Source: a virus
Strand: one strand, 5' to 3'
DNA length: 64,000 nt
Virus record (IMG/VR): IMGVR_UViG_3300045135_002615
Span: 186,001-250,000 of that record
Shown: piece after piece, positions 1 to 64,000 of the stretch
How positions within the stretch are numbered: the stretch's first letter is position 1
How the letters are laid out: every line of letters begins with the position of its first letter
Translations under genes and position numbers: made by a program
Notes under the pieces: generated by a model
The model's input: only the letters and a program-made list of their open reading frames with translations
Told to the model about the DNA's origin: nothing
The model's database searches: none

Positions 1-545
1 CCGAAGGCGGAGAAGGTTTGATCTAATCTCTTATTACCCCATAGAGACATCCTCCATGAAGCTAACCACCATAACAACATAGTTATCACGGGCAACCACT
101 CCCACCAAGGTCCACCTGCGGTCTTTCCTTTTGAGAATGGGAGGAGAATGACCTTAAGGGGGTACGACAATACCTTTAGCACCAATTTGATGAGATAATA
201 GGTAACAATGATGGGGGTCGGGAGGACAAAAGGATTAGCGGTCTTACCCATAACTTCTGAAGGCAAGACTCCCTTCTTATATGCATCTAGACAGATGTCC
301 ACTTGCTCCTTATATCCATACTTCTCCATGTACATCTCAAACTTCATGAAGTAGGGTGTGTTAGAGACCCTCTTATATTGAGAGGCTGCCCTCACAGCGT
401 CATCGTAGCTCTTGAGAGACACCTCTTTTAGGATGACATCGGACACCTCTTTTGACCTGTAGATCTTAGGCACATACTTGTCTAAGAGTTCCTCAACTTT
501 ACGAGAGATCATACTCTTCTCTGCGGCTGTCAGTCTTCTGCTCAT
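1..545 (-). CDS. Putative membrane protein, cut by the window edge
   Basis: The reading frame starts at ATG 545 and stays open to base 1, so at least 181 residues are present and the C-terminus lies outside the window. The first ~110 residues are charged and helical (start MSRRLTAAEKSMISRKVEEL). Two hydrophobic stretches follow: about residues 112-135 (contains PTPIIVTYYLIKLVLKVL) and 148-165 (WWEWLPVITMLLWWLASW), so it is probably membrane-bound. A GGAGGAG ribosome site precedes the ATG. It is not recognised as a named family; the charged-then-hydrophobic layout recalls the genes at 41325 and 43884, but I see no clear sequence match. Confidence 0.7.
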   Translation of the reverse strand, partial: MSRRLTAAEKSMISRKVEELLDKYVPKIYRSKEVSDVILKEVSLKSYDDAVRAASQYKRVSNTPYFMKFEMYMEKYGYKEQVDICLDAYKKGVLPSEVMGKTANPFVLPTPIIVTYYLIKLVLKVLSYPLKVILLPFSKGKTAGGPWWEWLPVITMLLWWLASWRMSLWGNKRLDQTFSAF

Positions 546-587
546 AACTACTCCTCCATAAATGTTTTTTATTTCGAGAGAGTAGCC

Positions 588-600
588 TAATAAAAGCTTT
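588..600 (-). promoter_or_regulatory. Late-promoter-like element AAGCTTTTATTAG
   Basis: A variant of the recurring AGTCTTTTTATAG element lies about 43 bases before the start at 545 on the minus strand. The mirror side reads AAAGCTTTATTATC and could serve the plus-strand gene at 640. Assignment rests only on resemblance to the better copies. Confidence 0.35.
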
Positions 601-639
601 ATTATCTTTTTTTTAGCGAACCACTACCGAGGAGCGTCT

Positions 640-1494
640 ATGTACAGACAATCAGAAATATGGGAGGACTTGAAGTCCACATTGAGAGATAAAAAAGAGT
701 CTTGGCTTCAGATGAGACTTGAACCCGCACTCAATAAGTTTATGGGTGAGAACTACACCCTCAAGGATAAAGGGTACTACCTCATATCCTGTAGGTTCGC
801 TCAGTTGTTCTTAAGTCATCCAAATGCTGTGAGGGCAGGGCTCTCCATAACAGGTAGTCACATCTTCTACTTTAAAGGTGATAAGTACGTCTTGGCTTCA
901 CCTGGATATGGGAGCTTCATCCCCCATAAAGAGATATGGAGCACTCAGACGGGGTTGGACATCTTGATCTTTATGAAGAAGTACGGCATCATCGTAGACC
1001 CACCTAATCAACGAGACCATATGGAGATCTCTAGGGTCTTCAATAGACGACTCGGTATCTACGGAGCTGAGCTCTTAAAGAAGGGTCTCTATAAAAATGC
1101 CTACTATGGTCAGGTATATGGCAATACCTATGTCGATGCTCTTAAGAAGATGAGCCGTGTGAAGGATGTAAGGTCTGGGCTCTATTTAGTCCCTTTATCC
1201 ACGTCCAAGTATAGTCTAAGAGAGGCGAAACTTGAATATGGGGATAGGAATATCTTCTACTACAAACTTCAAAAGTACGTCATATTGGTTGAGCACTCCC
1301 GTTACGAGCCTCACTTCCTTGCCGACCATCAAGATATTTATGACAGTGGTCGCCACAACCCTCTCCTTGACTTCATGTTAGATCATAAAATCAAGGTCAA
1401 GCCTAAAGGACGAGATTGGAGGGAGATCGAGCATATGATCATTCACACTAGACGTGGTCACCTCAGAGGGGTGGAGTTGATCCACTTCTTTTAA
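640..1494 (+). CDS. Hypothetical protein with an internal domain duplication
   Basis: This 284-residue protein is of unknown function. Two halves resemble each other: residues ~70-145 (contains HIFYFKGDKYVLASPGYG, later MEISRVFNRRLGIYGAELL) and ~205-283 (NIFYYKLQKYVILVEHSRY, later IEHMIIHTRRGHLRGVELI). Both read as beta-rich segment, loop, then a helix ending in a similar RR-G-GxEL tail, so the gene probably arose by tandem duplication of an ~80-residue domain. There is no signal peptide or membrane segment. A GGAGCG ribosome site precedes the ATG. Its stop overlaps the stop of the convergent gene at 1491 by four bases. Confidence 0.75.
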   Translation: MYRQSEIWEDLKSTLRDKKESWLQMRLEPALNKFMGENYTLKDKGYYLISCRFAQLFLSHPNAVRAGLSITGSHIFYFKGDKYVLASPGYGSFIPHKEIWSTQTGLDILIFMKKYGIIVDPPNQRDHMEISRVFNRRLGIYGAELLKKGLYKNAYYGQVYGNTYVDALKKMSRVKDVRSGLYLVPLSTSKYSLREAKLEYGDRNIFYYKLQKYVILVEHSRYEPHFLADHQDIYDSGRHNPLLDFMLDHKIKVKPKGRDWREIEHMIIHTRRGHLRGVELIHFF

Positions 1495-2273
1495 GTCCCA
1501 AACTGACTGAACAGGTCATCAAGGTCAAGATCATCTACGTCTGTGTTGACCTCTTGAAGAGGGGTCTTCTCAAACTGAGTGATCACGTTGTTGACGCCCT
1601 CAATGGTATCCGTAAGGACATCCGTCTTAACAGGGGGTCTGTTAAGTGCCGCCTCAAGCTCTTTAGAAGCGGCATCATTCAACTGAGTCTCTACTGACTC
1701 ACGCTCTCGTGTAAAGTCCTCTACTAAGGACTCTGTAGTCACGCTAGGGTTAGATACCGTTGTACCCTCAAAGGTGTTCGCAGTATATGTCCTTGAACCC
1801 CAACGCTGACCTAAAGCAATCTGCTCCTGGCAAAGCTTGAGTTGATCCCTCAATCGACCTTGCAGGTCTTTGAGGTCAGTACGCTTCGCCTTGATCACAC
1901 TCATAAGGTCTTCAAGATCATGGACACTCAAGGTGAACTCATTGATCTTCCTTTGAATGTGAATCAAGCGGGTAGCCGCTAAAGCCTCTCTCTCCTTTTG
2001 AGAGCGACCTGAACGTACATGTGGGTCATTAGCGATTAAGCTGTCCTGCTCAATCTTGTACTCAGTCTGAGAGACCAATAAGTCCCTCTTGATCTTCTGA
2101 AGGTTATGGGACACCTCCATAAAGATCTTCTCTGTGCGACTAAGAAACCCTCGTACCTCAGAGGTCTTTTGATTTAACCGGCTAGGACCGAAAGCGATGG
2201 GGTCTGAGTCCAACTCAACATCCATCTCACCTAGTGTCTTATAGATACGATCAATGTAGTTCTGTTCAATCAT
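1491..2273 (-). CDS. Coiled-coil protein with acidic C-terminal tail
   Basis: This 260-residue, mostly helical, charged protein has a predicted long coiled coil over about residues 45-155 (LSRTEKIFMEVSHNLQKIKR, then LEDLMSVIKAKRTDLKDLQG). The end is strongly acidic with a terminal aromatic: DVDDLDLDDLFSQFGT. That tail resembles the protein-docking tails of single-strand-binding proteins and the SSB-like protein encoded at 10774 in this window. The length and coiled coil would suit a recombination mediator or virion assembly factor, but I do not recognise a family. It is translated after, and overlaps by eight bases, the upstream gene ending at 2266. Confidence 0.7.
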   Translation of the reverse strand: MIEQNYIDRIYKTLGEMDVELDSDPIAFGPSRLNQKTSEVRGFLSRTEKIFMEVSHNLQKIKRDLLVSQTEYKIEQDSLIANDPHVRSGRSQKEREALAATRLIHIQRKINEFTLSVHDLEDLMSVIKAKRTDLKDLQGRLRDQLKLCQEQIALGQRWGSRTYTANTFEGTTVSNPSVTTESLVEDFTRERESVETQLNDAASKELEAALNRPPVKTDVLTDTIEGVNNVITQFEKTPLQEVNTDVDDLDLDDLFSQFGT

Positions 2274-2580
2274 CCTTAGACTCCATTGAAGTGATCAAAT
2301 GGGCGAAGTTACCCTTAGTTTTACTGATAGCCATGTTCATCTGACTCTCTGTTAAAAGCCCTGAAGCACCCGCTTGTTGGAAACCCAAAATGTTTACCTC
2401 AAGACTCAGTAGATGTGCAGCTAAACGACTCTCCTCAAGAGAGAGTGGCTCTGACTCATAGTTACCTGTTAAGGAGACAAACACATCTCCACCATTACGA
2501 GTCTTAACCACACGAGATACCATGATCTGTGATACCTGTGTTCCCTTACGAATCTTTGTGATCTTTTCTTTTAAACTCAT
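2266..2580 (-). CDS. Small hypothetical protein, cotranscribed with the coiled-coil gene
   Basis: This is a 104-residue protein if started at ATG 2580 (MSLKEKITKIRKGTQVSQIM). A ribosome site, GAAAGGA, lies at the proper distance before that ATG; an in-frame TTG 15 bases upstream overlaps this site and is less likely. The N-terminus is basic, the middle has an Ala/Gly stretch (LGFQQAGASGLLTESQMN), and no known domain is apparent. It overlaps the start of the next gene by eight bases, so the two are probably translationally coupled. Confidence 0.65.
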   Translation of the reverse strand: MSLKEKITKIRKGTQVSQIMVSRVVKTRNGGDVFVSLTGNYESEPLSLEESRLAAHLLSLEVNILGFQQAGASGLLTESQMNMAISKTKGNFAHLITSMESKDD

Positions 2581-2689
2581 TACGAGTCCTTTCAAGTGTT
2601 GTAGTTCTATGTCTCTATTATATTAACCTAAACCTACAACAACCCCCTATAGGGGGGTTAGACCACAAATATCCACTCTTAGTGGATGA

Positions 2690-2905
2690 ACCTGAAGATA
2701 CTGAAGTATCTGTAGGTGTTGATGGTGTAGTTGAAGGAGTAGTTGTAGTTGTATTTGTAGCTGAAGCTGTAGGAGCTATAGTAGCAGTTGCTGTTGTAGT
2801 ACTAGTAGAAGTTGTATGAGTTGTTATTGGAGTAGAAGCTGTAGTTGTATGAGTAGATGTAGTTAGAGTAGATGTAGTTAGAGTAGATGCTGATGAAGTT
2901 CTAAG
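2690..2905. repeat. C-poor GTAGTTG/GTAGATG repeat tract
   Basis: About 215 bases are built from variations of GTAGTTG, GTAGAAG, GTAGCTG and GTAGATG with almost no C on the plus strand. It contains an exact 15-base tandem repeat (GAGTAGATGTAGTTA at 2851-2865 and 2866-2880, with a partial third copy). Strong strand asymmetry of this kind is typical of origins and R-loop-prone regions, but function here is inference. Confidence 0.7.
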
Positions 2906-2965
2906 AGAAGTTCTCTTCTTCTTTTTAGTAGTAAACCTCAGACGATACTCTTTAGAGTCTCTATA

Positions 2966-2992
2966 CTCTCTTAGACCTATACTCTAAGAGAG
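2966..2992. other. Perfect 10-bp stem-loop
   Basis: CTCTCTTAGA at 2966-2975 is the exact reverse complement of TCTAAGAGAG at 2983-2992, with a 7-base loop. No T-run follows on either side, so it does not look like an intrinsic terminator. Confidence 0.6.
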
Positions 2993-3324
2993 ATTACTTT
3001 AAAGAGTAAGAAGATCCCCTAAGATAGTTTCTTATCAGTTACATCCAACGGAGTGATTGGACTAGGAGTCTTCCCATAGAGCATACCCTTCTCTTAAGAG
3101 GGAGGGTATATGTTAGCCCTTTTGCGTATGAACATTGTTTCTTGCTTCGCTAGATGCGTGCTAACTAGTAGCGTATCCCACCTAGTAGGTGTTACCTATC
3201 TCTCTACCCTCTTAAGAGGACTGAGGACATCTCCTTAGGGAGGAAGCAAAGTGGTTATACAAGTAGTTCAAGGTGAGTACAAGAAAAATCTATAACTCCT
3301 CTAACAAGACATAAGGAGATAGAT

Positions 3325-3909
3325 ATGATCACGATACATCATGGTAGCGGAGTAGAGACCGCTATCGCGGAACTCTTAGAGGGTAAGACCCTCATCAAAC
3401 CACCATATGACGATTTGAAGGTAGACCCTGTAAAGGATTTAGTAGAGGCGTACTCTCAAGTATGGCCTCATAAGAACGCTTGTCTCTTAGCGGGTCCTTT
3501 AGATGCGGCTGATCCATCTACACTTGATATTCTCCTTAAGAGGATTGAAGAGCCCTTTGAGAACGCACCTGAGTTGATCTTATGGGCTCATGATTATGGA
3601 TCAGTTCCTGAGACGATCAGATCACGCTGTTCTGAGAGGTATCACTACCAACCTCAAGGTCAACATGAACTCTATATGCTCGGAGAGCAACTTTATAGTG
3701 CCGTAGAGAGCAGTTCTCTAGTAGACCTATCCAACACCCTTCGTAGGGTGGGTAAAGGTCAATACAGGGCTATTTTAGAGGCTTATGTGGAGGTGCTTGT
3801 AGAGAGAAAGGGTTGGGAGCATTACACAGAGGGTCTTAAGAAGCTCTTAGGGAGGAAGCATATGAGTGCTACCGCACTCTACGGGTTCTTTTTAGGGGAG
3901 GACTTATGA
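3325..3909 (+). CDS. holB: DNA polymerase III delta'-like clamp-loader subunit
   Basis: This 194-residue protein corresponds to the core of the AAA+ delta'/DnaX family, which opens the sliding clamp for loading on primed DNA. The diagnostic stretch is at residues ~52-105: LLAGPLDAADPSTLDILLKR (Walker B/sensor region), IEEPFENAPELILWAHDYG, and TIRSRCSERY, the SRC box that contacts the neighbouring ATPase. There is no Walker A lysine loop, as is usual for delta', and the protein is much shorter than bacterial HolB (~330 residues). The next gene encodes a delta-like subunit and overlaps by four bases (ATGA), as expected for partners. The start has an AAGGAG site. Confidence 0.8.
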   Translation: MITIHHGSGVETAIAELLEGKTLIKPPYDDLKVDPVKDLVEAYSQVWPHKNACLLAGPLDAADPSTLDILLKRIEEPFENAPELILWAHDYGSVPETIRSRCSERYHYQPQGQHELYMLGEQLYSAVESSSLVDLSNTLRRVGKGQYRAILEAYVEVLVERKGWEHYTEGLKKLLGRKHMSATALYGFFLGEDL

Positions 3910-4826
3910 GCGTTATGATAGTGTACGGAAACTGCCCTGAGTTGCTTTTGATAAGAGAGCAAGAAGTGGTTCAAGAGTATCGTGCTAACGGATATGAGGT
4001 TAGATACCTATCAGATAAAGAAGGGGTCTTAGAGGAGGTGTTCTCTAGTGGGCTCTTTGATGTAGACCCTGTACTCGTAGTTATCCATAACCCAACAAAG
4101 GTGAAAGGTCTTAAAGGCTACTTGTCAGACACGAGGGGTTGTGAGGTCTTAGTTGTACATGGCAATGAGCGTTTACCTAAGCTGTTAGAGGGACATCCTT
4201 ATCAGGAGCTCAACGAGCCTAAGTATGATGACCAAAAGGTGACATGGGCGGCGGAGTTTTTACACAACTACATCAAGCGTATGGGTAAGAAGATAGACCC
4301 TAAACTCTGTATTGCTGTCGTACAGAAGTCGGGTACTGATGTCGGTGTACTAAGATGGGAAGCTCACAAGTATGTGATGGCTGTCGGAGACTCAGAAGAG
4401 ATTCCTGCTAAGATCATAGCGGGTCTTTATTCTGAACTGAGTGATCGTTACGCTTCAGACTTGATCAACGCCGTAGCTTCTTGTGATCAGAAGTTCTTCC
4501 TTAAGGTCTGTGCTCGTATGGAGAAGTCCTCTTCAAAGGACTTGACCATGTCTGTCTGTAACGGGCTTTTGTTTTACAAGCTGAAGGAATGGGTAGACGT
4601 GGCAGTCCGCCTAGATGCCAAAGAGAGTTTAGATGACATTGCACACGATCTAGGTATCAACCCATGGAAGCTCACTAACATCTTAGTTCCTCAGATCAAG
4701 TCAATGGGTCTTAACAGAGTAAGGAAGCTCTTGAGGGCTCTCTACGAAGCTGAGGACTCCGTTTTAAAGGGTTCAAGGGGTCCATGGGAGAAGCTCAAGT
4801 CAGGGGTTTTGCTTGCTCTCCAATAG
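3906..4826 (+). CDS. holA: DNA polymerase III delta-like clamp-loader subunit
   Basis: This 306-residue protein is close to the usual HolA length (~340). The N-terminal half reads as the delta Rossmann-like domain (SVMIVYGNCPELLLIREQEV, then SSGLFDVDPVLVVIHNP); the C-terminal part matches the delta collar domain pattern (DIAHDLGINPWKLTNILVPQ, and a final helix with KGSRGPWEKLKSGVLLAL). Delta is the wrench that opens the sliding clamp. ATGA overlap with the delta'-like gene implies coupled synthesis of a phage clamp loader; the ATPase (DnaX/gp44-like) subunit and the clamp are not in this window. Confidence 0.8.
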   Translation: MSVMIVYGNCPELLLIREQEVVQEYRANGYEVRYLSDKEGVLEEVFSSGLFDVDPVLVVIHNPTKVKGLKGYLSDTRGCEVLVVHGNERLPKLLEGHPYQELNEPKYDDQKVTWAAEFLHNYIKRMGKKIDPKLCIAVVQKSGTDVGVLRWEAHKYVMAVGDSEEIPAKIIAGLYSELSDRYASDLINAVASCDQKFFLKVCARMEKSSSKDLTMSVCNGLLFYKLKEWVDVAVRLDAKESLDDIAHDLGINPWKLTNILVPQIKSMGLNRVRKLLRALYEAEDSVLKGSRGPWEKLKSGVLLALQ

Positions 4827-4836
4827 TCTTTTTATC
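4825..4836 (+). promoter_or_regulatory. Late-promoter-like element AGTCTTTTTATC
   Basis: This is one of the best copies of the recurring element. It overlaps the stop of the delta gene and sits 37 bases before the start at 4873. Confidence 0.55.
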
Positions 4837-4872
4837 TGAGGTGCATGGGAGATATTCACATAGGTGGTCACC

Positions 4873-6492
4873 ATGAAGATAGCACATCAGATTTCAGACC
4901 TAGAGTTAAGACTCGCGAATCTTGAGAAAGAAGCGGGCATTGGATCATGGGTGGCAGAGTTCTTTGAAGACCGACCAACTTCAGCGGATTTGATACGGGG
5001 TAAGTACTTCTCTAAAGCTAACATCTCAGAGGTAAAGATAGATAACCTCATCTTGGACGGTAAAGACTTCAGGGGTGCTAACTTTCATCGCTCTTCAATG
5101 AAGTCCACCAAGGCAAAGGGAGCGTCTTTTAAGGGGGCGGGTATGTCGTGGGTAGACCTGAGTGGGTCTGTCTTTAATGGGTGTGACTTTACGGGCGTTG
5201 ATTTCAGGTTTGCCAACTTGAACAATGTCACGTTCAATGGGTGTTCCTTGAAAGGTGTGAAGCTCCACTCTTTAAGGGGTGCCGTCGGCGTTAAAATACT
5301 CAACAGCAATATAGAGGGCTTGACCATCATTGGAGGTGTTTTTAAGAGCCCTATACTCCCTCCCCTTAAGGGGGCATCCTTAAAGGGGGCTTCTTTTGAA
5401 GATTGTGCTCTTTCAGATGTAGAGAGTCCTGTCTCCTGTTCGTTTTACAATTGTGAGATAAATGGTCTGACGGGTGATGTCTTGAGTTCTAAGACGAATC
5501 GGTGTAAGGTTAAGGGTCTTAACCTTACCTCAGCCCAGAACACTCTATTTAAGGGTCTGATTGTGGAGGGTAAGGCTAAGATCAATAAGGGTGTTTCTCT
5601 TAGGTTCTCAGGTGTTCAGTTTATGGGTCCTAGTTTGACTCTAAATTTAATTAGTTCAGTGTTGTATGGTGTGACCTTTAGCAAGTGCTTCGTCTCCAAT
5701 ACCAACATCAAGGACTCAAAAGGAAAGATCGTTATCAGGAGTTGCGAGGGACTTGTTGATTTTAGAAACTGCTCTTTCCCGAACTCTCGGATCGAGAAGT
5801 GTAAAATATCAATGGGTGTCACTGACTTGGACTTGAGTGGTTCTCAGATTGTTAATAATGATCTGAGGTTCACAGGGGCTTCTGATTTAGATGTGACGGG
5901 TGCTGACCTTTCAGGCTCAGAGATTAGCGGGCTCATATACTCCGCAGAGATGAACCCCTCAGATTTTGATCAGGCTCTCATGTCTTTACGAGGTATTCTT
6001 GATGACCCAGGTACACTTAAGGGGTACATGGGTCTAGTCAAAACGATGCACCAAACAAAGGCGATCAAAGCAGAAGTCATTGAGAGAATGGAACGTCATT
6101 ATGACAAAAAGTTCACATCTCTCCGCCCTGAAAAGGAAGAGAAGCTCTTTGTGTTCATCTCTTATCTCAAGTATATAGACTCAGAGCTAAGCCTGATAAG
6201 AGAACTTAGTGGACCCCAACCCCATATTGAGAGCATTGAAAAAATGAATGACCTCCTTGAAGAGAGTACTTCAAACTCTCACAAGAAAGTAGACATTCTT
6301 TTAGGTATCTATCAAGACTATAGTGTACAAGAGCTCTCAGACCTCCTCACTGAAAGAGGGATGAGAAATAGATTACCCTCTGAAGGGCGATCTCTTGACC
6401 TCATATTCCTTAGAGTTGCTATGTTAGCTCTTAATGTTAATGAAAGAGAGCTCATCAAATATCTCAAGGAAGTCCGACCCCTATTTAAGTGA
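4873..6492 (+). CDS. Coiled-coil-tagged pentapeptide-repeat protein
   Basis: This protein has 539 residues from ATG 4873, which has TAGGTGG six bases upstream; an in-frame GTG at 4864 lies inside that site. Residues 1-22 (MKIAHQISDLELRLANLEKE) carry the short coiled-coil tag shared with other proteins here. Residues ~45-355 are pentapeptide repeats of the A(D/N)LxG type (FRGANF, ASFKGAGM, CDFTGVDFRFANL, TGADLSGSEIS), which form a right-handed quadrilateral beta helix. The last ~170 residues are helical. Pentapeptide proteins can mimic DNA or act as binding scaffolds; no specific role can be read. A second pentapeptide protein is encoded at 61230. Confidence 0.8.
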   Translation: MKIAHQISDLELRLANLEKEAGIGSWVAEFFEDRPTSADLIRGKYFSKANISEVKIDNLILDGKDFRGANFHRSSMKSTKAKGASFKGAGMSWVDLSGSVFNGCDFTGVDFRFANLNNVTFNGCSLKGVKLHSLRGAVGVKILNSNIEGLTIIGGVFKSPILPPLKGASLKGASFEDCALSDVESPVSCSFYNCEINGLTGDVLSSKTNRCKVKGLNLTSAQNTLFKGLIVEGKAKINKGVSLRFSGVQFMGPSLTLNLISSVLYGVTFSKCFVSNTNIKDSKGKIVIRSCEGLVDFRNCSFPNSRIEKCKISMGVTDLDLSGSQIVNNDLRFTGASDLDVTGADLSGSEISGLIYSAEMNPSDFDQALMSLRGILDDPGTLKGYMGLVKTMHQTKAIKAEVIERMERHYDKKFTSLRPEKEEKLFVFISYLKYIDSELSLIRELSGPQPHIESIEKMNDLLEESTSNSHKKVDILLGIYQDYSVQELSDLLTERGMRNRLPSEGRSLDLIFLRVAMLALNVNERELIKYLKEVRPLFK

Positions 6493-6507
6493 GTCGGTAA
6501 AACTAAC

Positions 6508-6534
6508 GGGTGGGGTTGATAGTCAACCCCACCC
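6508..6534 (+). terminator. Strong hairpin after the pentapeptide gene
   Basis: A perfect 12-bp stem (GGGTGGGGTTGA with TCAACCCCACCC) has a TAG loop and is followed by TTCTC. It lies 16 bases after the stop at 6492 and before nrdA. The T-run is short, so termination may be partial. Confidence 0.6.
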
Positions 6535-6580
6535 TTCTCAACCTAAGATTGCTCGTAAGAGCATACATGTCGAGAGTAAG

Positions 6581-9031
6581 ATGAACCAAGACGATTTTAA
6601 GTTTTCGGATCACGCCCTTTCCCTATTGTCTTCCTACTACATGGGTCAAGACGAACAAGACCCAACTGAGGCATTCCGTAGGGCGGCGTATTCTTTCACC
6701 CCTAATAAAGAGCTGGCAGAGAGGCTCTATGAGTATGTATGTAAGGGATGGTTTATGTTCTCCTCTCCTGTCCTCTCTAATGCAGGTCGTTCGGGACTAC
6801 CCATCTCTTGCTTTCTTAGCTATGTGGAGGACTCTATCACAGGTCTCATCTCACATACTGAGGAGCTGAGGTGGATGAGTGTTATGGGTGGCGGTGTAGG
6901 TGGTCACTGGGACGGTGTTCGCTCTGTATCAAACAAGTCACCTGGTCCAATCCCCTTCATCAAGACCGTTGATGCTGATATGGTTGCCTATCGTCAGGGT
7001 TTAACTCGTAAAGGATCTTATGCCGCGTACCTTGATGTTTCACACCCTGATCTTGTTGAGTTCTTAAATCTCCGCCTCCCCACAGGTGGTGACACCAACC
7101 GAAAAGCATTCAACATCAACAATGCACTCAACATCACAGATGCCTTCATGGAAGCTGTCCTTAAAGGAAAGCCATGGGACCTCATTGACCCTAATGATGG
7201 TGAAGTGAGAGACACCCTTGATGCCCGTGAACTATGGCAACGTATCCTTGAGGTTCGCTTCCGTACAGGTGAGCCCTACCTCAACTTCATTGATGAGGCG
7301 AATAGACACCTACCTCAACCCCTTAAGGACAAGGGGCTCAAGATCCATGGGTCTAATCTTTGTGTGAGAGGAGACACTCAAATCTTGACCGATAAGGGCT
7401 ACTACCCTATCCAATCACTCGCAGGTAAGCGTGTTAAAGTTTGGAACGGAAAGACATGGTCAACTTCCTTGGTGGCTAAGACAGGTGAAAATGAGAACCT
7501 ATTGAAGATCCGTCTTTCAAATGGGTCAGAACTCTACACCACCCCTTACCATAAGTTCTACACTGTAGAGGGTGTGGAGGTTCAAGCACAAAATCTTGAG
7601 AAGGGCTTAGCCCTCAAGCAGTTCAGCCTCCCTGTAGTGGCAGGTGAAGGCTCATGGGAGAACCCCTATAGCTTGGGGTTCTACCTCTATGATGCCACAG
7701 CCCCCGTTAATCTTGATCTTAAGACCCGTGTCTCATGGTTGAGTGGTTTCATTGACGCTAGAGGCTCAGTTGAGAAGCCCTTTACTCCCTTTATTCAGAT
7801 CAACCACTCTAACTATGACTTCATGCGTCAAGTGGCTCTTATGCTCAATACAATGGGCGTGGCCCCGATCTTAGAACAGAAGCCCACCCATACTGAAATC
7901 AAGATCAACCCCGTAGATGTACAACGACTAAAGGCTCTTGGGTTAGAGACACAGCGTCTTGTTGTCCGTTCAACTCACGTTGAAGGTTCTCACAAAGCTC
8001 AAGTTGAAGTCATGTCTGTTGAGCCATGTGGTGTGGCTGACACTTACTGCTTCAATGAACCCCAAAGACATATGGGCATCTTGAATGGTATCCTAACAGG
8101 CAACTGCAACGAGATCCATCTCCCTACCAGCCCTGAGAGATCCGCTGTCTGTTGTTTGAGCTCACTCAATCTAGAGCACTTTGACGAGTGGTGTGACACC
8201 ACCATCGTTGAGGACTTGATTGAGTTCCTCGATGATGTCCTCCAATACTTCATTGACAATGCACCCCATCAGCTCAGCAAGGCTATCTTCTCAGCCAAGT
8301 CAGAGCGGTCACTAGGTTTAGGGACTATGGGCTTCCACGCATATCTACAGCGAAAAGGTCTCCCCTTTGAGTCCGCCCTTGCTGTTGGTGTTAATCGCCG
8401 TATCTTCTCCACGATCAAGGAGAAGGCAGTACAAGCTACAGAGAGGCTCGCTAAGGAGAAGGGTGAATACCTTGATGGTATTGGCTCAGGTCGTAGGAAC
8501 TCACACTTGTTAGCTATAGCACCGAACGCCAACTCCGCTATCATCCTCGACACCTCCCCTAGTATCGAGCCTTGGAAGTCAAACGCCTTCACTCACCGCA
8601 CTCGTGCGGGCTCCTTCTTGCAGTTCAACAAGTACCTTGAAGAACTCCTTAAGACCAAAGAGGGTATCGACTTTGAGGAGGTCAAGCAGAGCATCATCTT
8701 GAGCCAAGGTTCTGTGCAACACCTTGAGTGCTTGACCGATTGGGAGAAGCAAATCTTTAAGACTGCATTTGAGCTTGATCAGATGTGGGTCGTTGAGCAC
8801 GCTTCTGTGAGACAAGAGTGGATCTGTCAAGGTCAGTCGGTCAACCTCTTCTTCCCTTCAGGCTCGGACATCAATTATGTCAGTAATGTTCACCTCTCAG
8901 CATGGAAGAAGAAGCTCAAGGGGCTTTACTATCTCCGCACCAATACTGGTGTAGTGGCGGATAAGGTCAGCGAGAAGGTGGAAAGACAAGCACTTAAAGA
9001 CTTTGATGAGTGCTTGAGCTGTCAAGGTTAA
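6581..9031 (+). CDS. nrdA: Ribonucleotide reductase large subunit with intein
   Basis: This enzyme reduces ribonucleoside diphosphates to deoxy forms for phage DNA synthesis. The precursor has 816 residues; removing the 248-residue intein leaves a 568-residue enzyme. Start 6581 (MNQDDFKFSDHALSLLSSYY) is chosen because a hairpin terminator lies upstream and further in-frame codons overlap the previous gene. Catalytic signatures: first redox Cys in GLPISCFLS, MGGGVGGHWDG, radical Cys in SNL-C-NEI (split by the intein), second redox Cys in AVCCLSSLNL, RSLGLGTMGFH, Tyr pair in LYYLRTNTG, and the C-terminal CLSCQG. No N-terminal ATP cone is present, so dATP inhibition is probably lost. The small subunit NrdB is not in this window. 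Confidence 0.95.
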   Translation: MNQDDFKFSDHALSLLSSYYMGQDEQDPTEAFRRAAYSFTPNKELAERLYEYVCKGWFMFSSPVLSNAGRSGLPISCFLSYVEDSITGLISHTEELRWMSVMGGGVGGHWDGVRSVSNKSPGPIPFIKTVDADMVAYRQGLTRKGSYAAYLDVSHPDLVEFLNLRLPTGGDTNRKAFNINNALNITDAFMEAVLKGKPWDLIDPNDGEVRDTLDARELWQRILEVRFRTGEPYLNFIDEANRHLPQPLKDKGLKIHGSNLCVRGDTQILTDKGYYPIQSLAGKRVKVWNGKTWSTSLVAKTGENENLLKIRLSNGSELYTTPYHKFYTVEGVEVQAQNLEKGLALKQFSLPVVAGEGSWENPYSLGFYLYDATAPVNLDLKTRVSWLSGFIDARGSVEKPFTPFIQINHSNYDFMRQVALMLNTMGVAPILEQKPTHTEIKINPVDVQRLKALGLETQRLVVRSTHVEGSHKAQVEVMSVEPCGVADTYCFNEPQRHMGILNGILTGNCNEIHLPTSPERSAVCCLSSLNLEHFDEWCDTTIVEDLIEFLDDVLQYFIDNAPHQLSKAIFSAKSERSLGLGTMGFHAYLQRKGLPFESALAVGVNRRIFSTIKEKAVQATERLAKEKGEYLDGIGSGRRNSHLLAIAPNANSAIILDTSPSIEPWKSNAFTHRTRAGSFLQFNKYLEELLKTKEGIDFEEVKQSIILSQGSVQHLECLTDWEKQIFKTAFELDQMWVVEHASVRQEWICQGQSVNLFFPSGSDINYVSNVHLSAWKKKLKGLYYLRTNTGVVADKVSEKVERQALKDFDECLSCQG
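7361..8104 (+). mobile_element. Intein in nrdA (248 residues)
   Basis: The intein begins with Cys (CVRGDTQILTDKGYYPIQSL, block A) and ends in MGILNGILTGN, followed by Cys of the extein. Block B is in SNGSELYTTPYHKFY; block F in GVADTYCFNEPQRHMG. The junction is SNL^C-NEI, a known intein site in RNR large subunits. A single LAGLIDADG-like motif (WLSGFIDARGSV) remains in a short central region, so the homing endonuclease is reduced or degenerate. The penultimate residue is Gly, not the usual His, as in several RNR inteins. The catalytic radical Cys is the +1 residue, so activity requires splicing. Confidence 0.93.
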
Positions 9032-9032
9032 T

Positions 9033-9045
9033 ACTCTCTTTATAG
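9033..9045 (+). promoter_or_regulatory. Late-promoter-like element ACTCTCTTTATAG
   Basis: It lies just after the nrdA stop and 32 bases before the start at 9077. The following leader can fold GGGTCCTC with GAGGAGCCC (one bulge), which would cover the GAGGAG ribosome site. Confidence 0.45.
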
Positions 9046-9076
9046 AGTGGGTCCTCTTACATGAGGAGCCCGCCCT

Positions 9077-9553
9077 ATGCTAAACAGAGTCACTAATGCT
9101 TACTTGTCTAAGCTCTCGTCATATAAAGAGAACACCTACAGGGTGTCTACTCTAACCATCTTCGACACCCTCCCTAAGAAAAGAGTGAAGGTGAAGAGAA
9201 TGGATATGATTAAAGAGTCCGCTATCGGCGGGGATTGTTACAAAGCAAATGGTGACTACTTCATGGATAATGCTTACCATGAGCCTAACCTCCGCTTAGT
9301 GCATGGCGAGGTGAGGGGTCAAGGAGAGCTACAAGGCATCACCTATGGTCATTGTTGGTGTGAGCTAAACGGAGATGTCTTAGATTTCTCCAATGGGCGG
9401 AACATCAAGATAGACAAGAGGGTCTATTATGCACTCGGAGGTATCGACCATATAGATAACCTTCATGTGTACGACCTCAACACATTCAATCAAAACATCT
9501 CAAAACATGGTCATTGGGGTCCATGGGACCTCAAGACTAAATCAGGACTATAA
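9077..9553 (+). CDS. Papain-fold-like (Cys-His-Asp) phage protein
   Basis: This 158-residue protein shows a possible cysteine-hydrolase triad in conserved-looking order: Cys in IGGDCYKANGDYF (~residue 54), His in LQGITYGHCWCELNG (~95) and Asp in GDVLDFSNGR (~105). I believe similar small proteins with LVHGEVxGQGxLxGxxYGHCW occur in many phages with unknown substrate. No signal peptide is present, so it would act in the cytoplasm or virion. Preceded by a late-promoter-like element and followed by two coiled-coil-tagged genes, it is probably expressed with them. The catalytic assignment is inference. Confidence 0.6.
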   Translation: MLNRVTNAYLSKLSSYKENTYRVSTLTIFDTLPKKRVKVKRMDMIKESAIGGDCYKANGDYFMDNAYHEPNLRLVHGEVRGQGELQGITYGHCWCELNGDVLDFSNGRNIKIDKRVYYALGGIDHIDNLHVYDLNTFNQNISKHGHWGPWDLKTKSGL

Positions 9554-9565
9554 AGGAGGTCAACT

Positions 9566-10093
9566 ATGAGAGATAAGATTAGTCACCTAGAAGCCCGTAT
9601 TGCACTTCTTGAGCGTTCTTCTTCGGATCGCTTCCGTCCGAGTGATCCTGAGCCCGACCCTTCATGGCAACACACGTCCCCCAATGATATTGATGTACGC
9701 GGTCCCGCTGACCGCCCAAATGCGACACCTTCTGAACTGTGGGAGGAGATGAAAAACTACATGGTGGAGAATGGACTTGGTCGTGTTAAGGCTACGCCAG
9801 GCACTGTTTCCTTCTACCTCTTTTACTACCTAGACCCCGAACAATACCTAGACCCCGACCAAGCTAACTATTACCGAGGTCGCGAGCTTGCTGAAATCTT
9901 CGCCAGGATTGTCAGGAACAAAAGAGGATGGACTGACAGAGGATGGACTGCGAGGCAGCTTGGTGGGGACAAGGTACGGGTCACCAAAACCAAAGGTAGA
10001 GCTATTTACAGGGGTGAGCGTATCCATGTAGAAGGAGAAGCCATTTTCAGGGTCACTATCAAAAATGATTGGATCACCATCCACAAGCCTTAA
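9566..10093 (+). CDS. Coiled-coil-tagged hypothetical protein
   Basis: This is a 175-residue protein. Residues 1-17 (MRDKISHLEARIALLER) are the shared tag with heptad spacing of Ile and Leu. A Pro-rich linker follows (PSDPEPDPSW), then a globular region (ELWEEMKNYMVENGLGRVKA; FYLFYYLDPEQYLDPD) and a C-terminal beta-rich end. No family is recognised. AAAGGAGG precedes the ATG. The first ~50 bases of its coding sequence are almost identical to those of the next gene (10104), while the rest differs. Confidence 0.7.
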   Translation: MRDKISHLEARIALLERSSSDRFRPSDPEPDPSWQHTSPNDIDVRGPADRPNATPSELWEEMKNYMVENGLGRVKATPGTVSFYLFYYLDPEQYLDPDQANYYRGRELAEIFARIVRNKRGWTDRGWTARQLGGDKVRVTKTKGRAIYRGERIHVEGEAIFRVTIKNDWITIHKP

Positions 10094-10103
10094 GGAGACA
10101 TTT

Positions 10104-10670
10104 ATGAGAGATAAGATTAGTCAACTAGAAGCCCGTATTGCACGTCTTGAGCGAGAGTCTAAGGAGAAGTATCCTTGGGACGATTGCATCAAAGATCAGA
10201 TGGAGCAGTACGGGGACAAAGAGACTGCTGAGAAGGTCTGTGGCAAGATCAAGGCACAGTCTCAGGGTAAGAAGGCATCAGATGCGGATCGAATGAATGT
10301 GTTCGTAGGCTCTCTCAAACAGCAGCTACCTCGTGACATCAAGATTGAGGTCTCTGTAGTTGACCGTGAGTCTCATGGCACTACTTATTCTGTTAGTATC
10401 TACCCTTTCAATCCGAATATCTATGATCGCATGGACCTTTTGCGTTTCAAGGGTGATCCAAGACGCTCCGCACCTGCCACCCCTGCGGCTAAGGCTTCCA
10501 ATCGTAAAGCTGCCAACGCTATTCGTAAGGCATTGAAGTTGTTCAATGATGACATTAGACTGCTCAATGACTATAGCTATGAAAAGCCAACTTTGAGGAG
10601 ACCAAGAGTTGGTCCAGCGTACTACGATGGTGTTGCACACGAGATTATCGTCCTCGCTTACAATGTCTAA
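10104..10670 (+). CDS. Coiled-coil-tagged protein with DQMxxYGxxExAxxVCGxIK motif
   Basis: This protein has 188 residues from ATG 10104, chosen because TAAGGAGA lies directly before it and the tag begins there (MRDKISQLEARIARLERES). After the tag comes WDDCIKDQMEQYGDKETAEK-VCGKIKA, a short Cys-containing helical motif I associate with several phage proteins, then an Ala-rich helix (AKASNRKAANAIRKALKLF) and a beta-rich C-terminus. Function is unknown. The stop codon of the upstream tagged gene overlaps its ribosome site. Confidence 0.7.
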   Translation: MRDKISQLEARIARLERESKEKYPWDDCIKDQMEQYGDKETAEKVCGKIKAQSQGKKASDADRMNVFVGSLKQQLPRDIKIEVSVVDRESHGTTYSVSIYPFNPNIYDRMDLLRFKGDPRRSAPATPAAKASNRKAANAIRKALKLFNDDIRLLNDYSYEKPTLRRPRVGPAYYDGVAHEIIVLAYNV

Positions 10671-10689
10671 TCCATTAGCGTTTCCTTAG

Positions 10690-10695
10690 TATAAT
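10690..10695 (+). promoter_or_regulatory. Putative TATAAT -10 box before the SSB-like gene
   Basis: CCTTAGTATAATAGG matches the sequence CTCCTTAGTATAATAGAGG that precedes tRNA-Glu. I see no good -35 hexamer at 16-18 bases upstream, so it may be an early or middle promoter needing an activator. Confidence 0.35.
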
Positions 10696-10773
10696 AGGTT
10701 CAGAAGCCAAAGCCCATCACTTCCGATTGACTTGCTCCGGCTTCTATAACCCATTCAACATAGGAGATCGCAC

Positions 10774-11502
10774 ATGAGCGGTTTTGCAGATTTTAATCTC
10801 GGTTCATCGAACCAACTTCTTAACGCAGGCAAGACAAAGTGGAAGCCTGAGAACGGCAAGTATCGTGTGTCCTTCGTTGCCCTCCCCGGCATCGAAGAGG
10901 GCAAGCCTCAGTTTGAGGATGCTCAAGGCAACCCCACCAACCCTAACTTCAAGGGCGGTAGCACGATCTACATTGACAAGGTCGGTACAGTCCTCGACAA
11001 GGGTCCTGAGTTCCGTGCTCTCAGCAAGGATGGCAAGGCTCCCTCAACAAAGGTTGTGACCACCTTCGTGTTTTGGCCTACCGATTCAAATGGTGCTCTT
11101 GACAAGGATCGCTTTGCAAAGGGCGACTTTCAGGTACTCAACTACCCCATGAGCCTCGACAAGTACCGTCAGCTTGAGGGTATCAATGTTGAGTTCCCCC
11201 TCAGCAACCATGACCTCAACATCACGGTTGTTGACAAGCAGTTCCACAAGATGACGTTCTCCCCCTCACGCGACAGCCTCTTGAAGATTGTCTCTGAGAA
11301 GAACGCCTCTCTCTTTGAGAGTGTCATCGCCGCCGCTAAGCCCGTCCTTGACGCTCGTGAGTCAGACCTTGCAAACGCGGGTCACCTTACGATTGATCAG
11401 ATTCGTGAGAAGCTCAGTGGCAACATCGGCTCGCCTGTTGAGAGTAAGTCAAACAGCTTCGGCTCTAGTTTCGATGCTGATGACCTTCTCGATAACCTCT
11501 AA
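10774..11502 (+). CDS. Single-stranded DNA-binding-like protein
   Basis: This 242-residue protein begins MSGFADFNLGSSNQLLNAG with a beta-rich core (KYRVSFVALPGI; STKVVTTFVFWPTD; YPMSLDKYRQLEGI) and ends in an acidic tail (SSFDADDLLDNL), the layout of phage gp32-like SSBs, whose tail recruits replication partners. Codon use is rich in C-ending codons compared with its neighbours, suggesting high expression, which suits an SSB. It has a near-ideal AGGAGA ribosome site and its own strong terminator downstream, so it is a single-gene unit. The fold assignment is not certain from sequence alone. Confidence 0.65.
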   Translation: MSGFADFNLGSSNQLLNAGKTKWKPENGKYRVSFVALPGIEEGKPQFEDAQGNPTNPNFKGGSTIYIDKVGTVLDKGPEFRALSKDGKAPSTKVVTTFVFWPTDSNGALDKDRFAKGDFQVLNYPMSLDKYRQLEGINVEFPLSNHDLNITVVDKQFHKMTFSPSRDSLLKIVSEKNASLFESVIAAAKPVLDARESDLANAGHLTIDQIREKLSGNIGSPVESKSNSFGSSFDADDLLDNL

Positions 11503-11537
11503 GAAGGTTCGGTGACCTAGAGATAGGTCGAATGGCA

Positions 11538-11592
11538 AAAGCCCCCCTCTCCCAAGACTTCGGTCACTCAGGGAGAGGGGGGCTTTCTTTTT
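11538..11592. terminator. Bidirectional intrinsic terminator
   Basis: A 16-bp perfect stem, AAAGCCCCCCTCTCCC with GGGAGAGGGGGGCTTT, has a 17-base loop and is followed by CTTTTTTC on the plus strand and by an A-run/T-run on the other. It separates the SSB-like gene from the convergent gene at 11568, whose last codons are inside the stem. Confidence 0.9.
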
Positions 11593-11771
11593 TCTACGAT
11601 CACATGAAGAGTACTGCCAATCATCTGAACAGAGATGACTCCACCTAAGTGGGTCTCTAGCTCTTTCAAGCCTTCTTCAGTTTGACGGCTTAATACGACC
11701 TTATCAAATCCCTTTGCCACTATGGGCTCAGGTCCTAATAGGATCACGGGGATTGTTTTATCTTCACTCAT
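11568..11771 (-). CDS. Small hypothetical protein, C-terminus encoded in a terminator
   Basis: This is a 67-residue protein (MSEDKTIPVILLGPEPIVAK). The pattern of alternating hydrophobic residues suggests a small alpha/beta fold. AGGAGG lies seven bases before the ATG. The last seven residues (KRKPPSP) are encoded by the stem of the bidirectional terminator, so that sequence is probably constrained by RNA structure rather than protein function. A late-promoter-like element lies 30 bases upstream. No family is recognised. Confidence 0.65.
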   Translation of the reverse strand: MSEDKTIPVILLGPEPIVAKGFDKVVLSRQTEEGLKELETHLGGVISVQMIGSTLHVIVEKRKPPSP

Positions 11772-11800
11772 AACTCACCTCCTGTCTCAGAGGTGGTCGT

Positions 11801-11814
11801 GACTATAAAAGCAG
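11801..11814 (-). promoter_or_regulatory. Late-promoter-like element CTGCTTTTATAGTC
   Basis: It reads leftward, 30 bases before the start at 11771. Confidence 0.4.
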
Positions 11815-11816
11815 TA

Positions 11817-12155
11817 TCAGACCTTGACCCATGTGGTCAGGACTAACCAACCCCAATCTCTCAAGTCATCCTCAGTTGGGAGGATACCCCGCCTCGATTT
11901 GAGAGCAAGGTCAGAGGAGAGGTTCATCACCTTTTGGTCATTGTTCTTTACACCCCATCGGTACATCTCTTTTAGAGTCTCTAGGGGTAAGGGGGTCGAG
12001 CCACTATCTAAGGGCTTGATATGTCGCTCGTATTTGTCTTTAACAATCTGAGCCTCACCTGACCACACCTCTTCACCTGCTACGATTTTATTCCGAATAC
12101 GGGCGATGGTGTTGTCATTGTAAGGGAGGCTGTCGATCATCTCAAGTAGGGTCAT
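11817..12155 (-). CDS. Hypothetical helical protein
   Basis: This 112-residue protein (MTLLEMIDSLPYNDNTIARI) is mostly charged and helical with Trp residues near the end (DDLRDWGWLVLTTWVKV). No signal peptide, membrane segment or known domain is seen. It begins two bases after the stop of the upstream gene (12157-12684), so the pair is an operon driven by the element at 12721. Confidence 0.65.
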   Translation of the reverse strand: MTLLEMIDSLPYNDNTIARIRNKIVAGEEVWSGEAQIVKDKYERHIKPLDSGSTPLPLETLKEMYRWGVKNNDQKVMNLSSDLALKSRRGILPTEDDLRDWGWLVLTTWVKV

Positions 12156-12156
12156 G

Positions 12157-12684
12157 TTATACCTTTAGAGGATTACCATCCTCGTCAAAGAGACGCTCTA
12201 CATCGTATGAGCCATCATTAGAGACACTCACACTCCAGAGGTCTTTGGTTGCTTTATGGATTAGTGTTGTTTCGGAAGCTGCTGTGAGTGACAACCCGTC
12301 TAGTAGTGAGCTTGGTCCTGAGAGCACAATGAAGTGATCATCAAGGTTAGCTACTCTCATGGAAGCAACACGGAGGAACTCATTAGGTATCCTTTGTATC
12401 TTGTCGTTCCCGTCAAAACGGACAAAGGACTCGCCGTCTAGTTGAGTCACATCGCCGTTTGCGGTTCTTACAGATACAATAGTTCCCTTAGTCCCTGCGA
12501 GTGGTAGTTGACCTGGGATCACCACGCCATTATTTGTGTGTGCTACCACACGGGTTCCATCTTCAAAACTTCTCTCTCGTATAGCCTTACGACCTGAGTC
12601 AGTAAGGTCTGAGATTTTAGTGTTAAGCACGGAGTCCATGCTTGCTGTCTTGAAGTTTGAACCGAAGATGATGTCGTCACTCAT
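12157..12684 (-). CDS. Hypothetical beta-rich protein
   Basis: This is a 175-residue protein. After a polar N-terminus (MSDDIIFGSNFKTASMDSVL) there is an SH3-like beta segment (GTRVVAHTNNGVVIPGQL; GTKGTIVSVRTANGDVTQLD) and a second region (VANLDDHFIVLSGPSSLLD). The protein may be a small virion or adaptor protein. A GGAGTG ribosome site is present, and a strong late-promoter-like element lies 37 bases upstream. No family is recognised. Confidence 0.65.
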   Translation of the reverse strand: MSDDIIFGSNFKTASMDSVLNTKISDLTDSGRKAIRERSFEDGTRVVAHTNNGVVIPGQLPLAGTKGTIVSVRTANGDVTQLDGESFVRFDGNDKIQRIPNEFLRVASMRVANLDDHFIVLSGPSSLLDGLSLTAASETTLIHKATKDLWSVSVSNDGSYDVERLFDEDGNPLKV

Positions 12685-12720
12685 AACGCACTCCTTATTG
12701 TATGATTGACTAAGGAGTGC

Positions 12721-12734
12721 GTTATAAAAAGACT
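12721..12734 (-). promoter_or_regulatory. Late-promoter-like element AGTCTTTTTATAAC
   Basis: This is a near-consensus copy reading leftward, 37 bases before the start at 12684. It immediately follows the stop of the next upstream gene (12740). Confidence 0.55.
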
Positions 12735-12739
12735 ATTTT

Positions 12740-13402
12740 TTAGATGAACTTTGTGTTCAAGCCCTTCTTGAACTCCTTAATGGCTTTAAATCCATTTTCT
12801 GGGGAGTCTTGGTTAAGAATGGTGATCTCAATCGCTTTTTCGTTCACTACACGAACCGCGATGCCTTTGCTGAACTTGACAGTGTTAACCTCAACCTCCC
12901 ATCTTCCGTCATCATCTTTGTACCCATCGAAGAAATCAACATCAACCTTCACCACATAGCCGTAGAGGTCATCGCCGTGAAGTCCGTAGTGTGTAAACTC
13001 AACCGATAGATTTCGGTACTCCGCTATTTCGGGGCTATTCAGGAAACGCTTGACTTCCGCCACAACAGCTTTCTTCCCTTCAGCAATAGAGGTCTTGGGG
13101 TTGCTCTCCTTCTTCAAGAGTCTACGCACTTCGTCCTCAAACTTAACACCACCGGGTAGGGCGGGGACAAGGGACTTGTACTTAGGGTAGTTGCGGAAGA
13201 TAATCCTACGCAGGTTACGAGCTTGAGGCTCAGTCAAAGCATCACGAGGGGATGTCCGAACATTTTGGAGCCATACTTTAATGTCCATAAGGAAGCGAAG
13301 ATCACGACCTTTGACAGTATCACTGTTGATGATGATGTCGAGAAGGTGGGTCACTTTGACCATTTGCTGATAGGGGGTGTCATTGTAATAGGGATGGTTC
13401 AT
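12740..13402 (-). CDS. Hypothetical protein, probable virion or accessory protein
   Basis: This protein has 220 residues from ATG 13402, which is preceded by GGAGG; the frame extends further upstream but only through the divergent promoter region. The N-terminal ~80 residues (LRFLMDIKVWLQNVRTSPRD; EPQARNLRRIIFRNYPKY) resemble a helical module I associate with several phage DNA-metabolism proteins. The C-terminal ~110 residues are beta-rich (YGYVVKVDVDFFDGYKDD; RWEVEVNTVKFSKGIAVRVV). It is divergent from the resolvase gene. Confidence 0.65.
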   Translation of the reverse strand: MNHPYYNDTPYQQMVKVTHLLDIIINSDTVKGRDLRFLMDIKVWLQNVRTSPRDALTEPQARNLRRIIFRNYPKYKSLVPALPGGVKFEDEVRRLLKKESNPKTSIAEGKKAVVAEVKRFLNSPEIAEYRNLSVEFTHYGLHGDDLYGYVVKVDVDFFDGYKDDDGRWEVEVNTVKFSKGIAVRVVNEKAIEITILNQDSPENGFKAIKEFKKGLNTKFI

Positions 13403-13440
13403 ATCTGTATCCTCCGTTGTTAGTATAAGTCTATTATAGA

Positions 13441-13453
13441 TATAAAAAGACTT
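13441..13453 (-). promoter_or_regulatory. Late-promoter-like element AAGTCTTTTTATA
   Basis: This near-consensus copy reads leftward 39 bases before the start at 13402. A TATTATAGATATAAA stretch on the plus strand may provide the divergent promoter for the resolvase gene at 13467. Confidence 0.55.
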
Positions 13454-13466
13454 ACAGGAGACACTA

Positions 13467-14129
13467 ATGATACTAGGACTAGACCCCTCGCTCAGAAACT
13501 TTGGGTGGGTATTGATTGACGATGACGGCTCCTTTATGGACAAGGGTATGATGTCTACCTCAGCTAAGGAGGTCTTCATCGAGAGATACATATACCTCCG
13601 AGAAGGCTTAAGGGAGATCATTCAGAAGGTTCGGGCAGATCATCCTGATAACACACTCAAGGTCGGTATTGAGTCTCCGATCTTCAATGACCTGTACTCA
13701 GAGGGTATGTATGGACTATTCCTCTACTCTAATGAGGCTCTCATGCTTGAGAAGGTGGACACTGTCTACTTGACTCCCAACCAAGTGAAGGCTCATGCCC
13801 ATGCCTTCTTAGGTCGCCCAAAAGGTTGGAAGATGCTCAAAGCAGACATGGTGGATGCTGCGAAGCAAGCTACACAAGGTCAGACAGGTGCGAATAGGTG
13901 GAACCACCACCAAGCGGATGCCTTCTGGGTAGGTCGAACTGCGGCGAGGTTTTGGGCTCTCGTTGATGGTGACATAGAGTCCTCCGACCTTACCGACTTA
14001 GAGCGTAAGCACTTCTCAGACCTTGATCGCTATGTTAAGGGTAAGAAGGCAGGCAAGGTAAAGCGTATGGGTATTACACATAAAGAGAATGACCGCTTCT
14101 TCAGGTGGTCGGACGAGGGCAATAACTAA
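13467..14129 (+). CDS. RuvC-like Holliday junction resolvase
   Basis: This 220-residue protein has the RNase H-fold resolvase pattern: first Asp in ILGLDPSLRNFGWVLI (residue 6), Glu in KVGIESPIF (~74), and the final acidic pair in NHHQADAFWVGR (~150). The middle has TPNQVKAHAHAFLGRPKGWK, typical for phage RuvC-like proteins with a Lys-rich DNA-contact loop. It would cleave recombination or replication intermediates before packaging. The final ~50 residues are a basic tail (YVKGKKAGKVKRMG). It overlaps the first methyltransferase by one base (TAATG), so they are co-translated. Confidence 0.82.
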   Translation: MILGLDPSLRNFGWVLIDDDGSFMDKGMMSTSAKEVFIERYIYLREGLREIIQKVRADHPDNTLKVGIESPIFNDLYSEGMYGLFLYSNEALMLEKVDTVYLTPNQVKAHAHAFLGRPKGWKMLKADMVDAAKQATQGQTGANRWNHHQADAFWVGRTAARFWALVDGDIESSDLTDLERKHFSDLDRYVKGKKAGKVKRMGITHKENDRFFRWSDEGNN

Positions 14130-14890
14130 TGGAGAACCAAATTTTTAATGAGTCCTGTTTAGACACCATGAGCCGTATGGGAGAGGGGACTATAGACTTA
14201 GTGGTTACAAGTCCCCCTTACTTTAACGCCCGCGAGTACAGCCAATACTCTGATGTCTCGTCTTATATGGAGACGATGAAAGAAATCTTTACAGAGGTTT
14301 ATCGGGTCTTGGGTGAGGCTAGGTTTCTAGCGGTCAATATATCCCCCGTCTTAGTCTCAAGAGAGAAGAGGAATGATGAGAGTAGGCGTATCCCTCTACC
14401 CTTCTACTATGTGCCTATGCTTGAGGAGATAGGTTTCTTATTTCTTGAGGACATTATATGGAAGAAGCCTGATGGGGCTGTGTACAACAGAACAGGGAAA
14501 TTCTCAACGCACCTCCGACCTCGTGCTTACAAGCCTAACTTGGTGACTGAGTATATCCTTGTGTTTCGTAAGCCGTCTGAGAAAATCTTAGACGCTTATC
14601 TCAAGGTGGGGTCACTTGTAGGGGAGAGTTATGAACGCACAAATGTGTGGGAGATGAACCCTGAGACACACAGCGACCACTCGGCTCCTTTTCCCGAAGC
14701 CCTGCCCTATAAGCTCATCGAGTACTACTCTTACGAGGGTGAGCTCGTATATGACCCCTTCTTAGGGTCAGGGACTACCGCTAAGGTGGCTAAGATGACC
14801 AAACGGAAGTACCTCGGCTCAGAGATCAATGGAGATTACTTCAAGATAGCCCAAAAGAGGATAGACCAAACACAGGAGTACTTCTTCTGA
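14129..14890 (+). CDS. DNA methyltransferase, beta class (copy 1 of a tandem pair)
   Basis: This is a 253-residue SAM-dependent amino-methyltransferase that methylates adenine N6 or cytosine N4. Motif IV is LVVTSPPYFNAREYS near residue 28, and motif I (SAM binding) is near the end, DPFLGSGTTAKVAKM, so the order is the permuted beta class. Between them lies the target-recognition region (EEIGFLFLEDIIWKKPDGAV; FSTHLRPRAYKPNLVTEYIL). The first ~30 and last ~45 residues are almost identical to the next gene, while the middle is different. It probably protects phage DNA from host restriction. Confidence 0.88.
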   Translation: MENQIFNESCLDTMSRMGEGTIDLVVTSPPYFNAREYSQYSDVSSYMETMKEIFTEVYRVLGEARFLAVNISPVLVSREKRNDESRRIPLPFYYVPMLEEIGFLFLEDIIWKKPDGAVYNRTGKFSTHLRPRAYKPNLVTEYILVFRKPSEKILDAYLKVGSLVGESYERTNVWEMNPETHSDHSAPFPEALPYKLIEYYSYEGELVYDPFLGSGTTAKVAKMTKRKYLGSEINGDYFKIAQKRIDQTQEYFF

Positions 14891-15690
14891 TGGAGAACCA
14901 TATTTTTAACGAGACTTGCTTAGATACCATGAGCCGTATGGGAGACAACTCCATAGACCTAGTGGTCACTAGCCCACCCTATGATAATCTCAGAACCTAT
15001 GATAACGACATAGATCAGACATGGGGTGAAACGGTTTGGAAGCCCATCATTTCTGAACTCTCTAGGGTAATCAAAGAAGGTGGTGTTATCGTTTGGGTTG
15101 TGAATGATGCCACCATTGATGGGGATGAGACAGGTACGAGCTTCAAACAGGCACTCTACTTTAAAGAGTGTGGTTTGAAGCTGTATGACACTATGATCTT
15201 TCAAAAGTCAGGGTGTGCCTCTCCTAGTAAGAAGAGGTATTACCCTTCTTTTGAGTATATGTTTGTATTCTCAAAAGGTCACCCTACTACATTTAACCCA
15301 ATCTTAGATCGGGAGAACAAGTGGAGAGAGAGATGGGGGAAGAAGCGAAAGAAGAGAAAAAAAGATGGTTCTTTCGGAGCAGACTATGACACCAAAGAAG
15401 CCCCTCAATTTGGTATGAGATATAACATATGGAAGTACCATCAGGGCTTCCAACGAAGCGGAGAGGATATCTTCGAGCATCCTGCCACATTTCCCGAAAA
15501 CCTAGCCCACGACCATATTATCTCTTGGTCTAACGAGGGAGATGTAGTTTACGACCCATTCTTAGGGTCTGGGACTACCGCTAAAATGGCTAAGATGACC
15601 AAACGTAAATATCTCGGTTCAGAGATCAACGCGGATTACTTCAGGTTAGCCCAAAAGAGGATAGATCAAACACAGGAGTACTTCTTCTAG
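14890..15690 (+). CDS. DNA methyltransferase, beta class (copy 2 of a tandem pair)
   Basis: This 266-residue protein has motif IV in LVVTSPPYDNLRTYDND and motif I in DPFLGSGTTAKMAKM. Its start (MENHIFNETCLDTMSRMG) and its end (AQKRIDQTQEYFF) copy the upstream gene. The middle is quite different (GVIVWVVNDATIDGDETGTS; GCASPSKKRYYPSFEYMFVF) and includes a Lys/Arg-rich loop around residues 145-160. The likely story is tandem duplication followed by exchange or divergence of the recognition domain, giving a second DNA target. It starts one base into the upstream stop codon (TGATGG). Confidence 0.88.
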   Translation: MENHIFNETCLDTMSRMGDNSIDLVVTSPPYDNLRTYDNDIDQTWGETVWKPIISELSRVIKEGGVIVWVVNDATIDGDETGTSFKQALYFKECGLKLYDTMIFQKSGCASPSKKRYYPSFEYMFVFSKGHPTTFNPILDRENKWRERWGKKRKKRKKDGSFGADYDTKEAPQFGMRYNIWKYHQGFQRSGEDIFEHPATFPENLAHDHIISWSNEGDVVYDPFLGSGTTAKMAKMTKRKYLGSEINADYFRLAQKRIDQTQEYFF

Positions 15691-15754
15691 TGGTGGTTCG
15701 ATAACCCTTCTATCAACACGAGTTGTTCATAGACTAATCTATAGGAGATACTTT

Positions 15755-16510
15755 ATGCCTTACGGTCATATTTTTATGAGGTCCTCTTCCTCTAAGTTTA
15801 TGGGATACCTAAACAAAAACATCAAAGACTACTTTGATGATGTTATGAAAAGAGCAGCAATTTATGTAGTCCACAACCGCTCCCTCTCCGACAATCCAGC
15901 TACAGAGGGTAGTTGGTATGCTGACTTTGAACGTAGCATCAAGAAGTCCATGCTAGGCAAACTCGGTGCTAACTTCAATTCTCTCACCAAAGAAGAGAGC
16001 CTTGAGCTTATGGTGGGGTTCTTTGAGGATTTTCTTGGCAAGACAGGTCGCCAATACCGACCTGTGGTTCTACCTGTCATCAAGGAGATGGAAGCTCACA
16101 TTGAGTATATTCGTGAGCTCAGACGCAAACATGAAGAGGAGCTTGCGAGGGTTCGTGAGCTCAAACAAATCGAGCAGAGAAAGAGCCAAGAAGACCAAGC
16201 TATTAAGCCCGCTGTTGGGGATATACTCTATAGCTCTAGTGGGTACAGCATGACTCTTGTCTCGTACTACAAGGTCACTAAAGTCACACCAAGTGGTAAG
16301 TCTGTCACCTTACAGAAGCTAAACGATGAGAAGACAGGTGGCGGTTTTCATGGGTACATAGTGCCCTCAAAGACATTTGAGCAACCAGGTCTTGTCCACC
16401 GTAACAAGAGAGTGCTTCTCACTAGGGATGGCTACTCCGTGAAGATCAACAACTATGAGAGGGCATACCTGTGGGACGGTAAGCCTAAATACTACAATAC
16501 GATGGACTGA
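15755..16510 (+). CDS. Hypothetical protein with conserved C-terminal phage domain
   Basis: This is a 251-residue protein. The N-terminal ~120 residues are helical and end in a coiled coil (LRRKHEEELARVRELKQIEQ). The C-terminal ~95 residues have an apparently compact beta domain: VGDILYSSSGYSMTLVSYYK-VTKVTPSGKSVTLQKL, with a terminal YLWDGKPKYYNTMD. I recall similar domains (GDIFxxSWGYDQTNVxFYQV, WDGKPKYxT) in other phage and plasmid proteins of unknown role. AGGAGA precedes the ATG. Confidence 0.65.
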   Translation: MPYGHIFMRSSSSKFMGYLNKNIKDYFDDVMKRAAIYVVHNRSLSDNPATEGSWYADFERSIKKSMLGKLGANFNSLTKEESLELMVGFFEDFLGKTGRQYRPVVLPVIKEMEAHIEYIRELRRKHEEELARVRELKQIEQRKSQEDQAIKPAVGDILYSSSGYSMTLVSYYKVTKVTPSGKSVTLQKLNDEKTGGGFHGYIVPSKTFEQPGLVHRNKRVLLTRDGYSVKINNYERAYLWDGKPKYYNTMD

Positions 16511-16549
16511 TTGGGTATCATACTCCACAGACCAACACGGAGGTGTTAG

Positions 16550-17050
16550 ATGTGGAGGAATGGCAAGGGAGATAAAGTGACCCTTACAGATGTTCTCTCA
16601 TTTGTTGAGAAGGCTCATGCAGTAGGGTCACAGGTAGTAGTTGGTACAGATAGTCAGCCTTTCAATCATGGCACTTTCTCTGTGACCGTAATCGCATTCC
16701 TCTCTAGTGATCGCTCCGTGCATGGCAGGTACTTTTACTTAGAACACTCAGAGCTGACTAAACACCACAATCTTTTTGAGAGGATTTATCACGAGGTGAG
16801 CCTCACGATAAACCTACTACATGAGATCAAGCATTTGACCCCTATAGAGGACATAGAAGTCCATATAGACGTGAGCCCTGATAATGGGAAAACAAAGACC
16901 TCACGTTGGTCAAATACCCTTGTTTCGATGGTTAGAGGGTATGGCGTTCGTGAGGTCTGTGTGAAGCCTTCTTCTTGGTGTGCTTCTAAGTTAGCAGATG
17001 CTTACACCAAGAAGAGGAGTATTCGTGTACTGAGGAACAGGGCTCAATAG
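16550..17050 (+). CDS. YkuK/DUF458-family RNase H-fold protein
   Basis: This 166-residue protein matches the family's length and motif order: VVVGTDSQPFNHGTFSVTVI (first catalytic Asp), EDIEVHIDVSPDNGKTKTS (second Asp with GKT) and LVSMVRGYGVREVCVKPSSW-CASKLAD (C-terminal Asp). The family is predicted to have an RNase H-like fold, but its substrate is not established. A GGAGGTG site precedes the ATG. It converges with the tagged gene at 17044, overlapping by seven bases. Confidence 0.72.
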   Translation: MWRNGKGDKVTLTDVLSFVEKAHAVGSQVVVGTDSQPFNHGTFSVTVIAFLSSDRSVHGRYFYLEHSELTKHHNLFERIYHEVSLTINLLHEIKHLTPIEDIEVHIDVSPDNGKTKTSRWSNTLVSMVRGYGVREVCVKPSSWCASKLADAYTKKRSIRVLRNRAQ

Positions 17051-17460
17051 TCGAAGTCTAGGGAGATCTCCAAGAGCTTGATCTCATCCTCTTCGAGAGG
17101 CTCACCGAGTACACTGATCACCATCTCGTAACGGAAGGTCACATCGGGGTCTCCCTCTTCGGGGTAATCTTCACTGTACGCTTTGACTTCCATAGAGTCG
17201 TCATCAGCCCAGTTAACCCAACCAAGATCCTTTAATCTCTCCTTCTTGATAAAGGAGAGTAGGTCTTCAAGGCTCTTGAACTTCTGCTTACGGTACATGG
17301 TGGCATAATCCTGCTCATAGTCACCGCTACCATCAGGGGAGAACCTAGTCTCTACGGAATAGACTGAAACCTCGAACCTATCCTTAGCGGGTTTCCCCCT
17401 AAGAGTCTTTTTTTCAAGGCGGGCAATGCGGCTCTCTAGCTCACTTATCTTGTTGATCAT
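17044..17460 (-). CDS. Coiled-coil-tagged acidic protein
   Basis: This is a 138-residue protein. Residues 1-17 (MINKISELESRIARLEK) are the shared tag. The rest is acidic and probably alpha/beta (DRFEVSVYSVETRFSPDGSG; FKSLEDLLSFIKKERLKDLG; RYEMVISVLGEPLEEDEIK) ending in LDFDY. No known family is apparent. A GGAT/AAAGGA site lies before the ATG, and a weak late-promoter-like element (AACTTATTTATAAAT) is 31 bases upstream. Confidence 0.7.
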   Translation of the reverse strand: MINKISELESRIARLEKKTLRGKPAKDRFEVSVYSVETRFSPDGSGDYEQDYATMYRKQKFKSLEDLLSFIKKERLKDLGWVNWADDDSMEVKAYSEDYPEEGDPDVTFRYEMVISVLGEPLEEDEIKLLEISLDFDY

Positions 17461-17490
17461 TGATCAAATCCTTTCATTACATGTGTAAGG

Positions 17491-17505
17491 ATTTATAAAT
17501 AAGTT
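17491..17505 (-). promoter_or_regulatory. Weak late-promoter-like element AACTTATTTATAAAT
   Basis: This variant of the recurring element reads leftward 31 bases before 17460; it is more AT-rich than the consensus and less certain. Confidence 0.3.
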
Positions 17506-17866
17506 ATCGTTTCCTGTTAGGGTTTCTTGCTTCGTAGTCGATGCGTGCTTTTTGCTTACGGCACTTATCCGAGCAGTATCTTTTTCTGTCTTGAGCCACA
17601 ACTTCTGTGCAATCGTAGTTGTCACAGACCTTGATCGTGACTTCAACGATTTTTGAGATCTTTTCGTTTTGCTGTTGTTGCATCTCTTCTTGTGTGTGTG
17701 GGTATCCCGTCATGCTTCTACCTGGGCATGGGTGATACCAACAGCTCTCATTACTCTCAGGGTAACTTGGGGAGGTAAGTCGAGAGAGGCACTTCCACTT
17801 CTTTTTTCCATCGGAGTCGATAAACCAATGGACTCTGCATTTTCTTGAACCATCTAAAATAGCCAT
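17504..17866 (-). CDS. Zinc-ribbon protein
   Basis: This is a 120-residue protein. The C-terminal part is a four-Cys zinc finger: CDNYDCTEVVAQDRKRYCSD-KC, followed by RKQKARIDYEARNPNRKR, a basic end that could touch nucleic acid. The N-terminal ~65 residues hold additional Cys and Trp (SRKCRVHWFIDSDGKKKWKC; ESCWYHPCPG) and may form a second zinc site. The pattern CxxxxC...YCSxxCRxxxxRxxYxxRNP is common in short phage and HNH-associated proteins. Role unknown. Confidence 0.65.
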   Translation of the reverse strand: MAILDGSRKCRVHWFIDSDGKKKWKCLSRLTSPSYPESNESCWYHPCPGRSMTGYPHTQEEMQQQQNEKISKIVEVTIKVCDNYDCTEVVAQDRKRYCSDKCRKQKARIDYEARNPNRKR

Positions 17867-17948
17867 ACTTGTGTTCCCACTTTAAGTTGTTTTAATCGTC
17901 CAATACCATACAATCGGTATAGTGGCACACTAACAGAAAGGCGGAAGA

Positions 17949-18692
17949 ATGTCACAGGATTTTAGGGAGAGACTTGTACCTCTATTCGGGGATAACATGG
18001 GCGGAGTAGCCTATGTTCAGCACATGGGAGATGACTTAACTCAAGTAAACGCAGCTCGTGCGTCACTAGGTAAAGTATCGACAGAGATGGGTGCTTCGGA
18101 ACTCCGTCTCTCTAACTTCTTAATCAGATCTGGTCACACAAGCACCTCTGAGCATAATACGCTCACCCTTTGGTTCAAAGTACCGATGTTCGTTGCTCGT
18201 CAACACATGCGACATAGAACCTTCTCATACAATGAGATCAGCCGTAGATACACCGCTGAATCTATTGAGTTCTACTTCCCTGAGAGTATGAGGCTTCAAG
18301 ACACCAAGAACCGCCAAGCAAGTCTTAACGAGCTAATAGATCCTCCTATGGACATCTATCCACAGATGCTTGAGTCCCGTAAATGTACTGAGGCTATCCG
18401 TTACCATACGATGCTCTCGGTACAGCTCTTTGAAGAGATGGTCGAGAAGGGTATAGCCCGCGAACAAGCTCGTATGGTGCTCCCTCAGAACCTCTATACA
18501 ACATATTGGTGTACGGGTAGCCTTCACAATTGGATTAATAGCTTCATAGCTAAGAGAGACCATGAGGATGCCCAATGGGAGATGAGGGTTGTCGCTAGAG
18601 AGGTGAGCCGTCAAATCTCAGAGGTTTGGCCTATCTTGCACGAGAACTTTGTCAAGCATGGGAAGATCCCCGCACTTGATTCTCCTATCTGA
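17949..18692 (+). CDS. thyX: FAD-dependent thymidylate synthase
   Basis: This 247-residue enzyme methylates dUMP to dTMP using methylene-tetrahydrofolate, NADPH and FAD. The ThyX signature RHRTFSYNEISRRY is present at residues ~86-99, preceded by LTLWFKVPMFVARQHMRHR, and SEHNTLTLWFK earlier is also typical. The C-terminal region has AREQARMVLPQNLYTTYWCTG, the substrate-binding helix. Length is typical. Together with the RNR and thymidine kinase genes it secures dTTP for phage replication. A TCGGTATAGTGGCAC sequence upstream may hold its -10 region. Confidence 0.96.
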   Translation: MSQDFRERLVPLFGDNMGGVAYVQHMGDDLTQVNAARASLGKVSTEMGASELRLSNFLIRSGHTSTSEHNTLTLWFKVPMFVARQHMRHRTFSYNEISRRYTAESIEFYFPESMRLQDTKNRQASLNELIDPPMDIYPQMLESRKCTEAIRYHTMLSVQLFEEMVEKGIAREQARMVLPQNLYTTYWCTGSLHNWINSFIAKRDHEDAQWEMRVVAREVSRQISEVWPILHENFVKHGKIPALDSPI

Positions 18693-18721
18693 TCTATAAG
18701 GGAGATGAAAGGAGATTACTA

Positions 18722-18907
18722 ATGAAAAGACATTTGACCCCACTCATCCTCAGCCACACCTCATCTCGCAGGTATGACCGACAGCGTCTCTTGAAGGCGA
18801 TTGATAAGCTGACCCCTGAAGAGCAAGCAGACCTATTTGCTATCCTCCAAGACAAGACCGAGGAAGCACAGAAGTACAAGACCTTATCCCGCAGACGCAT
18901 GTTCTAA
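18722..18907 (+). CDS. Small helical hypothetical protein
   Basis: This 61-residue basic protein (MKRHLTPLILSHTSSRRYDR; LTPEEQADLFAILQDKTEEA; ends SRRRMF) is probably two helices. A good AAAGGAGA site lies before the ATG and it follows thyX by 29 bases, so it is likely cotranscribed. No family is recognised. Confidence 0.6.
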   Translation: MKRHLTPLILSHTSSRRYDRQRLLKAIDKLTPEEQADLFAILQDKTEEAQKYKTLSRRRMF

Positions 18908-18908
18908 T

Positions 18909-18920
18909 AGGTCTTTTATC
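18909..18920 (+). promoter_or_regulatory. Late-promoter-like element AGGTCTTTTATC
   Basis: It lies directly after the stop at 18907 and 40 bases before the start at 18960. Confidence 0.4.
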
Positions 18921-18959
18921 TCATAGACCTCTCTAACAGATGACAGAGAGGTCTATGAG

Positions 18960-19511
18960 ATGAGAAGAATAGCAAAAGCAAACGTAACACCGATCAGACA
19001 GAGGACACAGTTCTCTTGCGTGTCTACTTCAACGTGTATGGCACTCAATGCGGTCGGTGTTAAGTGTACCGAGGACGAGGTTAATGAGGTTATCGGTGCT
19101 CGTCCCATGCAAGGTGCAAGGTGGGAAGAGGTGCTCGCATGTGCTCAGTATTTCGGGTGTAGGGCAACGCTTACGACACCTGCAACTCTCACCCAAGTTA
19201 AGGCTTGGACTGACGCAGGTAAACCTGTTCTCATCGCATGGAACCCAGAGGGGCGGGATTGGAGCCATGCAAGTCTTATCTTTGATGTGACGGGTGAAAA
19301 GGGAAGCTATGTCGTCCATGTAGCTGATCCTAACATCCCTAACCCTGACAAGACAACCCGTGAGGTTAGTGAGGATGAGTTCTACTCAAAGTGGTACGAG
19401 AAGTGGCCTAACTATTTAGTACGTCGCCCCGCTCTCATGATTGAGCGAGAGGTCTGTGAGAATGGTAGGCAACTTATGGCGAGTAAGATCGCGTCTAAGT
19501 ACCTACGCTAA
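18960..19511 (+). CDS. C39-like papain-fold cysteine peptidase
   Basis: This 183-residue protein begins with the C39-type signature: Gln and Cys in RQRTQFSCVSTSTCMALNAV (Cys ~20), His in GRDWSHASLIFDV (~102) and Asp in VHVADPNIPNPD (~121). C39-like peptidases cleave leader peptides; in phages the substrate is unknown, and it might process virion proteins. There is no membrane or ABC domain, so it is not a bacteriocin exporter. A late-promoter-like element precedes it. The activity is inferred from the spacing of Cys, His and Asp. Confidence 0.68.
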   Translation: MRRIAKANVTPIRQRTQFSCVSTSTCMALNAVGVKCTEDEVNEVIGARPMQGARWEEVLACAQYFGCRATLTTPATLTQVKAWTDAGKPVLIAWNPEGRDWSHASLIFDVTGEKGSYVVHVADPNIPNPDKTTREVSEDEFYSKWYEKWPNYLVRRPALMIEREVCENGRQLMASKIASKYLR

Positions 19512-19524
19512 TAGTTCATTTATC
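19512..19524 (+). promoter_or_regulatory. Late-promoter-like element AGTTCATTTATCC
   Basis: It directly follows the stop at 19511 and lies 40 bases before the start at 19565. Confidence 0.4.
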
Positions 19525-19564
19525 CATAGGCATATGCAACTAGATGCCACCGTGAGGTATGACC

Positions 19565-20671
19565 ATGTCAGACATCTTCGATAAGATTACAAAAGACTTT
19601 CTACGCTCAAAGAGAGCTAACTTTGCTCAACCCCTTCGTCTCCAACCTGACTACGGCGAGAGGCAGGCTGAGCTTGACATCCAAGCACGCTTCCATGAAG
19701 GACCTCAAGGTCGCAAGGAGTTTAAGGAATGGATGGGAGATCAACCTAAAGATTTCCAAGAGGAGTGGGAAGCGAACACTGAGGAGTATGGGGATAAGTT
19801 CAAGAAGGCACGCTTCCATGAAGGACCTCAAGGTCGTAAAGAGTTTAAGGAATGGATGGGAGATCAGCCTGAAGATTTCCAAGAGGAGTGGGAGGCGAAT
19901 ACAGAGGAGTATGGGGATAAGTTCAAGAACGCCTCCGACTTCTTTGCTGAAGATCACCTACCTGGCTCATACATGAGCCGTCAGAATCTAAGAGACATTA
20001 ATGACATGTCTGAATTCATCGAGGAGGACATTGGAGAGGAGGAGCTAGAGGATTGGGTTGAGGATAAGATTTCCCATGCTCATGCTGACCTTAATGATGT
20101 GGCTCGTTATAGGGGCTATCGTGACCGCCACACTGAAGAGACGTTCAAGCAAGCAGCTACCTTCTTGGGTGGAGGTATTGAGAGCGATCTTTATGACGAG
20201 TATGACTTCGATGAGTTTGAAGATATGCCCATGTCACGCACAGCGGCAGCTTCGGGTCTTTATGGGTACACCAAGAGAGTTCAAGGGGACGTTGAGTCTG
20301 CTATCCGTAAGCTACAGAAGAAGGTGGACAGCCTAGCTCGTTTCGTAGAGTCTAAGCACCCTGAAGCGGGCTCATACTTTTCTGCAAGAGCAGAGAACGC
20401 AACTTGCCCCGCTTCAAAAGCGTTGAGTAGAGCGTGCTTGATTAACAAGGCACCGAGTAGAGTGCTCAATGGTCCTTACGGCTTTAAGTCTTCTGTGGCT
20501 AAGGCTTCTCAGAAGGCGATCTCGGACTTGATCCTTTACTCAGGCGAGGTTGCACATGGTCTATACCTCAAGGATAGAGCACATGTACCTTTCTTGAAGG
20601 AGCACCTTCGTAGGAAGCGTTGCCCTCTGACACGGCTCATTATCGAAGCTCTCCCTTCCGATGCTATCTAA
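19565..20671 (+). CDS. Acidic repeat protein, probable virion-associated
   Basis: This protein has 368 residues from ATG 19565 (GAGG seven bases upstream). The N-terminus has SKRANFAQPLRLQPDYGERQ, whose QPLRLxxDY core also occurs in the N-terminal arm of the major capsid protein. Two 41-residue tandem repeats follow (each starting ARFHEGPQGRKEFKEWMG), then an acidic region (EFIEEDIGEEELEDWVEDK), a coiled coil (VESAIRKLQKKVDSLARFV) and a basic C-terminal domain with paired Cys (ATCPASKALSRACL; RRKRCPLTRLI). It overlaps the outer-membrane protein gene by 11 bases. Function unknown; the capsid-like motif suggests packaging or assembly. Confidence 0.7.
   Translation: MSDIFDKITKDFLRSKRANFAQPLRLQPDYGERQAELDIQARFHEGPQGRKEFKEWMGDQPKDFQEEWEANTEEYGDKFKKARFHEGPQGRKEFKEWMGDQPEDFQEEWEANTEEYGDKFKNASDFFAEDHLPGSYMSRQNLRDINDMSEFIEEDIGEEELEDWVEDKISHAHADLNDVARYRGYRDRHTEETFKQAATFLGGGIESDLYDEYDFDEFEDMPMSRTAAASGLYGYTKRVQGDVESAIRKLQKKVDSLARFVESKHPEAGSYFSARAENATCPASKALSRACLINKAPSRVLNGPYGFKSSVAKASQKAISDLILYSGEVAHGLYLKDRAHVPFLKEHLRRKRCPLTRLIIEALPSDAI
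19685..19930 (+). repeat. Two 123-bp in-frame tandem repeats
   Basis: Units 19685-19807 and 19808-19930 differ at only about ten positions, mostly synonymous (one Lys to Glu change among the replacements), so the duplication is recent or under selection. Each unit encodes a charged, Trp-containing helical segment (KDFQEEWEANTEEYGDKFKK). Confidence 0.93.
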
Positions 20672-21389
20672 GATTTTTGGGCTCTTAGTCTTCTTCTTCC
20701 CTGTAGTCTGTCATGGGCAAGTGGTAGATGTTGAGACTAATAGAGAGACTACATCAGAGGGTCTACATGGCTCATTTGAGCTTGGTGCTTCTCTTCAGAA
20801 AGGCAACGTAGATGTCTTTCAGTATGCAACCGCCATACGGGTTGACTACTTGAAGGATGGGCATCACCTCTTTTTGATTGGCTCCACTCTGTATGGAGAG
20901 GATAAGGGTAAGGCTTTCCAAGATGAGTCTTATGGACACTTGAGATGGGCTCTGATGAACACACATGGTGTAGGTGGAGAGCTGTTCACTCAAGTGCAGG
21001 AGGCAAGGTTTAAGATGCTCTCCCTTCGCCAGCTTGTTGGAGGAGGTGCGAGAATGTCCTTCTTAAAGGGAAACTTCGCTATGGGTGTCGGCTGTATGTC
21101 TGACTATGAGCTCTTATCAAGTGGCTCTGATGGGCTTGTAGCTCGATGGAATACCTACTTGAGGGTGGCTACAGGAGGCGACCTTAAAATGGGTCTATTG
21201 GCTTATTTCCAGCCTCATATAACACAGCTTGAAGATTATCGAGTATTGAGCCAGGCATCAATAGAGTTCAAGATCGGTGAGGCTTTATCGGTTTCACAGG
21301 ATTTTGTTCACACCTACGACACTAGACCCCCTCAAGGTGTGGTTGTGTCTGATGTCCAAACCATCATTAAGCTAAAGGTCAAACTATGA
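20661..21389 (+). CDS. DUF481-like outer-membrane beta-barrel protein
   Basis: This 242-residue protein has a clear signal peptide: MLSKIFGLLVFFFPVVCHG, with cleavage probably before QVVDVE. The mature part reads as alternating amphipathic strands and matches the DUF481/YdiY pattern: GSFELGASLQKGNVDVFQYA, DESYGHLRWALMNTHGVGGE and ARFKMLSLRQLVGGGARM. It would be inserted in the host outer membrane through the host machinery. Its start lies in the end of the preceding gene, without an obvious ribosome site, so it is probably translationally coupled, and it overlaps the metalloprotease gene by four bases. A phage-borne protein of this type could alter surface receptors or exclude other phages (inference). 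Confidence 0.82.
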   Translation: MLSKIFGLLVFFFPVVCHGQVVDVETNRETTSEGLHGSFELGASLQKGNVDVFQYATAIRVDYLKDGHHLFLIGSTLYGEDKGKAFQDESYGHLRWALMNTHGVGGELFTQVQEARFKMLSLRQLVGGGARMSFLKGNFAMGVGCMSDYELLSSGSDGLVARWNTYLRVATGGDLKMGLLAYFQPHITQLEDYRVLSQASIEFKIGEALSVSQDFVHTYDTRPPQGVVVSDVQTIIKLKVKL

Positions 21390-22894
21390 GTTATCGACAT
21401 CTAAATGGTTGCACCATTGGAGACCATCAGGGGATCTATATGGGTGTTAATCTAAGTGTCCCAAAAGCCATTAACCTCGTCAAGGCTAAGATCAGTGTTT
21501 TTAAGTTTTATGTAAGTCAGCATGGTTCCCTGCTCAACTCCATACCTGCTCCCCATCAGCGTGTAAGTAACGCTGATATAGTCACCGTTGTTCTTCTTGC
21601 GGATTTTCTGTATCACAAGATTGACTTCCCTAAAGGGAAGGCGAGGCGTGTGAGGGCGATTAAGAACAAGTTGAAAAAAGCTAGCTTGAGATCTAGGGCT
21701 AATGGGAACATTAAGTGGTACGTTGCACGCATGTCTCATATTGAAGATATGTTAGAGCTACTGAAGTACCCGCTCAAGCAAGCCTCCTCACATAAGACAC
21801 TCGGTCCGTTCACGCTAAAGAACCCTATACACTTGAGTGACGATAAAGTATTGAAACTTGAGGCAGCCTGCAAGGAAGCATTAAGGCTTTGCACGAACAG
21901 CTTAGCTCCTAACTTTACTTCCTGTCTTTATGGGGACGTGACACTCACAGAGAAGATAGGCAGATCAGATTGGCTCGCGTGGTATCACTCTGCGAAAGAC
22001 GATATTACTCTTAAGTACTTTGATCACGCGAAGCGTCTCTTTATCCGTACCTTCATTCATGAGCTTGGTCATAGATACTATCGTAAGGTACTCCCTGCGG
22101 ATAAGAAGGCATTGTGGGCTAAGTATCACATCCTAGCCACTACTACACGGGTGGATATAAGAGATTGGGTGCAAAATCCCTTCGCGGAATTTTATGTTGG
22201 GTACGCGAGGACTAGGGAACAAATCTCAAGTACTCTTGAACCTGGCTTGACGAGGGCTCTCATACATAGTTTTGACTACGAAGGTGTTCGTTTCCTAACG
22301 GATAATGGAACCCTATTCGGACCCTTCGATATTAAATGGGTCAAGTCTACACTCCGCTCTAAAATGGGTCACCTTCCTTCTCAGTATGCGTCTACTTCGG
22401 CAGAGGAACACTTCTGTGAAGCATTGGCTTACAAGGCTATTGGTGAGCTAAGTAAATCTGCACTAGAGTCTTTCAACTCCATTATCATTGATGGGGCTCC
22501 CTCATCTCCTTCTCCGAGCATGGTATCAGAAGTAGCACCTCCCGCTCCTGTAGCTCCAACCCCTGAGCCAAAGAAGCCCAACCTACTCCGCACAGATCAT
22601 CAACATCGTGCGTGTCTAGAGTTAGCTGAGAGACTAGGTATCACTTACAAGGGAGGGGGTAACAAGTACGGCATCTTCATCTATGAGAATGTGGGCACAG
22701 CAACGAAGCACGCCTATATGTTCCTTGAAAGAAGCACCAACAACCTATTCCTACCTAAGACAGCAACCTCACCAAACACAAAGGTAAATCTCGGCAACTT
22801 GTCAGATAGTGATCTTGATGATCTTGTAAGTTTTAAGCGTATGGATAAGCTCCGCCCTAAATGGAGAACACAAGCGAAGATTAAAGGTGTGTGA
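21386..22894 (+). CDS. Large HExxH zinc metalloprotease-like protein
   Basis: This 502-residue protein has the zinc-binding motif RTFIHELGHRYYRK at residues ~225-238, and a downstream helix with a possible third ligand, ASTSAEEHFCEALAYKAIG (~335-353), as in gluzincins. The N-terminal ~150 residues are basic and helical. A Pro-rich linker (PAPVAPTPEPKKP, ~390) leads to a C-terminal ~100-residue domain (CLELAERLGITYKGGGNKYG). No signal peptide is present. Its ATGA overlap with the outer-membrane barrel gene suggests joint expression. Substrate unknown. Confidence 0.75.
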   Translation: MSYRHLNGCTIGDHQGIYMGVNLSVPKAINLVKAKISVFKFYVSQHGSLLNSIPAPHQRVSNADIVTVVLLADFLYHKIDFPKGKARRVRAIKNKLKKASLRSRANGNIKWYVARMSHIEDMLELLKYPLKQASSHKTLGPFTLKNPIHLSDDKVLKLEAACKEALRLCTNSLAPNFTSCLYGDVTLTEKIGRSDWLAWYHSAKDDITLKYFDHAKRLFIRTFIHELGHRYYRKVLPADKKALWAKYHILATTTRVDIRDWVQNPFAEFYVGYARTREQISSTLEPGLTRALIHSFDYEGVRFLTDNGTLFGPFDIKWVKSTLRSKMGHLPSQYASTSAEEHFCEALAYKAIGELSKSALESFNSIIIDGAPSSPSPSMVSEVAPPAPVAPTPEPKKPNLLRTDHQHRACLELAERLGITYKGGGNKYGIFIYENVGTATKHAYMFLERSTNNLFLPKTATSPNTKVNLGNLSDSDLDDLVSFKRMDKLRPKWRTQAKIKGV

Positions 22895-22897
22895 CAC

Positions 22898-23362
22898 ATG
22901 GATAACGTAACCAAGATAGACAGACTTGTGGCTTGTGTTGAAGACCCTTCAAAGGTTTTCTATGAGTGGGACACAATCCTTGAGGCACGACCTATTCCAA
23001 CTTATTGGAAGCGTAAAGGGACAACGGTCACGCTCAGGTCTTTTGGACCTCAAGGTAATGTGATTAGCCTTCAGCCTTACACTCATCTATTAGGTATGGA
23101 CTACAAGATCAAGATCAAGGGGTGGATACAGACCCCTAATGCCTTTGTCTTTGTGGTTGACCCCTGTGGTTTGCCTTCTGATGTCACCGACCCATATCTA
23201 GTGGTAGCGATGTCGAGTGACATCCTTGACTATGATAGAGCACTTCGTATGATCCGATCAAGTGAAGTACACCCTTGTAACTTTGAGGTCACAGCCACGA
23301 TTGGTTATCGTGATCGGCTCAGGAGACAGGTCAGGTTTGATATACCCTCTGATATGGTGTAG
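22898..23362 (+). CDS. Hypothetical protein
   Basis: This is a 154-residue protein. The start, MDNVTKIDRLVACVEDPSKV, faintly resembles the coiled-coil tag (KIDRL) but lacks the repeat. The rest is a beta-rich domain (GTTVTLRSFGPQGNVISLQP; YLVVAMSSDILDYDRALRMI) ending with RRQVRFDIPSDMV. It begins three bases after the metalloprotease stop. No family is recognised. Confidence 0.65.
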   Translation: MDNVTKIDRLVACVEDPSKVFYEWDTILEARPIPTYWKRKGTTVTLRSFGPQGNVISLQPYTHLLGMDYKIKIKGWIQTPNAFVFVVDPCGLPSDVTDPYLVVAMSSDILDYDRALRMIRSSEVHPCNFEVTATIGYRDRLRRQVRFDIPSDMV

Positions 23363-23375
23363 TTCTTTTATATTC
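23361..23375 (+). promoter_or_regulatory. Late-promoter-like element AGTTCTTTTATATTC
   Basis: It overlaps the stop at 23362 and lies 29 bases before the start at 23404. Confidence 0.4.
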
Positions 23376-23403
23376 TTCATGGTGTGTTCTAAGGAGAAGC
23401 ATT

Positions 23404-23811
23404 ATGAAGAAAAAAGCATCAAGTCAGGCAGGGTGGTCTTTACTGACCAGTGGGGTGTCACAAGCGAGGGTGGAAGCACACATTGTGAGGATAGCCCTCA
23501 ATCAGATGCTTGACGCTCTCTCTAACTCTCCACTTAAAGAGGAGTTCTATCGCCTCTGTGGAGACAACCTAGAGGCACTCCCCTTACATCTGAGTAAGAT
23601 GGAGCGTCAGTTAGACAAGACCAACTATGCATTGATCACTATGGGTGGGGATTACTACCGACAGAGGCTGACCCATGAGGATAGAGAGTCAGTGGACATG
23701 GCAGCCAAGTATAATCCGACACCTTCACCCACGCTTACCAAGTCTTCAAGTATAGATGATCTTGAGATGAGGATTGCTTATTTGGAGGATTTGAGGCGTA
23801 AGGCTAAGTGA
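23404..23811 (+). CDS. Hypothetical protein with C-terminal coiled-coil tag
   Basis: This 135-residue helical protein (begins MKKKASSQAGWSLLTSGVSQ) ends with SSIDDLEMRIAYLEDLRRKA, the same I--LExRIxxLE heptad seen at the N-terminus of other proteins in this window. The tag at the opposite end argues that it is a portable binding element rather than a leader peptide. A strong AAGGAGA site is present. It converges with the nuclease gene at 23804, overlapping by eight bases. Confidence 0.7.
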   Translation: MKKKASSQAGWSLLTSGVSQARVEAHIVRIALNQMLDALSNSPLKEEFYRLCGDNLEALPLHLSKMERQLDKTNYALITMGGDYYRQRLTHEDRESVDMAAKYNPTPSPTLTKSSSIDDLEMRIAYLEDLRRKAK

Positions 23812-24775
23812 TAGACTCTAAATAAGCGAGAGCTTGCTCCTTCGCTCCATTAGATGCCTTCACCTGCATGACCCTCTCTTTGAGGGTCAATTCTGACCAA
23901 CCTTCAGTTGCCACCTCTTTCATCTTCTCTACAATCTCTTCCATACGCTCTTTGCTCTCCTTCTCACGGACAGCCTCTTCAATCTTGAAGACTTCCTCAG
24001 CGTCACGGCAAGGGACATTGTGTCGGATGAACTCAATCTTATCCTTAGAGGCTTGCACTTCAACCACACAAGGCTTACGATCAAGATCATCAAGGTGAAG
24101 CGACCCTCTAGTCAGCGACCCTACGTTGACCACTGTGCTTCCATTAGGTAATACAGTGACACCTTGATCTTTATGCCAATGCCCAAAGAACCACCCGTCA
24201 ACGTCTGTGATCGTATTGAGGAAGTCGTACCCAACGATGTCCTCACTCTCAAACATTGAACCTGTCTCCCCCTTTCGAGCAAGCAGGTGGCAAGCCACAA
24301 GTAAGTAGTCTTCATCACCCTTCTTCAGATCACGGAGCAAATCAAAGTTATACTCTGTGCCATGATAGGGGATGCCCACAAGACGGACCTTACACCCGTC
24401 TTGCTCTAAGATGACCTCTTGAGCACCACCAAACTCGGTGAACACTCCTGATGAGAAGAGAACAGAGAGGGGTTGCTCAGGGAGGTACTCATATTTGCCG
24501 TATTTAACATCATGGTTGCCTACAAGAGCGTATACAGGGCATGGGTAGTCTCGGTGTGCGTCTAAAGCTTTACGGACAAGAGCATGGGAGTTCTTGGTGG
24601 GTGACTTTACATCAAAGAAGTCTCCTCCATCTATCACTCCGTGAGCTTTGGTCTTTTCAGCCAGCTCACCGATCCATCTTAGTTTTGCACACACGTCAGC
24701 CGACCACGAGCCTTCACGCCTTCGTGGTGTTTTATCTGCCATGTGTACGTCTGTTCTCCATATCAGTTTGATCAT
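23804..24775 (-). CDS. SbcD/Mre11-like recombination nuclease (gp47-like)
   Basis: This 323-residue calcineurin-type metallophosphoesterase has all metal motifs: TDVHMAD (residues ~8-14), VIDGGDFFDVK (~46), YALVGNHDVKYG (~85), VACHLLAR (~165) and FFGHWHKDQG (~200). Phage gp47 pairs with an Rad50/gp46 ATPase to process DNA ends for recombination-dependent replication; no gp46 gene lies in this window. The C-terminal ~90 residues form a charged helix (KEVATEGWSELTLKERVMQ) that would bind the partner. A GGAG site precedes the ATG. Confidence 0.85.
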   Translation of the reverse strand: MIKLIWRTDVHMADKTPRRREGSWSADVCAKLRWIGELAEKTKAHGVIDGGDFFDVKSPTKNSHALVRKALDAHRDYPCPVYALVGNHDVKYGKYEYLPEQPLSVLFSSGVFTEFGGAQEVILEQDGCKVRLVGIPYHGTEYNFDLLRDLKKGDEDYLLVACHLLARKGETGSMFESEDIVGYDFLNTITDVDGWFFGHWHKDQGVTVLPNGSTVVNVGSLTRGSLHLDDLDRKPCVVEVQASKDKIEFIRHNVPCRDAEEVFKIEEAVREKESKERMEEIVEKMKEVATEGWSELTLKERVMQVKASNGAKEQALAYLESIT

Positions 24776-24816
24776 GTATTCACTCCTTGAGTGGGTTATA
24801 CAAGGCTTATGGTGTT

Positions 24817-24830
24817 AGTTTGTTTATGAG
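24817..24830 (+). promoter_or_regulatory. Late-promoter-like element AGTTTGTTTATGAG
   Basis: It lies 39 bases before the start at 24869. Confidence 0.4.
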
Positions 24831-24868
24831 GGTCTTGCTCATAAAGGTTTGTTTTTTTGGAGATGACC

Positions 24869-27346
24869 ATGAGTATTAAGATAGCCCGTACTTTAAGGAT
24901 GGCTCTCAACAAGAGATTAGATGAGATAGATGAGATGATCCACATAGGTTCTCCTCAAGCCCGCCATCGTATCTTAGAGGCTAATCATATTCTCCACACT
25001 CTAGCGAACCAGCTCCATAGAGAAGCTACCAAGTCTAACGCAGAGAGAGAAGACGAAGGAGCAGAGAAGCTCATTCGTAAGGATCCCAAGAAGAGGGAGA
25101 GGAGAACAGACCTCCGCAAGAACAGGGTTGAGTTTGAAAAGGACCCTGACCTTCAAGGGTTAAACCGAGGAGATGGTGGCGACCCTGATCTTTCTAGGAG
25201 AGATCGTAAGATGGGGTCTGATTTAGATGTTGTTGAGAGACGGCTACTCTCTATTGCTAAGTCTGCTCTGAGCCATGAGTCTGTTTCACAACAAGCTCGT
25301 AAAAACCTAAGAAAAAATACTTATCAGGACAAGGACTCCAATAAGACAGTCTCTTTTGAGACTGCCTATACTAAGGGTAATCCCTCAGCGGTTGCTGACC
25401 TGAAGAAAGAAACCAGTAGGCTCAAGAAGGAACAAAAAGAGGAAGGTGGAGGGGGGCTCTTAAACCCCTTAGACTCACTGAAGCCCTCTCAAAAGCTATT
25501 ATTTTCTGAGATCGCTAAGGGTAAAGAGATATCGACATTGACTTTAGTTGAGGAACTCGTTCTTCAAGAGTCAATCTCTTCTCTAATTGAAGTTAAGGTT
25601 GAACTAGAGAAGAAGGGCGTTGTTGAACCTCCTCCTGAGAAGAAGAAAAGAAAGACACGGTCAGATAAGGGAGTACCTAGAGGACCATATACTAAGAGAG
25701 TTAAGGAAGAACTTGAGAAGATACTTCCTGATGAGATTGCTGGTGAAAATACTGCTGAATCGGTAGACTTAGATATACTCTCTTCCACTAGGTTGTTAGA
25801 TGCCAAGTCGTTAAACAACGCTCTATCGTCTATGGTTGAGACTTCCAAGAAAGAGGTTGCCAAGTCTGAAGCCCAATCCAAAAAGAAGCTCGTCGTAGAA
25901 AAAAAAGAGACAAAGAGAGATGTTGCCCAGCTCAAGTCCATCCTTGAATCTACGCCTGATAACACTAACGTAAAAAAACTTATGGAAGGCGTGTCAGAAC
26001 TTGATGAGAACCAACTTGAAGAGATGCAAGAGGCTAAGGAGAATAAAGAGGAAGATATCATAGCTGTTGTACTTGATGAGGGGGACTTAAATGAGTACAT
26101 CAAAGATGGGCAAGAGAAGGTGGACATCTCATCGCCCTCTGGGTTGGGCGAGGGTATTGCCTTAGAAAAGGCTAAAGAGGGATTGTTAAGAGATCCGATA
26201 TGGTCTTACCCATCCCCTCCTTCTGATCCAAAAGCATTAGAGGAGCATAACGACTACGTCTTATCAAGTGTCTTTGCAAGCTACTCCGGTATGGACCGTG
26301 AATTGCAGAGCGAGGTGTTGTCTTCATCACTTGAACGTAGAGAGAAGCTACTTGAAGAGATCAAGTCCAACACAGAGGGTAAGAAAGAAAAGGAAGATCA
26401 ACTCTCTAATCTTAATATGGCAATCTCTTCTATGAACATATTTTCAATACTTGAGGGTGATGAACCTTTAAAAGGCTTCAATGAAGTACCTAAAGACATT
26501 GTGTCACTTGCAGAGGTGAAACGCTCCGTCCCTATGCTTAAAATGATAGCACTCATGTCTGATCATGGTCAATCCAATATAGATATGAGAGAGGCGACAA
26601 AAACAGCTTTAGCTGAAGTGTCCGATGAAGACTTCATTGATTCTATGGGAGGGGATACGGGTCCTTACGGGGACTTACTAAAAATGTTAGACCCCTCTTT
26701 TTGCCCTCCTTCACTCAATAATAATGATGCCTCTGAGGGGGAGTGTCCGTCACCTATGACAGATGAAGATAGGAAAGTTATTCGTGACACGATAACCACT
26801 CTATTCCTGGACGGTCAGAGCTTAAAGAGGATTAATGAGGGGGCTTCAAAAAAGAAGTTTAAAACAAAGAAGAATGAAGACGAACAAAACTTTGATGCTC
26901 ACAGCGAGAGTGATGTCTCAGGTTTTGAAGAATATGAGAGCATCCTCTTTGAAGATGGTCCTCCTTCAAAAGAGAAGTTTGAAGAGTTTGGTGACATGGT
27001 TAGGGAGGAAAACTTGAGGAGGCTTGATCAAGAGCAAGGTCTGCCTAAAAATATACAAAATGCTGTTAGGGGACGAGGGAGACCCAAAAAGAAACCAGGT
27101 GACTCAAAGGGTAAATACACAAGACGTGAAAAGCCCGAAGGACCATTAGATGGGAGCTCCAAAGATGACACAGCACCCGCAAAGAATAAGGGCGGACGCC
27201 CAAGAAAGAAGCCTGGTGATCCAAAGGGTAAATATACAAGGCGGTTGGAGCCTCAAGAGGGTCAGGGCAGGGACAATGACCTGCTCGAAGAGATACGCAA
27301 GAGACATGAGGCTCTTTGGAATGAGCTAGAGAGAGACTTCGGTTAA
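24869..27346 (+). CDS. Large charged coiled-coil protein with AT-hook-like repeats
   Basis: This protein has 825 residues from ATG 24869 (TTGGAG six bases before it). It is highly charged and helical throughout. Three basic segments resemble AT-hooks: EKKKRKTRSDKGVPRGPYTK (~residue 250), RGRGRPKKKPGDSKGKYTRR (~737) and KGGRPRKKPGDPKGKYTRR (~778). Such motifs bind the DNA minor groove. The first ~25 residues (MSIKIARTLRMALNKRLDEI) loosely resemble the coiled-coil tag. It is just upstream of the head genes and behind a late-promoter-like element, so it may be a virion DNA-organising protein (inference). Confidence 0.65.
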   Translation: MSIKIARTLRMALNKRLDEIDEMIHIGSPQARHRILEANHILHTLANQLHREATKSNAEREDEGAEKLIRKDPKKRERRTDLRKNRVEFEKDPDLQGLNRGDGGDPDLSRRDRKMGSDLDVVERRLLSIAKSALSHESVSQQARKNLRKNTYQDKDSNKTVSFETAYTKGNPSAVADLKKETSRLKKEQKEEGGGGLLNPLDSLKPSQKLLFSEIAKGKEISTLTLVEELVLQESISSLIEVKVELEKKGVVEPPPEKKKRKTRSDKGVPRGPYTKRVKEELEKILPDEIAGENTAESVDLDILSSTRLLDAKSLNNALSSMVETSKKEVAKSEAQSKKKLVVEKKETKRDVAQLKSILESTPDNTNVKKLMEGVSELDENQLEEMQEAKENKEEDIIAVVLDEGDLNEYIKDGQEKVDISSPSGLGEGIALEKAKEGLLRDPIWSYPSPPSDPKALEEHNDYVLSSVFASYSGMDRELQSEVLSSSLERREKLLEEIKSNTEGKKEKEDQLSNLNMAISSMNIFSILEGDEPLKGFNEVPKDIVSLAEVKRSVPMLKMIALMSDHGQSNIDMREATKTALAEVSDEDFIDSMGGDTGPYGDLLKMLDPSFCPPSLNNNDASEGECPSPMTDEDRKVIRDTITTLFLDGQSLKRINEGASKKKFKTKKNEDEQNFDAHSESDVSGFEEYESILFEDGPPSKEKFEEFGDMVREENLRRLDQEQGLPKNIQNAVRGRGRPKKKPGDSKGKYTRREKPEGPLDGSSKDDTAPAKNKGGRPRKKPGDPKGKYTRRLEPQEGQGRDNDLLEEIRKRHEALWNELERDFG

Positions 27347-27358
27347 TTCCTTTTCAAT

Positions 27359-27372
27359 AGTCCTTTTATGAG
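27359..27372 (+). promoter_or_regulatory. Late-promoter-like element AGTCCTTTTATGAG
   Basis: It lies 26 bases before the start at 27398 and precedes the head-protein operon. Confidence 0.5.
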
Positions 27373-27397
27373 TGGGTGTAATAAAGTGGAGGTGTCT

Positions 27398-27910
27398 ATG
27401 CACAATAAGCGAGCCACGACTTATGTCGATTACCAAGAGAGAGCCAAAGGCTTCAATGTAGGGCAACGTGTGTTCCCTTACACTGAGGCTAAGCCTACTA
27501 AGGCGGGCGTTGTTCTTGCGGTATATCCTGCTATCGGGATGGTTGATGTGCAATTCCCACATGGCACTACACGCTTGCCCGTTGAGGACTTAGTGATCGA
27601 CACCTCTAACGATAGTGAGTCTTATCCCGTAGAAGAGAATAGCCTCCCTAGTGGAGATGCTGTTGTACCTGTGACAAGCAAGACAGCTAAGAGAGTTGCT
27701 TCACGTCACATGGAAGCTATGTATTGGGCTGCGGTAGATCGCAAGTATCGTCTCTGTAGGGGTGAAGACCCCACACGACCTTCTTGCCCCAAGTGTAAGG
27801 AGACTATGGGCACCTCCATCTACAAGAGAAGAGAAGGTGTCAGCGAGAAACTTCTTGTTTGTCCTTCTTGCCTCTTTGTCATTAAGAACACAGACTTGAT
27901 CGGAGGCTAA
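27398..27910 (+). CDS. Zinc-ribbon head-region protein
   Basis: This protein has 170 residues from ATG 27398 (GGAGG five bases upstream); the frame extends 30 bases further but without a better start. An N-terminal SH3-like stretch (FNVGQRVFPYTEAKPTKAGV; GMVDVQFPHGTTRLPVEDLV) is followed by a linker and a four-Cys ribbon near the end: SCPKCKETMG ... LLVCPSCLFVI. It lies one base before the protease gene. Probably a head-assembly or connector protein; no direct match is known to me. Confidence 0.65.
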   Translation: MHNKRATTYVDYQERAKGFNVGQRVFPYTEAKPTKAGVVLAVYPAIGMVDVQFPHGTTRLPVEDLVIDTSNDSESYPVEENSLPSGDAVVPVTSKTAKRVASRHMEAMYWAAVDRKYRLCRGEDPTRPSCPKCKETMGTSIYKRREGVSEKLLVCPSCLFVIKNTDLIGG

Positions 27911-27911
27911 A

Positions 27912-29354
27912 ATGGCATTCTTAAGATACGCTAAGGCTAATGTAGTGCGACCTGAACTACATGGTCTTGAATGGGATAAGGTCAGGGTCGCTTCGGGAGA
28001 CAAGAAGCTAAACAAGTCTCTCAAGAAGCAAGCTGAGGATATCCTTGGAGAGCCCTTCACACCCGAAAGATTCCTCCTTACTCACTCTACTATTGTTTGC
28101 TCCGTAGACGCAGTCTCTCCTCCCAATACCAAAACAGGTAATGTTGTTGAAGAAGGGGCTAAGGTAAATCGCAAGTATGCCGATTACAGAGTGTCCCCTG
28201 AGACGGATAAGTTTATCAACAACAACCTTGATTGTTGGTCACGGGGGGTCATCAAGAAGTCTTATCAGACTTTCATTGGGGCACATAACTTCGTGGAGCA
28301 CATCCAAGTTGAGGAACTCTCTAAAGGTCGCATTATTGATGCTGTTCTCCGAGATATTGGTGATAGCCTCTATGTGGATATACTTGTAGCCACAGACCGC
28401 AAGCACAAGGACCTCGTTGATCAAATCGTCTCAGGTAAGATGAACTCCATGAGTATGGGTTGTAGCGTCGAGTTTACGATTTGTACTAAATGCGGGCACG
28501 TTGCCGCTGATGAGACTGAGATGTGTCCCCATGTTAAGTATGAGAAGGGCAACACCTTCTTTGACGAACAGGGTAATAAGCATAGGGTTGCGGAGCTCTG
28601 TGGGCATGAAGATGTAGGAGGTACCGCAGGTGTGACCTTCATTGAAGCCTCATGGGTTGCCACGCCCGCATTCCCTGGTGCAGTAGCCCGCAACACCATT
28701 GAAATCCCATCAGATGAACCTGCTAAGGTTGCAAGCCTTAATGAAGTCCCTGAGAAGTGGATTGCCAAAGCCGCCTCTCTTGTTGACTCTCCTTGGTATG
28801 ACCCTAATGGAGTGCTTAGTAAGGTCGCAGGTCCCTTTGACGACATGGGTGGTGATGACGATAGTGACGGAGATAAAAAAGAAGAAAAGCCCGACCCCTC
28901 ACTACTCTCTCAACTTGAAGGTGTCTATGAAAAGGCGGTTATTGATCGTTTCCGTCAAAAGCTTGAGAATGAGATGAAGAAGGAGAAGGCTCAGGAAGCC
29001 ATGAACCCTCCTATCAGTAAGTCTACTGTCGAGCAAAATGACACCGTCATCAAAGAAGGTCATGTGAACGCAGCTCAGTATCTTAACGCTCTAGAGATCG
29101 CTGTTAAGACCGCCTCTTCAACTGAGGAAGCTGTGTTGAACCTTACTTTGGTCAACAATCACTATGGGGTTAATATCCCTCCTCATGTGTACAAGCTGGC
29201 TTCTAAGCTCGGCTCAACCTCAAACCATAAAGATGTAGATAGTTTCCTTAAGAAGGCTTCTACTCTACATGGTAAAATCTTGTCTAGTTCTGAAGCTCGC
29301 ATCCTAGTTAGGCTAGCTAAGATACTCTCAATCAACTCTTTCGGGCAGAGGTAA
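27912..29354 (+). CDS. Capsid maturation (prohead) protease
   Basis: This 480-residue protein is placed two genes before the major capsid gene, the usual site. The central region has VSGKMNSMSMGCSVEFTICT, the Ser-containing core I associate with phage head-maturation proteases that carry an embedded zinc finger: CTKCGHVAADETEMCPHVKY and AELCGHEDVGG. It continues with FIEASWVATPAFPGAVARN, another family hallmark. An acidic hinge (DDMGGDDDSDGDKKEEK, ~315) precedes a helical C-terminal ~170 residues, which may act as a scaffold domain. It would cleave capsid and scaffold proteins during head expansion. Confidence 0.78.
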   Translation: MAFLRYAKANVVRPELHGLEWDKVRVASGDKKLNKSLKKQAEDILGEPFTPERFLLTHSTIVCSVDAVSPPNTKTGNVVEEGAKVNRKYADYRVSPETDKFINNNLDCWSRGVIKKSYQTFIGAHNFVEHIQVEELSKGRIIDAVLRDIGDSLYVDILVATDRKHKDLVDQIVSGKMNSMSMGCSVEFTICTKCGHVAADETEMCPHVKYEKGNTFFDEQGNKHRVAELCGHEDVGGTAGVTFIEASWVATPAFPGAVARNTIEIPSDEPAKVASLNEVPEKWIAKAASLVDSPWYDPNGVLSKVAGPFDDMGGDDDSDGDKKEEKPDPSLLSQLEGVYEKAVIDRFRQKLENEMKKEKAQEAMNPPISKSTVEQNDTVIKEGHVNAAQYLNALEIAVKTASSTEEAVLNLTLVNNHYGVNIPPHVYKLASKLGSTSNHKDVDSFLKKASTLHGKILSSSEARILVRLAKILSINSFGQR

Positions 29355-29389
29355 AGTCCTGCCCCGTCATGTTAGAAAGGAATTGCCTT

Positions 29390-31036
29390 ATGTCTAGGTA
29401 TGACCGTTCAAATAAGTCTCGCAGGGCTATGGCTACACGTCGCCGTCGCTTTGCAAACTCTTCTATCCCTGGCTCAGACAACCTAGGTTGGGAGCACTTC
29501 GGACACCCCGCTGCTGGCGAGCAACCTGCTGTCGATGAGTATGGTTTTGATAGCGAGTTCGGTGAGGGCGTTCGCAAGGGTCCTTACAGCTCTGGTGCCG
29601 CTCCTGCCTCTTATGGTTGGTCTCCTGAGCACCCCGCTGCTTCAGACATGGTTCGTGAGGATTACGCCATGACTGAGACCCTCCGTAACGAGAACCTCAA
29701 GAAGGCTATGGAGCGTAAGGCAGCTAAGTGCATTGAGATTGCTGAGTCACGCCTCGGTAAATATGCGAGTGCCTCTGAGATTGAGGATCTTGCTCTTCGT
29801 TTCATGGATCTCCCCAACAGCGTTGTGAATGGTCGTGTCGCTTCTCTTCGTAATGCTGATAACGCTGTTCAGATGAACACAGGCTATGAGGGTCTTGACT
29901 TCACAGGTCCTGGTAACGCAGGTTCTGATCTTGAGGCAGACGAGTGGATGTCTGACGAGTTCGAGGCTGACATGGACATGATGGCTGATGAGCTTGAGGC
30001 AGACGAGTGGATGTCTGATGAGTTCGAGGCTGACATGGACATGATGGCTGATGAGTTCGAGGCTGATGAGCTTGAGGCTGACATGGACATGATGGCTGAG
30101 GACATTGAGGCACATGATCTCTTTGACGAGTATGACCTCGATGGTGATGACCTCATCTCCCGTGATGAGTGGGGCGGTAGCATGGGGGCGTTCGATGTAA
30201 TGGATCTTGATGAGGATGACTTCCTCTCTCGTGATGAGGTTGCTATGGGTCTAGGTGACTCTTTCGGCAACCCTTCACAGGCGGAGATGCTCGCTGAGGA
30301 GATTTCTAATCTTAAGCAAGCTAATGCCCGCCTCGCCCGTCAGGTTCGTAAGCTTGCCGATAACGCAGTTCAGCAAGCTACGGACTACACCGTAGAGGAC
30401 TTCAGCGATCCTATCGACACTACACCTGAGTCTGAGGAGGGTGAGGGCACTCCTACTCAGCGTCTTGCCCGTCTTGAGCGTCTCGCATCTGTACTCGCAG
30501 ATTACATGGGAGAGCTTGAGGCTGAGGAGGAGATGTCTGACATGAATGATCCTCACTACGGCTACTCAAAGGCAGCAGGTGATGAGCCCGAAGAGGAAGA
30601 GGGTGACGATGAGGATCTTGAGGAAGATGCCAAGAATGTTGCAGAGACCGCAGAAGATCCTAAGTCTGAGAAGAAGGCTTCTGAGGATCTTGAGGAAGAG
30701 GAGGCTGAGGAAGAGGAGACTGAGTCTGAGAAGAAGGCTTCTGACGACAACATGGGTCTCGATGTAGAGGACGGTGACATGGAGATTGATCCTCGTCTTG
30801 CTTCTATCTTCACCGCTTCTGACGAGGAAGAGGCTGAGGAAGAGGAGGCTGAGGAAGAGGAGACTGAGGGAGAGGAGCCTAAGTCTGAGAAGAAGGCTTC
30901 TTACAAGCCCGCTATCAATACTCGTCAGGCAAGTGTTAAGACCCTCGGTAACATCAGCCGTGAGGCTTCTGCTTCTTCTGATGAGCTCAGCAAGCTTTGG
31001 GCTTCAGCTCCTGACGTGAGCAAGTTCTTCGGTTAA
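29390..31036 (+). CDS. Acidic scaffold-like head protein with EF-hand-like loops
   Basis: This protein has 548 residues from ATG 29390 (AAAGGA before it). The N-terminus is basic (RAMATRRRRFANSSIPGS). The middle has three repeats of ADEWMSDEFEADMDMMAD (~185-240), then two calcium-loop-like sequences, DEYDLDGDDLISRDEW and MDLDEDDFLSRDEV (~245-285). A coiled coil (EEISNLKQANARLARQVRKL) and Glu-rich tracts with repeated SEKKAS follow; it ends LWASAPDVSKFFG. It lies between protease and capsid, has extreme acidity and is low-complexity, all of which suit a scaffold. The DMMADEWMSD repeat recurs in the protein at 53246. Confidence 0.7.
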   Translation: MSRYDRSNKSRRAMATRRRRFANSSIPGSDNLGWEHFGHPAAGEQPAVDEYGFDSEFGEGVRKGPYSSGAAPASYGWSPEHPAASDMVREDYAMTETLRNENLKKAMERKAAKCIEIAESRLGKYASASEIEDLALRFMDLPNSVVNGRVASLRNADNAVQMNTGYEGLDFTGPGNAGSDLEADEWMSDEFEADMDMMADELEADEWMSDEFEADMDMMADEFEADELEADMDMMAEDIEAHDLFDEYDLDGDDLISRDEWGGSMGAFDVMDLDEDDFLSRDEVAMGLGDSFGNPSQAEMLAEEISNLKQANARLARQVRKLADNAVQQATDYTVEDFSDPIDTTPESEEGEGTPTQRLARLERLASVLADYMGELEAEEEMSDMNDPHYGYSKAAGDEPEEEEGDDEDLEEDAKNVAETAEDPKSEKKASEDLEEEEAEEEETESEKKASDDNMGLDVEDGDMEIDPRLASIFTASDEEEAEEEEAEEEETEGEEPKSEKKASYKPAINTRQASVKTLGNISREASASSDELSKLWASAPDVSKFFG

Positions 31037-31055
31037 TCTTGAAAGGGGCTTCAAT

Positions 31056-31068
31056 AGTCCTTTTATAG
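31056..31068 (+). promoter_or_regulatory. Late-promoter-like element AGTCCTTTTATAG
   Basis: It lies 120 bases before the start at 31188, the longest leader among the copies, giving the decoration and capsid genes a separate late promoter. Confidence 0.5.
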
Positions 31069-31187
31069 TCTCACGCTATACTGATGGAAACATCCAACTC
31101 GGGGTTAGGGTCACAACCCACCTCAATCTAACAACAAACACACTACTCTCTTGAAAACAGAGAGTATGAGCACAATAGGAGATTACT

Positions 31188-31775
31188 ATGGCTCTACTTG
31201 GACAAGCTAGTGGTGGGTTCACTGAGAGCAGCTCTGCTCTGCGTATTCTGCACGTTGGTGTTCGTAACACCCTCGGTCAGCTCACCGCAGATAGCTTCAC
31301 TCAGTCTAACCCCAAGTTTACAACCGATGTTGACCGCATCTCAGCCGCACCTGGCCTTCTAACAGGCGTCTTCGGTGTCCTTAGCGGTTCTATCGCCTTC
31401 ACTCGCGGTGACGAGGGTGCGAGCTTCCACGGTGGTCCTACCGCCGCAGCAGGTCGTGCTCACACTGAGCGTGTTCTCGGCGTGTTCATCAACAACGCAA
31501 GCGGTAACGCTTTCGAGAACCAGCCTGGCGTTGCAAGCAACAAGGGTCCTTATGTCTCTGCACAGGGTAGCTACGCTAACCGCCTCTATGAGACATCTCA
31601 GACCGGTGCTGATGTTGCTCTTACCTATGCTTCAGGTGACAGCCTCTACGCTTCTATCAATGGTTTCCTTACCAATGACACCAACCAGCGTCACACGGAT
31701 ACCACTGAGATCGCCATCCTCAAGATTGCTCCCGACTCTACGTCTGACGAGCTAGTTTACGACCAGCGTATCTGA
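31188..31775 (+). CDS. Probable capsid decoration/structural protein
   Basis: This 195-residue, Gly/Ser/Ala-rich protein with short strands (MALLGQASGGFTESSSALRI; LLTGVFGVLSGSIAFTRGDE; GSYANRLYETSQTGADVALT) is typical of small phage coat-accessory proteins. It uses a highly biased codon set like the capsid gene that follows 20 bases later, which implies high expression. AGGAGA precedes the ATG. The exact role (decoration, or neck) is inferred from position. Confidence 0.6.
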   Translation: MALLGQASGGFTESSSALRILHVGVRNTLGQLTADSFTQSNPKFTTDVDRISAAPGLLTGVFGVLSGSIAFTRGDEGASFHGGPTAAAGRAHTERVLGVFINNASGNAFENQPGVASNKGPYVSAQGSYANRLYETSQTGADVALTYASGDSLYASINGFLTNDTNQRHTDTTEIAILKIAPDSTSDELVYDQRI

Positions 31776-31795
31776 TAGATAAAGGAGTATATATC

Positions 31796-32674
31796 ATGAG
31801 CAATACCGTAGATAACAGCGTTAAGAACAAGATCATCAGCGACTTCATCAAGACCCCTCAGGGTCGTGCTAAGCTCGCTGCTTCAATGACTCAGCCCCTC
31901 CGCCTCCGCCGTGACTATACATCAGTCGGCCGTAAGACCTTCCAGGTCGAGCAGCTTCCTGATGGAGCACTCCCCATCTACGACAAGGATCCCGATGTGA
32001 CCGCATTTGTCGTTGGTGAGGAAGGCGAGAACATCCTCGCTATCACCAAGCCACGCCGTGTGATCTTCCCTCTCTTCGAGATCGCATCTAACCCTGAGAT
32101 TCCCCTCACACAGATCAAGGAGCGTAGATTCGACCTCATCGAGCGTGCTCAGGATCTCGCTAGGGCTCAGATTCAGGCGGCTGAGGACGAGCGTGTGTTC
32201 GCTATACTCGATGCCGTTGCAGCTAACGGCTTCGACAGCGTTGCAGGTCAGACTAACGCTGACATCCCTGTCATCGCTCCTCTCAATGGTGCTGTCCTCG
32301 CTGACGCATTCGCACAGATCGAGCGTCACGACCTTCGCGTTGCCCGCGTATTCATGAACGCTCGTGACTACGCTGACATCCGTAAGTTCGGCCGTGATAT
32401 TCTCGACATCGAGAGCCAGGCTGCTCTCCTCAAGACTGGTCTTCAGGCTACTCTTTGGGGTGCTCAGATCATCACATCACGTCTCGTGCCTGTCGGTACG
32501 GTGTACGTCTGCTGTGAGCCTGAGATGTTCGGACGTATCCCCGTTCGTACTGAGCTCACCGTCCTCTCTGCTGACGATCCTAAGGCTCGTACAATTGGCT
32601 TCAGCGTCTTTGAGAATTTGGGCATTGGTGCCTACAACCCTCGCGGTCTAGTCCGCCTCACTGTTACTCGCTAA
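31796..32674 (+). CDS. Major capsid protein, HK97-like
   Basis: This is a 292-residue protein. The N-terminal arm (DFIKTPQGRAKLAASMTQPL-RLRRDYTSVGRK) is followed by an HK97-like pattern: an E-loop region (VGRKTFQVEQLPDGALPIYD), a long spine helix (RAQDLARAQIQAAEDERVFA-ILDAV) and C-terminal A-domain strands (RVFMNARDYADIRKFGRDIL; LWGAQIITSRLVPVGTVYVC; FSVFENLGIGAYNPRGLVRL). Size matches unexpanded or lightly processed capsid proteins. Strongly biased codons and a strong terminator after the gene indicate high expression. A cleavage site by the protease gene two positions upstream is possible near KLAAS but not proven. Confidence 0.88.
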   Translation: MSNTVDNSVKNKIISDFIKTPQGRAKLAASMTQPLRLRRDYTSVGRKTFQVEQLPDGALPIYDKDPDVTAFVVGEEGENILAITKPRRVIFPLFEIASNPEIPLTQIKERRFDLIERAQDLARAQIQAAEDERVFAILDAVAANGFDSVAGQTNADIPVIAPLNGAVLADAFAQIERHDLRVARVFMNARDYADIRKFGRDILDIESQAALLKTGLQATLWGAQIITSRLVPVGTVYVCCEPEMFGRIPVRTELTVLSADDPKARTIGFSVFENLGIGAYNPRGLVRLTVTR

Positions 32675-32722
32675 TAGCTTGTAACTAGCTGATTTAGTTC
32701 AGCTAAGAGGGTTTCAAAGCCC

Positions 32723-32759
32723 CCCCCCGATCTCCTTAGATGGAGGTCGGGGGGTTTTT
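32723..32759 (+). terminator. Intrinsic terminator after the capsid gene
   Basis: A 13-bp stem, CCCCCCGATCTCC with GGAGGTCGGGGGG (one G-T pair), has a 6-base loop and is followed by TTTTTC. Confidence 0.92.
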
Positions 32760-32778
32760 CGTTTGTATGTGGGGAGAA

Positions 32779-32796
32779 CCTTAGTAGTTTCTATCA
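32779..32796 (+). repeat. Left arm of an 18-bp perfect inverted repeat
   Basis: CCTTAGTAGTTTCTATCA here is the exact reverse complement of TGATAGAAACTACTAAGG at 33267-33284. The two arms bracket the small gene at 32962-33216. Both arms lie beside the sequence GAGAACCTTAG. Confidence 0.88.
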
Positions 32797-32798
32797 GT

Positions 32799-32830
32799 AA
32801 AAAACGCCCCCCCGATACAGCCATTGATAG
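32799..32830 (+). promoter_or_regulatory. C-tract/CATTGATA element (copy 1)
   Basis: AAAAAACGCCCCCCCGATAC followed by AGCCATTGATA resembles the conserved sequence upstream of the two small exported-protein genes (minus-strand copies near 33751-33781 and 34214-34243). It may be a promoter or operator unit. Confidence 0.4.
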
Positions 32831-32894
32831 AAGGAGCTGAATGACCCTTTAACATCATTAGAGTCACGGGCTACACGGTATGCCTCAAATATTT

Positions 32895-32940
32895 ATAGTT
32901 TATCCATTACTGCTACTATAAGTAATTGTAGGTAAACTAT
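32895..32940. other. Interrupted inverted repeat before the gene at 32962
   Basis: ATAGTTTA (32895-32902) pairs with TAAACTAT (32933-32940), and the inner ATTACT pairs with AGTAAT. It lies just before an AAAGGAGG site, so an operator or leader hairpin is possible. Confidence 0.45.
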
Positions 32941-32961
32941 TTCACAACAAAGGAGGACATC

Positions 32962-33216
32962 ATGTCTTTAGATAAAAGAAAACTAGAAGAAGTCTTTGGA
33001 GAAGCTGAGATGGCATTTTGGGATGCTGTCGCATCGTCTTTTCCTGAAATCAAAAGTGGAGATCTCTCTCCATCTGACTCTGCCAAACTTGAAAAAGCCA
33101 TGAAAGAGGCAATCCAATCTTGGTATGTGGGCAATCAGCCTGCGGGTGAATCAACCAGCCAGATTGTCCGTAATCTTGAGCGTAGGGTTGCCCGACTCGA
33201 AAAGTCATCAAGGTAA
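32962..33216 (+). CDS. Small protein with C-terminal coiled-coil tag
   Basis: This 84-residue helical protein (MSLDKRKLEEVFGEAEMAFW) ends with TSQIVRNLERRVARLEKSSR, the tag shared with other proteins but here at the C-terminus. It is flanked by the 18-bp inverted repeat and lies between two terminators, so it is an isolated unit. AAAGGAGG precedes the ATG. Function unknown. Confidence 0.7.
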   Translation: MSLDKRKLEEVFGEAEMAFWDAVASSFPEIKSGDLSPSDSAKLEKAMKEAIQSWYVGNQPAGESTSQIVRNLERRVARLEKSSR

Positions 33217-33266
33217 TCGGAAATACATTTGTTCTCTTTTGTGGTTTTTCGCCATCCACAGATGGT

Positions 33267-33284
33267 TGATAGAAACTACTAAGG
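33267..33284 (+). repeat. Right arm of the 18-bp perfect inverted repeat
   Basis: TGATAGAAACTACTAAGG is the partner of 32779-32796. It runs into the small palindrome CTAAGGAGAACCTTAG (33279-33294), and then the terminator at 33306. Confidence 0.88.
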
Positions 33285-33305
33285 AGAACCTTAGATCAAG
33301 CAAAA

Positions 33306-33348
33306 AAAAGCTCCTCCACTTCCCTTAGATGGAAGCGGAGGAGCTTTT
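33306..33348. terminator. Bidirectional intrinsic terminator
   Basis: GCTCCTCCACTTCC pairs with GGAAGCGGAGGAGC (one A-C mismatch), loop of seven bases, flanked by an A-run on the left and TTTT on the right. It ends both the gene at 32962 and the convergent gene at 33375. Confidence 0.9.
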
Positions 33349-33374
33349 AGCTCAAGGTTAAGAGTGTTGTTTTC

Positions 33375-33707
33375 TTAGCGGAGAGTGGTGTCGCGGATGA
33401 TTCGAGCCGTCAGCTCTGCATTCTCAGCCTCGTCAATAGCGATCTCCGCGAGGAGGAGGTCACTCTTGTCAATAGAGATGGTCTCGCAGTCACGAAGCTC
33501 AAGCTCATCCGCCTGAGCCTCGCTTGACTCGCTGAGGAGGATGATCTCCCTAGCGAGACGATCACTAGTGCAGATGGTGATCTCTTGTGTAGACTGCAAT
33601 GACTCAGTAATCTCAAGGCTGAGGGAGGTGAGCGAGCAGAGGAGGGCGGCGGTGGCGGTCAAAAGTAAGCGGAGAGCGATGTCGCTGATTAAGGAGATGA
33701 TGGTCAT
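33375..33707 (-). CDS. Small exported protein (paralogue A)
   Basis: This 110-residue protein has a hydrophobic N-terminal segment (ISDIALRLLLTATAALLCSL), probably a signal peptide or anchor. The mature part has ICTSDRLAREIILLSESSEA and ELELRDCETISI; the two Cys could form a disulfide in the periplasm. The protein at 33896 shares the framework IC-S--LARE----LS--S----ELxLxDCExI. The 5' leader with CAACAACAAC and AAAGGGAAACAACTATG is also shared. Function unknown; candidates are envelope or lysis-control proteins. Confidence 0.7.
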   Translation of the reverse strand: MTIISLISDIALRLLLTATAALLCSLTSLSLEITESLQSTQEITICTSDRLAREIILLSESSEAQADELELRDCETISIDKSDLLLAEIAIDEAENAELTARIIRDTTLR

Positions 33708-33750
33708 AGTTGTTTCCCTTTACTTGTGGGTTGTTGTTGTTGTTACAATC

Positions 33751-33781
33751 ATATATCAATGCCGATTGAGGGGGGTGTTTT
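33751..33781 (-). promoter_or_regulatory. C-tract/CATTGATA element (copy 2)
   Basis: On the minus strand AAAACACCCCCCTCAATCGG leads to GCATTGATATATGATTGTAA, about 45 bases before the start at 33707. The same arrangement precedes the paralogue at 34177. Confidence 0.5.
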
Positions 33782-33825
33782 CCACCCTAATTGGGTTTAA
33801 AATATCTTTACTGCTAGGTTAATAA

Positions 33826-33867
33826 AAAAGCCCCTCACTTCTCAGATTAAGGAAGTGAGGGGCTTTT
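33826..33867. terminator. Bidirectional intrinsic terminator
   Basis: AAAAGCCCCTCACTTC pairs perfectly with GAAGTGAGGGGCTTTT (16 bp, 10-base loop). It follows the stop of the gene at 33896 on the minus strand. Confidence 0.92.
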
Positions 33868-33895
33868 GGATCAGTAGAGAGGCCACTTAAGAAAA

Positions 33896-34177
33896 TCAGT
33901 AGAGGGTCTGAGAGTAGGCTCGGAGAAGTCCGAGCTTCTCCTCCGCCTCCAAAATGGCGAGCCAAGAATAAAATGCCTCATAACTGTCTTCCACTTCAAT
34001 GATCTCGCAATCAGTTAGCTCAAGGGCTTCCCTTGTGCTCTCGTCTGATCGCCCGCTCAGGCTTACTCGCTCCCTGGCGAGCTCGCCTGAGTAACAGATC
34101 TCGATGGTGGTGTCTTGGGCGGAGGCGACTGAGGAGAGGGCGGTGAGGGCGAGAAGTGTAGTTAGAATGGTACGCAT
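33896..34177 (-). CDS. Small exported protein (paralogue B)
   Basis: This 93-residue protein has a classical signal peptide: MRTILTTLLALTALSSVASA with cleavage before QDTTIE. The mature ~73 residues contain EICYSGELARERVSLSGRSD and ALELTDCEIIEVEDSYEAFY; the paired Cys and the LARE and ELTDCE elements match paralogue A at 33375. It is predicted periplasmic. Each paralogue has its own terminator and its own C-tract element, so the whole transcription unit was duplicated. Confidence 0.78.
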   Translation of the reverse strand: MRTILTTLLALTALSSVASAQDTTIEICYSGELARERVSLSGRSDESTREALELTDCEIIEVEDSYEAFYSWLAILEAEEKLGLLRAYSQTLY

Positions 34178-34213
34178 TGTTGTTTCCCTTTTGTGTGTTG
34201 TTGTTGCTTACAG

Positions 34214-34243
34214 GTATCAATGCCATCAGGGGGGGGTGTTTTT
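34214..34243 (-). promoter_or_regulatory. C-tract/CATTGATA element (copy 3)
   Basis: On the minus strand AAAAACACCCCCCCCTGATG leads to GCATTGATACCTGTAAGCAA, placed before 34177 as copy 2 is before 33707. Confidence 0.5.
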
Positions 34244-34245
34244 TT

Positions 34246-34258
34246 GGTTATTTATATA
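34246..34258 (+). promoter_or_regulatory. Weak late-promoter-like element GGTTATTTATATA
   Basis: It lies 42 bases before the start at 34300; it is less like the consensus than other copies. Confidence 0.3.
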
Positions 34259-34299
34259 TATACATTTGCATTAACCACCCTCTATTGGAGCAAAAAAAT

Positions 34300-34815
34300 A
34301 TGAGACACTTAACAGCAAGTCAGAAGATCGCTCACCTTGAGCATCGCCTCGCTCGTCTTGAAAGAAGAGCTACGCATTGGACTGATGTCTACCATCCGAG
34401 TGAGATGGTAGACGGCTACGTTGATGATATGGGCTACGAGAAGTACCCACCCAGCTATAGCCAAGGACCGGTATGTGACTCTATAGCAAGAGAGATGAGT
34501 CGCCGCCTGAAAAGGAAGGGTTATAATATCCAACATATGCCTGATTGGGTTGGGTATAGGATTCACCTCCCTTTGAATGGGATCACTTATGAGATGATAA
34601 ACTCAGATACTGATCCAAGTCTACCTCTCTGTAAAGAGTTAGTTCTCCAGGTAATGAAGGACGCAGGTCTTAAGGGTCATGTGTACTACAGGAGAGGGTC
34701 TCACTACTACAGGAAAGAGCTTGCGGGGGGTCGCTGTCTCCTTAGTATTAGTTGCTCACAAGATGAGGGTCTGAGCTTTGATGTAGACAGGGTGATAACC
34801 CGACGTAGGAGATAA
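34300..34815 (+). CDS. Coiled-coil-tagged hypothetical protein
   Basis: This protein has 171 residues from ATG 34300 (TTGGAG upstream); the frame extends further 5' but that part lies in the leader. It begins MRHLTASQKIAHLEHRLARL-ERR, the extended form of the tag also used by the next gene. The remainder is basic alpha/beta (DSIAREMSRRLKRKGYNIQH; ELVLQVMKDAGLKGHVYYRR) ending in RVITRRRR. No family is recognised. Confidence 0.7.
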   Translation: MRHLTASQKIAHLEHRLARLERRATHWTDVYHPSEMVDGYVDDMGYEKYPPSYSQGPVCDSIAREMSRRLKRKGYNIQHMPDWVGYRIHLPLNGITYEMINSDTDPSLPLCKELVLQVMKDAGLKGHVYYRRGSHYYRKELAGGRCLLSISCSQDEGLSFDVDRVITRRRR

Positions 34816-34824
34816 GGGGGTTAT

Positions 34825-34839
34825 ACTCCATTTATCACC
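34825..34839 (+). promoter_or_regulatory. Late-promoter-like element ACTCCATTTATCACC
   Basis: It lies 35 bases before the start at 34875 and resembles the copy at 19512. Confidence 0.3.
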
Positions 34840-34874
34840 ACCACATCAGGCACCAACTAAAGGAGGAGATGTCC

Positions 34875-35243
34875 ATGAGACACTTAACAGCTAGTCAAAA
34901 AATCGCTCAACTTGAATCCCGTATCGCCCGTCTAGAGAAGCAAGCCTCTTTGAGAAGAGGTCTCGACAGGGAGGAGGAAACCGTCTTAGATGAAGTAATC
35001 CACCACTACAGACTCAGGCCACGAGACTATGAAGATGTCGAAATTAGTATTGAGGATCAGGTAGGGCGTGGGGAAGATAGGATCGTGCTCTATGAGGTGT
35101 CTCTTTTCAAAGAAGACGGGGATAGCTTTACTTGCTATGTCCTTTATGACGCTTACGAAGAATTGGTGGAAGGGTTTTACGATTACCAAGATGATTATGA
35201 AGCCCAAAGAGCCTTTGACTCACTAGTAGAGCGACACGCATAA
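34875..35243 (+). CDS. Coiled-coil-tagged acidic protein
   Basis: This protein has 122 residues from ATG 34875, eight bases after AGGAGG; the ATG at 34869 is too close to that site. It begins MRHLTASQKIAQLESRIARL-EKQAS, almost identical to the start of the gene at 34300. The rest is acidic (YEDVEISIEDQVGRGEDRIV; YDAYEELVEGFYDYQDDYEA) and shares no visible similarity with the neighbour. Thus only the tag was copied or conserved. Confidence 0.7.
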   Translation: MRHLTASQKIAQLESRIARLEKQASLRRGLDREEETVLDEVIHHYRLRPRDYEDVEISIEDQVGRGEDRIVLYEVSLFKEDGDSFTCYVLYDAYEELVEGFYDYQDDYEAQRAFDSLVERHA

Positions 35244-35420
35244 CCTAAAGGGTGAGACATACTCAACGAGTATGGGTATTTTTGATGGCGTTAACTCTCA
35301 GATATAGTTGCTGATAGCAACAGATACAGACACCCCTGATAGGGTTGGATGTAATAAAGACTCCGTAAGGGGTCTTTATCTATATAAGGGCTTTACACAC
35401 TTAACCTTTATGGAGACGAT

Positions 35421-36035
35421 ATGTCATTCACCTACTATGATGAGTACGCTGATTTTGAGCCTGCTCTTATCCCTGTTGATTTAGAGTTTTTCGCCACCGT
35501 ACAACGAGAGCTCACCTTGGACTTCCAAGTGTCCTCATTTTGCGACCTTTACAAGTCCGACCCCAATGATCAAAACCTGCCTTGCGTCTACCCTGCCCTC
35601 CGCCTGATTGGTGAGGATGTTGACTTTGAGAAGATCAAGCTCAACGTAGAGGGTGCTAACCTCGTGGCGACAGACTCCTATATGGAGGATGATTGTCGCG
35701 TGATGGTTTGGGTCTTTGCCCCGACCTCAACAGGCTATGCACAGATTCAGTATGGTGCAGCCTTAGAGGATAAGGCAAAGCTCACATGGTTCTCAACAGA
35801 CGACAACTCTTACTTGGTCTGCGACTTTGATGAGAACCCCGTAAGTGTCACGGATGCGAAGCTCGGTCTTTACCAAGAGATTTACACTCCTGAGAAGAAG
35901 GAGCTACGAGAGGACAACCGCAGGATTTTAGAGTTGCTGAAGAATACGGATAACGGTTTAGAGGTGTCCTCTTACCTTGAGTTGATTCAGCAAAATCTTG
36001 AGAAGATGAAAGAGTGTAACGGTTACACTTGCTGA
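35421..36035 (+). CDS. Hypothetical acidic protein
   Basis: This 204-residue protein (MSFTYYDEYADFEPALIPVD) has a beta-rich middle (LNVEGANLVATDSYMEDDCR; GYAQIQYGAALEDKAKLTWF) and a C-terminal coiled coil (ELREDNRRILELLKNTDNGL). It has four Cys in all, including CNGYTC at the end. A leader of ~180 bases contains a hairpin GACTCC/GGGGTC before TTTATC, then a GGTCTTTATCTATATA stretch resembling the late element. Unknown function. Confidence 0.6.
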   Translation: MSFTYYDEYADFEPALIPVDLEFFATVQRELTLDFQVSSFCDLYKSDPNDQNLPCVYPALRLIGEDVDFEKIKLNVEGANLVATDSYMEDDCRVMVWVFAPTSTGYAQIQYGAALEDKAKLTWFSTDDNSYLVCDFDENPVSVTDAKLGLYQEIYTPEKKELREDNRRILELLKNTDNGLEVSSYLELIQQNLEKMKECNGYTC

Positions 36036-36415
36036 TCGGGTTCTGTACCCTCATCTTCAACAGAAGCCTCAGCTTCCTCAGAGGGAGTTGGGGCTTCTTC
36101 GTTTTCTGAGAACAGGGACGCCATCATCTCAGCCATCTTATCTTCGTCCATATCTTCCATTCCCTCGCCCCCAAAGAGACCCGCAAGGGGGTTATCTTGA
36201 CCTTGTAGCATCTCCTCGATGCCACCCTCTGTCTCGGCAGCCTTCATGAGCTTCTCCATATCAAGGTTTCCACCCATAAGGAGCTTCATCATCTCCATGA
36301 TGTCGTTCATGCCGAGTGGCTTCTCAAGCTCTTTACGCTCACGGGCTTTACGCTCCTTGCGGCGTTGCTTGATACGGATCTTCTTCTTGTGTGCGTTACG
36401 TTGTTTCTTGTTCAT
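36023..36415 (-). CDS. Basic/acidic bipartite hypothetical protein
   Basis: This protein has 130 residues from ATG 36415 (AAGGAGG upstream). The first ~35 residues are extremely basic (NKKQRNAHKKKIRIKQRRKE) and the rest is acidic and Met-rich (MNDIMEMMKLLMGGNLDMEK; EDKMAEMMASLFSENEEAPT). The basic half could bind RNA or DNA. It converges with and overlaps the gene at 35421 by 13 bases. Between it and the methyltransferase locus lies the inverted repeat TATCGGT (36428) / ACCGATA (36447), a possible operator. Confidence 0.6.
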   Translation of the reverse strand: MNKKQRNAHKKKIRIKQRRKERKARERKELEKPLGMNDIMEMMKLLMGGNLDMEKLMKAAETEGGIEEMLQGQDNPLAGLFGGEGMEDMDEDKMAEMMASLFSENEEAPTPSEEAEASVEDEGTEPDQQV

Positions 36416-36427
36416 CACATACCTCCT

Positions 36428-36453
36428 TATCGGTGTCTTGTCTTATACCGATA
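36428..36453. promoter_or_regulatory. Possible operator: TATCGGT/ACCGATA inverted repeat
   Basis: Seven-base arms at 36428-36434 and 36447-36453 lie between divergent genes, next to a TAGTATAAAG -10-like sequence. Confidence 0.35.
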
Positions 36454-36494
36454 GTATAAAGAGGTATATGGCAACACAGTACGGAGAGCGAACA

Positions 36495-37094
36495 ATGATA
36501 GAGATTAAGATAGGAGATTGCGTAGATCGCCTCAAAGACCTAGAGGACAACTCCGTTGACGCAATCATCTCAGACCCACCTTATGGTGTGAAGTATATGG
36601 AGAGTGGGTGGGACGATATAGGAGAAGGCTCGCAACAGAGAGAGTGGCACAGAGCTTGGTTGAAGGAAGCTCATAGGGTTCTTAAATGTGATGGTGTCCT
36701 CAAAGCGTTCTCTAGTGCTAAAACCCTGCATCATTTAACCTCTGCTATGGTCGAGGTAGGATTCGTAAACCTCTTAGTCGAGGCATGGGTTTACACAAGT
36801 GGTATGCCGACAGGAAACTACGATATGGCTAAAGGCATCGAGGCAACTATCCTGTTTGGAGACTCGAATAAATCAACATTCAAAAAACTTAAAGGGACTC
36901 GTAAAGAGGGCAAAACGGGGTATGCCAAACTTAGAGTAGAGCAAGGTACTAGAGCCACAGATTATGGTCTTTCATCTAGTGCATTTGACCTTGAGCCTCA
37001 AACTAAAGAGGGATCTCTTTACATGGGCTATGGTACTACCCTTAAGAAGTCATGGGAACCTATTTGTATCGGGGTTAAGAGATGTCACTCTTAA
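36495..37094 (+). pseudogene. Truncated methyltransferase copy (SDPPYG half)
   Basis: The 199-residue frame begins MIEIKIGDCVDRLKDLEDNS and has motif IV, VDAIISDPPYGVKYMESGWD, and VLKAFSSAKTLHHL, but no GxGxxG SAM-binding motif. It stops at KSWEPICIGVKRCHS. In the +1 frame the sequence continues to 37143 with DVTLNDDEGASRFFKQFKKE, matching the end of the gene at 37693 (NDEGGASRFFKQF). So the target-recognition part was deleted and the tail thrown out of frame. It is 82% like the start of the following copy by eye. Either a remnant or a regulatory half-protein. Confidence 0.7.
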
Positions 37095-37146
37095 CGATGA
37101 TGAAGGGGCTTCTCGGTTCTTTAAACAGTTCAAGAAAGAGTAACTA

Positions 37147-37696
37147 ATGATAGAGATTAAGATAGGTGATTGTGTAGATCGCCTCAAAGACCTAGATGAC
37201 AACTCAGTTGATGCAATCATCTCTGACCCCCCTTATGGGCTCAAGTTTATGTCTAAAGGTTGGGATGACATAGGTGAGGGTAGTCAACAAAGGGAGTGGC
37301 ATAGGAAATGGTTAACCGAAGCTCATAGGGTTCTTAAACCTAATGGGGTACTCAAAGCCTTCTCAGGGTCGAGGACATTCCATCACCTGATAGGGATGAT
37401 GGAAGAGATAGGCTTCTCAGATTTATCCGTAGAGGCTTGGACATATGGTTCTGGCTTCCCCCAAATCACATAACGTGGCTCTTGGCATCGACAAGAAACG
37501 TGGTCACGGGAACAGGGGTCGGGCGATACCCACAGCGTCAAGGTATCAAGCCTCAGATAAAGAGGAGGAGAACAAGCTCACCTCAAACCCTGTGGAGGAG
37601 TACAGGGCTAAGACGGAAGCCTCCGCACCTTTTGAGGGATGGGGGACAGCTCTAAAACCCGCATGGGAGCCCATTTGCATAGGAGTTAAAAAATGA
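37147..37696 (+). pseudogene. Methyltransferase N-part with a +1 frameshift
   Basis: The first frame (37147-37473) has motif IV, VDAIISDPPYGLKFMSKGWD, then FHHLIGMMEEIGFSDLSVEA-W and TYGSGFPQIT before a stop. Skipping one base in the CCCCC run at 37458-37462 restores the expected SGFPKSHNVALGIDKK, carried by the second frame (from 37445), which continues to TALKPAWEPICIGVKK at 37696. Intact relatives have SGFPKSxNV at this point. So the gene has one extra C, a sequencing error, a real mutation or a programmed shift. The next part begins with an ATGA overlap. Confidence 0.75.
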
Positions 37697-38301
37697 TTAT
37701 CACGTTACTGAGAAAGCCCTTAGAGGGGAGCGTAGCAGATAACGCCCTTAAACATGGTTGTGGGGCTATCAACATAGATGGCACTAGGGTGGGTACAGAA
37801 GCTCGCTCTTACAAAGGTGCAGGTAAAACCGATAAGGTTTACTCTGAGAGTGGGGCAGGTATGTTAGACGGCAGAGGGAAAGATATGGAGTTCTCTGTAG
37901 AGGGTAGGTGGCCTGCTAACTTCATTCTTACTCACCTTGATGGCTGTGAAATAAAAGGCACTAAGAAAGTTAAATCGGGTACTGCTTATCAGGACAAGAG
38001 GGCGGGGATCAATCATGTATACAGTGCCAATTTGGGTCCAAATGTAAAGGGAAAAGCAGGGTATGCAGATGAGGAGGGGAAAGAGGAAGTGGCGGATTGG
38101 GCTTGTGTAGAGGGTTGCCCTGTCATAGAGCTTGACCAACAAAGTGGACATCTTAAAAGTACGACAAGAAAACCCACAGGAAATCCGATATACCCTACCT
38201 CAAACACCTCAGTCACATGGAACCCAAACAATGTGATGGACACATCACAACGAGGGTTCAATGATGAGGGCGGGGCTTCTCGGTTCTTCAAGCAGTTCTA
38301 A
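37693..38301 (+). CDS. Methyltransferase middle part (target-recognition region) as separate gene
   Basis: This 202-residue protein begins MIITLLRKPLEGSVADNALK and contains HGCGAINIDGTRVG, EGRWPANFILTHLDGCEIKG and ends GGASRFFKQF. In single-chain phage methyltransferases of this family, as I recall them, the order is FEPIVVARKPL...GTGALNID...GRWPANVI...SASRFFY...HPTVKP. This gene therefore carries the segment between motif VIII and the HPTVKP region. It overlaps the upstream part by ATGA, so the chain is split by a stop/restart rather than by sequence loss. It should need to associate with its neighbours to work. Confidence 0.7.
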   Translation: MIITLLRKPLEGSVADNALKHGCGAINIDGTRVGTEARSYKGAGKTDKVYSESGAGMLDGRGKDMEFSVEGRWPANFILTHLDGCEIKGTKKVKSGTAYQDKRAGINHVYSANLGPNVKGKAGYADEEGKEEVADWACVEGCPVIELDQQSGHLKSTTRKPTGNPIYPTSNTSVTWNPNNVMDTSQRGFNDEGGASRFFKQF

Positions 38302-38335
38302 TATCGCGGTATGCGATTACACTAAGGAGAGATAA

Positions 38336-40252
38336 ATGAAAGACATGATTGATTACTTTAAAACGATGATTACCCCACCTGTAGAGGATGCTCTTGTGCT
38401 CGTAGCTAAGCCTTCTGAGATTGCTTATGATGAGTATATTCAGGAGGTCTTAGAGGAGGGTGAACTCGCACCTACTAGGGAGCCTATGGTTCACGGAGTC
38501 ATCCTCTTGGAAGAGCCTACAGATGAAGAATCTAAGCAGCTACTTTCCATCTTGAAGCCAGGTGGACATGTTGTACTGATCCCTGTAGACCCGATTGGAT
38601 ACAAGGGGGTGGTCGCCCTTGAGGACACAGGGTTTGAGGTACGAGATGCAATCTTTGTAGCAGATGATCCATATACCTTTTACTACACATCTAAGGCGAG
38701 TAGAACTGAGAGAGAAGCAGGGCTTAAGTCTAAAGATGGTAGTAGAGCCAACACCCACCCTTGCCTCCACCCCAGAGCAGATGTGCTCACAGATAGAGGG
38801 TATCGTCCTATCGAAGACATTAAGATTGGCGATAATGTCTATACTTCATCGGGGACGTTCCATAAGGTAGAGTATGTCTCCCGTCATCCTTACACTAGCC
38901 CATGCCTATATGAGATCTCAGTGCAAGGAACTAACTACACAACGCTCAGTTCTGATAATCATCCTTTCTTAATCTACCGCCCCGTTCGTAAGTCTAATGC
39001 TATTGTAGGAGGCTCTGTGGGATGGGTACAAGGCTGTGATATTCGTAAGGGGGACTATACGATGACCCCTGTCTTTAAAGAGCCTGTCGAAGACTCTCCT
39101 CTATCTCAAGATTCTTATGAGGGTTGGTTTGTGTTTGGGCTATGGGTTGCTGAGGGGGTTCTCCATACTTCGGGAGGGGGGTCCAACAGATACCCTTCTT
39201 TCACAATCAACTCAGAAAAGATCGAGCTTATTGAAACGATCAAACGTGTGTATTCTTCTGTGAATGTCTCAGTCTACGAAAAGCAAGGGAACGCAGTTCA
39301 AGTGGTGGCTTTTTGTCGAGACAAGGGGGAGGAGTACTTCCGTCTAGCAGGTAAAGGGGCGGGCACTAAGTCTCTCGACCCAAGCATATGGAAACTGAGC
39401 CTTTCAGAGAGACAAGCAATCTTAGATGGTTATATGGCAGGAGATGGGTGTGTAATTCGCTCATATACTCAAGCCAAAACGGTATCGCCTGATTTGGCTA
39501 GTCAGATGAGATTACTAGCCCACTCTGTAGGTCTTAAAGCAAACCTGTTTCGTTATGAGGGGAGTGTCGGAAGGGGTATTGGAGATCGTAAGTTTAAAAG
39601 CACCCTTCCTGAACACCATCTTAGATTTTACTCTAAGAACTTGAAACAAGCGAGAGGGGGCGGTTCAAGGAAGCCGAGCCGACCCACTATTATAAACCAT
39701 GAGGGAGTTGATTTTGTACTCTCCTATATTAAGTCTGTGGTGGAAGTTCCTTATGTAGGAGATGTCGTGAACCTCTCTGTTGAAGGCGACCCTACCTTTC
39801 AGACTGCTGTAGGTATGAGTCACAATACAGTGAAGCCCATAGGGATTATGGAGTGGTGTGCTAGGGACCTTGAGCCTAACTCTAAAGTCGCAGAGCCCTT
39901 CATGGGTTCAGGTACTACGGGTATCGCCATGAGCCGTCTTGGGCACGACTTCGTGGGTATAGAGCTGAACAAAGAATATGCGGAACTCAGTGAATCTTGT
40001 ATAAGGCATTGGATGCCCATTGGCACAGAGATCAAATCTGAGGCAGATGTGGGCAAAGCAGAATCTGCTCAAGGAGGGCAGGTATCTATTTTGACATCTT
40101 CGGATAGGAGACAACAATATGACACGTTATTGTGTTGCAACAGGAGAGAGTGCCAAGAGAGCCTTCTTGAAGGCAAAGGAGGAGAACCCTTTCCTAGACC
40201 CTTACAAGGCTTACTTCATCGAGAACTCGCATTGTGTATACAGCTTCGCTGA
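38336..40252 (+). CDS. Methyltransferase C-part (SAM-binding half) with intein
   Basis: This 638-residue precursor starts with an extra ~120-residue degenerate half (LLSILKPGGHVVLIPVDPIG; EDTGFEVRDAIFVADDP), like a methyltransferase fold without DPPY. Then FYYTSKASRTEREAG, NTHP, a 355-residue intein, and TVKPIGIMEWCARDLEPNSK-VAEPFMGSGTTGIAMSRLGH (SAM motif I) follow. The joined HPTVKP is the classical beta-class motif. The last ~70 residues overlap the next gene (40119) by 134 bases and look like out-of-frame readthrough; the original stop was probably lost. AGGAGA precedes the ATG. Confidence 0.8.
   Translation: MKDMIDYFKTMITPPVEDALVLVAKPSEIAYDEYIQEVLEEGELAPTREPMVHGVILLEEPTDEESKQLLSILKPGGHVVLIPVDPIGYKGVVALEDTGFEVRDAIFVADDPYTFYYTSKASRTEREAGLKSKDGSRANTHPCLHPRADVLTDRGYRPIEDIKIGDNVYTSSGTFHKVEYVSRHPYTSPCLYEISVQGTNYTTLSSDNHPFLIYRPVRKSNAIVGGSVGWVQGCDIRKGDYTMTPVFKEPVEDSPLSQDSYEGWFVFGLWVAEGVLHTSGGGSNRYPSFTINSEKIELIETIKRVYSSVNVSVYEKQGNAVQVVAFCRDKGEEYFRLAGKGAGTKSLDPSIWKLSLSERQAILDGYMAGDGCVIRSYTQAKTVSPDLASQMRLLAHSVGLKANLFRYEGSVGRGIGDRKFKSTLPEHHLRFYSKNLKQARGGGSRKPSRPTIINHEGVDFVLSYIKSVVEVPYVGDVVNLSVEGDPTFQTAVGMSHNTVKPIGIMEWCARDLEPNSKVAEPFMGSGTTGIAMSRLGHDFVGIELNKEYAELSESCIRHWMPIGTEIKSEADVGKAESAQGGQVSILTSSDRRQQYDTLLCCNRRECQESLLEGKGGEPFPRPLQGLLHRELALCIQLR
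38762..39826 (+). mobile_element. Intein in the methyltransferase (355 residues)
   Basis: The intein starts with Cys (CLHPRADVLTDRGYRPIEDI) and ends with His-Asn (VGMSHN), followed by Thr of the extein. Block B-like GTNYTTLSSDNHPFL and two LAGLIDADG motifs (FVFGLWVAEGVLH and AILDGYMAGDGCVI) are present, so a homing endonuclease is probably intact. The insertion point is HP^TVKP, inside the most conserved methyltransferase motif. Removing it restores the extein NTHPTVKPIGIM. Confidence 0.92.
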
Positions 40253-40523
40253 GGCGTTGTTTAGCAAAGACAAGTTCTTAGGGCACACCCGTAACAAGTC
40301 CTGTAGGGCGTTAGTTCTAGAGGGTGGTGTCGGGTACTTCTTCTTCATCGACCCACCTGAGAGGACTCTTGAAGATATAGAGTCTTGTGTGGACCACTTG
40401 AATGAGAAGGATACCCCGATTACGGATCGTATCCTCAAGGGTCTAGAAGATGAGTTAGTCAAGTGTGGTATGACCCAAGAGGATGCTCTCATCAAGATTG
40501 ACGAGTTGCTCCATGATCTTTGA
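40119..40523 (+). CDS. Hypothetical protein between methyltransferases
   Basis: This is a 134-residue protein (MTRYCVATGESAKRAFLKAK), alpha/beta in appearance with CRALVLEGGVGYFFFIDPPE and a helical end (CGMTQEDALIKIDELLHDL). AGGAG lies seven bases before the ATG. Its 5' third overlaps the out-of-frame end of the methyltransferase C-part, and its stop overlaps the next methyltransferase start by 11 bases. No family is recognised. Confidence 0.6.
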   Translation: MTRYCVATGESAKRAFLKAKEENPFLDPYKAYFIENSHCVYSFAEALFSKDKFLGHTRNKSCRALVLEGGVGYFFFIDPPERTLEDIESCVDHLNEKDTPITDRILKGLEDELVKCGMTQEDALIKIDELLHDL

Positions 40524-41277
40524 GAACTCAAGGACGAGGCTACATCTTGGTGACTGCACTCAAGATAACTTTTTCACAGAGCCTTTCATCGACCTGACAG
40601 TCACATCACCTCCGTACAATCTCAGCATAGAGTATGAAGACCATGATGATGGTGGTTCTTATGGGGACTACTTGGACTTCTGCACTCAGTGGATGACCAA
40701 CTTGTACAGATGGTCTAAGCCTAACGCTAGGTTCTGTTTGAACATCCCTTTGGACATCCAGCTGGATGGTTCTCGCTTCATTAGTGGTGATTTAACACGA
40801 GTGGCACTTGAGTGTGGTTGGCATTACAGGACTTCTATCATATGGCATAAAAACCAAGTGACTTCGAGGACTGCATGGGGTAGTTGGATGTCTCCAAGTG
40901 CTCCAATGGTGATTGCTCCTGTTGAGATGATCCTTGTGTTCTACAGAGATGATTGGAAGAAGCCCGATTTAAACGGATTGGGTACTGATCTCAGCAAGGA
41001 AGAGTTCATTAAATGGACAAGTGGGATGTGGTCTATGGCTACGGAGTCTGCGAAGCGTATAGGACACCCTGTACCCTACCCCATAGAGCTACCCCATCGT
41101 TGTATCAAAATGTTCAGTTGGATCGGGGATACTGTATTTGACCCATTTGCGGGGTCTGGGACGACCCTCATCGCCGCCCACAATTCTAAGCGAGACGCAG
41201 TAGGCGTTGAGCTTTCCAAAACTTATTTTGATCTTGCTGTGGAGCGTTTCTCTAAAGAGTGCTTCACGTTGCTTTAA
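40513..41277 (+). CDS. DNA methyltransferase, beta class
   Basis: This protein has 254 residues from ATG 40513, which lies inside the end of the upstream gene. Motif IV is DLTVTSPPYNLSIEYEDHDD at ~residue 28, and motif I is TVFDPFAGSGTTLIAAHNSK near the end, giving the permuted beta order; VPYPIELPHRCIKMFSWIGD is the usual lead-in. The recognition part lies between (WHKNQVTSRTAWGSWMSPSA). TSPPYN types include N4-cytosine and N6-adenine enzymes, so the base is not settled. It is distinct from the tandem pair at 14129-15690. Confidence 0.87.
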   Translation: MIFENSRTRLHLGDCTQDNFFTEPFIDLTVTSPPYNLSIEYEDHDDGGSYGDYLDFCTQWMTNLYRWSKPNARFCLNIPLDIQLDGSRFISGDLTRVALECGWHYRTSIIWHKNQVTSRTAWGSWMSPSAPMVIAPVEMILVFYRDDWKKPDLNGLGTDLSKEEFIKWTSGMWSMATESAKRIGHPVPYPIELPHRCIKMFSWIGDTVFDPFAGSGTTLIAAHNSKRDAVGVELSKTYFDLAVERFSKECFTLL

Positions 41278-41292
41278 TACCTTTTTTATGAG
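41278..41292 (+). promoter_or_regulatory. Late-promoter-like element TACCTTTTTTATGAG
   Basis: It follows the stop at 41277 and lies 33 bases before the start at 41325. Confidence 0.45.
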
Positions 41293-41324
41293 TCTCTCCT
41301 GTTAAAGTTGAGGAGGTTTCTGAC

Positions 41325-43325
41325 ATGGACTTTTTAGTACACCCATATAGGTTTAGACGGGTTAGGTTGGCATCGGCTCACTTGAGCCATGCTCATTTGG
41401 TGAAGATAGCCAAGTACCAGTACAAGGTCGCTGAGAAGATGGACCTTGAGACCAAGTTTGAGGAGACAGACCCTTACACGGGAGAAGTCCCGACAAGCAA
41501 GAAATTCTTTAACCGTCTGACATGGCTCAACAACATTGCACAAATGGGAGCTTATGCGTTCATCTCGGATCTTACAGGTCCTATCAGCAGGTTGCTCAAT
41601 AGCTTAGTGAACATGTTATTTAGGTCACCTGTACTCAACTACTTCCTCGCGGGTCACTTTCAAGATGTCAAGGACAGGGCGGTTATCCTTGCTATCAAAA
41701 GTTTTAAGAGGGGTATGGCGTATCGAGATAATGCTGAAAAGTATGATCGCATGGAGTTTGATTACTTCAAAGAGCAAGGGTTTGATGCAAAGGTTGTCAG
41801 TAATCCTGTTCCATACACTCCCTCTCTATACAAGCGAACTAGAGACATCATTAAAACATATAGTCCGCCTAAAGAGAAGGTTGTCCCATTCTTCAGGATG
41901 GAGGTTAAGATTAAACCCAAGCAGAAGTCTTATAAGGACTTACCTCCACTTCCTGGTTTCGACAGGGGTAAGCTCCCGCCGACTTTCTCTGCTAAGAAGG
42001 GCGTTATGTATGAGTTCTTTTTATTGGGGTATTGGAGAGCCCATGAAAAGAGATCAAGGCAATACGAAGAGGAACTTAAGAAGAATGGTTTAGATGGTGC
42101 GAGGATTCAATTTGAAGACTCTAAGATGTCTGAGGCGGATCGTAATCTGGTTGTTGATCGCGTTAATCTTGAGATTGATTCAAAGCTCACATTACACTTC
42201 TTCAAGGATACTTTATTTGGTCTTGTGACCGACCCGTTGTATCTTCGTTCTATTGCTGTGAAAACGTGGAAGGCTGTCTATGGGGGTCTTCCTAGGAAGA
42301 CACTATGGCAGAAGATAAAAGACGGGGTGAAAGGGGCTCTTACTGCTTTCCTCTCTTATGGCATCACTGCTATTGTTAAATGGAAGATCGGCGGTGCATT
42401 TGTAGGCTTTTACGCGGCGACCTCTTTATTCGGGTATTCAGGTAAGGCGTTGGCGTTTTGGCTACTAGGGGGTATTCCTTTCACCTATCTTGCAACTAAA
42501 GCAGCGTACCTCTTTAGGGAGTTCGCATCTAAGCATATACTCAAGGATTATGATGCTCTTTTAACTCTCCTTGCAGAAGAGATCACAGATGCTGATGTGG
42601 ATGTGAGGCAAGGACTTGAGCGTATCCGTGCTCTTAACAGGAACAAGTTGGTTGCAGAGAGAGACCGAAAAAGAGATCAAGCTCGCTTCAAGGCTATCAT
42701 AGAAAAGAAGGAGGAGGGGCTTAAGAAGAAACCTGTAAATCTTCGTGATTTCACCTTGCGTACCATGACTACAGAGGAGAAGCGTGAATATAATGGGTTG
42801 GTGGGTACACAAAAAGAAGAGTACCTACAAGCACTCATGGACAAAGTACATCGTGAGCTTTTAAACCAAAAAGAGTTTGAGGAGTCCTCTTTAGAGGAGG
42901 ACTATATAGAATACAGGGAAAGGGTCCTCAATCAAAAGAGGGAGGTGGGGATGTATGTTGAGGAAGAGATTGAAAAAGCTCGTGGTAAGTACTATGGTAA
43001 GTTGCAGAGACAGTTGAATAAGCAGTTGCTAAAACTAGAGCAGCTTGAGAACAGCCCTAAAAAGTTGACCTCAGAGGTAGCTAAAAGAAGACGTGAGAAA
43101 CGCATAGCTCAGCTCAAGGCAGATATTGAAGAGACTCGTAACGAGCTTCTTAGGTTCGAGAGAGAGCAGACTCTTCCCCCAAGTGTTGTTGGGAAAATAT
43201 GGGACAAAGTAAAGAGCTCGGTAGGTGAGGTTCTCCCTGATGCCCTAAAACCCACTGAGCTAGAGGATCTCATACACAAAGGCGACACTGTCTATGAGTT
43301 TAAAGACACAGACAGGAACTCTTGA
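41325..43325 (+). CDS. Large membrane-segment coiled-coil protein (paralogue of 43884)
   Basis: This is a 666-residue protein. The start (MDFLVHPYRFRRVRLASAHL) resembles that of the gene at 43884. The first half is basic with an amphipathic block (LTGPISRLLNSLVNMLFRSP). Residues ~335-395 are hydrophobic (GALTAFLSYGITAIVKWKIG; KALAFWLLGGIPFTYLATKA), likely two or three membrane spans. The C-terminal ~250 residues are coiled coil (QRQLNKQLLKLEQLENSPKK). A virion-internal or ejection protein that crosses membranes would fit; a host-membrane protein is also possible. Confidence 0.65.
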   Translation: MDFLVHPYRFRRVRLASAHLSHAHLVKIAKYQYKVAEKMDLETKFEETDPYTGEVPTSKKFFNRLTWLNNIAQMGAYAFISDLTGPISRLLNSLVNMLFRSPVLNYFLAGHFQDVKDRAVILAIKSFKRGMAYRDNAEKYDRMEFDYFKEQGFDAKVVSNPVPYTPSLYKRTRDIIKTYSPPKEKVVPFFRMEVKIKPKQKSYKDLPPLPGFDRGKLPPTFSAKKGVMYEFFLLGYWRAHEKRSRQYEEELKKNGLDGARIQFEDSKMSEADRNLVVDRVNLEIDSKLTLHFFKDTLFGLVTDPLYLRSIAVKTWKAVYGGLPRKTLWQKIKDGVKGALTAFLSYGITAIVKWKIGGAFVGFYAATSLFGYSGKALAFWLLGGIPFTYLATKAAYLFREFASKHILKDYDALLTLLAEEITDADVDVRQGLERIRALNRNKLVAERDRKRDQARFKAIIEKKEEGLKKKPVNLRDFTLRTMTTEEKREYNGLVGTQKEEYLQALMDKVHRELLNQKEFEESSLEEDYIEYRERVLNQKREVGMYVEEEIEKARGKYYGKLQRQLNKQLLKLEQLENSPKKLTSEVAKRRREKRIAQLKADIEETRNELLRFEREQTLPPSVVGKIWDKVKSSVGEVLPDALKPTELEDLIHKGDTVYEFKDTDRNS

Positions 43326-43813
43326 ATCTTCTCTTTAGAGACAGATTTATTATTCTTGATCAGTTCAAGCACCTGCCCTCTAAACACAAGGAGAGGTGAG
43401 AAGGTGTCTTCAAGCACGGATGCCCGGAGCCCGTGCTTTTTTATTAGCTCAGTGGCAATCTGCACCGCCATCCTCGCTTCAAGTGTCTTTAACATCTCTG
43501 TGACACTGGTTGTCACAGAGAAAAGACCATCCCCCCATACGATTTTCGCGTCTTGCCCATATACGACTTCTAGCGTCTCAGGGTTGAGTTCTCCTTCGAG
43601 TAAAAAGTTTTGCTCCTTGAACAAGACCCAAGATTCGACCTTGAAGTCATCATATATCTTGGACTCGACATAGTCCACTCTAGGGATACGAGATAAGCTC
43701 TTTGACAGGAGACCTTCTAGGTCAAGCCCTATCGCTTGAAGGACTCTTGCCTTAAGCCCCCCGCAAACTAGTGAGGGTGTGCCATTCTTTTTTGTGATGT
43801 ATTTAGCTTTCAT
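43292..43813 (-). CDS. Hypothetical protein
   Basis: This protein has 173 residues from ATG 43813, with GGAGGT upstream; the frame runs further but only through the promoter. Start MKAKYITKKNGTPSLVCGGL, then a beta-rich region (VESWVLFKEQNFLLEGELNP; QDAKIVWGDGLFSVTTSVTE) and helices (KTLEARMAVQIATELIKKHG). It converges with the gene at 41325, overlapping by 34 bases at their 3' ends. No family is recognised. Confidence 0.62.
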   Translation of the reverse strand: MKAKYITKKNGTPSLVCGGLKARVLQAIGLDLEGLLSKSLSRIPRVDYVESKIYDDFKVESWVLFKEQNFLLEGELNPETLEVVYGQDAKIVWGDGLFSVTTSVTEMLKTLEARMAVQIATELIKKHGLRASVLEDTFSPLLVFRGQVLELIKNNKSVSKEKIQEFLSVSLNS

Positions 43814-43831
43814 GTGACCTCCATATTTTTT

Positions 43832-43846
43832 AGTTCTCTTATACAC
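43832..43846 (+). promoter_or_regulatory. Late-promoter-like element AGTTCTCTTATACAC
   Basis: It lies 37 bases before the start at 43884, reading rightward between divergent genes. Confidence 0.4.
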
Positions 43847-43883
43847 TGAATCTTGTTAATGGGGTCTAACAAGGAGTATTAAC

Positions 43884-44993
43884 ATGAACTTTCTACTACC
43901 ACACTCTGAGTATGTTAAGAGAAGGTATGCCTCAAAGCATATGCCAACTAGACAGATGTCCTTAATCGCTGTAGCTCAACTTAAGGGTCTAGACCGTCAA
44001 GCATCTATTATAGATGACCTGAAACAGTTTAATCTAGGTGCTTGGTGGGATAAAAAGTACGAAGAACTCTCAGAGAAGAAAAAGAGATGGCTCGAAAACG
44101 TATCGTTTGAAGGCATTGAGTTCATAGAGACAATCAAGAAGCCCTTTGTGACGACTTTGATTAAGACGATATCCTCTTTTATGACGGGACCTGCGTTGAA
44201 CTGGGTTTGGAAGGGAGTTTATGAGGCAGTCGCAACAAGATTGTTCCCCATTTGTCAAGATAGCTTTAGGGCAGGGGCCGTCTATAGAATAGAGATGGGG
44301 ACTACTATAAGGGTGAACGCATCTGAGTTAAGATCTCAAAAAATAGCCTACGACTATTGGAAGATGGGTTGGGACGACGCAAATAAAGTCCTATCCAAAG
44401 GTCACCCTATGAGAGCTTCTCAATATGATAAACTCTCAAAGAGACAAGTGCGAGATATTGAGTCAAGGCTCATCAGGGAGATCAAGGAACTCTTCCTAGT
44501 ACACTTCGTTAACAACATAAAGTACAACTTCGTTGATAACCCTCTTGGTGTTTGGAAGATGGTTAAGCACAACTGGCTCAAGGAGAAAGCTAAAGGGAGG
44601 GGTTTCTTTTCAAAAGTGATCGGGGTGCTACCAGGTATCGTTTTTGGTCTTTTTAAACTTGCAGCATGGTTTATCTTCTCTAAGGTGCTCGCCGCAACAG
44701 GAGGTGTACTAGGCGTTATTCTCTTGATAGGTAAGACCGTCACAAGTTTCTTGATCCCAACTATCCTACACTATATTACGGACGCTTGGTCTAAGTTCAG
44801 GTATGGTGAAGCTGTCTCTGAAGATATTAAGAAAGAGAAGTTTGACTCCGAGAGTAAAATGAAGCTTCAAAAGAAGATCGAGGAGAAGGCACTAGAAGAA
44901 AGAGGTCAGTTGTTTGACAAGGTGAAATCAAAAGCAGTTGGCTTTTGGAGTGGTGAAGAAGTTCACCCTAATGCCCCACTTAACGAAGATTAA
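43884..44993 (+). CDS. Membrane-segment protein (paralogue of 41325)
   Basis: This is a 369-residue protein. The start MNFLLPHSEYVKRRYASKHM, a middle block (ISSFMTGPALNWVWKGVYEA; SFRAGAVYRIE), a WxMGWDDA element and a hydrophobic pair of spans (PGIVFGLFKLAAWFIFSKVL; GGVLGVILLIGKTVTSFLIP, ~255-300) follow the same order as in the larger neighbour. The long coiled-coil tail of the neighbour is absent; instead there is a short charged end. The similarity is architectural more than residue-by-residue. Probably virion or membrane associated. Confidence 0.65.
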   Translation: MNFLLPHSEYVKRRYASKHMPTRQMSLIAVAQLKGLDRQASIIDDLKQFNLGAWWDKKYEELSEKKKRWLENVSFEGIEFIETIKKPFVTTLIKTISSFMTGPALNWVWKGVYEAVATRLFPICQDSFRAGAVYRIEMGTTIRVNASELRSQKIAYDYWKMGWDDANKVLSKGHPMRASQYDKLSKRQVRDIESRLIREIKELFLVHFVNNIKYNFVDNPLGVWKMVKHNWLKEKAKGRGFFSKVIGVLPGIVFGLFKLAAWFIFSKVLAATGGVLGVILLIGKTVTSFLIPTILHYITDAWSKFRYGEAVSEDIKKEKFDSESKMKLQKKIEEKALEERGQLFDKVKSKAVGFWSGEEVHPNAPLNED

Positions 44994-44997
44994 AACT

Positions 44998-45642
44998 TTA
45001 GGAAGCTAAGAGCTCTTTTACAATTTGGTCGCAGGTAAGAGATCCTCTCTTCATGTCTACAAGGCTAATCTCAACCATGCGACCGTCCAAGAAAACTCTC
45101 AATCTAGGTCGGAATGGATGCTCAAGTACCATCTCACCACCTACTGCCACACCATGTCTTTCTAAGCGGCTCTTTATTTTATTAAACTGACTACTTGCTC
45201 TCTCCATAGCTATTTGAGCTTCAAAGTGTAATGTAAACAGTTTTTGTGTTCTACTTAAAGTCAAAGACCCTGAATCTAATGTGTGGGTGAGTACCATGCC
45301 CTTCACTCCGAAATCGACATGGACATCACCTCCTTCATTGGGTTGGCACACCTTACCTGCCAAAAGTATCGTGTGTCCCTTGTACAGCACTTTAGCGGAC
45401 AGGTGAAAGTTCTTGTCGTTCACTTTCACCTTTGCTGAATACACATCTCTTAGTGATTCCAATGTGGCTTCCACGTCACTTGCTATATCATCCCCTTTAA
45501 GAAAAAGGGGTATGTTTACAATCCCTCCCCTGTAGACTTTAAGTTCACCTTCAACATCTTTAATGTATAAGGCTGCCTTCTTCTCAAGGTGGCTGATCCT
45601 TTTTTCTAAATCATAGATTCGTTCCACAGCTGTCTTTCTCAT
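44998..45642 (-). CDS. Coiled-coil-tagged hypothetical protein
   Basis: This protein has 214 residues from ATG 45642 (AGGAG upstream). It begins MRKTAVERIYDLEKRISHLE-KKAALY, a tag variant with the same I/L heptad. The rest is beta-rich (YRGGIVNIPLFLKGDDIASD; VDFGVKGMVLTHTLDSGSLT) and ends VDMKRGSLTCDQIVKELLAS. It converges with the gene at 43884 with only four bases between the stops. No family is recognised. Confidence 0.7.
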   Translation of the reverse strand: MRKTAVERIYDLEKRISHLEKKAALYIKDVEGELKVYRGGIVNIPLFLKGDDIASDVEATLESLRDVYSAKVKVNDKNFHLSAKVLYKGHTILLAGKVCQPNEGGDVHVDFGVKGMVLTHTLDSGSLTLSRTQKLFTLHFEAQIAMERASSQFNKIKSRLERHGVAVGGEMVLEHPFRPRLRVFLDGRMVEISLVDMKRGSLTCDQIVKELLAS

Positions 45643-45754
45643 AGTTAACTCCTGTCTCCTATTCACTACAAGAGACCCTATAGATAATCTATCGTAAATT
45701 GGTCACCCCACCTCCGCATTGATATAAGTCCTTAAGATTACGAAAGGATATACA

Positions 45755-46372
45755 ATGCTTACACCCCAAGAGATTCTCTTTATCATCCTGTCCCTACTTG
45801 GGGCAGACAACGCTAAGGTCGATGATACAGCTAAAACCCGCATGGCTGAGCTGAGCCAAGCAATCTCTGACCATCAATCTGAGACAGTATCAGCACACAC
45901 GCTAATCGCGGTTAGCTTCGTTGAAGACCGCTTCTCCTATGACGGAGATCAAGGAGCAAACCACAAGGGTGCTTGTGGTCCTTATCAGCAGATCCCGAAG
46001 TGGGCTGCTGAGGAGGTCACTTGCTCCGACCTTGCAGACCCTCAAACTGCTACCCGTGTAGCAGTCAAGAGCATCAAATGGTTCTACAAGACCTTTGGTG
46101 AGAAGCTCGACACCCTCTGCCACTACAACGGTGGCATGGAGTGTGTTGGGGGTGCGGTTGACTACGCGGAGGATGTCAAGAAGACATACCGCAAGAGCAA
46201 GAGCCTTCTTAAGAGGTATCGCTCAAAGACACCCTCCCTCAAGACGACTATCAAGAAGGTTAAGACACGCAAAAAGAAGCGTGTCCACACCCCACCTCCA
46301 CCTACACTAGACTACGTTGGTCCCCCTCCTACCATCTATGGGGACTATGTTGGACCCCCTGACTCTATCTAA
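45755..46372 (+). CDS. Lytic transglycosylase/lysozyme-like protein
   Basis: This is a 205-residue protein. The catalytic-type segment is LIAVSFVEDRFSYDG (Glu ~54), followed by HKGACGPYQQIPKWAAEE and LCHYNGG ... YAEDVKKTY, the arrangement of SLT/goose-type muramidases that cleave the glycan strand. The C-terminal ~50 residues are very basic then Pro/Tyr-rich (KKVKTRKKKRVHTPPPPTLD; YVGPPPTIYGDYVGPP). There is a hydrophobic N-terminus (EILFIILSLLGADNA) that could serve for export. The genes that follow encode small membrane proteins, which suggests a lysis cassette. Confidence 0.72.
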   Translation: MLTPQEILFIILSLLGADNAKVDDTAKTRMAELSQAISDHQSETVSAHTLIAVSFVEDRFSYDGDQGANHKGACGPYQQIPKWAAEEVTCSDLADPQTATRVAVKSIKWFYKTFGEKLDTLCHYNGGMECVGGAVDYAEDVKKTYRKSKSLLKRYRSKTPSLKTTIKKVKTRKKKRVHTPPPPTLDYVGPPPTIYGDYVGPPDSI

Positions 46373-46382
46373 GGAGCCCCCC

Positions 46383-46541
46383 ATGAAGTTCAAAATCTGC
46401 TTAGTCCTCATTCTCATCATCAAAGCGGTACTCCTCATTACCACTCTCTCACAGCCAGTGGTTTTCTCTGCTGACCTCTCAAGTGAGAAGTTCCCAGAGC
46501 CTTGCGTTGAGTTCATCCCTCAAGACCGCAAGTGTCCATAG
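46383..46541 (+). CDS. Small signal-anchor protein, possible lysis accessory
   Basis: This 52-residue protein (MKFKICLVLILIIKAVLLIT) has one hydrophobic span, then a short periplasmic part with two Cys (EPCVEFIPQDRKCP). AAGGAG precedes the ATG by six bases, and it follows the lysozyme-like gene by 10 bases. Size and position recall spanin or holin partners, but there is no lipobox, so the role is inference. Confidence 0.6.
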   Translation: MKFKICLVLILIIKAVLLITTLSQPVVFSADLSSEKFPEPCVEFIPQDRKCP

Positions 46542-46613
46542 AAAAAAAAACTCCCCCCCCCCCTCCACTCATTAATATAAAGTAGTAAGAGGTAGTGGGT
46601 GAGGTTCCCTGAA

Positions 46614-46652
46614 CCACCTTCAACTAGATGTAACATTCCTAGTTGAAGGTGG
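46614..46652. other. Perfect 14-bp stem-loop
   Basis: CCACCTTCAACTAG (46614-46627) pairs exactly with CTAGTTGAAGGTGG (46639-46652), loop of 11 bases. No T-run follows. Confidence 0.8.
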
Positions 46653-46757
46653 AGGGTAGAGCCCCCCCACGAGTTGACCCACCCAACTAAGTGGTCAGCA
46701 TAGAGCGTCAAGCTCACAACTTGAAACATCATAGGAGTTAATACTCCACACTAAAGG

Positions 46758-46778
46758 GCTCCCAATATGGGAGCTTTT
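46758..46778 (+). terminator. Short intrinsic terminator
   Basis: GCTCCC, loop AATAT, GGGAGC followed by TTTTAG. Confidence 0.65.
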
Positions 46779-46804
46779 AGTTTATTTAGGGTAGGGCATC
46801 CACA

Positions 46805-46903
46805 ATGGATAAACTCATCTACCTATATGCGTCAGCGATCATTATTTCTGCTCTCGCTACTCACTACCTGCTAATCTCCCTCTTAATAAAAATCTTCTAC
46901 TGA
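46805..46903 (+). CDS. 32-residue membrane peptide
   Basis: This is a very short frame, starting MDKLIYLYASAIIISALATH and ending LLISLLIKIFY, almost entirely one hydrophobic helix. It lies 17 bases before the next gene and in the lysis/envelope cluster. The ribosome site is weak (AGGG), so expression is uncertain; small holin-like or membrane regulators look like this. Confidence 0.45.
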   Translation: MDKLIYLYASAIIISALATHYLLISLLIKIFY

Positions 46904-46919
46904 AATCTTAAGGAAAAAA

Positions 46920-47210
46920 ATGATTTACTTTATTATTCTTGGGCTAGTCACGCTCGGCGTAGGTCTTTACCACGATGATATTCGCATCTTCTTTGGTATC
47001 TTCATCATCGGCATGACTGCGATGGCTCATCGAGCAGAGGAGGTGGTGACCTTCTCTGTGTGTGAGACCGAGGCTCAGAAGTTCGCACCTGTGGAGCGAC
47101 ACGGTCTTGAGGCTCTTAAGAAGGCTTACCCCTCACTTCAGTGTGAGGAGGTGAAACTGAGCCGAAGTGAGGCTGCCCGAATCCGCGAGGCGATCATTAA
47201 AACTCGTTGA
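46920..47210 (+). CDS. Membrane protein with periplasmic Cys pair
   Basis: This 96-residue protein has two hydrophobic stretches at the start (MIYFIILGLVTLGVGLYHDD; IRIFFGIFIIGMTAMAHRAE), then a soluble region with two Cys (FSVCETEAQKFAPVERHGLE; YPSLQCEEVKL) and a helical end. AAGGAAAAAAATG gives the start. The position beside the small membrane genes suggests an envelope or lysis role; no family is recognised. Confidence 0.6.
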   Translation: MIYFIILGLVTLGVGLYHDDIRIFFGIFIIGMTAMAHRAEEVVTFSVCETEAQKFAPVERHGLEALKKAYPSLQCEEVKLSRSEAARIREAIIKTR

Positions 47211-47234
47211 CAGAGGTGTGCTCCTTAGTATAAT
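47207..47234 (+). promoter_or_regulatory. Consensus sigma70-type promoter for tRNA-Glu
   Basis: TTGACA at 47207-47212 and TATAAT at 47229-47234 are separated by 16 bases, and the tRNA begins 41 bases after. It overlaps the stop of the previous gene. Confidence 0.85.
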
Positions 47235-47275
47235 AGAGGTGCAGATAACGCCACCTCAAAAGAGGAACACATTCA

Positions 47276-47347
47276 GGTCCCATCGTCTAGTGGTCAGGAC
47301 ATCGGCCTTTCACGCCGAGAACACGGGTTCAAATCCCGTTGGGATCA
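47276..47347 (+). tRNA. tRNA-Glu (anticodon TTC)
   Basis: A 72-base cloverleaf: acceptor GGTCCCA with TGGGATC (one G-T pair), D-arm TCTAGTGGTCAGGA, anticodon stem and loop CGGCCTTTCACGCCG with TTC, T-arm CGGGTTCAAATCCCG, discriminator A. CCA is not encoded. It has its own promoter and terminator. Confidence 0.95.
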
Positions 47348-47354
47348 TTCTAAC

Positions 47355-47380
47355 AAGCCCCTCAGCGGGCTTCTTTTTTT
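47355..47380 (+). terminator. Intrinsic terminator after tRNA-Glu
   Basis: AAGCCC, loop CTCAGC, GGGCTT followed by CTTTTTTT. Confidence 0.9.
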
Positions 47381-47390
47381 GGATTCACTA

Positions 47391-47573
47391 ATGAACAAAG
47401 ATATTCGATCCCTCTCCTCCATCTTCGGAGGTCTTCCTAACTACCTCCAAAGGACAAAAGACTTCTCATGGACATGTATTGATAAGAGGGGGTATAAGGT
47501 TTCACTGTACTACACCCCTACAAAGCCAGGTGTGGTAGAGGTGTACGAGCCCCCCCTCATGGATGGGTATTAA
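47391..47573 (+). CDS. Small hypothetical protein between tRNAs
   Basis: This protein has 60 residues from ATG 47391 (MNKDIRSLSSIFGGLPNYLQ), with a beta-like second half (GYKVSLYYTPTKPGVVEVYE). The ribosome site is weak (GGA). The start follows the tRNA terminator by 11 bases, so a separate transcript or read-through would be needed. Function unknown. Confidence 0.5.
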   Translation: MNKDIRSLSSIFGGLPNYLQRTKDFSWTCIDKRGYKVSLYYTPTKPGVVEVYEPPLMDGY

Positions 47574-47665
47574 GGTCGATTCCTTTGGGATTGGCTTTAT
47601 AGATATCTCCGATCTCCATCTTTTCTTTGAGAACAAAAACTACTAACTCTTGGAAGTGAGAGTCT

Positions 47666-47696
47666 GTAATAATCACTCACTTAGGGTGATTATTAC
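47666..47696. terminator. Perfect 11-bp hairpin before tRNA-Lys
   Basis: GTAATAATCAC (47666-47676) pairs with GTGATTATTAC (47686-47696), loop of nine bases, AT-rich. It could end transcripts from the gene at 47391, or start a processed leader for tRNA-Lys. Confidence 0.5.
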
Positions 47697-47715
47697 TATA
47701 ACCTTTTCACATAGA

Positions 47716-47788
47716 GGGTTGTTAGCTCAATAGGTAGAGCAGCGGACTTTTAATCCGTTGGTTCAGGGTTCGAGTCCCTGACGACCCA
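47716..47788 (+). tRNA. tRNA-Lys (anticodon TTT)
   Basis: A 73-base cloverleaf: acceptor GGGTTGT with ACGACCC, D-arm AGCTCAATAGGTAGAGC, anticodon arm CGGACTTTTAATCCG with TTT, T-arm CAGGGTTCGAGTCCCTG, discriminator A. CCA is not encoded. Confidence 0.96.
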
Positions 47789-47826
47789 TTACCCCATAGG
47801 CTCCGTAGCTAGGAGCATACGTTTTC

Positions 47827-47852
47827 AGCCACCCATTAGTAGGTGGCTTTTG
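47827..47852 (+). terminator. Intrinsic terminator
   Basis: AGCCACC, loop CATTAGTA, GGTGGCT followed by TTTGTTT. It lies after tRNA-Lys and before the next gene's GGAG site. Confidence 0.85.
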
Positions 47853-47869
47853 TTTAGGAGAACAAACAA

Positions 47870-48124
47870 ATGCAGATCAAGAATCTTACACGCAGTTTCT
47901 TTTACTTTGACGGCAACATCACCGAGGCACTTGAGGAGTATGTTGTCAAGCATCACGGTCTTACCTTTGATGGTGACCTCATCATTGAGGACGAGCAGGG
48001 TCTGTGGTTCATCAGCCCAGGTGAGTACATCGTCAAGAGTGATGATGTGATCATTGGTGCATGTGACGCAAGCGGTTTCGCAGAGTACTCACTCTACGCC
48101 TCACAGATCGAGGTGGCACGATGA
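47870..48124 (+). CDS. Small hypothetical protein upstream of the lipoprotein
   Basis: This 84-residue protein (MQIKNLTRSFFYFDGNITEA) probably has an alpha/beta fold (LEEYVVKHHGLTFDGDLIIE; GLWFISPGEYIVKSDDVIIG). Codon bias is strong. It overlaps the lipoprotein gene by four bases (ATGA), so they form an operon. No family is recognised. Confidence 0.65.
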   Translation: MQIKNLTRSFFYFDGNITEALEEYVVKHHGLTFDGDLIIEDEQGLWFISPGEYIVKSDDVIIGACDASGFAEYSLYASQIEVAR

Positions 48125-48402
48125 AGAAGCTCCTCGCTGTACTCGCTCTCACCGCTCTTGCCACAGGTTGCACCGATGCCACAATCGGTGCTTATGGGTC
48201 TTACGGCTCACGGGGTCACGCCACTTGCTACTCAGGCGGCAAGGTCACTTTCAACGCGATCTCAACGGGTCGCGTGAAAGACCAAGAGAACTCAGACGGG
48301 TTCTCAGCCAAGTGGCAGGACGTGGGGTCTGATGGGAAACCTCAAGGACCTGTCTACTACGCCACGGTAAGTGGGCAGTGCATCATCAAGTACCTCGACT
48401 GA
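48121..48402 (+). CDS. Phage-encoded lipoprotein
   Basis: This 93-residue protein has a type II signal: MKKLLAVLALTALATGCTDA, lipobox LATGC at residue ~17. The mature part (SRGHATCYSGGKVTFNAIST; QGPVYYATVSGQCIIKYLD) has two further Cys that may form a disulfide. I recall similar small lipoproteins with xTCYSGGKxIxxxxSTGxV in other phages, of unknown role, often suspected in superinfection exclusion. Its 3' end overlaps the convergent chaperonin gene by 17 bases. Confidence 0.8.
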   Translation: MKKLLAVLALTALATGCTDATIGAYGSYGSRGHATCYSGGKVTFNAISTGRVKDQENSDGFSAKWQDVGSDGKPQGPVYYATVSGQCIIKYLD

Positions 48403-49768
48403 TGATCACTTCAACACTAGCCAAGCTAGTGGCAACGCTGGTCGACTTGCGTAAAATACTCGCAAGACGACCCGCAGGGAAAGGCTGATAGAGTTCCTCT
48501 CTACTTAAGAGTTGGTCTTCAGTCAAATCCGCATTCCTAGCTACGGCTCTTAAGGGCTCTTTAAGAGCTTCATTAAGGGTTGGGGAGCTAGTCTCTATCT
48601 TGTATAGAGTTGGCAAAGCCCCCTCTACATATCCGTTCTTTAAAGCATCGGACATGGAGAGGAGGGCTTTTTCTGTTTGTACTCTCCTCACTCTACCCTC
48701 TGCTTCCGTATGACCACCTACTTTGAGCCTGATCAGTGAACCCGTTAGAGCATTAGCCCTCTGCCTCCACAAATCTTGTGTGTGGGTATGAGGGCTTTCT
48801 TGTGCTTCCTTTAAGAGCATCTCAGCTCTCTCTGCTGTCTTTTCAGCGTGTTCATCATAAGGGTATGTGATCATCTCATTGAAGTTAAGAACGCACTCAA
48901 AAGCGGATCCAAAGAACTCGGCTTTGAACTCACCATCAAGGTTAGGTTGGTGGACATGTCCTCCTGTAAATGCGGCGAAATCCTCCATCCACCCCATTCC
49001 CCATATGACTCTAGGGGCTTCTACGGCATGACAGTCGAGTACTCCCTTGTGCCTGTTTAGTTGGATTGTCTTGAGAGCCTGACCGCTAATGAAAGGGGCG
49101 ACGAGGACTAGTGGTCTGCCCTCAAATCCACCCATGAGCTCCATGATCGGCACGACCTGCTTCAAGTCTTTGAGGGGTTGGCTTGATAGGGCAAACATAG
49201 GTCCTTCTAGGTATGCCTCTTTATCTGTATGTATTCTTACTGATGAGTGTAGTGCCTCTGACTCAATGACCTCACACCCGACACCGATACCCTTCTCTAG
49301 CGTGATGTGTGTGGCTAGACCTCCACTCAGGTTGAGTGCCTCAGCGACCTTCTCAACACTTTCCCTATCTAAAGAACTCTCCATACCTATCTTGATAAGG
49401 GTATGTTCACTTGAGGGTAATGGTTTGATGTCTTTGATAGCCTCTAATACCGCATTATCGACTTGGTTAGTGTATGTCGGGTGTGGTGAGTCATACATGC
49501 GTGAGAAGCTCTTTAAAAGCCCCGTAGAGAGCAGGCAAGCAGTTTTAGCACCATCACCATTACCACATACCTCCAGGAGGTTGTATTGGACTATTTTTTG
49601 TATGATTGGGTTAGGGTAGTGCCATGCATTGAGTATGGACTTAGCGGAGGGGTTGTTCCATATTGAACCCCCTCTTTGCATCAATACGGTAGTCCCCTTT
49701 GCTTTGTGGGCGGCGAGCAAGATTTGTTCTACCTGTTTGATCGCGGGTATAAGATTATGGAACGACAT
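48386..49768 (-). CDS. groEL: GroEL-like chaperonin
   Basis: This protein has 460 residues from ATG 49768 (GGAG upstream); GroEL is ~548. Recognisable regions are, in order, the ATP-binding LEVCGNGDGAKTACLLSTGL (GDGTTTAT in GroEL), the apical domain (LEGPMFALSSQPLKDLKQVV; PLVLVAPFISGQALKTIQLN; KGVLDCHAVEAPRVIWGMGW-MEDFAAFTGG) and the equatorial end (LIRLKVGGHTEAEGRVRRVQ). The match is distant, with an altered hinge and no Gly-Met tail. It may fold phage proteins such as the capsid in place of host GroEL, perhaps without a GroES partner, none of which I find here. Confidence 0.82.
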   Translation of the reverse strand: MSFHNLIPAIKQVEQILLAAHKAKGTTVLMQRGGSIWNNPSAKSILNAWHYPNPIIQKIVQYNLLEVCGNGDGAKTACLLSTGLLKSFSRMYDSPHPTYTNQVDNAVLEAIKDIKPLPSSEHTLIKIGMESSLDRESVEKVAEALNLSGGLATHITLEKGIGVGCEVIESEALHSSVRIHTDKEAYLEGPMFALSSQPLKDLKQVVPIMELMGGFEGRPLVLVAPFISGQALKTIQLNRHKGVLDCHAVEAPRVIWGMGWMEDFAAFTGGHVHQPNLDGEFKAEFFGSAFECVLNFNEMITYPYDEHAEKTAERAEMLLKEAQESPHTHTQDLWRQRANALTGSLIRLKVGGHTEAEGRVRRVQTEKALLSMSDALKNGYVEGALPTLYKIETSSPTLNEALKEPLRAVARNADLTEDQLLSREELYQPFPAGRLASILRKSTSVATSLASVEVIISRGT

Positions 49769-49799
49769 CGAGGATCTCCATGTGAAAGGACTATGAAAC

Positions 49800-50744
49800 A
49801 TGTCTTCATCCGTTATACAGACTAGATCATCAGCGATCAGCTATAATACACGAGCCGCTAATTCAGTAGGTTGGGGTGGGTCTATCCCCCCCGCAGCAAT
49901 AGAGGCTTTCCCAGGTCTTGCTAAAGACCCTTCAACCAATGACTTTGCATTAGCTGTGGAGGCCTTCCAAGAGAAGACTTTTGGTGCGGGTGCTTCAGTA
50001 GATGGGAAGATGGGGCGTGGTACATGGTCCGCTCTCCTGAAGCAGTATGATCGAGTAGATGATACACAGCCCTTTTGGACTATTAACGACAGGCGTGTCA
50101 ACGTGGAGATTGACCCCTCTGTGGAGGTTGTAAACTTTGATCAGCCAGGTGGTCTTGATCTACACCGATTTGGTCACTTCTCATCTCGTAAGCGACCCCC
50201 ACGCTTTATTGTGGTACATTGGGGCGGTCTTGACCCTCATCATTGTTACAGGGTATTCTCAAGCCCTGATCGTCAAGTGAGCTCTCATGCGGGTATTGGG
50301 GTCTCACCTGAAGGCACCGCTACGATCTATCAGTACCTCGACCTCAACCATAAGTCATGGCACGCAGGTTGGGCAAACTCATATTCTGTAGGTATTGATA
50401 TTTGTCAGCAACCTTCTCTTAGGTGGAAGGATCATTACATCAAGAATGGTTACAACGTCCAAGAGATGAAGAACATGACGGGCAGGGGCGATGCTAATGT
50501 TTTGACCCTTGATCCTAGAGTAGCAATCGCTACTCGTGAAGCCGTTAAGAGCCTCTGTAAGGTTCTTAACATCCCTTATCAGTTCCCATGTGGTTCAGAT
50601 GGTCAGAGCTATGAGGGTGGTTTTTATCATGGGGTAGTGGATAAGGATTATCTCACTAACTCCTTCACAGGTGTGATTGGGCATCATCATATCACACAGA
50701 AGAAGTGGGATTGTGCCTGTTGGTGGGACACTCTCTTTGGTTGA
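49800..50744 (+). CDS. N-acetylmuramoyl-L-alanine amidase with peptidoglycan-binding-like region
   Basis: This is a 314-residue protein. The N-terminal ~90 residues resemble a peptidoglycan-binding module (LAVEAFQEKTFGAGASVDGK-MGRGTWSALL). The C-terminal amidase_2 fold has zinc ligands in FIVVHWGGLDPHHC (His), SSHAGIGVSPEGTATIYQYL and SWHAGWANSYSVGIDICQQP; the third ligand is near the end (GHHHITQKKWDCACWW). It would cut the bond between glycan and stem peptide. No signal peptide is seen, so it is either a tail-associated enzyme or a holin-dependent endolysin. Confidence 0.85.
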   Translation: MSSSVIQTRSSAISYNTRAANSVGWGGSIPPAAIEAFPGLAKDPSTNDFALAVEAFQEKTFGAGASVDGKMGRGTWSALLKQYDRVDDTQPFWTINDRRVNVEIDPSVEVVNFDQPGGLDLHRFGHFSSRKRPPRFIVVHWGGLDPHHCYRVFSSPDRQVSSHAGIGVSPEGTATIYQYLDLNHKSWHAGWANSYSVGIDICQQPSLRWKDHYIKNGYNVQEMKNMTGRGDANVLTLDPRVAIATREAVKSLCKVLNIPYQFPCGSDGQSYEGGFYHGVVDKDYLTNSFTGVIGHHHITQKKWDCACWWDTLFG

Positions 50745-50751
50745 TTGATAC

Positions 50752-51057
50752 ATGGCTTCTCTCTTCATTAGTAATGATCTGACGAAGGCACTCAAACTAA
50801 AGGTTAGTCTTGGGTGCCCCCACATACACTTTGTAGCTGAAGAGGATTGTGACTCCTTCACTTCAGAGATTGTTTGGGGAGAGGTCTTATTTAATGGTCT
50901 TCAAGTTGCCCTGAATATGGGGGCGTGTATCGTTTCGTATGTAGACCATCACAGGAGGTCTACATTTATCGACCCTGACGACCTTGACCTATTGCTATCA
51001 CAACAGAAGAACTTGGAATCATACTTGAGAGAAGTAGATGTCTATCACGTTAGATGA
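50752..51057 (+). CDS. Hypothetical protein
   Basis: This 101-residue protein (MASLFISNDLTKALKLKVSL) has an alternating hydrophobic pattern (CPHIHFVAEEDCDSFTSEIV; GLQVALNMGACIVSYVDHHR). No clear ribosome site is seen; it follows the amidase by seven bases and may be coupled. It overlaps the next gene by 20 bases. No family is recognised. Confidence 0.55.
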   Translation: MASLFISNDLTKALKLKVSLGCPHIHFVAEEDCDSFTSEIVWGEVLFNGLQVALNMGACIVSYVDHHRRSTFIDPDDLDLLLSQQKNLESYLREVDVYHVR

Positions 51058-51610
51058 AGCCTACCAGATGTACATGATGGGTATTGGATACAGAGACATC
51101 TGTCAGCATATGGGTCTTGACATGGACCAAGCTAGATGGAAGGTCAAGAGTTATGCTTTGAAGAACAATCTCTTGTATCCTCGCCCCCCTCAAGATCATA
51201 CTCTCCTCTACAATCTATACTTGAACAAGATGCCCCCAAAAGACATTGCCAGGTATCTAGGGATACGCAGCAATAAGATATGGGAACGCCTTGACAAGTA
51301 TTGTAGGGAGAACTATCTGCCGATGCCAACAAAAAAGCCCTACGAGAGGGCTCAGGTGGCTTATGCTCTTAGGCAACGTGGTTTGAGCTATAGTAAGGTA
51401 GCCAAGATGGTAGGCTACTACGACAGGTCAAACTGCTTCAATGCGATTAAGGCTTATTGTCGTACTTACGGGGTTGGTGATAGTTCCCATACTGAGGGGG
51501 CTGACCATACTGATGACCATACTGAGGAGGTTGTCCATAGTGATGTCCATAGTGAGGAGGGGGAGGGGGATACCCATAAGGGGGGTATTGGTGATGATGG
51601 CGGGGAGTAG
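51038..51610 (+). CDS. Putative DNA-binding protein with repeated helix-turn-helix units
   Basis: This is a 190-residue protein. Three similar ~45-residue units occur: MYMMGIGYRDICQHMGLDMD, YLNKMPPKDIARYLGIRSNK and ALRQRGLSYSKVAKMVGYYD, each in the form of a resolvase-like helix-turn-helix with a following aromatic helix. The final ~40 residues are His/Asp/Glu-rich and low complexity (HTDDHTEEVVHSDVHSEEGE). That end lies antisense to the low-complexity tail of the gene at 51447 for 164 bases. Likely a regulator or DNA-recognition factor. Confidence 0.6.
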   Translation: MSITLDEAYQMYMMGIGYRDICQHMGLDMDQARWKVKSYALKNNLLYPRPPQDHTLLYNLYLNKMPPKDIARYLGIRSNKIWERLDKYCRENYLPMPTKKPYERAQVAYALRQRGLSYSKVAKMVGYYDRSNCFNAIKAYCRTYGVGDSSHTEGADHTDDHTEEVVHSDVHSEEGEGDTHKGGIGDDGGE

Positions 51611-52043
51611 ACTCACGGAAGATGTCTCTCTCCCAACGCTTCCTTTGACGGCTGATGGTAGAGGGGCTTACTTGGTGGACGCATCTCTCTGAGAGTTCTT
51701 TATCGTTGAGACCCGCGTCATAGAGATTGATGACATGGATCATGTATCCAAACTTTGTACCCATCTCGATGTAAGGGTCTACTTCCCACTTGCGTGAGAA
51801 GGTGTTGTGGACAACAACGGCATGCCAGTCATCTTCGAGGAGATCTCGTGTCGATTCTTTACACCACTCATGTGCTTCTTTGAGCTTCTCGACATCAAAG
51901 TGGTACTCGCCTTTATCGTTGATGAAAAACTCGTCAACGCAGATCTCGGTGCGTGTGCTTACATCGCCGCAAATAAGATTCGCCAGCTCTGTCTTACCAG
52001 ATCCTGATAGTCCTCGGATTAAGATCAGTTTTTTATTCTTCAA
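51447..52043 (-). CDS. P-loop kinase (NEDD4BP2-like polynucleotide kinase family)
   Basis: This is a 198-residue protein. Walker A is in LILIRGLSGSGKTELANLI (residues ~6-24), followed by ICVDEFFINDKGEYHFDVEK, VVVHNTFSRKWEVDPYIEMG and ERCVHQVSPSTISRQRKRWE, the pattern I associate with small AAA-type kinases resembling T4 Pnk and NEDD4BP2. The likely role is phosphorylation of nucleic-acid 5' ends. The last ~50 residues are Pro/Tyr/His/Gly repeats (YGQPPQYGHQYGQPPQYGNY). The start is TTG 52043, with TAGGAG upstream. Confidence 0.75.
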   Translation of the reverse strand: MKNKKLILIRGLSGSGKTELANLICGDVSTRTEICVDEFFINDKGEYHFDVEKLKEAHEWCKESTRDLLEDDWHAVVVHNTFSRKWEVDPYIEMGTKFGYMIHVINLYDAGLNDKELSERCVHQVSPSTISRQRKRWERDIFRESTPRHHHQYPPYGYPPPPPHYGHHYGQPPQYGHQYGQPPQYGNYHQPRKYDNKP

Positions 52044-52054
52044 TGTCGTAGCTC

Positions 52055-52231
52055 CTAAAGCTGTATCTCGATCACCCTCTTGGGCTCTTCTTTTTTTCGC
52101 TCAACAATCGGGCGATCTTGAAAAGGGTTGTCTTCTAAGGGTAGGGGTAGTTGAATCCCCCTGTCCCAATCTTCTTGCCACTCCTTAACGCTTGGGGGTG
52201 GCTTACGTTCTTTTATATTGATCCAAGTCAT
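52055..52231 (-). CDS. Small hypothetical protein
   Basis: This protein has 58 residues from ATG 52231 (MTWINIKERKPPPSVKEWQE), AAGGAG nine bases upstream; Pro-rich and charged, ending KKEEPKRVIEIQL. The opening TWINIKERKPPPS resembles the start of DUF551-type small phage proteins. Its stop is 11 bases before the kinase start, so they are cotranscribed. Confidence 0.6.
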   Translation of the reverse strand: MTWINIKERKPPPSVKEWQEDWDRGIQLPLPLEDNPFQDRPIVERKKEEPKRVIEIQL

Positions 52232-52305
52232 GTTTGTCAACTCCTTCCGTGTTCATATCTTATAATAAGAGTATGCCATGCAACACACACAAAGGATATT
52301 CACAC

Positions 52306-52650
52306 ATGGACAAAGACGCAATCGCAACACGTTTACTTACTCTCCGCTCACTCATCCTCCAACTCAAGGAGGAGGAGAACGTCCTTCGCTCTCAGCTTGA
52401 GGTAGGGGACAGCATTGAAGTTCCTATGGGTAAGGTCACTTTCTACACTCAGGTTCGTACCACTTACAATGAGACCGAGCTCTACAGCCATCTTATGGAG
52501 GAAGGTATTGACATCGACCTCGTTGGTGAAGCTCGTGTTCGGGTCAGTCGTGAGAAGGCGGAGTCCGTAAATGAGGACATCGCTACGATCTTGACACAGC
52601 ATCGCGAGGTTACTGAGGTTCCCTCTCTCAAGGTTACGCCTAAGAAGTGA
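52306..52650 (+). CDS. Hypothetical helical protein
   Basis: This protein has 114 residues from ATG 52306 (AAAGGAT upstream). It begins with a coiled coil (RLLTLRSLILQLKEEENVLR) then a beta-rich and helical region (IEVPMGKVTFYTQVRTTYNE; EEGIDIDLVGEARVRVSREK). A TATAAT at 52261-52266 is a possible -10, with a weak TTGTCA at 52234 spaced too far. No family is recognised. Confidence 0.6.
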   Translation: MDKDAIATRLLTLRSLILQLKEEENVLRSQLEVGDSIEVPMGKVTFYTQVRTTYNETELYSHLMEEGIDIDLVGEARVRVSREKAESVNEDIATILTQHREVTEVPSLKVTPKK

Positions 52651-52651
52651 T

Positions 52652-52664
52652 AGTCTGTTTATGG
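52652..52664 (+). promoter_or_regulatory. Late-promoter-like element AGTCTGTTTATGG
   Basis: It directly follows the stop at 52650 and lies 45 bases before the start at 52709. Confidence 0.45.
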
Positions 52665-52708
52665 GGGGGCTGATTTATCACAAGCCAACCATGAAGGGTG
52701 TTCCCCAT

Positions 52709-53194
52709 ATGAGATACTTGACTTCAAATATGAGCAGGTCTGTACCGCACATGCCCAATCTTTCCGTAGCACAGAGGAAAGATCTCTTCCGATTAGAGTC
52801 GATGCTCTCTTCTACTCAAGAGTATACACAGCTGCCCTCCGCTTACTCCAAGATGACTCACATATTAAAAAGTAAGGTCTTCACAGACCGGAGTAGCGTA
52901 GATGATGCCAGTAACCATATCGAGTCTCTAGGCGTATTAAAAGATGTCTTTGACAGGGTCAGGAATCACCTCAAAAAAGAGATGGTGAGAGAGTATAAAG
53001 AGCTTCTTGCGGATCGTAGGTCTGCGGAGGTGCGTGGTGACATTGCACTAGTAGAAGACCTCGAAGATGAGATCTACTTTCATCAGCGGGATTTTAATAA
53101 GACTACGGATCGACTCAAACTTATTGATCGTCAATACCGCACAGAGATCAATGTACTCGTCAAGCACAAGGTCAGCCTGACCCGTATACGTTGA
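52709..53194 (+). CDS. Helical hypothetical protein, probable late gene
   Basis: This protein has 161 residues from ATG 52709 (MRYLTSNMSRSVPHMPNLSV), with AAGGGTG ten bases upstream; ATG 52691 is possible but has no ribosome site. It is highly charged and coiled-coil in character (RNHLKKEMVREYKELLADRR; ALVEDLEDEIYFHQRDFNKT). It lies between two late-promoter-like elements. Likely a small structural protein, though no family is recognised. Confidence 0.6.
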   Translation: MRYLTSNMSRSVPHMPNLSVAQRKDLFRLESMLSSTQEYTQLPSAYSKMTHILKSKVFTDRSSVDDASNHIESLGVLKDVFDRVRNHLKKEMVREYKELLADRRSAEVRGDIALVEDLEDEIYFHQRDFNKTTDRLKLIDRQYRTEINVLVKHKVSLTRIR

Positions 53195-53195
53195 T

Positions 53196-53209
53196 AGTCT
53201 TTTTATAGG
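53196..53209 (+). promoter_or_regulatory. Late-promoter-like element AGTCTTTTTATAGG
   Basis: This is a consensus copy, 36 bases before the start at 53246 and directly after the stop at 53194. Confidence 0.6.
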
Positions 53210-53245
53210 TACTCTCTCCTATCAATCCACGATAGGAGAATACCT

Positions 53246-54856
53246 ATGTATCCACGTCGCCGTAGGCTGTCTCGCACAGCTTCATTTAATCGCGTTCGCA
53301 CCGCTTCAACTTCATTACTTCGTCAGCTTCACAAGATTGCGAGTCCTCAAGAGATTCATCGCAAGTACAAGGGCATCGTCTCTCAGTTCATGTCTGATAA
53401 GTATACTGCGATGGACGATGCTATCCATGATACAATCTTTGATCCTAATGAAAAGAAGCTAGGGACTCTCAGCCTTCGTGACCTCGTAGAGCTAAAGACT
53501 GAGCTCTCAGATGCGGTTGCCGAGCTTAATGATGCTTGGAACTCAGCTAAAGCTAATGCTCCTAAGATCAAGGCGATGCTTCAGAGGGAGATGGGTAGTG
53601 CCTCCGAGGATGACCTTGAGGTTCTTGAGGGGTACTATGACGAAATCCAAAGTTTCCTTCGTAATGGACACCCTCTTGCAACATACAACCCTTATGCTGA
53701 CTTCCTTGTGAAGATTGATGAGGAGATTGAGGAGAGGCGTACCGAGGGTGAGGACGATGCTAGGTGGAGACGTGAGCTCACCGAACTAATTGCTGACTTT
53801 GAGGATAGCTTGGCAGAGCTTGAGGTCATGGATAGAGAGGTTCGTAGCTATGCCGATCTTCGCCCTCTTAAGATGGTGAAGGTTGATGTTGATATGCTCC
53901 TTGACACTACGGGACTCGGATCAAGTTTCCCTGATCGCTATTCACGGGGCATACTATCAAGTATAAATATGGACGCCGCTCGTGCTTCAATCGCAAAGAA
54001 GAGGCACGAGCTGCTCAACCTCCAAAAGGCACTTCCAAGTGTCAAGGTCGTAGAGCGTAAGCTCAAGGAGTTTGAGAGCGGTGTTCGTGAGAGACATGAT
54101 CTCATCCGCCGTGCGAAAGAGGTTGATGCTCACACATGGCAGATGAACATTGGTCCTGATGCAGAGAAACTCAAGGGGAAGACCGAACTACTAGAGGCTC
54201 GTTCATCAGCTGTCAGAGCTGCAATTACGCTCTATCTGAGAGACCTCAAGATTTTCTCCATTACCCTAGCGGGTCAGATTACACGTCTTGAGAAGGTTTA
54301 TGAGTCATCTCGTGATGTTGAGATCAATGCGAACCTTGCTTCTGAGAGGAAGATTAAGTATTTGAAGTCTTCTCTCAGAGACATTCAAACTGTCCTCAAT
54401 CGTGGAGTAAAGTCCTCACGAGACCTTAAGGCTCTTACTGAGCGGTTTGAAAAGTTAGAGGCTCAGGCACAAGCAGGTGGGTCATCCGTGGTTCGTGAGA
54501 TTGCACATCAGCTTCGTGATACAAAGGCAGCTCTCAAGTCCGTTGTGGTCGATGAGGGACTCATGGGTAAGTTTAGAGGTCTCTTCTCTCGCAAGGCTTC
54601 TTATGAGTACATGGCAGAGATGGATCGTGTAGCCTCTGATATGGGTTACATGGGTTCAGACATAGACATGATGGCAGACGAGTGGATGTCTGACGATCTT
54701 GAGGCTGAATTCATGGGAGAGGATCTTGAGGCCGACTTCATGGCTGAGATGTATGTCGAAGGTGATGACTTCGAGGCTATGGAGGTGATGGCACCTCGCA
54801 GGGCTTCAATGAACCGTAGGGCTTCACGCCTCGCCCGTAGACATCTTAGGGGCTAA
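53246..54856 (+). CDS. Coiled-coil virion-like protein sharing repeats with the scaffold-like protein
   Basis: This is a 536-residue protein. The N-terminus is basic (MYPRRRRLSRTASFNRVRTA). The bulk is helical with several coiled coils (TELSDAVAELNDAWNSAKAN; LNLQKALPSVKVVERKLKEF; LRDLKIFSITLAGQITRLEK). Near the C-terminus is DIDMMADEWMSDDLEAEFMG, the same acidic unit repeated in the head protein at 29390. It ends basic (RRASMNRRASRLARRHLRG). Shared units suggest both bind the same head component. Late promoter upstream and AGGAGA site. Confidence 0.68.
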   Translation: MYPRRRRLSRTASFNRVRTASTSLLRQLHKIASPQEIHRKYKGIVSQFMSDKYTAMDDAIHDTIFDPNEKKLGTLSLRDLVELKTELSDAVAELNDAWNSAKANAPKIKAMLQREMGSASEDDLEVLEGYYDEIQSFLRNGHPLATYNPYADFLVKIDEEIEERRTEGEDDARWRRELTELIADFEDSLAELEVMDREVRSYADLRPLKMVKVDVDMLLDTTGLGSSFPDRYSRGILSSINMDAARASIAKKRHELLNLQKALPSVKVVERKLKEFESGVRERHDLIRRAKEVDAHTWQMNIGPDAEKLKGKTELLEARSSAVRAAITLYLRDLKIFSITLAGQITRLEKVYESSRDVEINANLASERKIKYLKSSLRDIQTVLNRGVKSSRDLKALTERFEKLEAQAQAGGSSVVREIAHQLRDTKAALKSVVVDEGLMGKFRGLFSRKASYEYMAEMDRVASDMGYMGSDIDMMADEWMSDDLEAEFMGEDLEADFMAEMYVEGDDFEAMEVMAPRRASMNRRASRLARRHLRG

Positions 54857-55427
54857 GCCCAAACTCCCTTCGAGATACAGGCAGGTAGTCAAAGCCAGGT
54901 GACACGCTCTCCCCATCGGAGATCTTCTTGCCCTCTTGATCTACCTTCATGTTAAAGGTCGCCTTTTCAGCACATGGGCTGAATGTGGCGACCTCTTCTA
55001 TATTGTCCGCCCACGCCATGAGGTAGGTACTCCCCTCAAATGGATTACCCTTAAAGTCTGTGCGTAATCCATAAGCAAACACGGGGACTCCGAGTTCATC
55101 CGCAACCCGTGTTAAGTCATACACCTGTAGCTTATTCAAGAACTGAGACTCATCTACGAATATGACCTTGAGCTCTCTTCGTGCATGCTCTTCAGACACT
55201 ATCTCAAACAAAGAGCTGTGCTCTTTAAGGGGGGTGGCCTCATGCTTAAAGCCCACCCTTGAAGCCACCTGAGCGACACCATCCCTTTTAGCTGCTATAG
55301 ATGGTATGAGCATCATGAAAGGGATTGATCTCTCATTACAAGAGTGAGCCCTCATAAGGAGGTTTGCGGTCTTACCCGCATTGACTGTTGAGTAGATAAA
55401 GTTTAACAAGGTGACATCTCTCTCCAT
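54846..55427 (-). CDS. tdk: Thymidine kinase (type II)
   Basis: This 193-residue salvage enzyme phosphorylates thymidine. Walker A is NFIYSTVNAGKTANLLMRA (residues ~9-27), the Walker B-type motif is LKVIFVDESQFLNKLQVYDL, and the lasso region is AYGLRTDFKGNPFEGSTYLM. The zinc-binding Cys set is reduced to a single Cys (TFSPCAEKATFNMK), unlike the usual four. The C-terminal DYLPVSRREF resembles the normal YxPVxRxxF end. It overlaps the sigma factor gene by 25 bases. Confidence 0.88.
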   Translation of the reverse strand: MERDVTLLNFIYSTVNAGKTANLLMRAHSCNERSIPFMMLIPSIAAKRDGVAQVASRVGFKHEATPLKEHSSLFEIVSEEHARRELKVIFVDESQFLNKLQVYDLTRVADELGVPVFAYGLRTDFKGNPFEGSTYLMAWADNIEEVATFSPCAEKATFNMKVDQEGKKISDGESVSPGFDYLPVSRREFGLSP

Positions 55428-56029
55428 CCAAAATAGGATGATACTTTGTGGCGAACCTCTTGCACGAGGTTTTTTACTTTTTTACTATCCCACCCATATG
55501 TCCTAGCAATGTGTGAAGACTTCATCCCACCCATCATCGCGTCATACACTTTAAGGGCATCATCGGTGAAGCGACTTCTTACCTCTTCCATGATCATGTC
55601 ATCCGAGGGGTCTTGGTCATAAGACAAGTCCATAGAGTGTGAGTGAGAGCTTGAGATGTCCTCCTCAACACCCAACATGGCTTTAGAGCTGTCTTTACGG
55701 TGTTTATTGATGACGTTCATTACGATGCAGTTCATCACCATGACCACATAGGTTGAGAAAGCTGACTTCTCAGGGTCATAGGGACAAGAACCCTCATTAC
55801 GGATCATAATCCCTTTGTAGACTTCTTGTAGGACATCTTCCGGATCAAGTCCTTCCTTAGATACGGAGTGGGCTTGTCTCTTATAGAAGATAAGGCGAAC
55901 GTCTTGACTTCTTGTATCAAGGTCAATCCCTAGTTTGCGGGGTTTGACTTGATCAAAACTGAAGGATGCGATAGGAGTGATCCCGATTTGCCATTGACGT
56001 GTGGCTTCAATCCCTGAATAACTCGACAT
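55403..56029 (-). CDS. Phage sigma factor (gp55-like, sigma70 region 2)
   Basis: This is a 208-residue protein. Region 2 is clear: DVRLIFYKRQAHSVSKEGLD, PEDVLQEVYKGIMIRNEGSC and AFSTYVVMVMNCIVMNVINK-HRKD (core binding and -10 recognition). An acidic linker follows, then a helix-turn-helix-like end (SSHIARTYGWDSKKVKNLVQ) that could act as region 4. It would direct host RNA polymerase to phage late promoters; the recurring AGTCTTTTTATAG element is the obvious target. AAAGGAC six bases before the ATG. Confidence 0.82.
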   Translation of the reverse strand: MSSYSGIEATRQWQIGITPIASFSFDQVKPRKLGIDLDTRSQDVRLIFYKRQAHSVSKEGLDPEDVLQEVYKGIMIRNEGSCPYDPEKSAFSTYVVMVMNCIVMNVINKHRKDSSKAMLGVEEDISSSHSHSMDLSYDQDPSDDMIMEEVRSRFTDDALKVYDAMMGGMKSSHIARTYGWDSKKVKNLVQEVRHKVSSYFGWREMSPC

Positions 56030-56178
56030 GAGAGTCCTTTCGATTGGTTCATATTGTCAGCTTCACTCAAGAGCAAGGATTTAGTTGACTTCGAGAACTC
56101 GCCTTAAGTGAAAAGCTAGTTGTAAACTATAGTGAATGTATAAGTGCTGTCAAGTCACAACAAAGATAAAGGATTCTA

Positions 56179-56931
56179 ATGAACTTACTATTGATCGCAA
56201 CCTTGTCCCTACAATGCATGATCCCTTACGTCCAAGAAGCCTCAAGGACTGAGATACTTAAGGGGTGGAAGTATTACAGAGGTCGAGCTACCTCATCTTC
56301 ACGAGCTCTCCGTCTTTTGAGGTATATGGAGGAGGGTGGCGACATTGACACCCGTTTACTTGCCCTGTCATGGATTGAAGGGAGACTTCGTACAGGGGTT
56401 AAAAGAGGAGACCGAGGACGTGCCTGTGGGATATTCCAAATCCATGCACGACACTCTTACCCCATGTTCTCTCGTAAGAGGGGCTATGTGGATTGGGATG
56501 AAAAGGAGTCTAAGCATCTCATTGAAAGAGAATGCCGTCAGCTTGAACACACTAAGTATTCTATAACCACCATGAATAGGTACTTAGACTATATGGATAG
56601 AAGAGACTTGCACCCCTGCCATCACAACAGCGGACCAAAAGGCAAGTGCAACACATGGTATAAACAAAGACTCGATTTTTGGATCGGGTTCTTCGAGATC
56701 GCTAAGATAGCGTGCGACCCAGAAAGAAGAGAGAACATTATGGCAATGATGAGAACAGGAAACCCTATCCCTACCGCTCCCGCTCCCTTGATGCAAGGGT
56801 ACATGGATGCTATCTCTGGTAAGGATGTACAAAGCGAAGACCCTGTTTACAAGTCAGGTTATGATCTAGCTTTGCTTGTTAAGGAGGGTAAGGCAGAGGC
56901 ACCCACTTGGGCGGCAGAGGGGAATGGATGA
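56179..56931 (+). CDS. Lysozyme-like (SLT-type) exported protein
   Basis: This is a 250-residue protein. The hydrophobic start MNLLLIATLSLQCMIPYVQE is probably a signal peptide. The catalytic-type region is LLALSWIEGRLRTGVKRGDR (Glu ~74), then RACGIFQIHARHSYP and CHHNSGPKGKCNTWY, matching SLT muramidases (E...GxFQI...NxG). The C-terminal ~65 residues are less conserved. This is the second such gene in the window (cf. 45755), so one may work in entry and one in release. It overlaps the primase-like gene by four bases. Confidence 0.75.
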   Translation: MNLLLIATLSLQCMIPYVQEASRTEILKGWKYYRGRATSSSRALRLLRYMEEGGDIDTRLLALSWIEGRLRTGVKRGDRGRACGIFQIHARHSYPMFSRKRGYVDWDEKESKHLIERECRQLEHTKYSITTMNRYLDYMDRRDLHPCHHNSGPKGKCNTWYKQRLDFWIGFFEIAKIACDPERRENIMAMMRTGNPIPTAPAPLMQGYMDAISGKDVQSEDPVYKSGYDLALLVKEGKAEAPTWAAEGNG

Positions 56932-57596
56932 AGGACTTATGGCTCAGGAAAGGGCTAGGTCCACCCTTACCTGAATACCAAAAGTACCTTGATTCACGAG
57001 GAGTCACAGATCAGTGCTCCGTATCTTTCCACTCATGGATGCCACATGATGAAGTTCAATGCCCTAAGTTCAAAGCACACTATGGTGCTCAAGGTGAACG
57101 TATCTCACAACACCTTATCGTCCCCGTCACTTCACCAAGAGGTGAGATACTTGGACTAGAGTGTCGCAAGATCATAGACGGAGAAAAGAAGGTAACCCAA
57201 TACCGAACCGTCAGTTCACAATGGAACCCGTATATACTCGGTGCAGAGAAGGCATTTGAAGCACTATGGTCAGGGGGTGACGTATGGGTCGTTGAGGGTA
57301 TGTTTGATAAAGTAGCCCTTGACAGGATCTTACCCAAGACAGATGCAGTTATAGCTACTCTTAGAGCGGGTATGGATGCGATCACCTTAGAGATGCTCAC
57401 TCAGTTCTATACACCTGCTTCTACTATCTATGTCTGTTATGACAATGATGAGACAGGTAGGAAGAAGGCTAAGTGGTTGCATAAGTCGTTTATTGACAGA
57501 GGTGTGAGGGCTGTCGTGTGGTCATATAGAGGTAAAGACCCTAATGATGTATGGACACATGGTGGAGACAAACAACTAATGAGAATGTTCCTATAG
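56928..57596 (+). CDS. TOPRIM DNA primase-like protein
   Basis: This protein has 222 residues from ATG 56928 (ATGA overlap with the previous stop; GAGGGG upstream). The TOPRIM signature is complete: VWVVEGMFDKVAL (Glu ~115), IYVCYDNDETGRKKAKWLHK (DxDxxG) and WSYRGKDPNDVWTHGG. The N-terminal ~90 residues (EYQKYLDSRGVTDQCSVSFH; QHLIVPVTSPRGEILGLECR) match the primase core. It has no zinc-binding domain or helicase domain, so it is a minimal DnaG/gp61-like primase or a recombination-factor TOPRIM protein. Confidence 0.8.
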   Translation: MKDLWLRKGLGPPLPEYQKYLDSRGVTDQCSVSFHSWMPHDEVQCPKFKAHYGAQGERISQHLIVPVTSPRGEILGLECRKIIDGEKKVTQYRTVSSQWNPYILGAEKAFEALWSGGDVWVVEGMFDKVALDRILPKTDAVIATLRAGMDAITLEMLTQFYTPASTIYVCYDNDETGRKKAKWLHKSFIDRGVRAVVWSYRGKDPNDVWTHGGDKQLMRMFL

Positions 57597-57605
57597 GAGG
57601 GCATC

Positions 57606-58613
57606 ATGATCGCTGAATATATATGGGTAGATGGTAGTGAACCTACGGCTCGTTTGAGATCAAAGACCAAGATTTTTCACGAGGAGGTCGAAGAGTGGCC
57701 TCTGTGGTCTTTTGATGGTTCTTCCACTAACCAAGCCACAGGAGATCGTTCGGATTGTATCCTTCAACCCGCCGCGATCATTAATGACCCTCTCAGGGGA
57801 GGAGACAATGTCCTCATTCTCTGTGAGGTGTTTAATGCCGATGGGACACCCCACCCAACCAACAACAGAGCTAGGCTTCGTGAAGCCCTTAAAGGGCATG
57901 AGGACTTAGACGCATGGGTGGGCTTTGAGCAAGAGTATACTTTGTTCTCAGGTTCTCGCCCATTAGGGTTTCCTTCTGAACGTAGGTTCCCACCTGCTCA
58001 AGGTCCTTATTACTGTGGTGTGGGGTCAGATGAGGTAGCAGGTAGGGCTCTAGTAGAGAAGCACCTTGATATGTGTCTAAAGGCAAAGATACCTCTTACG
58101 GGTATTAATGCTGAGGTCATGCCTGGTCAATGGGAGTACCAAGTGGGTGGTCCCAATGTAGACCCTCTAGCAGGTTCTGACTTTGTGTGGTTGTCTAGGT
58201 GGTTGCTTTACCGCTTAGGTGAACACTATGAGTTAACCGCGACCCTCGATCCTAAGCCTGTGCCAGGTGATTGGAATGGTGCGGGTATGCACACAAACTT
58301 CTCAACTAGGGCGATGCGTGAAGAGGGTGGTATTGAGGAGATATACAAGGCGGTGGAAACCATTGGCACTCACATCAAGAACCACTTGGATCGCTATGGT
58401 AATGGGATTGAGTCTCGTCTAACAGGCTTGCATGAGACATGTAGATATGACGTATTCAAGTACGGGGTTTCAGACCGTACAGCTTCTATCCGCATCCCTC
58501 TTGAGACTGTCAGGAATGGTTGTGGTTACTTTGAGGATCGCAGACCTAATGCGAATGCTGATCCTTATCTTGTCAGTGAGGCACTTATCCGTAGCATCAC
58601 GGGGACGTGGTAA
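57606..58613 (+). CDS. glnII: Type II (eukaryote-like) glutamine synthetase
   Basis: This 335-residue protein is the full length for GSII. Motifs in order: WSFDGSSTNQATGDRSDCIL, VGFEQEYTLFSG (metal Glu), GINAEVMPGQWEYQVGG, GDWNGAGMHTNFSTR, GLHETCRYDVFKYGVSDRTA-SIRIP and GYFEDRRPNANADPY. All catalytic residues I can judge are present, so it should make glutamine from glutamate, ammonia and ATP. AGGAGG precedes the ATG; it follows the primase-like gene by nine bases. Glutamine feeds purine, CTP and NAD synthesis and could also serve as amino donor for DNA-base modification (inference). Confidence 0.95.
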   Translation: MIAEYIWVDGSEPTARLRSKTKIFHEEVEEWPLWSFDGSSTNQATGDRSDCILQPAAIINDPLRGGDNVLILCEVFNADGTPHPTNNRARLREALKGHEDLDAWVGFEQEYTLFSGSRPLGFPSERRFPPAQGPYYCGVGSDEVAGRALVEKHLDMCLKAKIPLTGINAEVMPGQWEYQVGGPNVDPLAGSDFVWLSRWLLYRLGEHYELTATLDPKPVPGDWNGAGMHTNFSTRAMREEGGIEEIYKAVETIGTHIKNHLDRYGNGIESRLTGLHETCRYDVFKYGVSDRTASIRIPLETVRNGCGYFEDRRPNANADPYLVSEALIRSITGTW

Positions 58614-59199
58614 GTCGGTATTGTTTTAAATCCTCAATGGAAAAGTGAGGGTTCAACATAGAGAACTTATGGAAGGCAGACTTCTCCCCACGTCTAAGGA
58701 CGCCCGAAGCCTTCACTAGATCATCTCGATAGCTCTTTGCCTCATTGAGTGCCTCTAGGGGTGCTAACCCCGCAATAGTGAATACACCCTCCCCTTCGTG
58801 AACCACTACAATCTGACCTTCAGAGATGTAGCACGAAGGGGAGGGTTTTTTCATGAGAGGGAAGTCGGGTGCGTTTACAGTCTTCACACCTACTCTAAAT
58901 CCTAGAGGTGACAAGTCAGGTACGTTGTAGTCTTTAGACGCACCTATGCTACGATCAGAGAACCTAACACCTAAATGCTTCTCTACTGCTAACTCCCCTG
59001 CCCATCCAGTCACCCACCTTTTGAGTACCGATTTAGGGTCCTCGATGTAGTGTCCTTCACGCTCTTTAACCTCAGCGAGCTTGATCGCCACCTCTGCGAT
59101 CTCTTTTAGTTCGCTACGTTCTAGAGTAATCTTGGTACACATACTTAGGTGGGGTTCGACAATAGCTTTGTAGCTTGCTTCAATGTCTCCGTATATCAT
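58597..59199 (-). CDS. PD-(D/E)XK nuclease-like protein
   Basis: This 200-residue protein has a core pattern resembling the restriction-endonuclease fold: Glu in VTGWAGELAVEKHLGVRFSD (~75), Asp in KDYNVPDLSPLG (~95), and a beta strand with Lys in FRVGVKTVNAPDF (~107). The spacing fits E-xn-PD-xn-(x)xK. I do not see other domains. A function such as a homing or recycling nuclease, or a recombination nuclease, would fit. Converges with the glutamine synthetase gene, overlapping by 17 bases. Confidence 0.55.
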   Translation of the reverse strand: MIYGDIEASYKAIVEPHLSMCTKITLERSELKEIAEVAIKLAEVKEREGHYIEDPKSVLKRWVTGWAGELAVEKHLGVRFSDRSIGASKDYNVPDLSPLGFRVGVKTVNAPDFPLMKKPSPSCYISEGQIVVVHEGEGVFTIAGLAPLEALNEAKSYRDDLVKASGVLRRGEKSAFHKFSMLNPHFSIEDLKQYRLTTSP

Positions 59200-59260
59200 G
59201 TTACCTCCTCCTTGTTAGATGTTCTATACTAAGTTATATGAGAGAAAGGGTGGTGTCTAC

Positions 59261-59563
59261 ATGGAAGAAGATTTAGACCTCTTTGGCACGATTGAGATGC
59301 TGTTGACATCTTTGTCTTACCACCTTCAGTCTAAAGAAGAAATACTGAAGGTGTGGGTTCACTTGGGTGAGAAGATTGGAGTGCAAGACATCTTCCCCCA
59401 TTCTCAAGTCGTTATCACACAAGACGAAGATGGGAACTATCAACCCGTGATGATGGTCTCTTCTCCAACTAAAGAGCTCGTGGACTATATCACCGACTCT
59501 GAGTTCTTGACTGATGGTGTGGTAGCCATTTGTCTAGATGACATCAAGAAGCTAGGTCACTAA
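59261..59563 (+). CDS. Hypothetical acidic protein
   Basis: This protein has 100 residues from ATG 59261 (AAAGGGTGG six bases upstream); an ATG further upstream lacks a site. Sequence MEEDLDLFGTIEMLLTSLSY, VWVHLGEKIGVQDIFPHSQV and a beta segment (YQPVMMVSSPTKELVDYITD). No family is recognised. Its stop overlaps the next start by one base (TAATG). Confidence 0.6.
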   Translation: MEEDLDLFGTIEMLLTSLSYHLQSKEEILKVWVHLGEKIGVQDIFPHSQVVITQDEDGNYQPVMMVSSPTKELVDYITDSEFLTDGVVAICLDDIKKLGH

Positions 59564-59982
59564 TGATCTACAGGAGAGACGGCTTGATCTTCATGTCCAT
59601 TAAGGACACCTATACGGGCTATTTGAAAGTAGCTAAGATACTCCCCACTGAGACCTCTTGGGGTGTCTTTGAACCCGCTATAGATGTGATTGAACCTTTG
59701 ATACCTGAAGCCTCCCCAGAGGCACTGGATCGACTTTTACGAGGAGACCCGACCCCTTTTAGGAATACAAAGGGGTTGAGAGAGCCTCAAGGGTGTCTCA
59801 AGCTAATAGACACTGATCGCTATTGTGATGAGCAAGACACCTGTCTCTCTTACAACAAAACCTATTGCACTTTAGGACATCGTAAGATGCCTGATTGCTT
59901 CTCACCTGTTGCAGGTGATCAAATCCGCCCTCTTATCCTTGCTTGGAAAGAGGGTTTTTTCATTGTCAGGGAAAGGACATGA
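59563..59982 (+). CDS. Cys-rich hypothetical protein upstream of ClpP
   Basis: This is a 139-residue protein. The N-terminus has mixed strands (GLIFMSIKDTYTGYLKVAKI), then a Cys-rich region with five Cys: GCLKLIDTDRYCDEQDTC ... KTYCTLGHRKMPDCF, which may bind zinc or form a redox site. It is linked by TAATG to the previous gene and by ATGA to the ClpP gene, so the three are translationally coupled. Confidence 0.6.
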   Translation: MIYRRDGLIFMSIKDTYTGYLKVAKILPTETSWGVFEPAIDVIEPLIPEASPEALDRLLRGDPTPFRNTKGLREPQGCLKLIDTDRYCDEQDTCLSYNKTYCTLGHRKMPDCFSPVAGDQIRPLILAWKEGFFIVRERT

Positions 59983-60638
59983 ACATGTTTAAGAGTGCTT
60001 CAAAGACCCCTCGTACCATGCGTAGAATTTATGAGGAGGTAGACTCTCCTATGGGTGGTCCAGCTAATGAGAATGCGGACTACTTTGGTGAGATCACTGT
60101 CAGTGATAACCACATCTACCTCTATCGAGGGATCACACCTAAGTCTGTTATGGAGATGGGGATTGCCATCAAAACCATTAGTCAACAGATCGTCAACATG
60201 GTGACTGACCTTGACCTACCTTCAGCTCCACCTATCCATCTCCATATCAACTCAGGAGGTGGGTGTGCTTTCAGTGGACTTGCGGGTGCAAGTCATATTT
60301 TAGGTTCAGACATCCCTGTGTTCACTTATGTTGAGGGTTCTGCTGCATCAGCGGCGACCATTATGTCTTGTGTTGGAGCAAAGCGTTTCATCACCGAGCA
60401 TAGCTTTATGTTGATCCATCAGATCAGCACTGGTGTGTGGGGTACATATGAGAACCTGAAGGACGAGAAGGAGTCTATGGATGCACTCATGGCTCAACTT
60501 GAGGGGATCTACTTGAAGAACACGAAACTCAAGAAGAAGGACCTGAAAGAGCTGTTGAAGCGTGACCTATGGCTCAATGCAGATCAATGTTTAGAGAAGG
60601 GTCTGGTAGACGAGGTCATCAAGTACGAGAGGGTTTAA
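59979..60638 (+). CDS. clpP: ClpP-family serine protease
   Basis: This protein has 219 residues from ATG 59979 (AAAGGAC upstream; ATG 59985 is an alternative). The catalytic Ser lies in TYVEGSAASAATIMSCVGAK (~residue 123), the His in SFMLIHQISTGVWGTYEN (~148), and the core strand PPIHLHINSGGGCAFSGLAG is the usual substrate-binding region. The C-terminus (LWLNADQCLEKGLVDEVIKY) is also typical. No ATPase is encoded nearby. It could degrade host proteins with host ClpX/ClpA, or process phage proteins. Confidence 0.9.
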   Translation: MNMFKSASKTPRTMRRIYEEVDSPMGGPANENADYFGEITVSDNHIYLYRGITPKSVMEMGIAIKTISQQIVNMVTDLDLPSAPPIHLHINSGGGCAFSGLAGASHILGSDIPVFTYVEGSAASAATIMSCVGAKRFITEHSFMLIHQISTGVWGTYENLKDEKESMDALMAQLEGIYLKNTKLKKKDLKELLKRDLWLNADQCLEKGLVDEVIKYERV

Positions 60639-61177
60639 AGAGGACACGCCTCATGTGAGGGGTCTTTCTCACCTGCGTAATAGACGGTGACCACATTAAC
60701 CATAGACCCTTCAACTTCAAATACCACAATCAAGTCACCGAGTGCTTCTGCTCTCCACTTGAGTCTTTGTCCCATAAAGATACGCTCTTTGATCTGCTCG
60801 ATGACCCTTGATCTCTTGTTGTAGTTCTGTCGAAGGTATCTACCAAACAGGTTGAAGTAAGTCTTTAGGTCACCTATAGTCACACCTCTCTGATCCATAC
60901 GGAACTGAGCGTGTGTGGTGATCTTCATCCTCTTGAATGTCTTATCCCCAACTCGTTCAAACTCTAGGTCATAGATATTATGAGTGTACGAGTCAGGGAT
61001 GGCTTGTCCTTCTTGAACGATTCTCACAAGTTGCCTCTTTAGTTTAGGGTTTCGGATATTATCCTCGATCCTCCTCTTAGTGTGGCATACTCCGCCTGGG
61101 TATCCGAGTGGAGGGTTCAAGTCCGAGATACGCTCAAGTCGAGCGACCCTCATGATTAGTCGGTCTATCTTGTTCAT
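60635..61177 (-). CDS. Coiled-coil-tagged protein with DUF4258/toxin-like region
   Basis: This is a 180-residue protein. Residues 1-17 (MNKIDRLIMRVARLERI) are a variant of the tag. The second half has MKITTHAQFRMDQRGVTIGD-LK and LGDLIVVFEVEGSMVNVVTV-YY, the helix then beta pattern seen in DUF4258/RelE-like proteins (HAxxRMxxRGIT). No antitoxin partner is next to it, and the fold may have been reused for binding rather than RNA cleavage. It converges with clpP, overlapping by four bases. Confidence 0.65.
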   Translation of the reverse strand: MNKIDRLIMRVARLERISDLNPPLGYPGGVCHTKRRIEDNIRNPKLKRQLVRIVQEGQAIPDSYTHNIYDLEFERVGDKTFKRMKITTHAQFRMDQRGVTIGDLKTYFNLFGRYLRQNYNKRSRVIEQIKERIFMGQRLKWRAEALGDLIVVFEVEGSMVNVVTVYYAGEKDPSHEACPL

Positions 61178-61182
61178 TTTTT

Positions 61183-61194
61183 AGCTCCTTTATG
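61183..61194 (+). promoter_or_regulatory. Late-promoter-like element AGCTCCTTTATG (rightward)
   Basis: It lies 35 bases before the start at 61230 and is the complement of the ribosome site of the divergent gene at 61177. Confidence 0.4.
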
Positions 61195-61212
61195 TACTTA
61201 ATGTGATGAATT

Positions 61213-61224
61213 CATAAAGGAGCT
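61213..61224 (-). promoter_or_regulatory. Late-promoter-like element AGCTCCTTTATG (leftward)
   Basis: It lies 35 bases before the start at 61177 on the minus strand, and its complement is the AAAGGAGCT ribosome site of the gene at 61230. The two divergent units are mirror images. Confidence 0.4.
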
Positions 61225-61229
61225 ATGAC

Positions 61230-62930
61230 ATGGACCCTATCGACCGACTAATCTCAAGCCTCAACAAGAAGGTTATCCGTAAACTCGCCGCTGAAGACCT
61301 CCCTACCTTTGAGGAAGCGATCAAGGGAAAGACCTTCAAGAACCCTAATACGGGTAATGACGTTCAGTTTGGATCACTCCCTGCCGAAGAGCAGAAGAAG
61401 ATCCGTGCTGAATATGACAAGAAGGTGGAGGAGCTTGAAGGAGAGGGTAAGGGTAAGGGAGAGAAGAAGCCTCTCAAAAAGATGACCAAGGTTCAATTGC
61501 TTGATCAGCTTGAAGGGGATAAGGACTTCTCAGGGGTTGATCTCACTAAGTTTAAAGACTTTGATTGGTCAAGTGTGGATTTGAGGGGTGCTAACTTCTC
61601 AGGTTCAGACCTGACAGGTGCGTACTTTGGTGTTGGTTCTAGACTCGAAGGAGCGAACTTTGAGGGTGCTAATCTTTCAGGTGTCGAGTTCAGAGGGAAA
61701 AAGGGTTATGGCGTGAGCCCGTACAGCGATACTCCAGATACTGTCCATAAAAACGTCAACTTCAAGGGTGCTAATCTTGAAGGTGCGGAGATGTCTTTTC
61801 TTCGTTTTGAAAATTCAGATTTAAGCGGTGCTAATCTAAAGGGTGCTGAGCTTGACGCGGTGATGATAGATAGAAAATGCACCGTAAGAGGTGCTGACTT
61901 TGAGGGTGCAACCTTTCATGCCTCCCAATTCAATGGCGTCAATCTGAAGGGTGTGAACTTTGCGGGAGCAACCATAAAGTCTGGGGGTGGATATAATAAC
62001 AGTAGAAGAACCTTCGACAGAGCGAACATCTCAGGTGCAGACTTCTCAGGTGCAAACTTCGCCTTCGGTGACGCTTTTAGGTTTGGTGGTAACTTTGGGA
62101 AACCCGCCAAAATAAATGGAGCTAAGTTTAGATTTGATGTTCTAGAAAGTGTGGGAACTAAAGAATTTAAAGCATTTGGCTTTGATAAAGACAATCCTCC
62201 TGAAGGCTTGTCCGATAAGGTTCTACATAAAATGGTTGGTGGTAGGGAGTACCTAGAGTATAGGGAGGCTGAAGAAGATAAAGCTGAAGAAGCTAAAGCT
62301 AAGGCTGATGCGGAAGCCAAAGCTAAAGCTGATGAGGAAGCCAAAGCCAAAGCTAAAGCTGATGAGGAAGCCAAAGCCAAAGCTAAGGCTGATGAGGAAG
62401 CTAAAGCTAAGGCTGATGCTGAAGCCAAAGCTAAGGCTGATGCTGAAGCCAAAGCTAAGGCTAAAGCTGAAGCCAAAGCTAAGGCTGATGCTGAAGCCAA
62501 GGCTAAGGCTGATGAGGAAGCCAAAGCTAAAGCTAAGGCTGATGAGGAAGCCAAAGCCAAGGCTAAGGCTGATGAGGAAGCCAAAGCTAAAGCTGAGGAA
62601 GAAGAGAAGATCAAAGAGAACTCAAAACGTCTTAAAGACCTTGAGTCTAAGATTAAAGCCGTTAAGAAGAAAGATGATCTCATTGACCTTGTGTCTGAGC
62701 TAGGTAGGATGAAGGGTCAACTCTCAAACGCTAAGTTTAAGGACAAACTAGAGTCTGAGATGAAGGCTGTCGATAAAGCTGTACAAAACGCGAAAGAGAA
62801 CACGTCTTTCACGGGTAGGATTAAGAGCTTCTTCGGTCTAGGTAAAAAGGCAAGGCTCAAGGAAGCCCGACTCTTGCTCAATGGACTTCAGGATGAGATC
62901 GAGCATCTCAAGAGGGACATCAACCGCTGA
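61230..62930 (+). CDS. Pentapeptide-repeat protein with TolA-like Ala/Lys/Glu helix
   Basis: This is a 566-residue protein. The N-terminus (MDPIDRLISSLNKKVIRKLA) may be a distant tag; then KGKTFKNPNTGNDVQFGSLP, a short module I associate with phage proteins. Pentapeptide repeats follow at ~95-290 (GANFSGSDLTGAYF; GADFEGATFHASQFNGVNLK). Residues ~350-460 are (AK)xAD/AE-EAKAK repeats, a long rigid helix like that of TolA. The end is coiled coil plus basic segment (LKEARLLLNGLQDEIEHLKR). It is placed beside a tail-fibre-like gene, so it may be a long virion fibre or internal filament (inference). Confidence 0.75.
   Translation: MDPIDRLISSLNKKVIRKLAAEDLPTFEEAIKGKTFKNPNTGNDVQFGSLPAEEQKKIRAEYDKKVEELEGEGKGKGEKKPLKKMTKVQLLDQLEGDKDFSGVDLTKFKDFDWSSVDLRGANFSGSDLTGAYFGVGSRLEGANFEGANLSGVEFRGKKGYGVSPYSDTPDTVHKNVNFKGANLEGAEMSFLRFENSDLSGANLKGAELDAVMIDRKCTVRGADFEGATFHASQFNGVNLKGVNFAGATIKSGGGYNNSRRTFDRANISGADFSGANFAFGDAFRFGGNFGKPAKINGAKFRFDVLESVGTKEFKAFGFDKDNPPEGLSDKVLHKMVGGREYLEYREAEEDKAEEAKAKADAEAKAKADEEAKAKAKADEEAKAKAKADEEAKAKADAEAKAKADAEAKAKAKAEAKAKADAEAKAKADEEAKAKAKADEEAKAKAKADEEAKAKAEEEEKIKENSKRLKDLESKIKAVKKKDDLIDLVSELGRMKGQLSNAKFKDKLESEMKAVDKAVQNAKENTSFTGRIKSFFGLGKKARLKEARLLLNGLQDEIEHLKRDINR
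62281..62604 (+). repeat. Short coding repeats (AAAGCTAAGGCTGATGAGGAAGCC type)
   Basis: About 325 bases of imperfect 12- to 36-base repeats in frame in the gene at 61230 encode Ala/Lys/Asp/Glu repeats. Such arrays vary in copy number by slippage or recombination. Confidence 0.9.
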
Positions 62931-62945
62931 CAATCCTCCCTCGTT

Positions 62946-62958
62946 AGTCTTTTAATAG
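62946..62958 (+). promoter_or_regulatory. Late-promoter-like element AGTCTTTTAATAG
   Basis: It lies 38 bases before the start at 62997. Confidence 0.5.
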
Positions 62959-62996
62959 AAGCACCACTCTGAGAGACTAATGAAAGAGGGTGCTCT

Positions 62997-64000
62997 ATGG
63001 CAGACGTTATTAGCAAGAATTATGAGGTCGTTACCACATTCGGTATCTATACCTTTACCGTCACCTCAGATGAGAATGGCTATACCTCTGTAGGTAATAT
63101 CCGTAGGAACGGCTCCGTATGGACAAGCGACTATCCCGCAGAAGTCCATGCCGCCATCCAAGATGCTATCCTAGAGGTAGAGTCCCTTAACGGCTCAAAC
63201 CCTCAGAACTACCTCATCGCGGATAACTTCCTATCCGAGATTGCAGAACTCGGTGCTCAAGCTCAATTCGCAGCCCGCACCAACCTCGGGTTCTCAAATA
63301 TCTCTATCGGTGATCTCTCCGATGTAGAACTCGGAGGTAACCTCGAAGAGAATAAGATACTCAAGGTAGTTAATGGTGTCTTTACTCAAGCCGATCTCCC
63401 CGCAGGTGTTGGTGGAGGCTTCACGCAAGAAGAGATTGAAGACTTCGTAGGGGCTATGCTCACCGATGGTGGTGGGATCACATGGACATACGATGACAAT
63501 AACTCTCAGATCAGTGGTGCGGTTACAATCTCACACCTGTCTGTAGGTGGACTCTCAGATGTGTCTCTCAATAATCCTGTAGATGGTCATGTACTCCGCC
63601 ATAATGGTGCAGGTCAGTTCGTAAACGTACAGCTCTCATATAACGATCTCGCAAACCTTCCCACACTAGGAACCGCATCCTCAAAAAATGCAGGTACCGG
63701 AGCAGATGAAGTCCTCCTATTGACACAGGCAGGTATTCTCCCCGCCCTTGATGGTTCAAACTTGACATCTCTACCCGCCATCACAATCGGTAGCCTCTCA
63801 GATGTGGATCCTAATGGAGTAGTTAATGGGCAGGTGCTTGTCTATGATAACGGCTCTTGGGTACCTGGTAACCCTGGTGTCGTCTATTCAGATGAGCAAG
63901 CTCAAGATGCCATCAATGACATGCTCAACAATAATGGAGCTGTCCATAGTGGTATCAACTTCGTCTATGATGACGTAGCTAACTCCATGACAGCCTCCAT
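62997..64000 (+). CDS. Tail fibre-like protein, cut by the window edge
   Basis: This partial protein has 334 residues up to the edge, with no stop. It starts MADVISKNYEVVTTFGIYTF and contains typical phage fibre elements: repeated LSDV units (ISIGDLSDVELGGN; SVGGLSDVSLNNPVDGHVLR; TIGSLSDVDPNGVVNGQVLV-YDNGSWVPG), AARTNLGF, and LGTASSKNAGTGADEVLLLT. These GLSDVxxxxPxxGxVLxYxxxxWxP repeats are common in tail fibres and receptor-binding proteins. It would decide host recognition. Confidence 0.85.
   Translation, partial: MADVISKNYEVVTTFGIYTFTVTSDENGYTSVGNIRRNGSVWTSDYPAEVHAAIQDAILEVESLNGSNPQNYLIADNFLSEIAELGAQAQFAARTNLGFSNISIGDLSDVELGGNLEENKILKVVNGVFTQADLPAGVGGGFTQEEIEDFVGAMLTDGGGITWTYDDNNSQISGAVTISHLSVGGLSDVSLNNPVDGHVLRHNGAGQFVNVQLSYNDLANLPTLGTASSKNAGTGADEVLLLTQAGILPALDGSNLTSLPAITIGSLSDVDPNGVVNGQVLVYDNGSWVPGNPGVVYSDEQAQDAINDMLNNNGAVHSGINFVYDDVANSMTAS

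Follow-up and report, generated by a model that had tools for sequence, protein, structure and literature searches.

What does a gene of a bacterial outer-membrane protein family do in a large phage? The question is raised by one ORF of the window, the whole 64,000-nucleotide stretch of DNA analysed here, which represents positions 186001-250000 of a 296,642-base virus record (IMG/VR IMGVR_UViG_3300045135_002615). The source record is that of a phage, with protease and capsid genes near the ORF: a head-maturation (prohead) protease-like gene lies at window position 27912 and a capsid-like gene at 31796 (match below the Pfam cut-off), the latter recurring with up to 97% identity in many IMG/VR contigs. 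A search of the record for terminase (PF03237) was negative. The ORF and its surroundings are as follows.

18960..19511, + strand: C39-like peptidase gene, two genes upstream of DUF481 (PF13529, 27.9 bits, cut-off 24)
19559..20671, + strand: family 1 gene, upstream of DUF481 and overlapping its start by 11 nt
20661..21389, + strand: gene for a predicted DUF481 outer-membrane beta-barrel, 242 aa (Pfam PF04338; 12-strand model; Z about 15 against 12-strand outer-membrane proteins)
20661..20717, + strand: presumed secretion signal, residues 1-19, with the mature protein from Gln20 and no lipobox (sequence reading; Gln20 invariant in phage alignment A2)
20760..21383, + strand: predicted barrel region, 12 strands, residues 34-241 (AlphaFold2 secondary structure, amphipathic strands)
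21386..22894, + strand: family 9 gene, downstream of DUF481 and overlapping its stop by 4 nt, with an invariant HExGH zincin-like motif
22898..23362, + strand: family 5 gene, a neighbour conserved among relatives
23404..23811, + strand: conserved neighbour gene, 59-71% identity in relatives

In the ORF list of the window, the gene begins with an ATG at 20661. Its product was matched by Pfam family DUF481 (PF04338) over residues 40-240 and profile positions 2-208 of 210 (E = 1.9e-15). With 57.9 bits against a curated cut-off of 21.1 bits and most of the profile covered, the protein is a member of this family. No other family reached E ≤ 0.1 in the Pfam scan, and the likeness to Lom that a sequence-only reading had drawn was not borne out by sequence. 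PHROGs returned no family for the protein (best E 0.095), sequence searches of solved structures found no relative, and a genome-level search identified this ORF as the only DUF481 match in the record.

The N-terminus (MLSKIFGLLVFFFPVVCHG followed by Q) was read as a single Lys, a hydrophobic core and a small residue ahead of Gln. Each of the 12 rows of alignment A2 opens with a hydrophobic stretch, after which come a small residue and Gln (Gln20, conserved in 12/12), and no lipobox was seen by eye in any of them; cleavage is presumed to occur before Gln20. A C-terminal aromatic residue on the last strand is common, though not universal, in outer-membrane barrels. The window protein lacks it, ending in KVKL (Leu), and the L146 protein ends in Glu, with Trp or Tyr in the other 17 of the 19 phage rows.

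The fold was predicted with AlphaFold2, using alignment A2 (12 phage sequences) as input. The model contains 12 strands between residues 34 and 241 (pLDDT 79.4, pTM 0.72), preceded by a low-confidence helix at residues 2-16, the presumed signal region. Foldseek comparison with the PDB gave outer-membrane proteins throughout the best 50 matches listed (best E 2.8e-7), with TM-scores to the query of at most 0.58 among the matches listed, and VIA-align 2 yielded Z-scores of 15.5 for AaaA, 15.2 for NalP, 15.1 for both Tsx and KdgM, and 14.8 for NanC. Polar and apolar residues alternate along the model strands of the window protein (z = 3.8; reached by 0/2000 within-strand shuffles). Among 12 homologues, ten gave 0/2000, L149 gave 1/2000 and L144 gave 47/2000, so that strand amphipathicity is well above shuffles in 11/12 sequences and weaker for L144. 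Chance as the source of the alternation was ruled out by these shuffles. The predicted structure has an even number of amphipathic strands, 12, closed into a barrel of the type typical of Gram-negative outer-membrane proteins. The table of a review (PMC4827864) also has an entry for DUF481, TCDB 1.B.75, and describes it as a putative 12-strand barrel. Pfam, predicted fold and conservation all support the earlier view of a phage-encoded DUF481 outer-membrane barrel, and the structure prediction proposed as a check of it returned a 12-strand barrel. That the gene encodes a barrel and belongs to the phage is, in our judgement, nearly certain.

Single-sequence searches (IMG/VR pattern scan; GenBank phages; plasmids, with the L136 protein) yielded nothing significant, and a protein search of 50,697 GenBank phage records gave no significant DUF481 match. 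Alignment-based scans of IMG/VR identified 14 contigs, then eight more and then one more. Including the window's record, the total is 24 phage records with DUF481, with near-copies among them (L146-L148; L144/L145; L140/L141). A family search found the gene in 7/50 kin phage records, which had been chosen from kin loci and were mostly the longer ones; among kin records of at least 200 kb it was present in 3/10 (4/11 if the window's record is included). Searching 25 of the 50 with a profile detected no further DUF481. Given this patchy occurrence, the gene is dispensable or replaceable. The earlier statement that phages rarely encode such barrels is overstated: 20 viral models in BFVD matched the DUF481 model at E ≤ 0.001, the best being named 'DUF481 domain-containing protein [uncultured Caudovirales phage]' (query TM 0.69, 16% identity) and others porin, OmpC or autotransporter barrel. 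The phage DUF481 barrel is thus not unique. Neither a phage DUF481 protein nor a lysis protein built as a barrel is reported in the available passages of open-licence papers (including PMC4827864, PMC7824862, PMC8594841, PMC9410366, PMC9723584, PMC5681696 and PMC9636201).

A branch with 99/99 support separates the 19 phage from the 15 bacterial sequences in the 34-row tree; a smaller tree agreed (97/98). The next branch (98/97) adds L190 and L191, obtained from the Myxococcota search and 36-37% identical to their best phage match. Because the tree is in fact unrooted (midpoint drawing), it does not prove a single origin in phages, though this is the simplest interpretation. The bacterial sample is narrow, consisting of Myxococcota and E. 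coli YdiY; 26/377 Myxococcota genomes reached E 1e-30 in the DUF481 scan, and two scans of bacterial genome contigs gave 0 and 1 locus. The best bacterial score was 198 bits versus 338-426 bits for other phages, a comparison biased by a profile made from phage sequences. Only the L136/L137 pair was unsaturated and informative, with dN/dS 0.10; the other pairs had saturated dS or near-identical sequences. Recent capture from the host is disfavoured by the tree and the bacterial scans, and the gene looks phage-owned.

The 24 records were assigned to genomic contexts. In context A (11/24; the window, L136-L142 and L146-L148), DUF481 directly follows the C-terminal part of family 1, often overlapping it, and is itself followed by family 9, the gene with the HExGH motif, in six of the 11. 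Family 1 has no Pfam or PHROG family above cut-off and no PDB relative, and family 9 neither a Pfam match nor a credible PDB match. The C39-like peptidase is found upstream of DUF481 in L136 too (25.3 bits). In context B (5/24; L143, L144, L145, L149 and L206), DUF481 comes after other conserved small genes and is followed in 5/5 by an Ntn-hydrolase-like gene (17.6 bits with Pfam AAT against a cut-off of 23.2; no PDB match). As their substrates are not known, the C39-like peptidase, zincin-like and Ntn-hydrolase-like genes were not counted as evidence for lysis.

Context C (7/24; L200-L205 and L217) comprises AT-rich contigs, with 28-32% G+C in the six measured, in which no probe genes of contexts A and B were detected (six of the seven in one probing, L217 separately). 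L207 has a context of its own (1/24). Five context C or L207 records were searched for a T4-type portal, which G433 and G436 (L200 and L203, the two long ones) carry; searching G000 and eight further records, its kin, gave no such portal, and a search of G433 and G436 for the window's capsid gene was negative as well. The different portal and capsid content means that the DUF481 gene, and with it the phage branch, is shared by at least two large-phage lineages that are unrelated.

In all seven context C contigs, a gene with a GH24 catalytic motif lies 9-14 bp upstream of DUF481 on the same strand; a narrower GH24 pattern matched four of them. Six of these lysozymes were scanned with Pfam Phage_lysozyme, two scoring above and four below the cut-off, and a profile of the six retrieved the T4 and P22 lysozymes from the PDB (best E about 2e-6). 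All seven (of 24 records) come from a single related group, and their lysozyme linkage represents a single conserved arrangement. The scan detected no GH24 motif close to DUF481 at the remaining loci that it covered, and the 63 ORFs neighbouring DUF481 at four context A and B loci include no glycan hydrolase or amidase family. A Phage_lysozyme search at genome level reached E ≤ 0.001 in 2/14 records and exceeded the cut-off in 0/14, and is therefore less sensitive here.

Just before the lysozyme block, L202, L203, L204 and L217 encode a protein in which two membrane segments and a coiled coil were recognised by eye; in L207 such a protein is encoded directly upstream of DUF481. Its Pfam matches are sub-threshold only, and its layout can be read as holin-like. 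A small lipoprotein-like gene is present within a few genes of DUF481 in L200-L202, L204, L207 and L217. Two kin contigs without DUF481 (G015 and G016, identical here) carry a 362-aa protein directly after family 1; its features are a membrane segment at the N-terminus, a coiled coil and Trp as the last residue.

L184 5019-6107, - strand: slot protein with spanin-like layout, at the position where kin phages have DUF481 (sequence reading)

Structure prediction for the G015 protein was uninformative (pLDDT 39), and the viral scan found the slot protein in no other contig.

Pfam and motif searches detected no lysis genes adjoining DUF481 in the window's own lineage. A possible lysis region, also with two tRNA genes in between, was noted at window positions 45755-50744.

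45755-46372: transglycosylase (SLT)
48121-48402: lipoprotein-like ORF, lipobox by eye
49800-50744: Amidase_2

The transglycosylase and amidase are 24-29 kb from DUF481. A role at lysis, as suggested from the sequence before, finds contextual support in related phages but none adjacent to the gene in the window's own lineage. The other suggested roles, in receptor change, exclusion or permeability, gain no specific support. Elsewhere in the window, a GroEL-like protein is encoded at 48386-49801 (- strand; phrog_5725, E 4e-24) and a glutamine synthetase-like protein of 335 aa at 57606-58613, with both domains above Pfam cut-offs. Two similar proteins are encoded in tandem at 14129-14890 and 14890-15690; both carry a TSPPY motif, which by eye suggests methylases.

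We tentatively propose, as a statement that in its entirety falls somewhat short of probable, that the DUF481 barrel constitutes a phage-specific branch, is exported and acts at the outer membrane in lysis or egress. The role in lysis or egress taken separately, to which the gene neighbourhood in related phages points, is likewise possible rather than probable. Export would run through the Sec pathway of the host, and host BAM would fold the protein into the outer membrane, where it may be active in the final phase of infection. There the barrel would partner the wall-degrading enzymes of the phage by permeabilising or weakening the outer membrane, whereupon the cell opens. The patchy distribution of DUF481, the restriction of the lysozyme linkage to one group and the distance of the window's transglycosylase and amidase count against this role. 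It is unlikely, on present evidence, that the barrel adds another type to the outer-membrane lysis proteins formed by spanins and disruptins, being inserted by BAM, paired with an endolysin and exchangeable in its slot with a spanin-like protein.

Conservation within the barrel bears on other roles. Barrel faces were assigned from the model strands and hydrophobicity. Invariant positions in 11 phage sequences amounted to 24/80 on the inward face versus 5/82 on the outward face (Fisher p = 7e-5). G48, N49, H93, R95, Q111, R123, R162 and D231 are identical in the 11 phage and eight bacterial rows, and the inward residues identical in the eight bacterial members also include M146, Y166 and Q184 besides H93, R95, Q111, R123, R162 and D231 (bacterial rows L151 and L166 were excluded from this alignment). 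Because bacterial DUF481 proteins have the same lumen residues, the conservation may mean an ordinary channel function. The phage would then supply a pore of the bacterial DUF481 type as a replacement channel to maintain osmotic or nutrient balance in its infected host, a role that we regard as rather unlikely. The polar lumen-facing residues conserved in phage and bacterial members are in line with it, as are the match of the fold to the narrow 12-strand channels KdgM, NanC and Tsx and the annotation of the E. coli member YdiY as 'acid-inducible putative outer membrane protein'. However, the available literature passages give no transport substrate for DUF481, and the neighbouring genes are hydrolases and unknowns, not transport or metabolism genes. 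The lumen conservation itself fits a pore used at lysis and an ordinary channel alike.

Superinfection exclusion at the outer membrane is a strategy of some phages, and the predicted surface location of the barrel would suit it: the protein could hide, compete with or alter a receptor and thereby block the adsorption of other phages. Barrel termini are periplasmic by the usual rule, and the more conserved DUF481 loops would therefore be extracellular. These presumed extracellular loops are 2-9 residues long in the model and contain residues also conserved in bacteria (GN; D..PP), where an arms race should have produced variable loops, and the conservation pattern favours a conserved lumen function over receptor-masking variation. 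Adjacency to lysozyme, moreover, suits a late gene. Exclusion or receptor masking is thus a doubtful role for this protein, although outer-membrane remodelling against superinfection, via LPS genes, has been proposed for large phages in a passage of PMC9723584.

Short shared sequences occur on other proteins of these phages. Many unrelated proteins of L200-L205, L207 and L217 begin with M[KR]ITESxLRxIIR or MNRKEYKLLVEGWxxFL-like stretches, which are perhaps capsid-targeting tags. The N-terminal stretch common to the context C lysozyme family is similar to a shared tag, for which reason the lysozyme might belong to the virion. In the window, 10/83 ORFs contain a short coiled-coil-like tag, L[EIM]xR[IVL][AS]xLE[KRD], mostly near the N-terminus (4864-6492, 9566-10093, 10065-10670, 17044-17460(-), 23404-23811, 32962-33216, 34177-34815, 34869-35243, 44998-45666(-) and 60635-61177(-)), where shuffling gives an expectation of 0.005, a flattering figure since the pattern was drawn from the same sequences; this tag might be a targeting or packaging signal. 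While such tags might direct other proteins of the same phage into the particle, the start of the DUF481 protein resembles a signal peptide and no tag is present, which makes a barrel carried in the virion, for instance to be injected, very improbable. That a gene of the bacterial DUF481 family was misassembled into a viral contig is scarcely credible, contamination and chance being rejected by the Pfam score, the occurrence in 7/50 kin records, the conserved neighbours on both sides and the separate phage branch.

Phages of two-membrane bacteria have three layers to open. If a folded barrel indeed carries out the outer step, as in the lysis reading, this would be a new lysis principle, and DUF481, a family for which the literature passages available state no function, would become testable. 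Even without a role in lysis, a phage branch of a bacterial outer-membrane family in unrelated large phages represents a selected trait in uncultured phages.

Compared with known systems, the protein resembles bacterial DUF481/YdiY (PF04338; TCDB 1.B.75) in its near full-length profile match, lumen residues and 12 strands, but the phage members form their own branch, the nearest sampled bacteria being 36% identical. With KdgM, NanC, Tsx, OMPLA and autotransporter barrels it shares strand number and fold (Z 12.3-15.5) at 4-10% identity, and a common fold shows no function. Lambda Lom is a phage-encoded presumed outer-membrane barrel, as are the phage barrels in BFVD, and the window protein is like them in this respect, whereas it has no match to the Ail/Lom Pfam family. 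Spanins consist of an outer-membrane lipoprotein (with lipobox) and/or an inner-membrane anchor with a periplasmic coiled coil; the DUF481 protein has neither lipobox nor coiled coil and is modelled as a barrel instead. Yet DUF481 lies directly behind a lysozyme gene in seven contigs, and may act at the same step as spanins and disruptins. What is new here is a phage-specific DUF481 branch across two lineages, together with its lysozyme operon.

Follow-up and report, generated by a model that had tools for sequence, protein, structure and literature searches.

Type II glutamine synthetase (GSII) is the form of the glutamine-making enzyme found in eukaryotes and some bacteria. Glutamine synthetase (GS) genes have also been described in viruses. 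The Global Ocean Sampling study of 2007 includes a passage on viral type II GS sequences, which make up a large group near mimivirus and eukaryotic GS (PMC1821046), and a 2025 account of moraphages, in the part concerned with this gene, gives GS in 9 of 25 (PMC12619734). The enzyme is also listed in surveys of jumbo phages and of viruses (PMC13037316, PMC12542629, PMC10721903). Here we analyze a GSII gene in a 64,000-nucleotide stretch of viral DNA (hereafter, the window), taken from a virus record of 296,642 bp (positions 186001-250000).

The record and its gene content

We covered the record as stretches 1-200,000 and 248,001-296,642, with the window for the rest. Its viral hallmarks are a large terminase (TerL), whose relatives are phage terminases, and a ClpP-type head maturation protease; genes that look tail-like by eye are also present. 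The record is a jumbo-phage genome, or a fragment of one, from a bacterial virus. Nucleotide metabolism is represented in the window by ThyX (NCBIfam), thymidine kinase (Pfam), and, by eye, a ribonucleotide reductase that probably contains an intein, a set that fits a demand for nucleotides. Probable inteins, read by eye, lie at 6434-9031 and 38336-40252 of the window, in the ribonucleotide reductase and a DNA methyltransferase-like gene.

We note several further features of this genome. A divergent phage GroEL of 471 aa is encoded at 48386-49801 (minus strand) of the window, and pentapeptide-repeat-like proteins (by eye) at 61230-62930 and 4864-6492; the protein at 61230-62930 also appears to contain a long run of AKADEEAKAKA-type repeats. 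A pattern search of the record (G000) found a near-identical N-terminal leader, approximately M(R)HLTASQKIAQLExRIAxLEKxA, at 14 places; it precedes unlike bodies in at least 14 different proteins. Examples lie at 34177-35243, 9566-10670, and 17044-17460 (minus strand) of the window, and elsewhere in the record at L058:5004, L061:15691-16560 (minus strand), L062:1282-3891, and L065:8676-10665. This shared leader is perhaps a targeting or cleavage signal.

The window encodes a predicted full-length GSII

The GS gene occupies positions 57606-58613 on the plus strand and encodes 335 aa from an ATG start, with no internal stop. It is preceded by an AGGAGG Shine-Dalgarno sequence (57595-57600, plus strand), which leaves a 5-nt spacer to the start codon. 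Both Pfam domains exceed their gathering cut-offs (Gln-synt_N, 4e-13; Gln-synt_C, 7e-16). The NCBIfam model for GlnII, NF041605, matches over positions 5-328 of 333 with an E-value of 3.3e-144 and 480 bits, 20 bits short of its equivalog cut-off of 500 bits; other NCBIfam matches are far weaker (GlnA, 2e-13; type III, 1.1e-9). The best PDB match is the GSII of Streptomyces coelicolor (4bax; 2e-126, residues 3-329). An AlphaFold model built from an input of 33 sequences (the window copy and the loci) has a pLDDT of 93 and a TM score of 0.96 to 4bax, which predicts a GSII fold. Any one of the Pfam, PDB, and NCBIfam E-values suffices to exclude a chance match. The sequence resembles GSII more than it does GSI or GSIII, and the open reading frame is, judged from it, a full-length, intact GSII. 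The first-pass annotation of the window had described the gene in these terms, with all GSII motifs present, and that description stands.

Residues identical to maize GS in the alignment include D37, S40, E108, E110, E170, E177, H229, R271, E277, R291, R296, E310, and R312 (phage numbering). None of these positions varies among the viral sequences that span it (53-57 in number), and Y136 is present in 56 of 56. We take D37 and S40 to lie on the ammonium side, E108, E110, E170, E177, H229, and E310 to bind metals, E277 to belong to the flap, and R271, R291, R296, and R312 to contact glutamate and phosphate. The metal, glutamate, ammonium, and phosphate ligand set of GSII is complete in the predicted protein.

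Enterobacterial GSI is adenylylated on a tyrosine. The phage chain terminates soon after the DPYLV motif, 17 residues from its start, and the alignment with maize GS contains no NLYD(LPP) segment in the phage protein; hence, the adenylylated tyrosine has no counterpart there. These features are consistent with the earlier suggestion that the enzyme would escape adenylylation by the host.

GSII is an accessory, movable gene of large phages

A scan of IMG/VR identified 56 other GSII loci, 44-71% identical, some of which are near-duplicates. In INPHARED, GSII is present in 4 of 50,697 records, all of them uncultured huge phages of 635-735 kb. The claim that phage glutamine synthetases are uncommon is thus borne out for GSII in annotated phage records, but not for uncultured large phages, where the gene recurs. 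Among terminase-related records, some of which may be incomplete, GS is found in 8 of 20 overall and in 5 of the 8 with a length of 200 kb or more (this record included in both counts). By the first-pass annotation, absence from close relatives would count against its reading of the gene, and such absence is seen in part: the gene is accessory. One terminase-related record, G004 (L173), has a long insert in the terminase itself.

The position of the gene also varies, and its neighbors differ in related phages. GS adjoins methyltransferase-like genes in three loci (L002, L003, and L019), a tail gene set in L008, L014, and L015, and a short conserved gene in L012 and L016. No partner gene is common to the GS family across loci, and we rejected a conserved operon on this ground. 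In the GS-lacking relatives G022 and G018, the spot facing the nuclease-like gene (see below) holds a RecD2-like helicase of 484-495 aa; the present phage encodes its own copy of this helicase at the far end of its record. GS distances nevertheless correlate with TerL distances (Mantel rho 0.62, p 0.0012; 8 records), so GS has mostly followed the phage lineage even as it changed its place in the genome, and it has long been retained within this clade. We conclude that GS is an accessory, movable metabolic gene. We class it as a viral auxiliary metabolic gene: it lies in a record with viral hallmarks, its distribution is accessory, and its viral relatives are under selection, as described next.

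Close pairs of viral GS are under purifying selection, with dN/dS of ~0.02-0.21 (NG86). Ratios are ~0.02-0.05 for L003/L019 (dN 0.014, dS 0.64), L002/L003 (dN 0.026, dS 0.82), and L002/L019, 0.14 for L018/L025 (dN 0.021, dS 0.15), and 0.21 for L029/L030; silent sites are saturated in more distant pairs, among them every pair that involves the window copy. One alternative is that the gene was picked up from a host and has no selected role, as its accessory distribution and variable position might suggest. We give this almost no credence, and for the viral relatives it is largely refuted by dN/dS well below 1, by catalytic residues conserved widely over deep viral branches, and by the correlation with TerL.

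In a tree of 79 GS sequences, 32 form a clade (support 99/92) that contains the window copy and a single cellular member, L071; the nearest relatives of the window copy are L002-L005 and L019. L071, whose GSII is ~65% identical, is a proteobacterial MAG contig, and transfer in either direction is possible. We considered whether it is a mis-binned phage contig and rejected this, as its flanks look bacterial by eye and include an NtrC-type regulator. A single clade of all viral GSII was rejected (p-AU 1.4e-5), so there were several transfers of GSII into or out of viral lineages. The sequences from the 735-kb and 634-642-kb phages (L151-L153), together with L052, group with eukaryotic GSII (support 95/84). 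This grouping is unsafe because the branches are long and the sampling of bacterial GSII, drawn from the 80 nearest matches of one scan, is biased. Large phages may hold old GSII lineages maintained by viruses, with viruses as a route of GSII between bacteria and eukaryotes, a scenario that we regard as rather improbable.

Genes adjoining GS

The gene immediately upstream (56907-57596, plus strand) encodes the Toprim half of a DnaG-like primase (Toprim_2, 1.6e-10; TIGR01391 positions 195-355). The primase is split in this phage, and its zinc-binding half lies ~87 kb away, at L065:15579-16085. The primase-like neighbor reported earlier is therefore confirmed and is now resolved as half of a split DnaG. 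The Toprim and GS genes are on the same strand with a 9-nt gap and hence are probably co-transcribed; the AGGAGG sequence of GS overlaps the stop of the Toprim gene, so coupled translation is likely. A scan for sigma-70 promoters around GS gave a site count not above that of shuffles, and an Rfam search of the window found two tRNAs only and no riboswitch or other known RNA.

Downstream and convergent (58597-59199, minus strand) is a gene for a 200-aa protein that is possibly a nuclease of the PD-(D/E)XK type. It has no Pfam, PHROG, or NCBIfam match and no significant Foldseek match. Its fold weakly resembles those of restriction endonuclease-like proteins (DpnI, I-Ssp6803I, and PvuII) at Z ~6 and rmsd 4-5, which makes the nuclease label given to it earlier a tentative one. 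Of the 11 other loci that have a homologue, 9 carry it no more than ~2.1 kb from GS; several of these loci are near-duplicates, and the orientation of the homologue varies.

Predicted role during infection

We propose that the gene encodes a working GSII whose role is plain glutamine supply during infection, and we put the probability of this reading at about 0.72. The enzyme would make glutamine from glutamate, ammonium, and ATP in the infected cell. Produced during infection, it would raise or hold the glutamine pool of the cell. Lacking the segment at which enterobacterial GSI is adenylylated, it would stay active when a host of the enterobacterial type shuts its own GSI down. Host synthesis of purines, pyrimidines, and proteins would then draw on the glutamine, in the service of a genome of ~300 kb. 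Supply for nucleotide synthesis, as first suggested, is plausible.

Which enzymes would consume this glutamine? We searched for class I (PF00117) and class II (PF13522) glutamine amidotransferases and found neither in the present record; the same searches were positive in 14 of 14 control genomes. Among 20 GS-carrying records, 2 have a class I enzyme, 1 has a class II enzyme, and 17 have neither. PII was also sought and found in 0 of 19 records, and we rejected PII-linked nitrogen regulation as a candidate role. With no amidotransferase of these two classes in the record, no PII in the 19, and no conserved partner gene, the likely consumers are host enzymes. This favors plain glutamine supply and argues against GS being part of a dedicated phage pathway.

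Ranked next is the possibility that an active GSII serves chiefly as an ammonium sink or modifies the nitrogen-status signal of the host, rather than acting as a source of glutamine. This would suit a record in which neither large class of glutamine-using enzyme was found, and, with PII absent, any nitrogen signaling would run through host proteins. However, the host brings glutamine-using enzymes anyway, and we consider the idea unlikely.

Less probable still is a role in which GS provides glutamine, or else a glutamyl group, to modify bases in phage DNA, as the first-pass annotation had proposed. The position of GS between primase-like and possible nuclease genes invites this idea, as do several DNA methyltransferase-like genes recognized by eye in the phage. 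Against it, the amidotransferase classes are lacking here and in most GS-carrying records, other phages do not have the primase beside GS, and the family as a whole shares no partner gene. This part of the earlier interpretation is not upheld.

It is equally doubtful that the protein is a GS-like ligase acting on another amine, such as a polyamine or methylamine, instead of ammonium. GS-fold ligases with other amine substrates exist, and the NCBIfam model for gamma-glutamylputrescine synthetase does match weakly (2.3e-7). The GlnII match is far better, however, and the Asp, Ser, Tyr, and Glu of the ammonium site are retained here and conserved in the viral homologues.

Comparison with known systems

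Among characterized enzymes, the GSII of Streptomyces coelicolor (4bax) is alike in length, fold, and ligand residues, with 57% identity in the structure alignment. Unlike bacterial GSII (GlnII) of this kind, the present copy is phage-encoded and lies inside a mostly viral clade. The GS of mimivirus and other giant viruses is also viral, and the ocean survey, in its passage on these sequences, places mimivirus with eukaryotic type II GS (PMC1821046); in contrast to the present phage, those viruses infect eukaryotes.

The viral GS of the ocean survey are similar in being type II genes assigned to viruses (PMC1821046). The moraphage genes likewise are GS in large aquatic phage genomes, of a type that the relevant part of that paper does not state (PMC12619734). 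Where they treat GS, both papers report its presence, without the active-site, selection, or synteny analysis given here. Because many other large phages carry one, the present GSII is a good further example of a viral metabolic gene of a kind already known, rather than a new system. It shows that large phages repeatedly carry an intact, conserved GSII as an accessory gene. If active, the enzyme would offer a direct means of acting on nitrogen control in infected cells, as a GS without the adenylylation segment of enterobacterial GSI.
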